17,158 nucleotides of DNA, from assembly GCA_039804165.1 (NCBI GenBank), contig JBDRZZ010000031.1, positions 1 to 17,158 on the forward strand, in the 5' to 3' direction. Within the stretch, counting starts at the first letter, position 1, and each line of letters begins with the position of its first letter. The translations under genes and the position numbers were made by a program. Below are positions 1-17,158 of this stretch, piece by piece. The stretch is from a candidate division WOR-3 bacterium (lineage in GTDB: Bacteria > Hydrothermota > UBA3072). A model generated the notes under the pieces. That model was given only the letters and a program-made list of their open reading frames with translations. It was not told the origin of the DNA and made no database searches.

Positions 1-65
1 CATAAAGTCAATAATTATCTATTTTTCTTTAATACGATGAGAAAGAACTCAAACAAGAATGATAA

Positions 66-257
66 AACACTTTAGAGATACTTATTGAGAGAAACAAATC
101 TCCTCAACTTGTCTACTGGTTTGTGGCGGATCTTGATAAACTCCTGGAGAAGAAAATGGTTGTGACTCTTGATCTGGAATTAGACCTTGTGAATGTTAAA
201 ATATCTCAAAGTGTCCACCACCTGCCTTGGAGGGTCTGGAAAAATAATAATTATTAA
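66..257 (+). other. Short unexplained open frame, possibly a gene remnant
   Basis: A frame stays open between a TAA at 63-65 and a TAA at 255-257. It reads as plausible protein (TLEILIERNKSPQLVYWF, then VADLDKLLEKK). There is no start codon at its beginning; the first ATG is at 156. A second frame beginning with ATG at 37 ends at 75, just where this one opens, so a single frameshift near 66-75 could join them. It is convergent with the operon ending at 296. I recognise no family. It may be the decayed 3' part of a small gene, or chance. Apart from this frame I see nothing in positions 1-295. Confidence 0.25.
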
Positions 258-295
258 TGCCAATTAAAACTTTTCGTCTAGATGTGCTTCTATAA

Positions 296-916
296 TTACT
301 GGAAATTTTCTTTCATCCAGGCGGCTCTTCGGCAGGTTGGACAGAGAATCTTGTACCAGTCTTCTCTTAAAAATTCTTCAGGCTCAATCAATTTGCCTTC
401 AAATTCTGCGATACTCATATCAGTATATTTTGATAGAACAATAGTGGGATTTGCAAAGGCTTTTTCTCCAAGTCTCTCACCAATCCACTCAAGATGCAAT
501 TTTGTCGTTATAATCTCACCGCATTTTTCGCACAAAACCAGTTCGTCTTCAACTTCCTGAATTGCATTTTTCCTGTCAAAAGTGTTTTTGGAATAGTTAT
601 TTGTATATTTAATACCTTTACCGGTTGTGCATAAAGCTCCACATTGTCCGCAGAGAAGACAGACATCATAAAGAAATCTCATTTTTCTGAATTTCTTTCC
701 GTCTTTTTCGGACTCTTCAACTTCAATGGCTCTTGCAGGGCAGACTTCAGCGCAAGCTCCACAGCGGACACACCCATCTTCCTGGTATTCAGGGAAACCT
801 CTGTATTCAGGAATAATATTAGGTGACTCAAAAGGAAATTTTGTCGTAAAAGGTCCTTTAATAAGAGCCCTTATTGCTTCCCCAAGTTCTCTGACTTTCG
901 GTTTTTTTATCCTCAT
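296..916 (-). CDS. HycF/HyfH/NuoI-type 2x[4Fe-4S] ferredoxin subunit of group 4 hydrogenase
   Basis: This 206-aa protein has two [4Fe-4S] motifs, C49-C52-C55-C59 (CVRCGACAEVCP) and C86-C89-C92-C96 (CLLCGQCGALC), the arrangement seen in NuoI, MbhN and HycF. In those complexes this subunit carries electrons towards the cluster of the NuoB-like small subunit at the membrane arm. A C-terminal extension carries a CxxC at 129/132 and another at 192/195 (CPTCRRA), which matches the extra CxxC pair of E. coli HycF/HyfH better than MbhN or NuoI. That pair could bind a metal, perhaps zinc. It is the last gene of the operon, 2 nt after mnhG and far from the other hydrogenase subunits. No strong terminator follows it. 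Confidence 0.88.
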   Translation of the reverse strand: MRIKKPKVRELGEAIRALIKGPFTTKFPFESPNIIPEYRGFPEYQEDGCVRCGACAEVCPARAIEVEESEKDGKKFRKMRFLYDVCLLCGQCGALCTTGKGIKYTNNYSKNTFDRKNAIQEVEDELVLCEKCGEIITTKLHLEWIGERLGEKAFANPTIVLSKYTDMSIAEFEGKLIEPEEFLREDWYKILCPTCRRAAWMKENFQ

Positions 917-918
917 TT

Positions 919-1251
919 TTATCTTCCTTTATCTTCCTTCAACTTATCCATTTTACTTCCTTCCCACAGTTTAAATCCTCCTAAATGAGAACCTCTTGAA
1001 AGAGCATGGGCTGCTGTCGGAGAGGTGAGCAGGATAAATATTATACAAATCAAAGCCTTTATTCCACCAACGCTCACAATACCCATTTCCAGAGCTACAC
1101 CAAATAGTATTGCACAGGTTCCAAGAGTAACCGACTTTGTCGCAGCCTGCAGACGATTGTAAATATCAGGTAGCCTGATAAGACCAAGACATCCCAATAA
1201 ATCAAAAATAACCCCAACAATGACAAAACTTAAAGCAAGATTATTACTCAT
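919..1251 (-). CDS. mnhG: Mrp/Mnh antiporter subunit G
   Basis: Small membrane protein (110 aa from the chosen start) of the MnhG/MrpG/PhaG family, with about three hydrophobic segments. Family signatures visible are GCLGLIRLPDIYNRLQAATK near the N-terminus and LTSPTAAHALSR after the third segment, followed by a charged tail. MnhG is an accessory subunit of the multi-subunit Na+/H+ antiporter; its Mbh counterpart is MbhC. The frame extends upstream to 1296, but the ATG at 1251 has a strong GGGAGGGG site just upstream and gives the usual length. This start overlaps the end of mnhF by 8 nt, indicating translational coupling. Confidence 0.9.
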   Translation of the reverse strand: MSNNLALSFVIVGVIFDLLGCLGLIRLPDIYNRLQAATKSVTLGTCAILFGVALEMGIVSVGGIKALICIIFILLTSPTAAHALSRGSHLGGFKLWEGSKMDKLKEDKGR

Positions 1252-1501
1252 CGAAACCCCTCCCTTCAAGGAATTTGACAAGGGCAAGAGTTCCAATAAA
1301 AGAAAGGATTGACCAAGAAATAGCTATATAGAGATAAAAATCTCTTTTTTCGTAAGCCGCAAAAAGAGCGCACATACCAATCACGAGAATACCAAGTATG
1401 TCTATGGCAACCATTCTGTCAGGCGGGGTTGGTCCCACAAGGACTCTATAAAGACACATAAAAGATGCAATTATTAAACAAATAAATAAAAAAGTAAACA
1501 T
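1244..1501 (-). CDS. mnhF: Mrp/Mnh antiporter subunit F
   Basis: An 85-aa hydrophobic protein with three predicted membrane segments and the family signature RVLVGPTPPDRMVAIDILG after the first one. It matches MnhF/MrpF/PhaF (MbhB in Pyrococcus Mbh), a small subunit of the membrane sodium/proton antiporter module. The length is normal for the family. Its ATG shares one base with the TAA of mnhE (TAATG), and its 3' end overlaps the mnhG start, so E, F and G are translationally linked. The order E-F-G is the standard Mrp order. Confidence 0.92.
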   Translation of the reverse strand: MFTFLFICLIIASFMCLYRVLVGPTPPDRMVAIDILGILVIGMCALFAAYEKRDFYLYIAISWSILSFIGTLALVKFLEGRGFDE

Positions 1502-1989
1502 TATTCGAAAATCCTCCTTAACATTCTTTCAAATCTACCTAAGATTATTTCTCTTTGGACTTCCGGGTCATCACTTATAATGTTTATCCAGTGCACATAA
1601 AAATTTTCACCGTCAACCTCTACGGTGAGAGTTCCTGGAGTTAGCGTTATTGAATTGGCGAGAATTACCTTTGCAAATTCATTTTTAAGTTTCGTTTTCA
1701 CCTTAACAATTCCCGGATTTATTGGTAGAGAAGGGTTTAAAACCCTGTAAGCAACATCAAAATTAGCGAGAATTATGTAATACACGAGATAAGGTATATA
1801 AAGAAGAGCAAAAAAGAACCTTTTTGGTTGTAATAACTTTATAATATCCTCCGGGAAAAGTTTACGCGTAAGGATAGTGATAAATAAGGCTACTAAAACT
1901 CCAGCCATAATATCCTGAAGTTTTAAGGACCAGGTCAGTAGAACCCACATTATAAAGTATATGATAAACTGGGCAAATTTTTTCTTCAT
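1501..1989 (-). CDS. mnhE: Mrp/Mnh antiporter subunit E
   Basis: 162 aa from the chosen start. The N-terminal half has two to three membrane segments. The C-terminal half is a soluble domain with the MnhE signature NSITLTPGTLTVEVDGENFY near residues 107-126, then HWINI. The family is MnhE/MrpE/PhaE (MbhA in Mbh), which contributes to assembly or function of the cation/proton antiporter. The open frame reaches 2070, but the ATG at 1989 makes a 4-nt ATGA overlap with the mnhD stop and begins MKKKFAQFII, a normal N-terminus. The longer start would overlap mnhD by 85 nt and add a non-hydrophobic leader, so I rejected it. Confidence 0.9.
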   Translation of the reverse strand: MKKKFAQFIIYFIMWVLLTWSLKLQDIMAGVLVALFITILTRKLFPEDIIKLLQPKRFFFALLYIPYLVYYIILANFDVAYRVLNPSLPINPGIVKVKTKLKNEFAKVILANSITLTPGTLTVEVDGENFYVHWINIISDDPEVQREIILGRFERMLRRIFE

Positions 1990-3473
1990 ATCCCAAGCAC
2001 CGATGAAATATAGCCTAATTGGTTTAATATGACACTCTCTGCGGGTATAATCAGGCTTTCTATTATCCAACCGTTAAAGATTCCTACAAAAAGACAAAAA
2101 ATAGCCAGAATTATTAGAGGCATTAACATCGCAAAAGGTGCTTCTCGAACATTTCTCGTATTTGAAGTTAATTCCCCAAAAATAACATTTTTCTGGAACC
2201 GAAGATAATAAGCTAAAGTCAAAAAAGAAGTCAAAATAAGAAGCACACCTAGCCATATATAACCCGCTGAAAAAGCAGCAAGAATTATTATCAACTTACT
2301 CCAGAAACCATTAAAGGGCGGCACTCCAGCAATAGAAAGAGAGCCTATAACTGACACCCCTGATGTGACTGGCATAATTTCTCGTAAGCTCCCAAGTTCG
2401 GATAATTTTCTCGTTCCTCTACACCTCTCAATTGCACCTGATGAAAGAAAAAGAAGCGATTTAAATCCTGCGTGATTGAATAGATGGAAAAGGGAACCGA
2501 TAATAGCAAAAGGAGTGCCTATTCCAATTCCTACAACTACATAACCCATCTGGCTAATTGAAGAAAAAGCGAAGATTCTTTTTATATCATCCTGCCCAAA
2601 ACCCATTAAAGCTCCAACCACCATTGAGATACTACCCATTACAATAAGAATATTTGAAATAATCGGATTCATTCCAATCATGTTATAGAAAACCCGGACG
2701 AGAGAATAAATCCCGAGAACCTTAATCAAAACACCTGAAAGCATCACTGATATAGGAGCCGGAGCCGAAGAATGAGCATCAGGTAACCAGGCATGGAAAG
2801 GCACAAGACCTGCTTTAAGACCAAAACCAACAATAAATAAGCCAACAACCATTAAAACCGATTTATTGGAACCATCAGGATTAATTTCAAGAAGAAATCT
2901 CGCAACATCAGCCATATTAAGCGAACCAGTCACTGCGTAAATCATTCCAATCCCAAATAAAATCAGTATTGAAGCAAAAGCCCCTAATATCAAATACTTA
3001 AACGAAGCCTCCAATTCTTCAGCATCTACCCCATAACCTACAAGAGCATATGATGCGATGGACGCAATCTCAAGAAATACAAATAGATTGAATAAATCTC
3101 CCGTGAGCACAACCCCATTCATCCCTGCAAGCATAAATAAAAATAAAGTGAAAAACCTAAGATAATCTTCATATTTTTTAATATATGAGAACGAATAAAT
3201 TAAAGCAAGAGAGGCTATTCCGTTAGTAATCAGTAACATAAGTTGGGCAAGATAATCTTTTACTAAAATAACTCCAAAAGGAGGTTTCCATCCACTCATT
3301 TCGTGAACAATGGTCTCTTTACCCCAGACGAGAGCGAGGATAACGAGTAATGAAATAGAAGTGAGAATTGACCATATTCTCGGAAAGTGTTTCTTGTCAA
3401 ACTTTCCTATAATCAAAATAAAAATTGCGCTGAATACAGGAATCGCTATAAATAGTGGTAATAAGGCGCTCAT
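1986..3473 (-). CDS. mnhD: Mrp/Mnh antiporter subunit D (NuoN/M-like)
   Basis: A 495-aa polytopic membrane protein of the NuoL/M/N-MrpA/D superfamily, about 14 helices. Ion-channel residues are in place: E135 in LFVFLEIAS (TM5 Glu), K220 in FGLKAGLVPFHAWLPDAHS (TM7 Lys), K251 (TM8 Lys), H330/H334 and K393 in GFWSKL (TM12 Lys). These residues form the cation/proton path in complex I and Mrp antiporters. The equivalent in Pyrococcus Mbh is MbhH, the subunit that docks the hydrogenase to the Mrp module. It lies 2 nt after mnhC. With the 619-aa protein at 4851-6710 it is the second large antiporter-like subunit in the operon. Confidence 0.93.
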   Translation of the reverse strand: MSALLPLFIAIPVFSAIFILIIGKFDKKHFPRIWSILTSISLLVILALVWGKETIVHEMSGWKPPFGVILVKDYLAQLMLLITNGIASLALIYSFSYIKKYEDYLRFFTLFLFMLAGMNGVVLTGDLFNLFVFLEIASIASYALVGYGVDAEELEASFKYLILGAFASILILFGIGMIYAVTGSLNMADVARFLLEINPDGSNKSVLMVVGLFIVGFGLKAGLVPFHAWLPDAHSSAPAPISVMLSGVLIKVLGIYSLVRVFYNMIGMNPIISNILIVMGSISMVVGALMGFGQDDIKRIFAFSSISQMGYVVVGIGIGTPFAIIGSLFHLFNHAGFKSLLFLSSGAIERCRGTRKLSELGSLREIMPVTSGVSVIGSLSIAGVPPFNGFWSKLIIILAAFSAGYIWLGVLLILTSFLTLAYYLRFQKNVIFGELTSNTRNVREAPFAMLMPLIILAIFCLFVGIFNGWIIESLIIPAESVILNQLGYISSVLGI

Positions 3474-3475
3474 CT

Positions 3476-3826
3476 CTAACCTCTAAGCCTATTTATCTCG
3501 TCCATATCAAAAGTTCCGTATCTCTCGTAAAGTCTAATAGCCATTGCAACCATTAATGCAAGAGTCCCAAGTCCGATAACGATAGAAGTTAGAACCAGAG
3601 CCTGTGGCAAAGGGTCAACAGCAGTGCGAATAAAGGTCTCGAAGTCCATATCTTTAGTCAGAATAGGAGGAATTCCAGATTTTTTGAATCCAAGGAGTAC
3701 GAGAAAAAGATTAACCGAATATTCCATTATTGCAACTCCAAGAATCTTTTTAACAATATGTCTCTTTACCACAAGAGCATATAAACCTATACTTAACAAC
3801 ACGAAATCAAGAAAATATAAAGTCAT
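3476..3826 (-). CDS. mnhC: Mrp/Mnh antiporter subunit C (NuoK-like)
   Basis: A 116-aa protein with three membrane segments. It contains the NuoK/MnhC core (KKILGVAIMEYSVNLFLVLL), with a Glu in the second segment, and the signature ALVLTSIVIGLGTLALMVAM in the third. The family is MnhC/MrpC (MbhG in Mbh), homologous to complex I NuoK, and takes part in ion translocation. The ATG is preceded by GGAGGT six bases upstream and overlaps the mnhB stop by 4 nt (ATGA). The insert between segments two and three (GIPPILTKDMDFETF) is ordinary for MnhC. Confidence 0.92.
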   Translation of the reverse strand: MTLYFLDFVLLSIGLYALVVKRHIVKKILGVAIMEYSVNLFLVLLGFKKSGIPPILTKDMDFETFIRTAVDPLPQALVLTSIVIGLGTLALMVAMAIRLYERYGTFDMDEINRLRG

Positions 3827-4281
3827 TTTTCGACCTCCGTAACCACTCTCTGAAGTATTGATAGAGCAAGGAAAACAATATAAAGACTCATCCCTACCTT
3901 CAATGTTATTGCAAGGTTATACAAGATAATACTACCCGCAGAAAACAAATTGAAAGGAGTTCCTTTTGGGAGAAAATTGAAGAGAAATTTTCCACTAAAC
4001 CATAAACCAATTAGCCCAAGAATAAGAAAAGCAAGAGCCCCAAAATCATCGGCAATAGAACCCGCCATTCCTGAAACCATACTTTCCACAACTTTCCTTC
4101 CATAAGCAAGGGTTATGAGTATATACGCAAGAGCAATCATCACTCCTCCAGGAAAACCTCCTCCAGGAGTGATATGTCCATAGAGAACAATGTAAGCCCC
4201 AAAAACAAGCATAAACCCAACCATTACATTGGTTATATTTTTCACAATAAAAGTCATTCCTGAATTTTTCTTTTTTTTCAT
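3823..4281 (-). CDS. mnhB: Mrp/Mnh antiporter subunit B
   Basis: A 152-aa membrane protein with four predicted helices and the diagnostic MnhB motif GHITPGGGFPGGVMIALAYI (about residues 35-54). The family is MnhB/MrpB, called MbhF in the Pyrococcus membrane-bound hydrogenase. It begins 1 nt after the fused mbhD-E gene. The N-terminus is very basic (MKKKKNSG), so an internal ATG at residue 9 is an alternative start. The neighbours on both sides are Mrp/Mbh genes, so its role in the antiporter module is secure; whether Na+ or H+ is moved cannot be read from this sequence. Confidence 0.92.
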   Translation of the reverse strand: MKKKKNSGMTFIVKNITNVMVGFMLVFGAYIVLYGHITPGGGFPGGVMIALAYILITLAYGRKVVESMVSGMAGSIADDFGALAFLILGLIGLWFSGKFLFNFLPKGTPFNLFSAGSIILYNLAITLKVGMSLYIVFLALSILQRVVTEVEK

Positions 4282-4282
4282 T

Positions 4283-4846
4283 TTAATGCTCCCTATCTAT
4301 CCGTAAGAAATCCTTATGCTGCTCACGTTTCCATCTGCGTAGTATTGCAAAAGCACCACTAATTGAAACAAAAAGCACCATTGCTTCTCCAAAAGTGTCA
4401 TAGGCTCTGTAATCGAGAATGACAGAGGTTACAAAATTGGTTGCTCCCACATCCCGCAGTCCATTATTTAAATAATAATTTGAAATTCTCATTAGAGGCT
4501 CTCCAAAGGGAGGAAGAGATCGAAATGCAAACCAGGCAAAAACAAGTATTACTCCCACAAAAATGAGAGTGGTTCTATTGGAAAGAACGTGTTCTTCCTT
4601 CTTTTCTATAGAAACATTGTCCACATTTATTGTTGAACGAATAAGGATTATTAAGGATAAAATCTCCACAATGACCTGAGTTATCGCTATATCTGGAGCA
4701 CCAAGAAATAAAAACATAATTGAGAGAATAAAACCCACAGAACCAATAGCTATGACAGCAGAAAGCATATTCTTGATTTCTATTGTAATAATAGAACCTA
4801 TTATCATAAAAACAAGTAAAATATGTAAAATAATTATGGTTTCCAT
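4283..4846 (-). CDS. Fused MbhD-MbhE (DUF4040 plus MbhE domains; MrpA C-terminal part)
   Basis: 187 aa. Residues 4-72 form three hydrophobic segments with the DUF4040/MbhD signature FLGAPDIAITQVIVEILSLI. A charged linker follows (about 75-92). Residues 94-170 carry a membrane segment and the MbhE signature NFVTSVILDYRAYDTFGEAM. In Pyrococcus Mbh these are two proteins, MbhD and MbhE; in bacterial MrpA both form the C-terminal extension of the NuoL-like domain. Here they are fused to each other but separated by a 4-nt gap from the NuoL-like gene just upstream. The gene starts after a GAGAGGT site. Confidence 0.85.
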   Translation of the reverse strand: METIIILHILLVFMIIGSIITIEIKNMLSAVIAIGSVGFILSIMFLFLGAPDIAITQVIVEILSLIILIRSTINVDNVSIEKKEEHVLSNRTTLIFVGVILVFAWFAFRSLPPFGEPLMRISNYYLNNGLRDVGATNFVTSVILDYRAYDTFGEAMVLFVSISGAFAILRRWKREQHKDFLRIDREH

Positions 4847-4850
4847 ATTT

Positions 4851-6710
4851 TTAACCTCTCATTAAAATGGACATTATTATCATTAATCCTATAATACACC
4901 AAGATAGATAGGTTGACAAGATTCCATCATGCAAATTTTTTAATTTTTCGACAATTGATTTCCATCCTATAATTTTTGTTATATTGTACAAATCATAGGA
5001 GCCCCTATCGCAATCCTTAAGAAAAGTTCCTATAAAGGGAAGTTCAAAAATCGTAAGATAAAGACCTGTCCCGGGGAATCTTCTCTCCTCAAGCCCAAAC
5101 TTCTCCCCACCGGTAAATATTGATTCTTCTCTATAATTAAATATTTTCCCAAACAAATATAACCCAACGCCGATTACAAGACCAATAATCAAAGCCACGG
5201 TAGCCTCGTATGGTTTCCATAGTGTATTGGTAAAACTAAGACCTGCTAAGACTTCTGCTGGAGAAATCTTTGCAAGGACATTAAATTCCATCGGTATAAA
5301 GAAATAATTCATCGAAAACCCAGGAAAAATACCGAAGAAAATACAGAGAATTGCCAAAACAGAAATTGGTCCTGTCATCAACAAAGAAGGCTTTCCAGCT
5401 TTTTCAAAAATATTCGAAGCACCTCCAAAATAAACAGAATAAATGACCTTCAAAAAAGAAGCAAGAGTTAAAGCACTTCCAAAAACTGCAAGAACAAGAA
5501 ATACAGGTTGTCCTGCTAAAAGCACACCCTGATAAACCATCCACTTAGAGGTAAAACCATTCAAAGGCGGAACTCCGGATATAGCAAGAGCAAGAATCAG
5601 ATTGGAAATCATCATAAATGGCATTTTTCGATACAAGCCTCCCAATTCTTCCAATTCTGTTGTTCCTGTTTCCTTCTCAATAGCCCCAGCACATAGAAAA
5701 AGACCACCTTTGTATATTACATTGTTAAGCATATGAAATAAACCACCCAAAACCCCAACTGGATTTCCCGTTGCAATGCCAAGAACCATATAACCAACCT
5801 GACTAACAGCATGATAGGACAACAATTTCTTGAGATTGTGCTGAATTAGAGCCAGAAGAACTCCAATAATGATTGTGAGAGCACCTATGAGCATAACGAT
5901 AAAGGTTAAGATTGGTTGGACAGAAAATAATTTTAACATTGCGAGAGATAAAAGATAAATACCGAGTAATTTATCAAGAGAACCAGGGATAAAAGCCACC
6001 ATTGAAACAGGAGCCTCTTCCGAAATATCAGGAATCCAGGTGTGAAAAGGAATAGCCCCGGCTTTTGCAAGAGCTGAGATAACAAAAGAGAAGAACGCTA
6101 CTCTGGGAAGAACCCCTTCTGTAGAAATAGAAATTAAATCTATATCCAGATTCCCTATAGTTACCCAGATATAAATAACACCAAAGAGGAAAAATGCATC
6201 TGCAAAACCAAGAATAACATAGGTTTTTCGAGCTGCCTCGGAAATCCCCTTGCCTTTGCCAAGATTGATGTAAAGAAAGAAAACAGCCGTAACCATTTCC
6301 CAGAAAGTTAGCAGGAATAATAAATTTGAAGAAAGAAATACACCCGAAGCTCCCGAAAGAGTCCAGAGGAAATAAGTTAGAAATTGATTATCTCCTGTCA
6401 CCACTTCATCTCTGGAGCGAATAATGTATATAGAAACTAAAAATCCAATAAGATAGGTGAATAAAAGCATAAAACCACTAATCTGATTGAGTTTGAGAGT
6501 CCAATCTGCCCTATAATTTAAAAATTTGAAAGATAATAAACTCTCTACTACACCTCCTAAATTAAACAAACGGTAAGAAAGAATAAGCAAATAAAGAGTT
6601 ACTGCAACAGTTAGCGATTGTTTAAATCTTTTTAACCTCGGGACAATCAAAGTGAAAATCCCTGCAAGGAAAGGTATTATTATTGGATACAACAGTATAT
6701 TACCACCCAT
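4851..6710 (-). CDS. NuoL/HyfB/MrpA-like proton-translocating antiporter subunit
   Basis: A 619-aa polytopic protein of the NuoL/M/N superfamily. Expected channel residues are E138 (LTFWEMVTA), K216 (ALAKAGAIPFHTWIPD), K247 (SLDKLLGIYLL), H326, K334 and K389 (GFTSKW). The PFHTWIPDISEEAP and SLDKLLGIYLL stretches resemble HyfB, Mbx and Ech-type NuoL subunits. The C-terminal extension (about 540-619, with LHDGILSTYLSWC) also looks like that of hydrogenase-associated NuoL proteins. It directly precedes the MbhD-E gene; together the two would make an MrpA of normal size, so a split MrpA is an alternative reading. The ATG shares one base with the large-subunit stop and has GGAG five bases upstream. 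Confidence 0.9.
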   Translation of the reverse strand: MGGNILLYPIIIPFLAGIFTLIVPRLKRFKQSLTVAVTLYLLILSYRLFNLGGVVESLLSFKFLNYRADWTLKLNQISGFMLLFTYLIGFLVSIYIIRSRDEVVTGDNQFLTYFLWTLSGASGVFLSSNLLFLLTFWEMVTAVFFLYINLGKGKGISEAARKTYVILGFADAFFLFGVIYIWVTIGNLDIDLISISTEGVLPRVAFFSFVISALAKAGAIPFHTWIPDISEEAPVSMVAFIPGSLDKLLGIYLLSLAMLKLFSVQPILTFIVMLIGALTIIIGVLLALIQHNLKKLLSYHAVSQVGYMVLGIATGNPVGVLGGLFHMLNNVIYKGGLFLCAGAIEKETGTTELEELGGLYRKMPFMMISNLILALAISGVPPLNGFTSKWMVYQGVLLAGQPVFLVLAVFGSALTLASFLKVIYSVYFGGASNIFEKAGKPSLLMTGPISVLAILCIFFGIFPGFSMNYFFIPMEFNVLAKISPAEVLAGLSFTNTLWKPYEATVALIIGLVIGVGLYLFGKIFNYREESIFTGGEKFGLEERRFPGTGLYLTIFELPFIGTFLKDCDRGSYDLYNITKIIGWKSIVEKLKNLHDGILSTYLSWCIIGLMIIMSILMRG

Positions 6711-7921
6711 TATATCTCCATTCTGTAAAGAGGAGGCGTTTTACCCAATTTTTTTATAATATCTTTTGTTTTCTCTACGCTCAATTTCAGCAATTCTTTC
6801 TCTCCAAGGATCTTCTTATTGTTGTTCTTATCAATAACCGCAACCCTTTCTGTACAACAATAACAGGGATCAATGGAAGCGGTTATAAGAGCAACATCTG
6901 CAATTGTCTCTCCCTTGCAGGAGGCTTTAAAAGTTGGCAGATTATTGAAAGTAGGAGCCCTTATCTTATGTCGATAAGGCATATTCGAACCATCGCTTCG
7001 CACATAATGAAAAACTTCACCTCTCGGAGCTTCATAACGACCACAACCTTCACCAGGTGGAACCTCTCTAATATCCGCATCAATTGGACCTTCCGGTAAA
7101 CTCGAAAGAGCCTGTTTTATCATAGAGATAGACTCAAAACATTCAAGAAGACGAACAACACCTTTACTGAAAACATCCCCATCTTCTTGAACAATAACCT
7201 TCCACTTAAGGTCTTTATATCCATCAAGAGGTTCATCTTTTCTAACATCAAAAGGCACTCCTGACCCCCTAGCTGTAGGACCAACTGCAGAATAAAGAAT
7301 CGCATCTTCTTTTTTCAAAACACCAATTCCTTTGAGTCTTTTGTGAATCACAGGGTCATCGAGAATCGCATCTGTAAGCATCTGGATAGGTTTCTCAACT
7401 TCAACAATCCGTTCCAACCCGTATTCAATCTGCTCTTTATTAAAATCTCTTCTAACTCCACCTGGTTTAAACATTGCATAATGATTTCTGTTACCAGTCA
7501 ATTTCTCACAAATTTCCAGGATTGTCTCTCTGTATTTCCAAGCCCACATCCAAACAGTATTATATCCAATAAAATGCCCTGCAAGACCAACCCAGAGGAG
7601 ATGAGAATGGAGTCTTTCTAATTCACAAACAACAACTCTAATCAGCTGAGCTCTTTTCGGAACTTCACAACCAAGGAGATCTTCCACAGCAAGGCAATAA
7701 GCCATTGGATGGGAAGTTGAACAGATTCCGCAGATTCTTTCAACAAGATATGCAACTTGGTCCCATGTTTTACCTTCGGACAATTTCTCAACCCCCCTGT
7801 GATTATAACCGATTTCAACATCAAGATCAACCACTCTTTCACCTTCAACGTAAAGTTTGAAGTGTTCGGGTTCTTCAAGGAGTGGATGATATGGACCAAT
7901 TGGAATTATCGTTTCTTTCAT
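6710..7921 (-). CDS. mbhL: Group 4 [NiFe] hydrogenase large (catalytic) subunit, NuoD/HycE-like
   Basis: 403 aa, homologous to complex I NuoD, but it keeps both Ni-binding motifs: C64/C67 in ERICGICSTSHP and C353/C356 in DPCYCCTER. NuoD lacks these, so this is a true hydrogenase subunit that reduces protons or oxidises H2 in the cytosolic arm of the complex. N-terminal EIGYNHRGVEKL and ERLHSHLLWVG are typical for group 4. After R359 there is a 44-residue tail, as in HycE, where a HycI-type protease cuts just after the equivalent Arg during maturation. The start overlaps the NuoC-like gene by 4 nt (ATGA). The exact subgroup (Mbh, Mfh or other) would need a tree. Confidence 0.93.
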   Translation of the reverse strand: MKETIIPIGPYHPLLEEPEHFKLYVEGERVVDLDVEIGYNHRGVEKLSEGKTWDQVAYLVERICGICSTSHPMAYCLAVEDLLGCEVPKRAQLIRVVVCELERLHSHLLWVGLAGHFIGYNTVWMWAWKYRETILEICEKLTGNRNHYAMFKPGGVRRDFNKEQIEYGLERIVEVEKPIQMLTDAILDDPVIHKRLKGIGVLKKEDAILYSAVGPTARGSGVPFDVRKDEPLDGYKDLKWKVIVQEDGDVFSKGVVRLLECFESISMIKQALSSLPEGPIDADIREVPPGEGCGRYEAPRGEVFHYVRSDGSNMPYRHKIRAPTFNNLPTFKASCKGETIADVALITASIDPCYCCTERVAVIDKNNNKKILGEKELLKLSVEKTKDIIKKLGKTPPLYRMEI

Positions 7922-8391
7922 TTAGATAACCTCTCGTAATCTTTTTCAGTCACATCCGAATGCTTAAAATCTTTCCGTAAGGGATATTTACCCTTCGGAA
8001 ACGACTCTGCAAGAAGAAGTCTTCTAAGATCAGGATGCCCTTTAAAATTGACTCCGAGCATTTCACTTATTTCCCTTTCAATCCATAAAAAAGCGGGAAT
8101 TTTTTTCCCAATTGAATCTATTTCCAATTTAGGATAAGGAACAAGTGTCTTTACATTTATTAACATATTTTTATCATCCCTTGCAAGATGGTAAATTATT
8201 TCTATACCTTCTCTTGTATCAATTCCTGTAGCTGTGCATAATCTACATTTATATTTAAAAAATAAATACTCTACAACTTTAGGAGCTTTATCTAACTCAA
8301 CCTTTATATATATTCGGTTATTCCGAACTTGAGCAATATCTAAAAATTCACCTTTAAGCTTCGCCTTCAATTCTTTTAACACTTCTTTCAT
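7918..8391 (-). CDS. mbhK: NuoC-like 30-kDa hydrogenase subunit (MbhK / HycE N-domain type)
   Basis: 157 aa with the complex I 30-kDa signature near the C-terminus (ISEMLGVNFKGHPDLRRLLL, then KGKYPLRKDF). In Ech, Mbh and complex I this subunit supports the large subunit structurally and carries no cofactor. Here it is a separate gene, whereas in E. coli HycE it is the N-terminal domain of the large subunit. It follows the small-subunit gene by 2 nt and overlaps the large-subunit gene by 4 nt. The N-terminal half is poorly conserved, which is usual for this family. Confidence 0.9.
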   Translation of the reverse strand: MKEVLKELKAKLKGEFLDIAQVRNNRIYIKVELDKAPKVVEYLFFKYKCRLCTATGIDTREGIEIIYHLARDDKNMLINVKTLVPYPKLEIDSIGKKIPAFLWIEREISEMLGVNFKGHPDLRRLLLAESFPKGKYPLRKDFKHSDVTEKDYERLSK

Positions 8392-8393
8392 TT

Positions 8394-8825
8394 TTAAATT
8401 GCTCCTAGTCCCATAATAATTCCTTCAATCATTGCCTCTGGTTTTGGAGGACAGCCTGGAACATACACAATTTTAACCTCAGGATCAACTTCTTTTAAAA
8501 CTTTATCTACAGGTCCTACTACTGAGTAACTACCTCGGAAAATTCCAGAAGAACAACCACAAGATCCAAAAGCAATAACCAAACAAGGTTTTGGAGTTTG
8601 ACGATAAACTTCGATCAATCTTGGTTTAGCGTGAGCATTAACTGAACCGCAGACAAGTAAAGCATCTGCATGACGAGGACTCCCAACCAATTTTATCCCG
8701 AATCTTTCCACATCATATCTTGGAGTAAGAAGCTCCAAGACTTCTATATCACAATTATTACAGGCCGCAGTAGACAGATGAAAAACCCATATAGATTTCT
8801 TGAATGATTTCTTCAAAATGTTCAT
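8394..8825 (-). CDS. mbhJ: [NiFe] hydrogenase small subunit, NuoB-like (MbhJ type)
   Basis: 143 aa of the NuoB/HycG/EchC/MbhJ family. The four cysteines for the proximal [4Fe-4S] cluster are C22 and C25 (STAACNNCDIEVL), C89 (AFGSCGC) and C125 (YVPGCPPKPEAM). The cluster passes electrons between the ferredoxin subunits and the Ni-Fe site. The protein is short, as in Ech and Mbh, without the N-terminal extensions of periplasmic hydrogenases and without a Tat signal, so it faces the cytosol. The gene starts immediately after the NuoH-like stop, with GGGAG upstream. Confidence 0.93.
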   Translation of the reverse strand: MNILKKSFKKSIWVFHLSTAACNNCDIEVLELLTPRYDVERFGIKLVGSPRHADALLVCGSVNAHAKPRLIEVYRQTPKPCLVIAFGSCGCSSGIFRGSYSVVGPVDKVLKEVDPEVKIVYVPGCPPKPEAMIEGIIMGLGAI

Positions 8826-9731
8826 CTATACTCCCAAATAAGCAAGGATCCCCGCAAGAATGCTTGCCCCTGTCAACCATCCCCAGAAATATCTCATAAC
8901 CTGATCAATCCGGAGTCTAGGATTCGTATTTTTAATAAGAATCAATAAAAACACAATGAGTAAGTATAAAAGGATTCCACCTAAAATTCCTCTTCCCCAG
9001 AAAAGAATTACTAAAAACATAGGTAATCCAAAAAGCATTATTGCTTTACTCAATTCATAAAGAGCCAAAAGACTCCCAGAGAGTTCAAGAAGAATACCAG
9101 ATCCAAGCTCCGTTTCTGCTTCAGGTAAGTCAAAAGGAACTCTCCCTAACTTCGCTTGAATGCATATAACAGAAACAATAAAACCTATTATTCCATACCA
9201 ATTAAATAAATTAGGTCCATTAATAATTTGCCAGTCCATAATGGATTTAATAGAAAATCCTCTAACTTTTGAAGTAATCATAACAATCAAAATAACCATA
9301 GGAAGTTCATAAGATAAAAGAAGCTTTATTTCTCTTGAAACTCCAACAGAACTTAATGGATTTCCAGAGAGCGATCCTATGTAAATAATAGCTATTGAAG
9401 GAATAGTAAACAAATACCAAACCACAATAATGTCTCCAATAAAACCTTCACTCAGCTTAAAATACCCTGTAAGAAGGATTGTGACCCCAAGACAAACACT
9501 AGCAAGTGCAAAAAGAGGACCCAAAACAAATCCTAAACTAGAAGCCTCTTTTGGGATTATCACTTCTTTATAAAGTAACTTTCCAATATCTGCAAAACCC
9601 TGAAACCATGGAGGACCTTCCCTCCATTGAATCCTCGCAGATATTTTCCTATCAAGCCAGCTTATAATTAACCCAATAAAAGAGGAGAAAACAAATCCAG
9701 GAAATATTAGATAATAAAATAAAAGCTTCAT
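8826..9731 (-). CDS. mbhM: NuoH-like membrane anchor subunit of group 4 hydrogenase (HycD/EchB/MbhM type)
   Basis: 301 aa with about eight membrane helices. NuoH-family signatures are DRKISARIQWREGPPW (residues 27-42), ADIGKLLYKE (47-56), GVSREIKLLLSYELPM (130-145), RVPFDLPEAETELGSG (197-212) and NTNPRLRIDQ (268-277). This subunit anchors the hydrogenase arm to the membrane and links redox chemistry to ion movement. The frame can be read from a TTG at 9743, but the ATG at 9731 is better: it has GGAG about seven bases upstream and gives a 4-nt ATGA overlap with the upstream ferredoxin gene. Confidence 0.93.
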   Translation of the reverse strand: MKLLFYYLIFPGFVFSSFIGLIISWLDRKISARIQWREGPPWFQGFADIGKLLYKEVIIPKEASSLGFVLGPLFALASVCLGVTILLTGYFKLSEGFIGDIIVVWYLFTIPSIAIIYIGSLSGNPLSSVGVSREIKLLLSYELPMVILIVMITSKVRGFSIKSIMDWQIINGPNLFNWYGIIGFIVSVICIQAKLGRVPFDLPEAETELGSGILLELSGSLLALYELSKAIMLFGLPMFLVILFWGRGILGGILLYLLIVFLLILIKNTNPRLRIDQVMRYFWGWLTGASILAGILAYLGV

Positions 9732-10228
9732 AATCGTCTCCAAGGTCTTGCTTTAATTCTTGATTCTACCCTATTTATTTCTTTCTGATCCTCATAACTC
9801 ATTTCTTCAAAAGAAAGAGCCCCACTTGTGCAAGTCTGAACGCATCTTGGTTCCTCCCCTTCTTCTAACATATCATAACAAAGATCACATTTAGAAACAA
9901 CGTGCCGAACTCTTTTAACTTCCAAAACACCAAAAGGGCAAGCAATTGTGCAAGAAAGACATCCAATGCATCTAAAAGTATTATGATAAATGATACCATC
10001 TTCTCTTCTCTCTAAAGCTTCTACAGGGCAAACCTGAACACAAGCAGGATCCGAACAATGCTTACAATGAATAGGGAGATCAATTATAACGTCAAACCCA
10101 GCTCGAGAAAGGCAAAATCTCTCTGAATGACTCTCATAACAAGCAACATCACAAGCATGGCAAGAAATGCATCTATCTACATCAAGAACAACTCTCTTCC
10201 CTTTCTGATTTTCTTTACCTTCATTCAT
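9728..10228 (-). CDS. HycB/HydN/CooF-type ferredoxin with four [4Fe-4S] clusters
   Basis: 166 aa with sixteen cysteines in four groups: 20/23/26/30, 55/58/63/67, 87/90/93/97 and 114/117/129/133. This is the DMSO-reductase beta-subunit-like pattern found in HycB, HydN, CooF and FdhB. Such proteins form an electron wire between an oxidoreductase and the hydrogenase small subunit. It has no signal peptide, so it is cytosolic. Its place between the Fdh-like gene (8-nt overlap) and the NuoH-like gene (4-nt overlap) matches its expected role as connector between the peripheral module and the hydrogenase core. Confidence 0.9.
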   Translation of the reverse strand: MNEGKENQKGKRVVLDVDRCISCHACDVACYESHSERFCLSRAGFDVIIDLPIHCKHCSDPACVQVCPVEALERREDGIIYHNTFRCIGCLSCTIACPFGVLEVKRVRHVVSKCDLCYDMLEEGEEPRCVQTCTSGALSFEEMSYEDQKEINRVESRIKARPWRRL

Positions 10229-11876
10229 CTATTTTAATCCTCGCTTTTTCAACACCCACTGAAATAAGACCATCCTCATCTACTTCTAAAGAGAATAATT
10301 TCCTAACCTCTGGAAAATGAACCGGAGCCAAAATCATATTCTCCTCTACCTCAAAGCCCAACAATTTGCAATCTGCAACTTTAAAAAAAGAAGAACCATT
10401 CGGTGTTTCAACCTTTATTTTTTCCTCTTTTATTTTTTTACTCTCTTTAGAATTAATAAAAACATATGGAATTTCTCCTTCATTCCATTTCATTCTCCGT
10501 GTGACCTCTCCCCCATCATAATGATAAGGAAGACCAATTCCAATCAAATAAAAAGGAAATTCTTTGGTGAGAATAGAAGATAGTTTTCTTTCTCTTTTCT
10601 CTTCTCTAAATGGAAGTGGTTTTAGACTTTTCACCTCCGCTTTAGTTTTTTCTCCTGTGATTTTAAACAAGAACTTACTTACAAAATCTCCACTAGAAAT
10701 ACAAGCTCCTGGCTTAGGAATAGGGTTTCCCAAATTTACGACTTTCTCCTCCAAAGAAATAATTGAACCTTCTTTCTCAAAAGAAAATACAGTGGGAATT
10801 ATACACTCAGACGAATTTTTACCCTTAAAATAACAAGTGGAAAGCACAAAATTCAGATAACCAAAAATTTTTTCAAAATCTGGAATGAACTCAAACGGAT
10901 TTCCTCCCAAAACGATAAGACCTTCTAATTTTTTTTCTTTCAAAGCCTTAATAACATTTGCATTATTGAAATTACCTATAACTCTTCCAACTCCGAGAGA
11001 ATTTTGCCCTACTGGAATAACGGCAAATTTCGCATTAGTAATATTCGCAATTTCTGAAAGTTTTCTCACAATAGAATAAGGCCTAAGAAAATGACCATAA
11101 ATGTTAGAAAAAAGAATATATCCATTTTTCGCATTCTTAAGAGCTTTTTCTAACATCTCTGCTTTCCCACTCGAAATTCCTATATTTTCCTCTAACTTAA
11201 ACTCACTTTTACCTTTAAGATAATCCAAAAAACAGGTAAGAAAATAACTCAAATATTCTGGTTTTACTTCTAAATGTTCAGCAAAAAGAGAAACTTTATT
11301 TTTCATTATGTCCAAAGAAATCAAACGATTCCCTCTTTTTTTATTACGAGCATTAAGGATTAGCTTTGCAAGAGTTGGGGAGTTAGAAAATACGTCTCCC
11401 ACTACTAATATTAAATCTGCCTCGGCTAATTCGTTAAAGGAAAGATTATTTTTTATACACAATAAAGCTTCATCTTCAAAAGGAAAGAGACCTAAAAGAT
11501 CAGTATTAAGAAGTTCCGAAAGCCTCTTTGCCAAAAAGGCTTCTTCAAGAGTATGATTACCACTAATTAAAATTGCAATATTATTCTTCTTCTCTCTCAT
11601 TCTCTTAAATTCTTTAATAGAGTCTTCTATAGCTTCTTCAATTGAAGTAGTTTTCCCAAAAAGTTCTGCTTCGCGTAGACGATAAGGAGTATTCAAAATT
11701 TCTATTGTGAAATTCCCTCTTGCACACAAACCCCTCCCATTTCTTTTATCATAATAAAGCCTAAACAAAGAATCCCTTCCAAATACCGCAGAGTTAGAAT
11801 CTTCCCTTTTTAGGGTCAAATCATCCTGCATTGAGCAAAAAGAACACTTTGTCCGGTATTCTTTAACAGAAGACAT
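10221..11876 (-). CDS. Degenerate molybdopterin oxidoreductase-like protein (FdhA/NuoG-like), probably non-catalytic
   Basis: 551 aa, shorter than formate dehydrogenase alpha subunits (about 680-720). The N-terminal cluster motif has C11, C14 and C51 (CARGNF), but the third cysteine position holds Asp (CSFCSMQDD, D18). Middle: ILISGNHTLEEAFLAKRL and AEADLILVVGDV fit the molybdopterin oxidoreductase fold. The C-terminal dinucleotide-binding domain is recognisable at 451-461 (YHYDGGEVTRR). The segment that carries catalytic Sec or Cys followed by His in FdhF/FdhA is shortened and has no such pair. It therefore more resembles a NuoG-like scaffold or electron relay than an active formate dehydrogenase. 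It overlaps hydG by 14 nt and the ferredoxin gene by 8 nt. Confidence 0.8.
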   Translation of the reverse strand: MSSVKEYRTKCSFCSMQDDLTLKREDSNSAVFGRDSLFRLYYDKRNGRGLCARGNFTIEILNTPYRLREAELFGKTTSIEEAIEDSIKEFKRMREKKNNIAILISGNHTLEEAFLAKRLSELLNTDLLGLFPFEDEALLCIKNNLSFNELAEADLILVVGDVFSNSPTLAKLILNARNKKRGNRLISLDIMKNKVSLFAEHLEVKPEYLSYFLTCFLDYLKGKSEFKLEENIGISSGKAEMLEKALKNAKNGYILFSNIYGHFLRPYSIVRKLSEIANITNAKFAVIPVGQNSLGVGRVIGNFNNANVIKALKEKKLEGLIVLGGNPFEFIPDFEKIFGYLNFVLSTCYFKGKNSSECIIPTVFSFEKEGSIISLEEKVVNLGNPIPKPGACISSGDFVSKFLFKITGEKTKAEVKSLKPLPFREEKRERKLSSILTKEFPFYLIGIGLPYHYDGGEVTRRMKWNEGEIPYVFINSKESKKIKEEKIKVETPNGSSFFKVADCKLLGFEVEENMILAPVHFPEVRKLFSLEVDEDGLISVGVEKARIKIDE

Positions 11877-12696
11877 TTGGATAATCCTTTATATCTGCAT
11901 AACACATATCTGGACCATCTTTACAGAGATAATAAGGTCCAATATTACACCTTGCACATTTACCAAAACCACAACTCATTCTTCTATTCATAGAAAGATA
12001 AATCTGCTCAGGCTTAAAACCAACTTCAAGTAATTTAAAAGTTACAAATTTAAGCATCACATCCGGACCACAAGAAACCACATAAGAATTTTTAATATCT
12101 ATCCCTATTTTCTTCAGATAATCTTTCTCAAGAAGACAAGTCACAAGACCCACAGTCCCTTTCCACTTAGGATGAGATTCATCAATTGTCAGATTAAGAG
12201 AAACTTTTTTCTTCCTTTCCCAATCCTTATACTCATCTTTAAAACACTGATCTTCTGGACTCTTAGCTCCATAGCAAATATAAATTTGCTTTATTTCCTC
12301 AATTCTATCAAATAGGGCATAAATTAAAGACCTTAAAGGGGCAAGCCCAACACCTCCACCTACAATAAGAATTTCTTTTCCTATGAATTTCTCTATAGGG
12401 TATCCTTTTCCAAAAGGTCCTCGCAAGCCAAGAAAATCACCTACTTTAACTTCTTTATGCAACACACTAGTAACTCTTCCAGTTCTCATAATTGTAATTT
12501 CCATCTCTTCCACTTCTCCAGGAGAAGAAGAAGGAGTAAAAGGAGCTTCTCCAACACCAGGAACAGTAAGTTGCATAAACTGCCCTGCTCTAAAGCTCAA
12601 CTTCTTATCCAATTTAAGACGATAGGTCTTAATTTTAGGTGTTTCTTCTTTTATTTCTTTAACCACTCCTTTATGAGGATAATATATATTTTCCAT
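11863..12696 (-). CDS. hydG: HydG/AsrB-like FAD-NAD(P)-[2Fe-2S] oxidoreductase (hydrogenase gamma-type subunit)
   Basis: 277 aa of the ferredoxin-NADP reductase superfamily. Residues 1-100 form the FAD domain with GEAPFTPSSSP (49-59), a variant of the RxYS flavin motif, and RGPFGKGYP. Residues 108-240 form the pyridine-nucleotide domain (GGGVGLAP at 113-120; CGPDVM near 229). The C-terminus has a [2Fe-2S] motif, C242-x4-C247-x2-C250-x7-C258, as in sulfhydrogenase gamma, AsrB and PyrK. It probably exchanges electrons with NADH or NADPH; which one cannot be decided by eye. It shares one base with the hydB stop (TAATG), so the two are a translationally linked pair, as in sulfhydrogenases. Confidence 0.88.
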   Translation of the reverse strand: MENIYYPHKGVVKEIKEETPKIKTYRLKLDKKLSFRAGQFMQLTVPGVGEAPFTPSSSPGEVEEMEITIMRTGRVTSVLHKEVKVGDFLGLRGPFGKGYPIEKFIGKEILIVGGGVGLAPLRSLIYALFDRIEEIKQIYICYGAKSPEDQCFKDEYKDWERKKKVSLNLTIDESHPKWKGTVGLVTCLLEKDYLKKIGIDIKNSYVVSCGPDVMLKFVTFKLLEVGFKPEQIYLSMNRRMSCGFGKCARCNIGPYYLCKDGPDMCYADIKDYPNVFC

Positions 12697-13760
12697 TATC
12701 TTTTAACCCCTTCTAACGCCCCTAAGAAGACCTCTCTCATATCTATTCCACCAAGGCAATTATCAATGCATCTACCACATCCTGTGCATTTATAAACACC
12801 GAATTTTTTATAAAAACGGAAAAATTTATGATAATATCTATTCTTAAATTGATCTATGTGAGAAAAACGTGGATTTAAACCCCCGGCCATTTGAGAAAAT
12901 CCCTTAAACTGACAAGAATCCCAAACCATAAACCTTTTATAATTATTCTCTTTTTCTCCTTTTCTATCAAAAAGAGTAAAACAATAACAAACTGGGCAAA
13001 CATTTGTGCAAGCTCCACAAGAAACACAAGCACTTCCTAATTCCCACCCAGAGTCGGAATCAAAAGCTTGTTCAGCTATTGATTCTAAATAAAAAAATGC
13101 TTTTGAGAATTCTCTATTTTGCTTTTCTAATTTATCTTTTACCTTTCTCCTTTTTTCATCTCTTTCTCTAAGTTCCTTCTTTCCAGCCTGATTCAAGGAT
13201 AGATTCTTAGAAATCTCCTCTCCTATTTTACTCCCAATTTCTAATAAATAAAATTCTTTAAGCTCTACAATATTAATATCGAAACCTTTCTCAGGATAGG
13301 GGGAAAAACCTAAAACATTACAAAAACAACTATCAAGAGAATCACCACAATCAGAAGATATTAAAATTAAAGACTCTCTTCTTTTTTTATAAAAAGGATC
13401 AACGAAAAGAGAATCTTCAAGAAATACCTTGTCAATCATATAAAAAGAATTAAGATCACAAGCCTTAATTCCAAGAAGAACTTCTTTCTCTCCTTTTTCT
13501 CCAATATCTATCCATTTCTCACTTGGATACTCTGCCACCTTAAATCTGCCTGGAAGAACGAAAGACTTAAAGTTATCAAAAGTTCTAACCTTAGGAATAT
13601 AGTAATCTGAAAAATTATCTTTAATTTCACGAACAAAACGCCTTGTCTTAGAACCTCTATTAGAAAAAATCTCTTTCTCCCAAGAAGCAAAAACTCTCCC
13701 GTATCCGAGAAGGACCTCTATAAAATTTTTAATTCTATTTTTATCCAACAAAACTTCCAT
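12696..13760 (-). CDS. hydB: HydB/AsrA-like iron-sulfur protein (hydrogenase beta-type subunit)
   Basis: 354 aa. The N-terminal domain carries GIKACDLNSF (98-106) and ISSDCGDSLDSCFC (134-147), typical of the sulfhydrogenase beta-subunit/AsrA family. The C-terminal part has two [4Fe-4S] motifs: C245-C248-C251-C255 (CVSCGACTNVCP, with extra C258 and C260) and C325-C328-C331-C335 (CTGCGRCIDNC). A charged, lysine-rich segment lies at 192-222. In known complexes HydB takes electrons from the HydG flavin and passes them on. This is the first gene of the operon. The ATG at 13760 has only a weak AG-rich site upstream. Confidence 0.87.
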   Translation of the reverse strand: MEVLLDKNRIKNFIEVLLGYGRVFASWEKEIFSNRGSKTRRFVREIKDNFSDYYIPKVRTFDNFKSFVLPGRFKVAEYPSEKWIDIGEKGEKEVLLGIKACDLNSFYMIDKVFLEDSLFVDPFYKKRRESLILISSDCGDSLDSCFCNVLGFSPYPEKGFDINIVELKEFYLLEIGSKIGEEISKNLSLNQAGKKELRERDEKRRKVKDKLEKQNREFSKAFFYLESIAEQAFDSDSGWELGSACVSCGACTNVCPVCYCFTLFDRKGEKENNYKRFMVWDSCQFKGFSQMAGGLNPRFSHIDQFKNRYYHKFFRFYKKFGVYKCTGCGRCIDNCLGGIDMREVFLGALEGVKR

Positions 13761-13776
13761 AAGAACTTATCTTACT

Positions 13777-13794
13777 TTGTGATTTAAATCACTA
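13777..13794. promoter_or_regulatory. Palindromic operator candidate (Rex/CRP/FNR-like)
   Basis: The sequence TTGTGATTTAAATCACTA contains a perfect 14-bp palindrome (13779-13792). It matches the Rex-type frame TTGTGA-N6-TCACAA at 11 of 12 positions, the CRP frame TGTGA-N6-TCACA at 9 of 10, and the FNR frame TTGAT-N4-ATCAA at 8 of 10. It lies between the likely promoter and the hydB start, where a bound repressor could block transcription. Rex senses the NADH/NAD+ ratio and FNR senses oxygen; either would suit a hydrogenase operon. The choice between them is inference. Confidence 0.5.
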
Positions 13795-13806
13795 ATTATG
13801 CGTATA

Positions 13807-13815
13807 TGTTATAAT
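13807..13815 (+). promoter_or_regulatory. Plus-strand extended -10 sequence (possible divergent promoter)
   Basis: TGTTATAAT on the plus strand is a perfect extended -10 element (TGnTATAAT), back to back with the minus-strand promoter. There is no good -35 box at the right distance. It would transcribe into the degraded region from 13822 onwards, where no intact plus-strand gene exists, so it may be chance in AT-rich DNA or a leftover of a lost divergent gene. Confidence 0.2.
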
Positions 13816-13833
13816 AGATTTAAATTTTGTCAA
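13808..13833 (-). promoter_or_regulatory. Candidate promoter of the hydrogenase operon
   Basis: On the minus strand a perfect -35 box TTGACA (13833-13828) is followed by TATAAC (13813-13808) as -10 box. The gap is only 14 bp, shorter than the usual 16-18, so the pair may be suboptimal, activator-dependent, or not the exact pair used; CATATA five bases further gives a 19-bp gap. No other good promoter was seen in front of the operon. The predicted start would fall just upstream of the palindrome at 13777-13794. A copy of ATTTAAATC, the core of that palindrome, lies between the two boxes. Confidence 0.45.
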
Positions 13834-13904
13834 GGCCTCTTTTTAAAATTTATGTTAAATCCAAAATGTATGATTTTCGCTTAAGAAGAACAAATTTAAA
13901 AAAT

Positions 13905-14206
13905 CAAAAAGGTTATAAAAAATCCAAGAGTTTCCTGGAAGAAAAAATATACATTTCCAGATCCATCTACTGTAATCGCATTATTTCCTTCGTTAAGATC
14001 AACATTAGCGCTATATTATGCTACCCATTGTTGTTTCTCAGATGAGTTATCCTTGATAGTAGTGATATAATCTCCAAAGACTTCCCCATACTCTCTCCGG
14101 TTACATATATATTTCCTAAATCGTCCACTGCTATTATTCTGCCAAAATCAGCACTTAGGGCTGAGTCTTTAAAATAATGCCTAACCCATGCCAAGACATA
14201 TAATCT
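13905..14206 (-). pseudogene. Remnant of an SBBP-type beta-propeller repeat protein
   Basis: Two minus-strand pieces in different frames read as consecutive beta-propeller (SBBP) repeats. The first (about 14206-14075) contains WVRHYFKDSALSADFGR and IIAVDDLGNIYVTGESMG. The second (14072-13905) contains DYITTIKDNSSEKQQWVA, an in-frame TAA at 14018-14016, then NNAITVDGSGNVYFF. The order (DY..I..D, QQWVA, AI.VD..GNVYVTG) is the usual repeat pattern. One frameshift near 14075 and one stop break it, and no beginning or end is present. Such repeats are usually found in secreted or surface proteins. There is no sign that it is expressed. Confidence 0.6.
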
Positions 14207-14211
14207 TTAAC

Positions 14212-14609
14212 TTAATTCTTAATAAATTTTTGTGGAAGCCAAATCTGGGTAATTTTATTTTGATAGGAGATATTCAAAGATATTGTTGAATCTTCAGCCG
14301 GAAAATATGGTAAAACTTCATTCTTGTTTATCAACAGATTCCCTTCGGAATTGGTAAGGTATTCCTTATTGAAGCCACTATCTTTTATCCAAATTTTAAT
14401 TGGTTTGTTAATCAGGATCTCTTCTCTATCGCTAATTATCTTGCTTCTTGTTTGAATCAGAGTTACGTCAAATGTTGGTTTATTAAGCCCAAGTTCCAAT
14501 ACCAAAGTTGCTGCAATAGCTTTTCCAAAATTTTCATCTATGATGTATTCAGTATTTCTTTCTCAGCACTCACTCTTCCGTTAACAGCTGCCCAAACTCC
14601 AATAGAAGG
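14212..14609 (-). pseudogene. Frameshifted hypothetical protein gene
   Basis: A 97-codon frame opens at a TTG (14505), but its frame continues upstream as TEYIIDENFGKAIAATLVLE without a start until a stop near 14560. A second frame just upstream (14609-14538) reads PSIGVWAAVNGRVSAEKE and would join it by one frameshift in 14540-14560. The joined product looks like a real protein with a beta-rich C-terminal part (ISDREEILINKPIKIWIKD, NEVLPYFPAEDSTISLNISY). I recognise no family. It lies a few bases from the propeller remnant and may have been part of the same lost locus. Whether the 97-aa part is still expressed is unknown. Confidence 0.4.
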
Positions 14610-14686
14610 TCACTGCAAGGATAGTAAGTTGAGAGATTAAAATGCTTGTTCTTTCTGAAGGCATAAGAGGGACCGAAGTATATTGA

Positions 14687-15061
14687 TTACTTCTGTTCTT
14701 TTCTCTTTCGAAAACCATATTTATATTTTAGCCTATATCTAATTTTTTCTTTTATATTTTTGTATTTTCTTTCTTTTAAATTAATTATTATATTTTCTGA
14801 ATTAATATCGATAATCTTTCCCTCTAACTCTATCCAGGAACCTATTTCTTCTTTATTAATTATAACAGGTTCTTTAGAAACAAGATATTTTGAACTAGGA
14901 ATACACCCAACAGACCCAAATTGAAGCAGGAATATTAATATAATAAGTTTTGACACTGTTTTGATAGAAGACAATTGTCTTGGACCGGAAAAAGTGGGAA
15001 TTTTTTGCCCTATTTTTATGTTAGAGTTGCCCGCCTTAATTTGGGTTATTAATTTAAGCAA
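14687..15061 (-). CDS. Small hypothetical protein, possible lipoprotein
   Basis: 124 aa from a TTG start. The start is supported by a strong GGGGAGG site (15074-15068) with a 6-nt spacer. A hydrophobic stretch (about residues 39-49, KLIILIFLLQF) ends in SVGC, a passable lipobox with C53. About 38 residues precede it, which is long for a signal peptide, so the true start may be the TTG at residue 30 or the GTG at residue 36. The C-terminal part is charged (GSWIELEGKIIDINSENIII, then a Lys/Arg-rich tail) and resembles a small beta-barrel-like domain with a basic end. No family recognised. It sits in decayed DNA and could itself be a fragment. Confidence 0.4.
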   Translation of the reverse strand: MLKLITQIKAGNSNIKIGQKIPTFSGPRQLSSIKTVSKLIILIFLLQFGSVGCIPSSKYLVSKEPVIINKEEIGSWIELEGKIIDINSENIIINLKERKYKNIKEKIRYRLKYKYGFRKRKEQK

Positions 15062-15103
15062 CTTTTGCCTCCCCTTAACCTTAATTCCCTCCTCTCTAAA
15101 TAA

Positions 15104-15567
15104 CTAAACCCAGTATATGCCTCGATTGGCCTCCTTAAACCTATTATGAGGTCGCTCCCAATTGTAATAATCCCTGTATCTATTTACTATCTCCATCACC
15201 TCAAAAGGACTCTCAGGATACTCGTAATAAATAGCTTCCTCTTTAAGATTACAATGAAATCTCTCTATTACCCCTATATGCTTGGGCATCCTGTGACCTA
15301 TCCTTATGTGTCTCAATGAGTTCTCTATTTCTTCTACTATATCCTTTCTGAATCTATTTGCTGTAAAAGTAACTCCATTATCCGTTACAAGAACAATTTC
15401 ATCTTCTATTTTGCCATGTATACTTTCCGCTTCTCTTATCGCTTCTTTTAATGCTTTTATACCTTCTTTCGCAGTATAACTCGGGGTAAGATAGTAAGAT
15501 AGGTAGCAAGGACATATCTGGAATAGTAATCTATTAAGTCTATTATATACCAGTAGGGGTTGGTTAA
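15104..15567 (-). pseudogene. Truncated, frameshifted DDE (rve, IS3/IS481-like) transposase
   Basis: Two frames give an integrase-core transposase without its N-terminus. The first, next to the IS256 end, reads NPYWYIIDLIDYYSRYVLAT (first catalytic Asp). After a frameshift near 15485 the second frame reads PSYTAKEGIKALKEA, ILVTDNG-type VLVTDNGVTF (second Asp), GVIERFHCNLKEEA (Glu) and YYNWERPH, ending at a stop at 15104. The D-to-E gap is 38 residues, close to DD35E. The DNA-binding N-terminal part is missing: the frame is cut at the left end of the IS256 element, and I could not find the missing part beyond that element's right end. It is inactive. Confidence 0.75.
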
Positions 15568-15579
15568 AAAATTGTGTCT
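15568..15579 (+). repeat. Left terminal inverted repeat of the IS256-family element
   Basis: AAAATTGTGTCT, the exact reverse complement of 16956-16967. Identity stops on both sides of the 12 bases. Confidence 0.65.
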
Positions 15580-15637
15580 ATGAAGGGGAGGAGGTGATTA
15601 ATTAAATGGTAGGGTTGGGAGGAGTAACCCCTCGACC

Positions 15638-15665
15638 TTGATGGTTTTTTTAATTTGGATATAAT
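15638..15665 (+). promoter_or_regulatory. Likely promoter of the IS256-family transposase
   Basis: TTGATG (15638-15643) and a perfect TATAAT (15660-15665) are separated by 16 bp, inside the left end of the element and oriented towards the transposase. Transcription would begin near 15672, giving a leader of about 75 nt that contains the hairpin at 15708-15735. Confidence 0.55.
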
Positions 15666-15707
15666 GAGAAACGGATTGTTATTGGTAAGTTTAACCCTAA
15701 AAAAAGA

Positions 15708-15735
15708 CCTCTTCTCCTTAAATGCGGAGAAGAGG
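15708..15735 (+). promoter_or_regulatory. Perfect 10-bp hairpin in the transposase leader
   Basis: CCTCTTCTCC and GGAGAAGAGG form a perfect stem with an 8-nt loop that contains an in-frame ATG (15722). No T-run follows, so it is not an intrinsic terminator. It ends 13 nt before the preferred start at 15749 and could limit translation of read-through mRNA, as leader hairpins do in some other insertion sequences (IS10, IS50). That role is inference. Confidence 0.5.
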
Positions 15736-15748
15736 CAAAGGATTTATA

Positions 15749-16948
15749 ATGAAAAATAATGTCAATATTGATGAAAAAATCAAGGGATTAATTAAAGAAA
15801 TTGAAGATTCTCCGGATTTATCTCTGAGAATGTTGTTTGGCAAGATATTAAATCAATTCATGAAGGCTGAGAGGAAAGCGTATCTTGAAGGGAGTTTTAA
15901 CAATAGAGGAAACGGTTATTATAAAAGGGGGATTCAGGCTGGAGGTATGAGTTTAGATGTTCAAATTCCCAGAGACAGAGAAGGGGAATTTCGTCCTCAA
16001 ATTTTACCGGATAAGTGGAAAAGAGGTGGTAATGAATACAGGCAATTGCTTTTAAGTTTAGTAAAAAATGGTTATTCAGAGAATAAAATAAGAGGGGTAT
16101 TAAAGGAACTAAATCTTTCCTATGATAAGAGTGAAGTAAAGAAAATAAAAGAGAAATTTCTACTTGAGGTAAAAGAATTCAAGCAAAGGGAACTTGGTAA
16201 AGAATGGTTTACTATATTTATAGACGCTGATGAAGTAGAAGTGAAAGAAGATGGGAAAGTAAGGAAGGCACAGGTTTACACGGTTATCGGTATAGACCTT
16301 AAGGGGAATAAAGATCTTCTTACCTGGAGAATATATTTTGGTTCGGAGAAAAAATCCTGGTGGATAGAACTTTTTAGAGACCTTGCCTCCAGAGGTCTTG
16401 AGGGTGTTTCTGTAATAATATCTGATGATTTTCCGGGAATGAGGGAAGCAGTGAAAGAGATTTTTCCGGAATCCAATCATCAGCTCTTCTATGTTCATTT
16501 GCAGAGGAATACCAAGCATAATATGGAGAGAGAAGATAGTCAGGAGTTTAATAAGGTATTAAGAAGAATTAAAGAGTTACCTGATTATGATAGTGGATGT
16601 AAAATGTTCGAAGAATTATGTAATGAGTTTAAAGACAAGTATCCTAATTATATGGAATATTTACTTGAAAGAAAGGAAAACTATCTCCAGTTTTTGAAAT
16701 ATCCGGAGGGAATAAGAAAGTTTATTTATACTTCTAATATAGCGGAATCCTTTAATAGTTTGATAGAGGGAGTAAGATATGAAAGGGGATGGTATTTTCA
16801 ATCTACGGAGATACTGGATATAAGCGTGCTTTTGATATATAAGCGGTTGAGTTCAGTTCCCTGGAGAAAACCTCATCCACATTTAAGATCGGAGCAGTAT
16901 CGGTTAAATAGAATTTACCACTTGCAATATTCCAGGGAGGAATTATAA
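15749..16948 (+). CDS. IS256-family (mutator-type) transposase
   Basis: 399 aa, full length for the family and without internal stops. The N-terminal region has the family pattern (RKAYLEGSFNNRGNGYYKR, then VQIPRDREGEFRPQILP). The catalytic domain shows a first Asp in WFTIFIDADEVEVKEDG, a second in VIISDDFPGMREAVKEIFPE with the following HLQRN, and a Glu in TSNIAESFNSLIEGVR. Usual IS256 proteins have DG/DA at the second Asp and Cys in the QxCxxH segment; here these are DD and QLFYVH, so it is a divergent branch. I chose the ATG at 15749 because AAAGGA lies six bases upstream; the in-frame ATG at 15722 is in a hairpin loop and has no such site. Confidence 0.88.
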   Translation: MKNNVNIDEKIKGLIKEIEDSPDLSLRMLFGKILNQFMKAERKAYLEGSFNNRGNGYYKRGIQAGGMSLDVQIPRDREGEFRPQILPDKWKRGGNEYRQLLLSLVKNGYSENKIRGVLKELNLSYDKSEVKKIKEKFLLEVKEFKQRELGKEWFTIFIDADEVEVKEDGKVRKAQVYTVIGIDLKGNKDLLTWRIYFGSEKKSWWIELFRDLASRGLEGVSVIISDDFPGMREAVKEIFPESNHQLFYVHLQRNTKHNMEREDSQEFNKVLRRIKELPDYDSGCKMFEELCNEFKDKYPNYMEYLLERKENYLQFLKYPEGIRKFIYTSNIAESFNSLIEGVRYERGWYFQSTEILDISVLLIYKRLSSVPWRKPHPHLRSEQYRLNRIYHLQYSREEL

Positions 16949-16955
16949 TATGCTC

Positions 16956-16967
16956 AGACACAATTTT
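16956..16967 (-). repeat. Right terminal inverted repeat of the IS256-family element
   Basis: AGACACAATTTT, the exact reverse complement of 15568-15579, beginning eight bases after the transposase stop. Confidence 0.65.
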
Positions 16968-17015
16968 CGGGGTAACTCTCCCGTGGTGCTCCATCATCAT
17001 CTTCGTTTACCAATG

Positions 17016-17156
17016 TTATTGCTGAAGAATTTTGTATTCTCTCGTTCTCCTCTGAAACAGGGGGCCGTTTCGTAGGTTAAATACAACAAGATCTACATAA
17101 ACAATACCTATATCTACACTATCCTTAACTTCTTTATCCTCTTTGTATTTAAGAGT
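17016..17156 (-). CDS. Partial open frame at the window edge (C-terminal end of an unknown protein)
   Basis: On the minus strand a frame is open from the window edge to a TAA at 17018-17016, reading TLKYKEDKEVKDSVDIGIVY, then VDLVVFNLRNGPLFQRR. It looks protein-like and would be the last 46 residues of a gene that begins outside the window, but it is too short to name. Between its stop and the IS end (16968-17015) I see nothing. It may also be a remnant, like its neighbours. Confidence 0.3.
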   Translation of the reverse strand, partial: TLKYKEDKEVKDSVDIGIVYVDLVVFNLRNGPLFQRRTREYKILQQ

Positions 17157-17158
17157 CA

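What the first reader, a model, noticed from the sequence alone, without database searches (positions are those of the whole stretch)
296..13760. A 17-gene operon for an ion-pumping [NiFe] hydrogenase joined to a HydB/HydG-type NAD(P)H module
The sequence shows, in one tightly overlapping unit, HydB, HydG, a degenerate Fdh/NuoG-like protein, a HycB-type ferredoxin, a complete group 4 hydrogenase core, two large antiporter subunits, MbhD-E, MnhB-G and a HycF-type ferredoxin. Mbh (ferredoxin-driven) and Mfh (formate-driven) complexes with Mrp modules are known. This combination suggests a complex in which a pyridine nucleotide, alone or together with ferredoxin, drives H2 formation coupled to Na+/H+ movement, or the reverse. 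The joint function is inference.
Basis: partly seen in the sequence, partly recalled or inferred. Interest (0 to 1): 0.78.

Follow-up and report, generated by a model that had tools for sequence, protein, structure and literature searches.

The report
Ion-pumping hydrogenase with NAD(P)H module
An uncultured bacterium carries a 17-gene operon for a membrane enzyme that probably links NAD(P)H to hydrogen gas while moving sodium or protons; this cluster type has been noted before in candidate phyla, but what feeds it electrons was never shown, and its NAD(P)H-handling genes turn out to be its constant partner.

Summary
Window 296-13760 (minus strand) holds 17 overlapping genes: HydB, HydG, a degenerate formate-dehydrogenase/NuoG-like protein, HycB-type polyferredoxin, a group 4 [NiFe] hydrogenase core with all Ni ligands, two large antiporter subunits, fused MbhD-E, MnhB-G and HycF. 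The organism belongs to candidate division WOR-3; no other hydrogenase was found in its genome.

Related clusters in over ten phyla keep HydB-HydG directly upstream in 59 of 60 readable cases, with invariant Fe-S ligands. In WOR-3, HydG lies within 10 kb of this large-subunit clade in 60 of 73 cases, against 0 of 30 for other NuoD-like proteins. The NuoG-like protein is optional (8 of 60) and lacks catalytic motifs.

Best explanation: a reversible, ion-coupled NAD(P)H:H+ oxidoreductase. Function is inferred, not shown. The architecture is not new: it was described in Saganbacteria in 2019 (PMC6349859), and HydDB lists a near relative's group (4g) as of undetermined role, putatively ferredoxin-coupled. 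The data favour NAD(P)H as redox partner of this clade, which makes an open question testable.

The parts
12696..13760 (-). HydB/AsrA-like Fe-S subunit, 354 aa; 15 invariant Cys (ligands for three [4Fe-4S] clusters expected)
   Evidence: Pfam PF17179; NCBIfam ShyB/AsrA/HydB all below cut-off; best solved relative P. furiosus sulfhydrogenase 1 beta 9nez_B, E 1.6e-33; 15 Cys conserved in 69/69
11863..12696 (-). HydG/AsrB-like FAD/NAD(P)-binding subunit with C-terminal [2Fe-2S], 277 aa
   Evidence: PF00970, PF00175, PF10418; best solved relative 9nez_C, E 2.7e-48; Cys242/247/250/258 in 74/74, GGGxG motif conserved
10221..11876 (-). degenerate formate-dehydrogenase/NuoG-like subunit, 551 aa; one Fe-S site C11-C14-D18-C51, no catalytic Cys/Sec
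   Evidence: PF00384; AF2 model pLDDT 79.5, pTM 0.86, FDH fold Z 26-28; motif analysis
11724..11846 (-). codons of the Fe-S ligand set of the NuoG-like protein: Cys11 (11844-11846), Cys14 (11835-11837), Asp18 (11823-11825), Cys51 (11724-11726); Asp18 replaces the third Cys
   Evidence: Asp in all 6 sequences of the window's family and in L054, L055, L056, L061, L065, L066; Cys in 15 other WOR-3 loci and in L078, L084, L094, L117
9728..10228 (-). HycB-type polyferredoxin, 166 aa, four [4Fe-4S] motifs
   Evidence: PF13247 and others; 16 Cys conserved
8826..9743 (-). NuoH/MbhM-like membrane subunit
   Evidence: PF00146, E 1.8e-57
8394..8825 (-). NuoB/MbhJ-like small subunit, proximal [4Fe-4S] (C22, C25, C89, C125)
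   Evidence: PF01058; four Cys in 91/91
7918..8391 (-). NuoC/MbhK-like subunit
   Evidence: PF00329
6710..7921 (-). group 4 [NiFe] hydrogenase large subunit; Ni ligands C64, C67, C353, C356
   Evidence: PF00346 and PF00374; RICGIC and DPCYCCTER motifs; C64, C67, C353, C356 in 96/96; 45% identical to MbhL 6cfw
4851..6710 (-). large antiporter-like subunit A, 619 aa; E138, K216, K247, K389 present
   Evidence: PF00361; 6cfw_H E 3e-47; residue conservation
4283..4846 (-). fused MbhD-MbhE
   Evidence: PF13244 + PF20501
3823..4281 (-). MnhB
   Evidence: PF04039
3476..3826 (-). MnhC (NuoK-like)
   Evidence: PF00420
1986..3473 (-). MnhD, second large antiporter subunit, 495 aa
   Evidence: PF00361; 6cfw_H E 3.2e-82; E135, K220, K393 in 63/64
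1501..2070 (-). MnhE (start probably at the internal ATG, MKKKFAQF)
   Evidence: PF01899
1244..1501 (-). MnhF
   Evidence: PF04066
919..1296 (-). MnhG (start probably internal)
   Evidence: PF03334
296..916 (-). HycF/MbhN-type ferredoxin, two [4Fe-4S] plus a conserved C-terminal CxxC...CxxC site
   Evidence: Pfam Fer4; NCBIfam HycF-type subfamily; 12 Cys in 66/66
13806..13833 (-). sigma-70-like promoter match (TTGACA-16-TAACAT) 46 bases before hydB; weak
   Evidence: number of such matches in the region is not above chance

Best explanation
The operon encodes one membrane complex, a reversible ion-coupled NAD(P)H:H+ oxidoreductase. Electrons pass between NAD(P)H and the FAD of HydG, its [2Fe-2S], the HydB clusters, the NuoG-like [4Fe-4S] where that protein is present, the four HycB clusters, the two HycF clusters, the NuoB cluster and the Ni-Fe site. 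The NuoH/Mrp membrane arm couples this to Na+/H+ movement as in MBH. In this organism, with no other hydrogenase found, the likely use is: pyruvate-type oxidoreductases reduce ferredoxin, Rnf passes the electrons to NAD+ and stores an ion gradient, and this complex disposes of NAD(P)H as H2, pumping ions outward when H2 is very low or NADPH very reduced, and drawing on the gradient when it is not. Shown: gene content, order, conservation of ligands, phyletic linkage, genome context. Inferred: assembly into one complex, electron route, ion coupling, direction. NADH versus NADPH is undetermined.
For: HydB+HydG directly upstream in 59/60 named loci with a readable upstream region. In WOR-3, HydG within 10 kb in 60/73 for this large-subunit clade against 0/30 for other NuoD-like proteins. 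Fe-S ligands invariant: HydB 15 Cys in 69/69, HydG 4 Cys in 74/74, NiFe ligands 96/96. HydB and HydG pairwise distances follow the large subunit (r 0.85, 0.84), as NuoB (0.79) and NuoH (0.75) do. HydB and HydG are closest among solved structures to P. furiosus sulfhydrogenase 1 beta and gamma, its NAD(P)H-side subunits (general knowledge). Large subunit and antiporters are closest to MBH; charged antiporter residues present. One NiFe and no FeFe hydrogenase found; HypD/HypE, Rnf and POR present.
Against: No biochemistry. Physical association of HydBG with the membrane part is not shown. Correlated distances may reflect shared ancestry of whole clusters rather than contact. HydDB and later MAG papers treat 4g as putatively ferredoxin-coupled. 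At standard potentials NADH to H2 is uphill, so outward pumping needs low H2 or a very reduced pool (general knowledge). Some clusters keep the hydrogenase without adjacent HydBG (L040, L054, probably L055). A few genomes have HydG far from the large subunit on long contigs (G076, G137, G138).
Confidence: 0.65

Rival explanations
1. A ferredoxin-driven Mbh-like pump: ferredoxin docks on HycF or HycB, drives H2 formation and ion export; HydB/HydG is a side branch that also lets ferredoxin or H2 reduce NAD(P)+.
For: HycF/NuoB/large subunit/Mrp match MBH; HydDB annotates 4g as putatively ferredoxin-coupled; the 2019 authors proposed an Mbh-like function for the same cluster type; two POR_N genes present.
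Against: MBH needs none of the four extra soluble subunits; HydBG is the constant feature; Rnf already links ferredoxin to NAD+ in this genome.
Confidence: 0.2
2. An electron-confurcating enzyme that needs NADH and reduced ferredoxin together.
For: Many Fe-S clusters and two possible entry points; FDH/NuoG-like domains also occur in the bifurcating NfnABC and StnABC (9bov, 8oh5).
Against: No NfnL-, NuoF- or HdrA-type flavoprotein among the 17 genes; most relatives lack the NuoG-like part.
Confidence: 0.08
3. HydB/HydG (with or without the NuoG-like protein) is a separate soluble enzyme that is merely co-transcribed with a Mbh-type hydrogenase.
For: HydBG-type modules serve several enzymes, e.g. 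anaerobic sulfite reductase and soluble hydrogenases (model names).
Against: 59/60 synteny in many phyla; no AsrC or group 3b large subunit in the operon and no second NiFe large subunit found in the genome.
Confidence: 0.05
4. The third gene is an active Mo/W formate (or other) dehydrogenase, so the complex is a formate hydrogenlyase of the Mfh kind.
For: Formate dehydrogenase fold; a HycB-type partner follows, as in formate hydrogenlyase.
Against: Catalytic Cys/Sec-His segment missing, terminal pterin motif missing, about 140 residues shorter than typical FDHs, protein absent in 52/60 relatives.
Confidence: 0.02

Closest known systems
Saganbacteria RX5A 'enigmatic' group 4 hydrogenase region (PMC6349859, 2019)
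   Same: Hydrogenase subunits, Mrp-like subunits, an unclassifiable molybdopterin-type protein, cooF, asrA and asrB; a Saganbacteria locus here (L084) has HydB-HydG-NuoG-HycB-NuoH-NuoB-NuoC-NuoD-Mrp-HycF in that order.
   Different: Described in Saganbacteria with an Mbh-like function proposed; the window is a WOR-3 member with an Asp18 Fe-S site in the NuoG-like protein. Conservation across phyla was not analysed in the passages read.
HydDB [NiFe] group 4g (PMC5037454)
   Same: Ca. Saelkia tenebricola (L079), listed as Group 4g, Mrp-linked and with a single identifiable hydrogenase (PMC8542988), has the HydB-HydG cluster; window large subunit about 62% identical.
   Different: 4g is a loose class of undetermined role, 'ferredoxin-coupled (putative)'; the HydDB classifier was not run here.
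P. furiosus membrane-bound hydrogenase MBH (6cfw; group 4d)
   Same: Core subunits, MbhD-E, Mrp subunits, HycF-type ferredoxin; large subunit 45% identical.
   Different: MBH lacks HydB, HydG, NuoG-like and HycB and has one large antiporter subunit instead of two (general knowledge).
P. furiosus sulfhydrogenase 1 / soluble hydrogenase I (9nez; group 3b)
   Same: HydB and HydG subunits.
   Different: Catalytic subunits there are soluble group 3b; here group 4, membrane-linked. Window HydB/HydG score far below the equivalog cut-offs.
E. coli formate hydrogenlyase (7z0s/7z0t) and Mrp-linked formate hydrogenlyases (groups 4a/4b)
   Same: FDH-fold protein, HycB-type and HycF-type ferredoxins, group 4 core.
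   Different: FDH-like protein has no catalytic residue; NAD(P)H module added.
Hun, a NiFe hydrogenase-Na+/H+ antiporter supercomplex reported in Atribacteria and others (2021; recalled from memory, paper not held)
   Same: As recalled: a NiFe hydrogenase-antiporter operon in deep-biosphere bacteria.
   Different: Gene content could not be compared (searches gave no access).
FDH-fold proteins reused in electron-transfer complexes: complex I NuoG/Nqo3 (4hea), Elp-Hdr (8rvu), NfnABC/StnABC (9bov, 8oh5)
   Same: Same fold as the NuoG-like protein.
   Different: Different complexes; whether an Asp ligand occurs there was not checked.

Membership tests
Group 4 [NiFe] hydrogenases | Large subunit of the NuoD/MbhL type with two CxxC Ni-ligand motifs | tested here: met
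   RICGIC and DPCYCCTER; 96/96 relatives keep all four Cys
HydDB group 4g | Large subunit assigned to 4g | tested here: inconclusive
   Same clade as Ca. Saelkia (listed as 4g, PMC8542988) in the tree; HydDB itself not available
Saganbacteria RX5A-type cluster (PMC6349859) | Group 4 core + Mrp subunits + asrA/asrB + cooF + molybdopterin-like protein | tested here: met
   Same gene set in window and in Saganbacteria locus L084
MBH (group 4d) | Ferredoxin-only input, no NAD(P)H module | tested here: not met
   HydB, HydG and HycB are part of the conserved cluster; ferredoxin use itself not testable
Mrp-type Na+/H+ module | MbhD-E (MrpA C-part), MnhB-G and a large antiporter subunit with conserved Glu/Lys | tested here: met
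Mrp-type Na+/H+ module | Na+ or H+ translocation | not testable with these tools
   needs membranes or proteoliposomes
Group 3b soluble hydrogenase / sulfhydrogenase | HydB/HydG above equivalog cut-offs with group 3b HydA/HydD | tested here: not met
   129-207 bits against cut-offs of 395-750; no group 3b large subunit found
Anaerobic sulfite reductase AsrABC | AsrA and AsrB above cut-off, AsrC present | tested here: not met
   132 of 323 and 204 of 289 bits; no AsrC among the 17 genes
Formate hydrogenlyase / Mfh | Catalytically competent Mo/W formate dehydrogenase | tested here: not met
   No catalytic Cys/Sec-His, pterin motif lost
Respiratory complex I | NuoE/NuoF module, no Ni ligands | tested here: not met
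   No NuoE/F among the genes; Ni ligands present
Hun supercomplex | Gene content as published | not testable with these tools
   paper not held

The most novel reading that the evidence does not exclude
A large clade of group 4 hydrogenases spread over many candidate phyla is NAD(P)H-linked rather than ferredoxin-linked: an ion-translocating NAD(P)H:H+ oxidoreductase, i.e. a complex I-like machine that ends in H2 instead of quinone and uses a HydB/HydG input module, optionally bridged by a catalytically dead formate-dehydrogenase-fold protein whose Fe-S cluster has an Asp ligand in several lineages.
Probability: 0.6. Interest if true: 0.65.

Novelty: new member of a known kind. Interest (0 to 1): 0.5.

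Why it matters
If true, the redox partner of a widespread, uncharacterised hydrogenase clade is NAD(P)H. That changes energy budgets drawn from many uncultured genomes, where such enzymes are written down as ferredoxin-driven pumps: an NAD(P)H-linked enzyme works near equilibrium, its direction set by H2 and by the ion gradient. It would give syntrophic or fermenting bacteria one machine that balances NAD(P)H, H2 and the Na+/H+ gradient.

Tried and rejected
Active formate dehydrogenase: rejected on missing catalytic and pterin motifs and frequent absence of the gene. Isolated curiosity of one MAG: rejected by synteny in many phyla. Hydrogenase-related complex without NiFe (Mbx/Ehr type): rejected, all four Ni ligands present. 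Vertical inheritance within WOR-3: not supported, the window's family groups with unnamed bacteria and UBP14 rather than with other WOR-3 families (quick tree, SH-aLRT 99). Group placement with only three outgroups (MbhL, HycE, Nqo4) is unreliable: long branches meet, so no group-level tree claim is made. The 2021 Hun paper could not be reached. NADH versus NADPH could not be decided from the HydG loop (GAK/RSP-ED). The 10-kb count uses a truncated HydG list (weakest listed E about 1e-56), so weaker HydG-like genes near the 30 control loci would be missed; most of the 13 clade members without HydG lie on short contigs or near contig ends (inferred from positions, contig lengths not all checked). 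WOR-3 loci were picked by the NuoG-like gene, so NuoG frequency is quoted only from the loci, which were picked by the large subunit.
Full report
1. What is there. Seventeen genes lie head to tail on the minus strand from 13760 down to 296, with overlaps or gaps of a few bases. Domain searches confirm each assignment. In transcription order: HydB-like (12696-13760), HydG-like (11863-12696), NuoG/FDH-like (10221-11876), HycB-like (9728-10228), NuoH (8826-9743), NuoB (8394-8825), NuoC (7918-8391), NuoD/large subunit (6710-7921), antiporter A (4851-6710), fused MbhD-E (4283-4846), MnhB, C, D, E, F, G, and HycF-like (296-916). The window is a whole contig (G000:C31), so the operon's 3' end is 295 bases from the contig end.

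2. Organism. The same-genus genome G127 has the cluster on a contig of 106,459 bases. A contig of the same length, JAFGHJ010000046.1, is named 'candidate division WOR-3 bacterium' and carries the matching 91%-identical large subunit (L063). The window's genome is therefore placed in WOR-3.

3. Conservation. In 147 genomes of the phylum, 70 have a NuoG-like relative, and loci from many families show the whole order. A search of named genomes with the large-subunit alignment gave 80 loci from Omnitrophota, Margulisbacteria, Saganbacteria, Zixibacteria, Aerophobetes, Desantisbacteria, Fermentibacteria/Aegiribacteria, Spirochaetota, Actinomycetota, Planctomycetota, Clostridia and others. In 60 of them the region upstream is readable: HydB and HydG are both present in 59, the NuoG-like gene in 8. 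Where it is missing, HydG directly abuts HycB. The common downstream order is antA-DE-B-C-D-E-F-G-HycF; many WOR-3 families and some Desantisbacteria/Aerophobetes have one more MnhD-like antiporter before antA.

4. Specificity of the NAD(P)H module. In WOR-3 genomes the large-subunit clade (57% identity or more to the window) has a strong HydG match within 10 kb in 60 of 73 cases, median 5.0 kb; other NuoD-like proteins (35-45%) in 0 of 30. Pairwise distances of HydB and HydG correlate with those of the large subunit (0.85, 0.84), at least as well as NuoB (0.79), NuoH (0.75) and HycB (0.81) do. This fits co-inheritance but does not prove contact.

5. Cofactors. Across the aligned loci all Ni ligands (96/96), 15 HydB Cys (69/69), four HydG Cys (74/74), 12 HycF Cys (66/66) and four NuoB Cys (91/91) are invariant. 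HycB keeps four cluster motifs in all NuoG-containing clusters, with some variation in the first (and one Cys of the last) in others. The FAD- and NAD-side motifs of HydG are conserved. Solved relatives: HydB and HydG, sulfhydrogenase 1 beta/gamma 9nez; large subunit, MBH 6cfw then formate hydrogenlyase 7z0s; antiporters, 6cfw_H. Antiporter Lys residues are kept; the TM5 Glu of antiporter A is present in the window but aligns with Gly in 53 of 74 relatives.

6. The NuoG-like protein. Sequence profile and fold say formate-dehydrogenase family (model pLDDT 79.5, pTM 0.86). In the alignments to active enzymes it lacks the Sec/Cys-His segment and the GR..H..TMTR-type pterin motif, and it is shorter (about 535 profile positions against 674-743 aa). 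One Fe-S site remains. Its third ligand is Asp in the window's family (6/6) and in six loci of other lineages, Cys elsewhere. Three Cys plus Asp recalls the Asp-ligated cluster of P. furiosus ferredoxin (general knowledge). A catalytically empty FDH-fold protein is precedented in complex I; the fold also recurs in Elp-Hdr and NfnABC. I read it as a bridge or scaffold, not a catalyst.

7. History. A quick tree of 99 large subunits puts the window's family with unnamed bacteria and UBP14 (SH-aLRT 99), apart from the other WOR-3 families, which suggests horizontal transfer of the whole cluster. The label 'NuoG-like present' needs at least 4 changes on that tree. The three outgroup sequences sit on long branches, so the tree is not used for group assignment.

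8. Genome context. One NiFe large subunit and no FeFe hydrogenase were found, in a genome of 95% estimated completeness. HypD and HypE, RnfC-D-G-E-A, two POR_N genes and a PyrK-like gene are present. This supports, as inference, a chain ferredoxin - Rnf - NADH - this complex - H2.

9. Mechanism. See Best explanation. Energetics (general knowledge): NADH at about -0.32 V cannot reduce protons at 1 bar H2 (-0.41 V) without help; at about 10 Pa H2 the H+/H2 couple is near -0.30 V, so NADPH, or NADH with gradient input, can drive it. The complex should therefore be reversible and sit near equilibrium.

10. Prior art. PMC6349859 (2019) describes in Saganbacteria RX5A an 'enigmatic' group 4 hydrogenase, nearest to Zixibacteria and Omnitrophica, with Mrp-like subunits, an unclassifiable molybdopterin-type oxidoreductase, cooF, asrA and asrB, which 'might compose an oxidoreductase module', and hypothesises an Mbh-like function. 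[quoted passage not shown] PMC8542988 and PMC10290634 follow that reading. From memory, a 2021 paper named a NiFe hydrogenase-Na+/H+ antiporter supercomplex 'Hun'; it is not in the library and was not checked. So the architecture is known; the comparative case for NAD(P)H as partner, the optional nature of the NuoG-like protein and its Asp-ligand variant were not found in the papers read.

11. Verdict. Observation confirmed, interpretation partly supported, new member of a known kind, with an open and testable functional question.

Noticed in passing
window 15722-16948 (+) and 15107-15316 (-): Mutator/IS256-type transposase and an integrase-core (rve_3) remnant upstream of hydB; no similar DNA in the plasmid collection.
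   Followed up: partly
window 14687-15061 (-): 124-aa ORF with a lipobox-like GSVGC stretch and no Pfam match; may be a small lipoprotein or no gene.
   Followed up: no
L054, L055, L040, L041, L042: Clusters with the NuoG-like gene but without adjacent HydB/HydG; L040 has HydB/HydG about 7 kb away behind unrelated genes (ThiC, NAD synthase and others), L041/L042 keep only NuoG-HycB-NuoB together.
   Followed up: partly
L094 7495-8169 and ORFs of like size in L078, L117, L059: A 225-aa ORF between HycB and NuoH in Margulisbacteria-type clusters; the one tested is a TPR protein.
   Followed up: partly
L131 11185-11802 and ORFs of like size in L112, L114, L130: An ORF of about 205 aa between large subunit and antiporter A in some Omnitrophota; the one tested has a PhoU domain, perhaps a regulator.
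   Followed up: partly
L106 3356-5794 and ORFs of like size in L086, L091, L120, L126, L127: Upstream of HydB in some Omnitrophota: an AIRS-family gene (HypE-like) and a NIL-domain two-cluster ferredoxin.
   Followed up: partly
antiporter A, window 4851-6710: TM5 Glu (E138 here) aligns with Gly in 53 of 74 relatives, although the other charged residues are kept; may mark a subunit with an altered ion path.
   Followed up: no
HycF, window 296-916: A fully conserved C-terminal CxxC...CxxC pair (C129, C132, C192, C195; 66/66) beyond the two [4Fe-4S] motifs, probably a mononuclear metal site.
   Followed up: no
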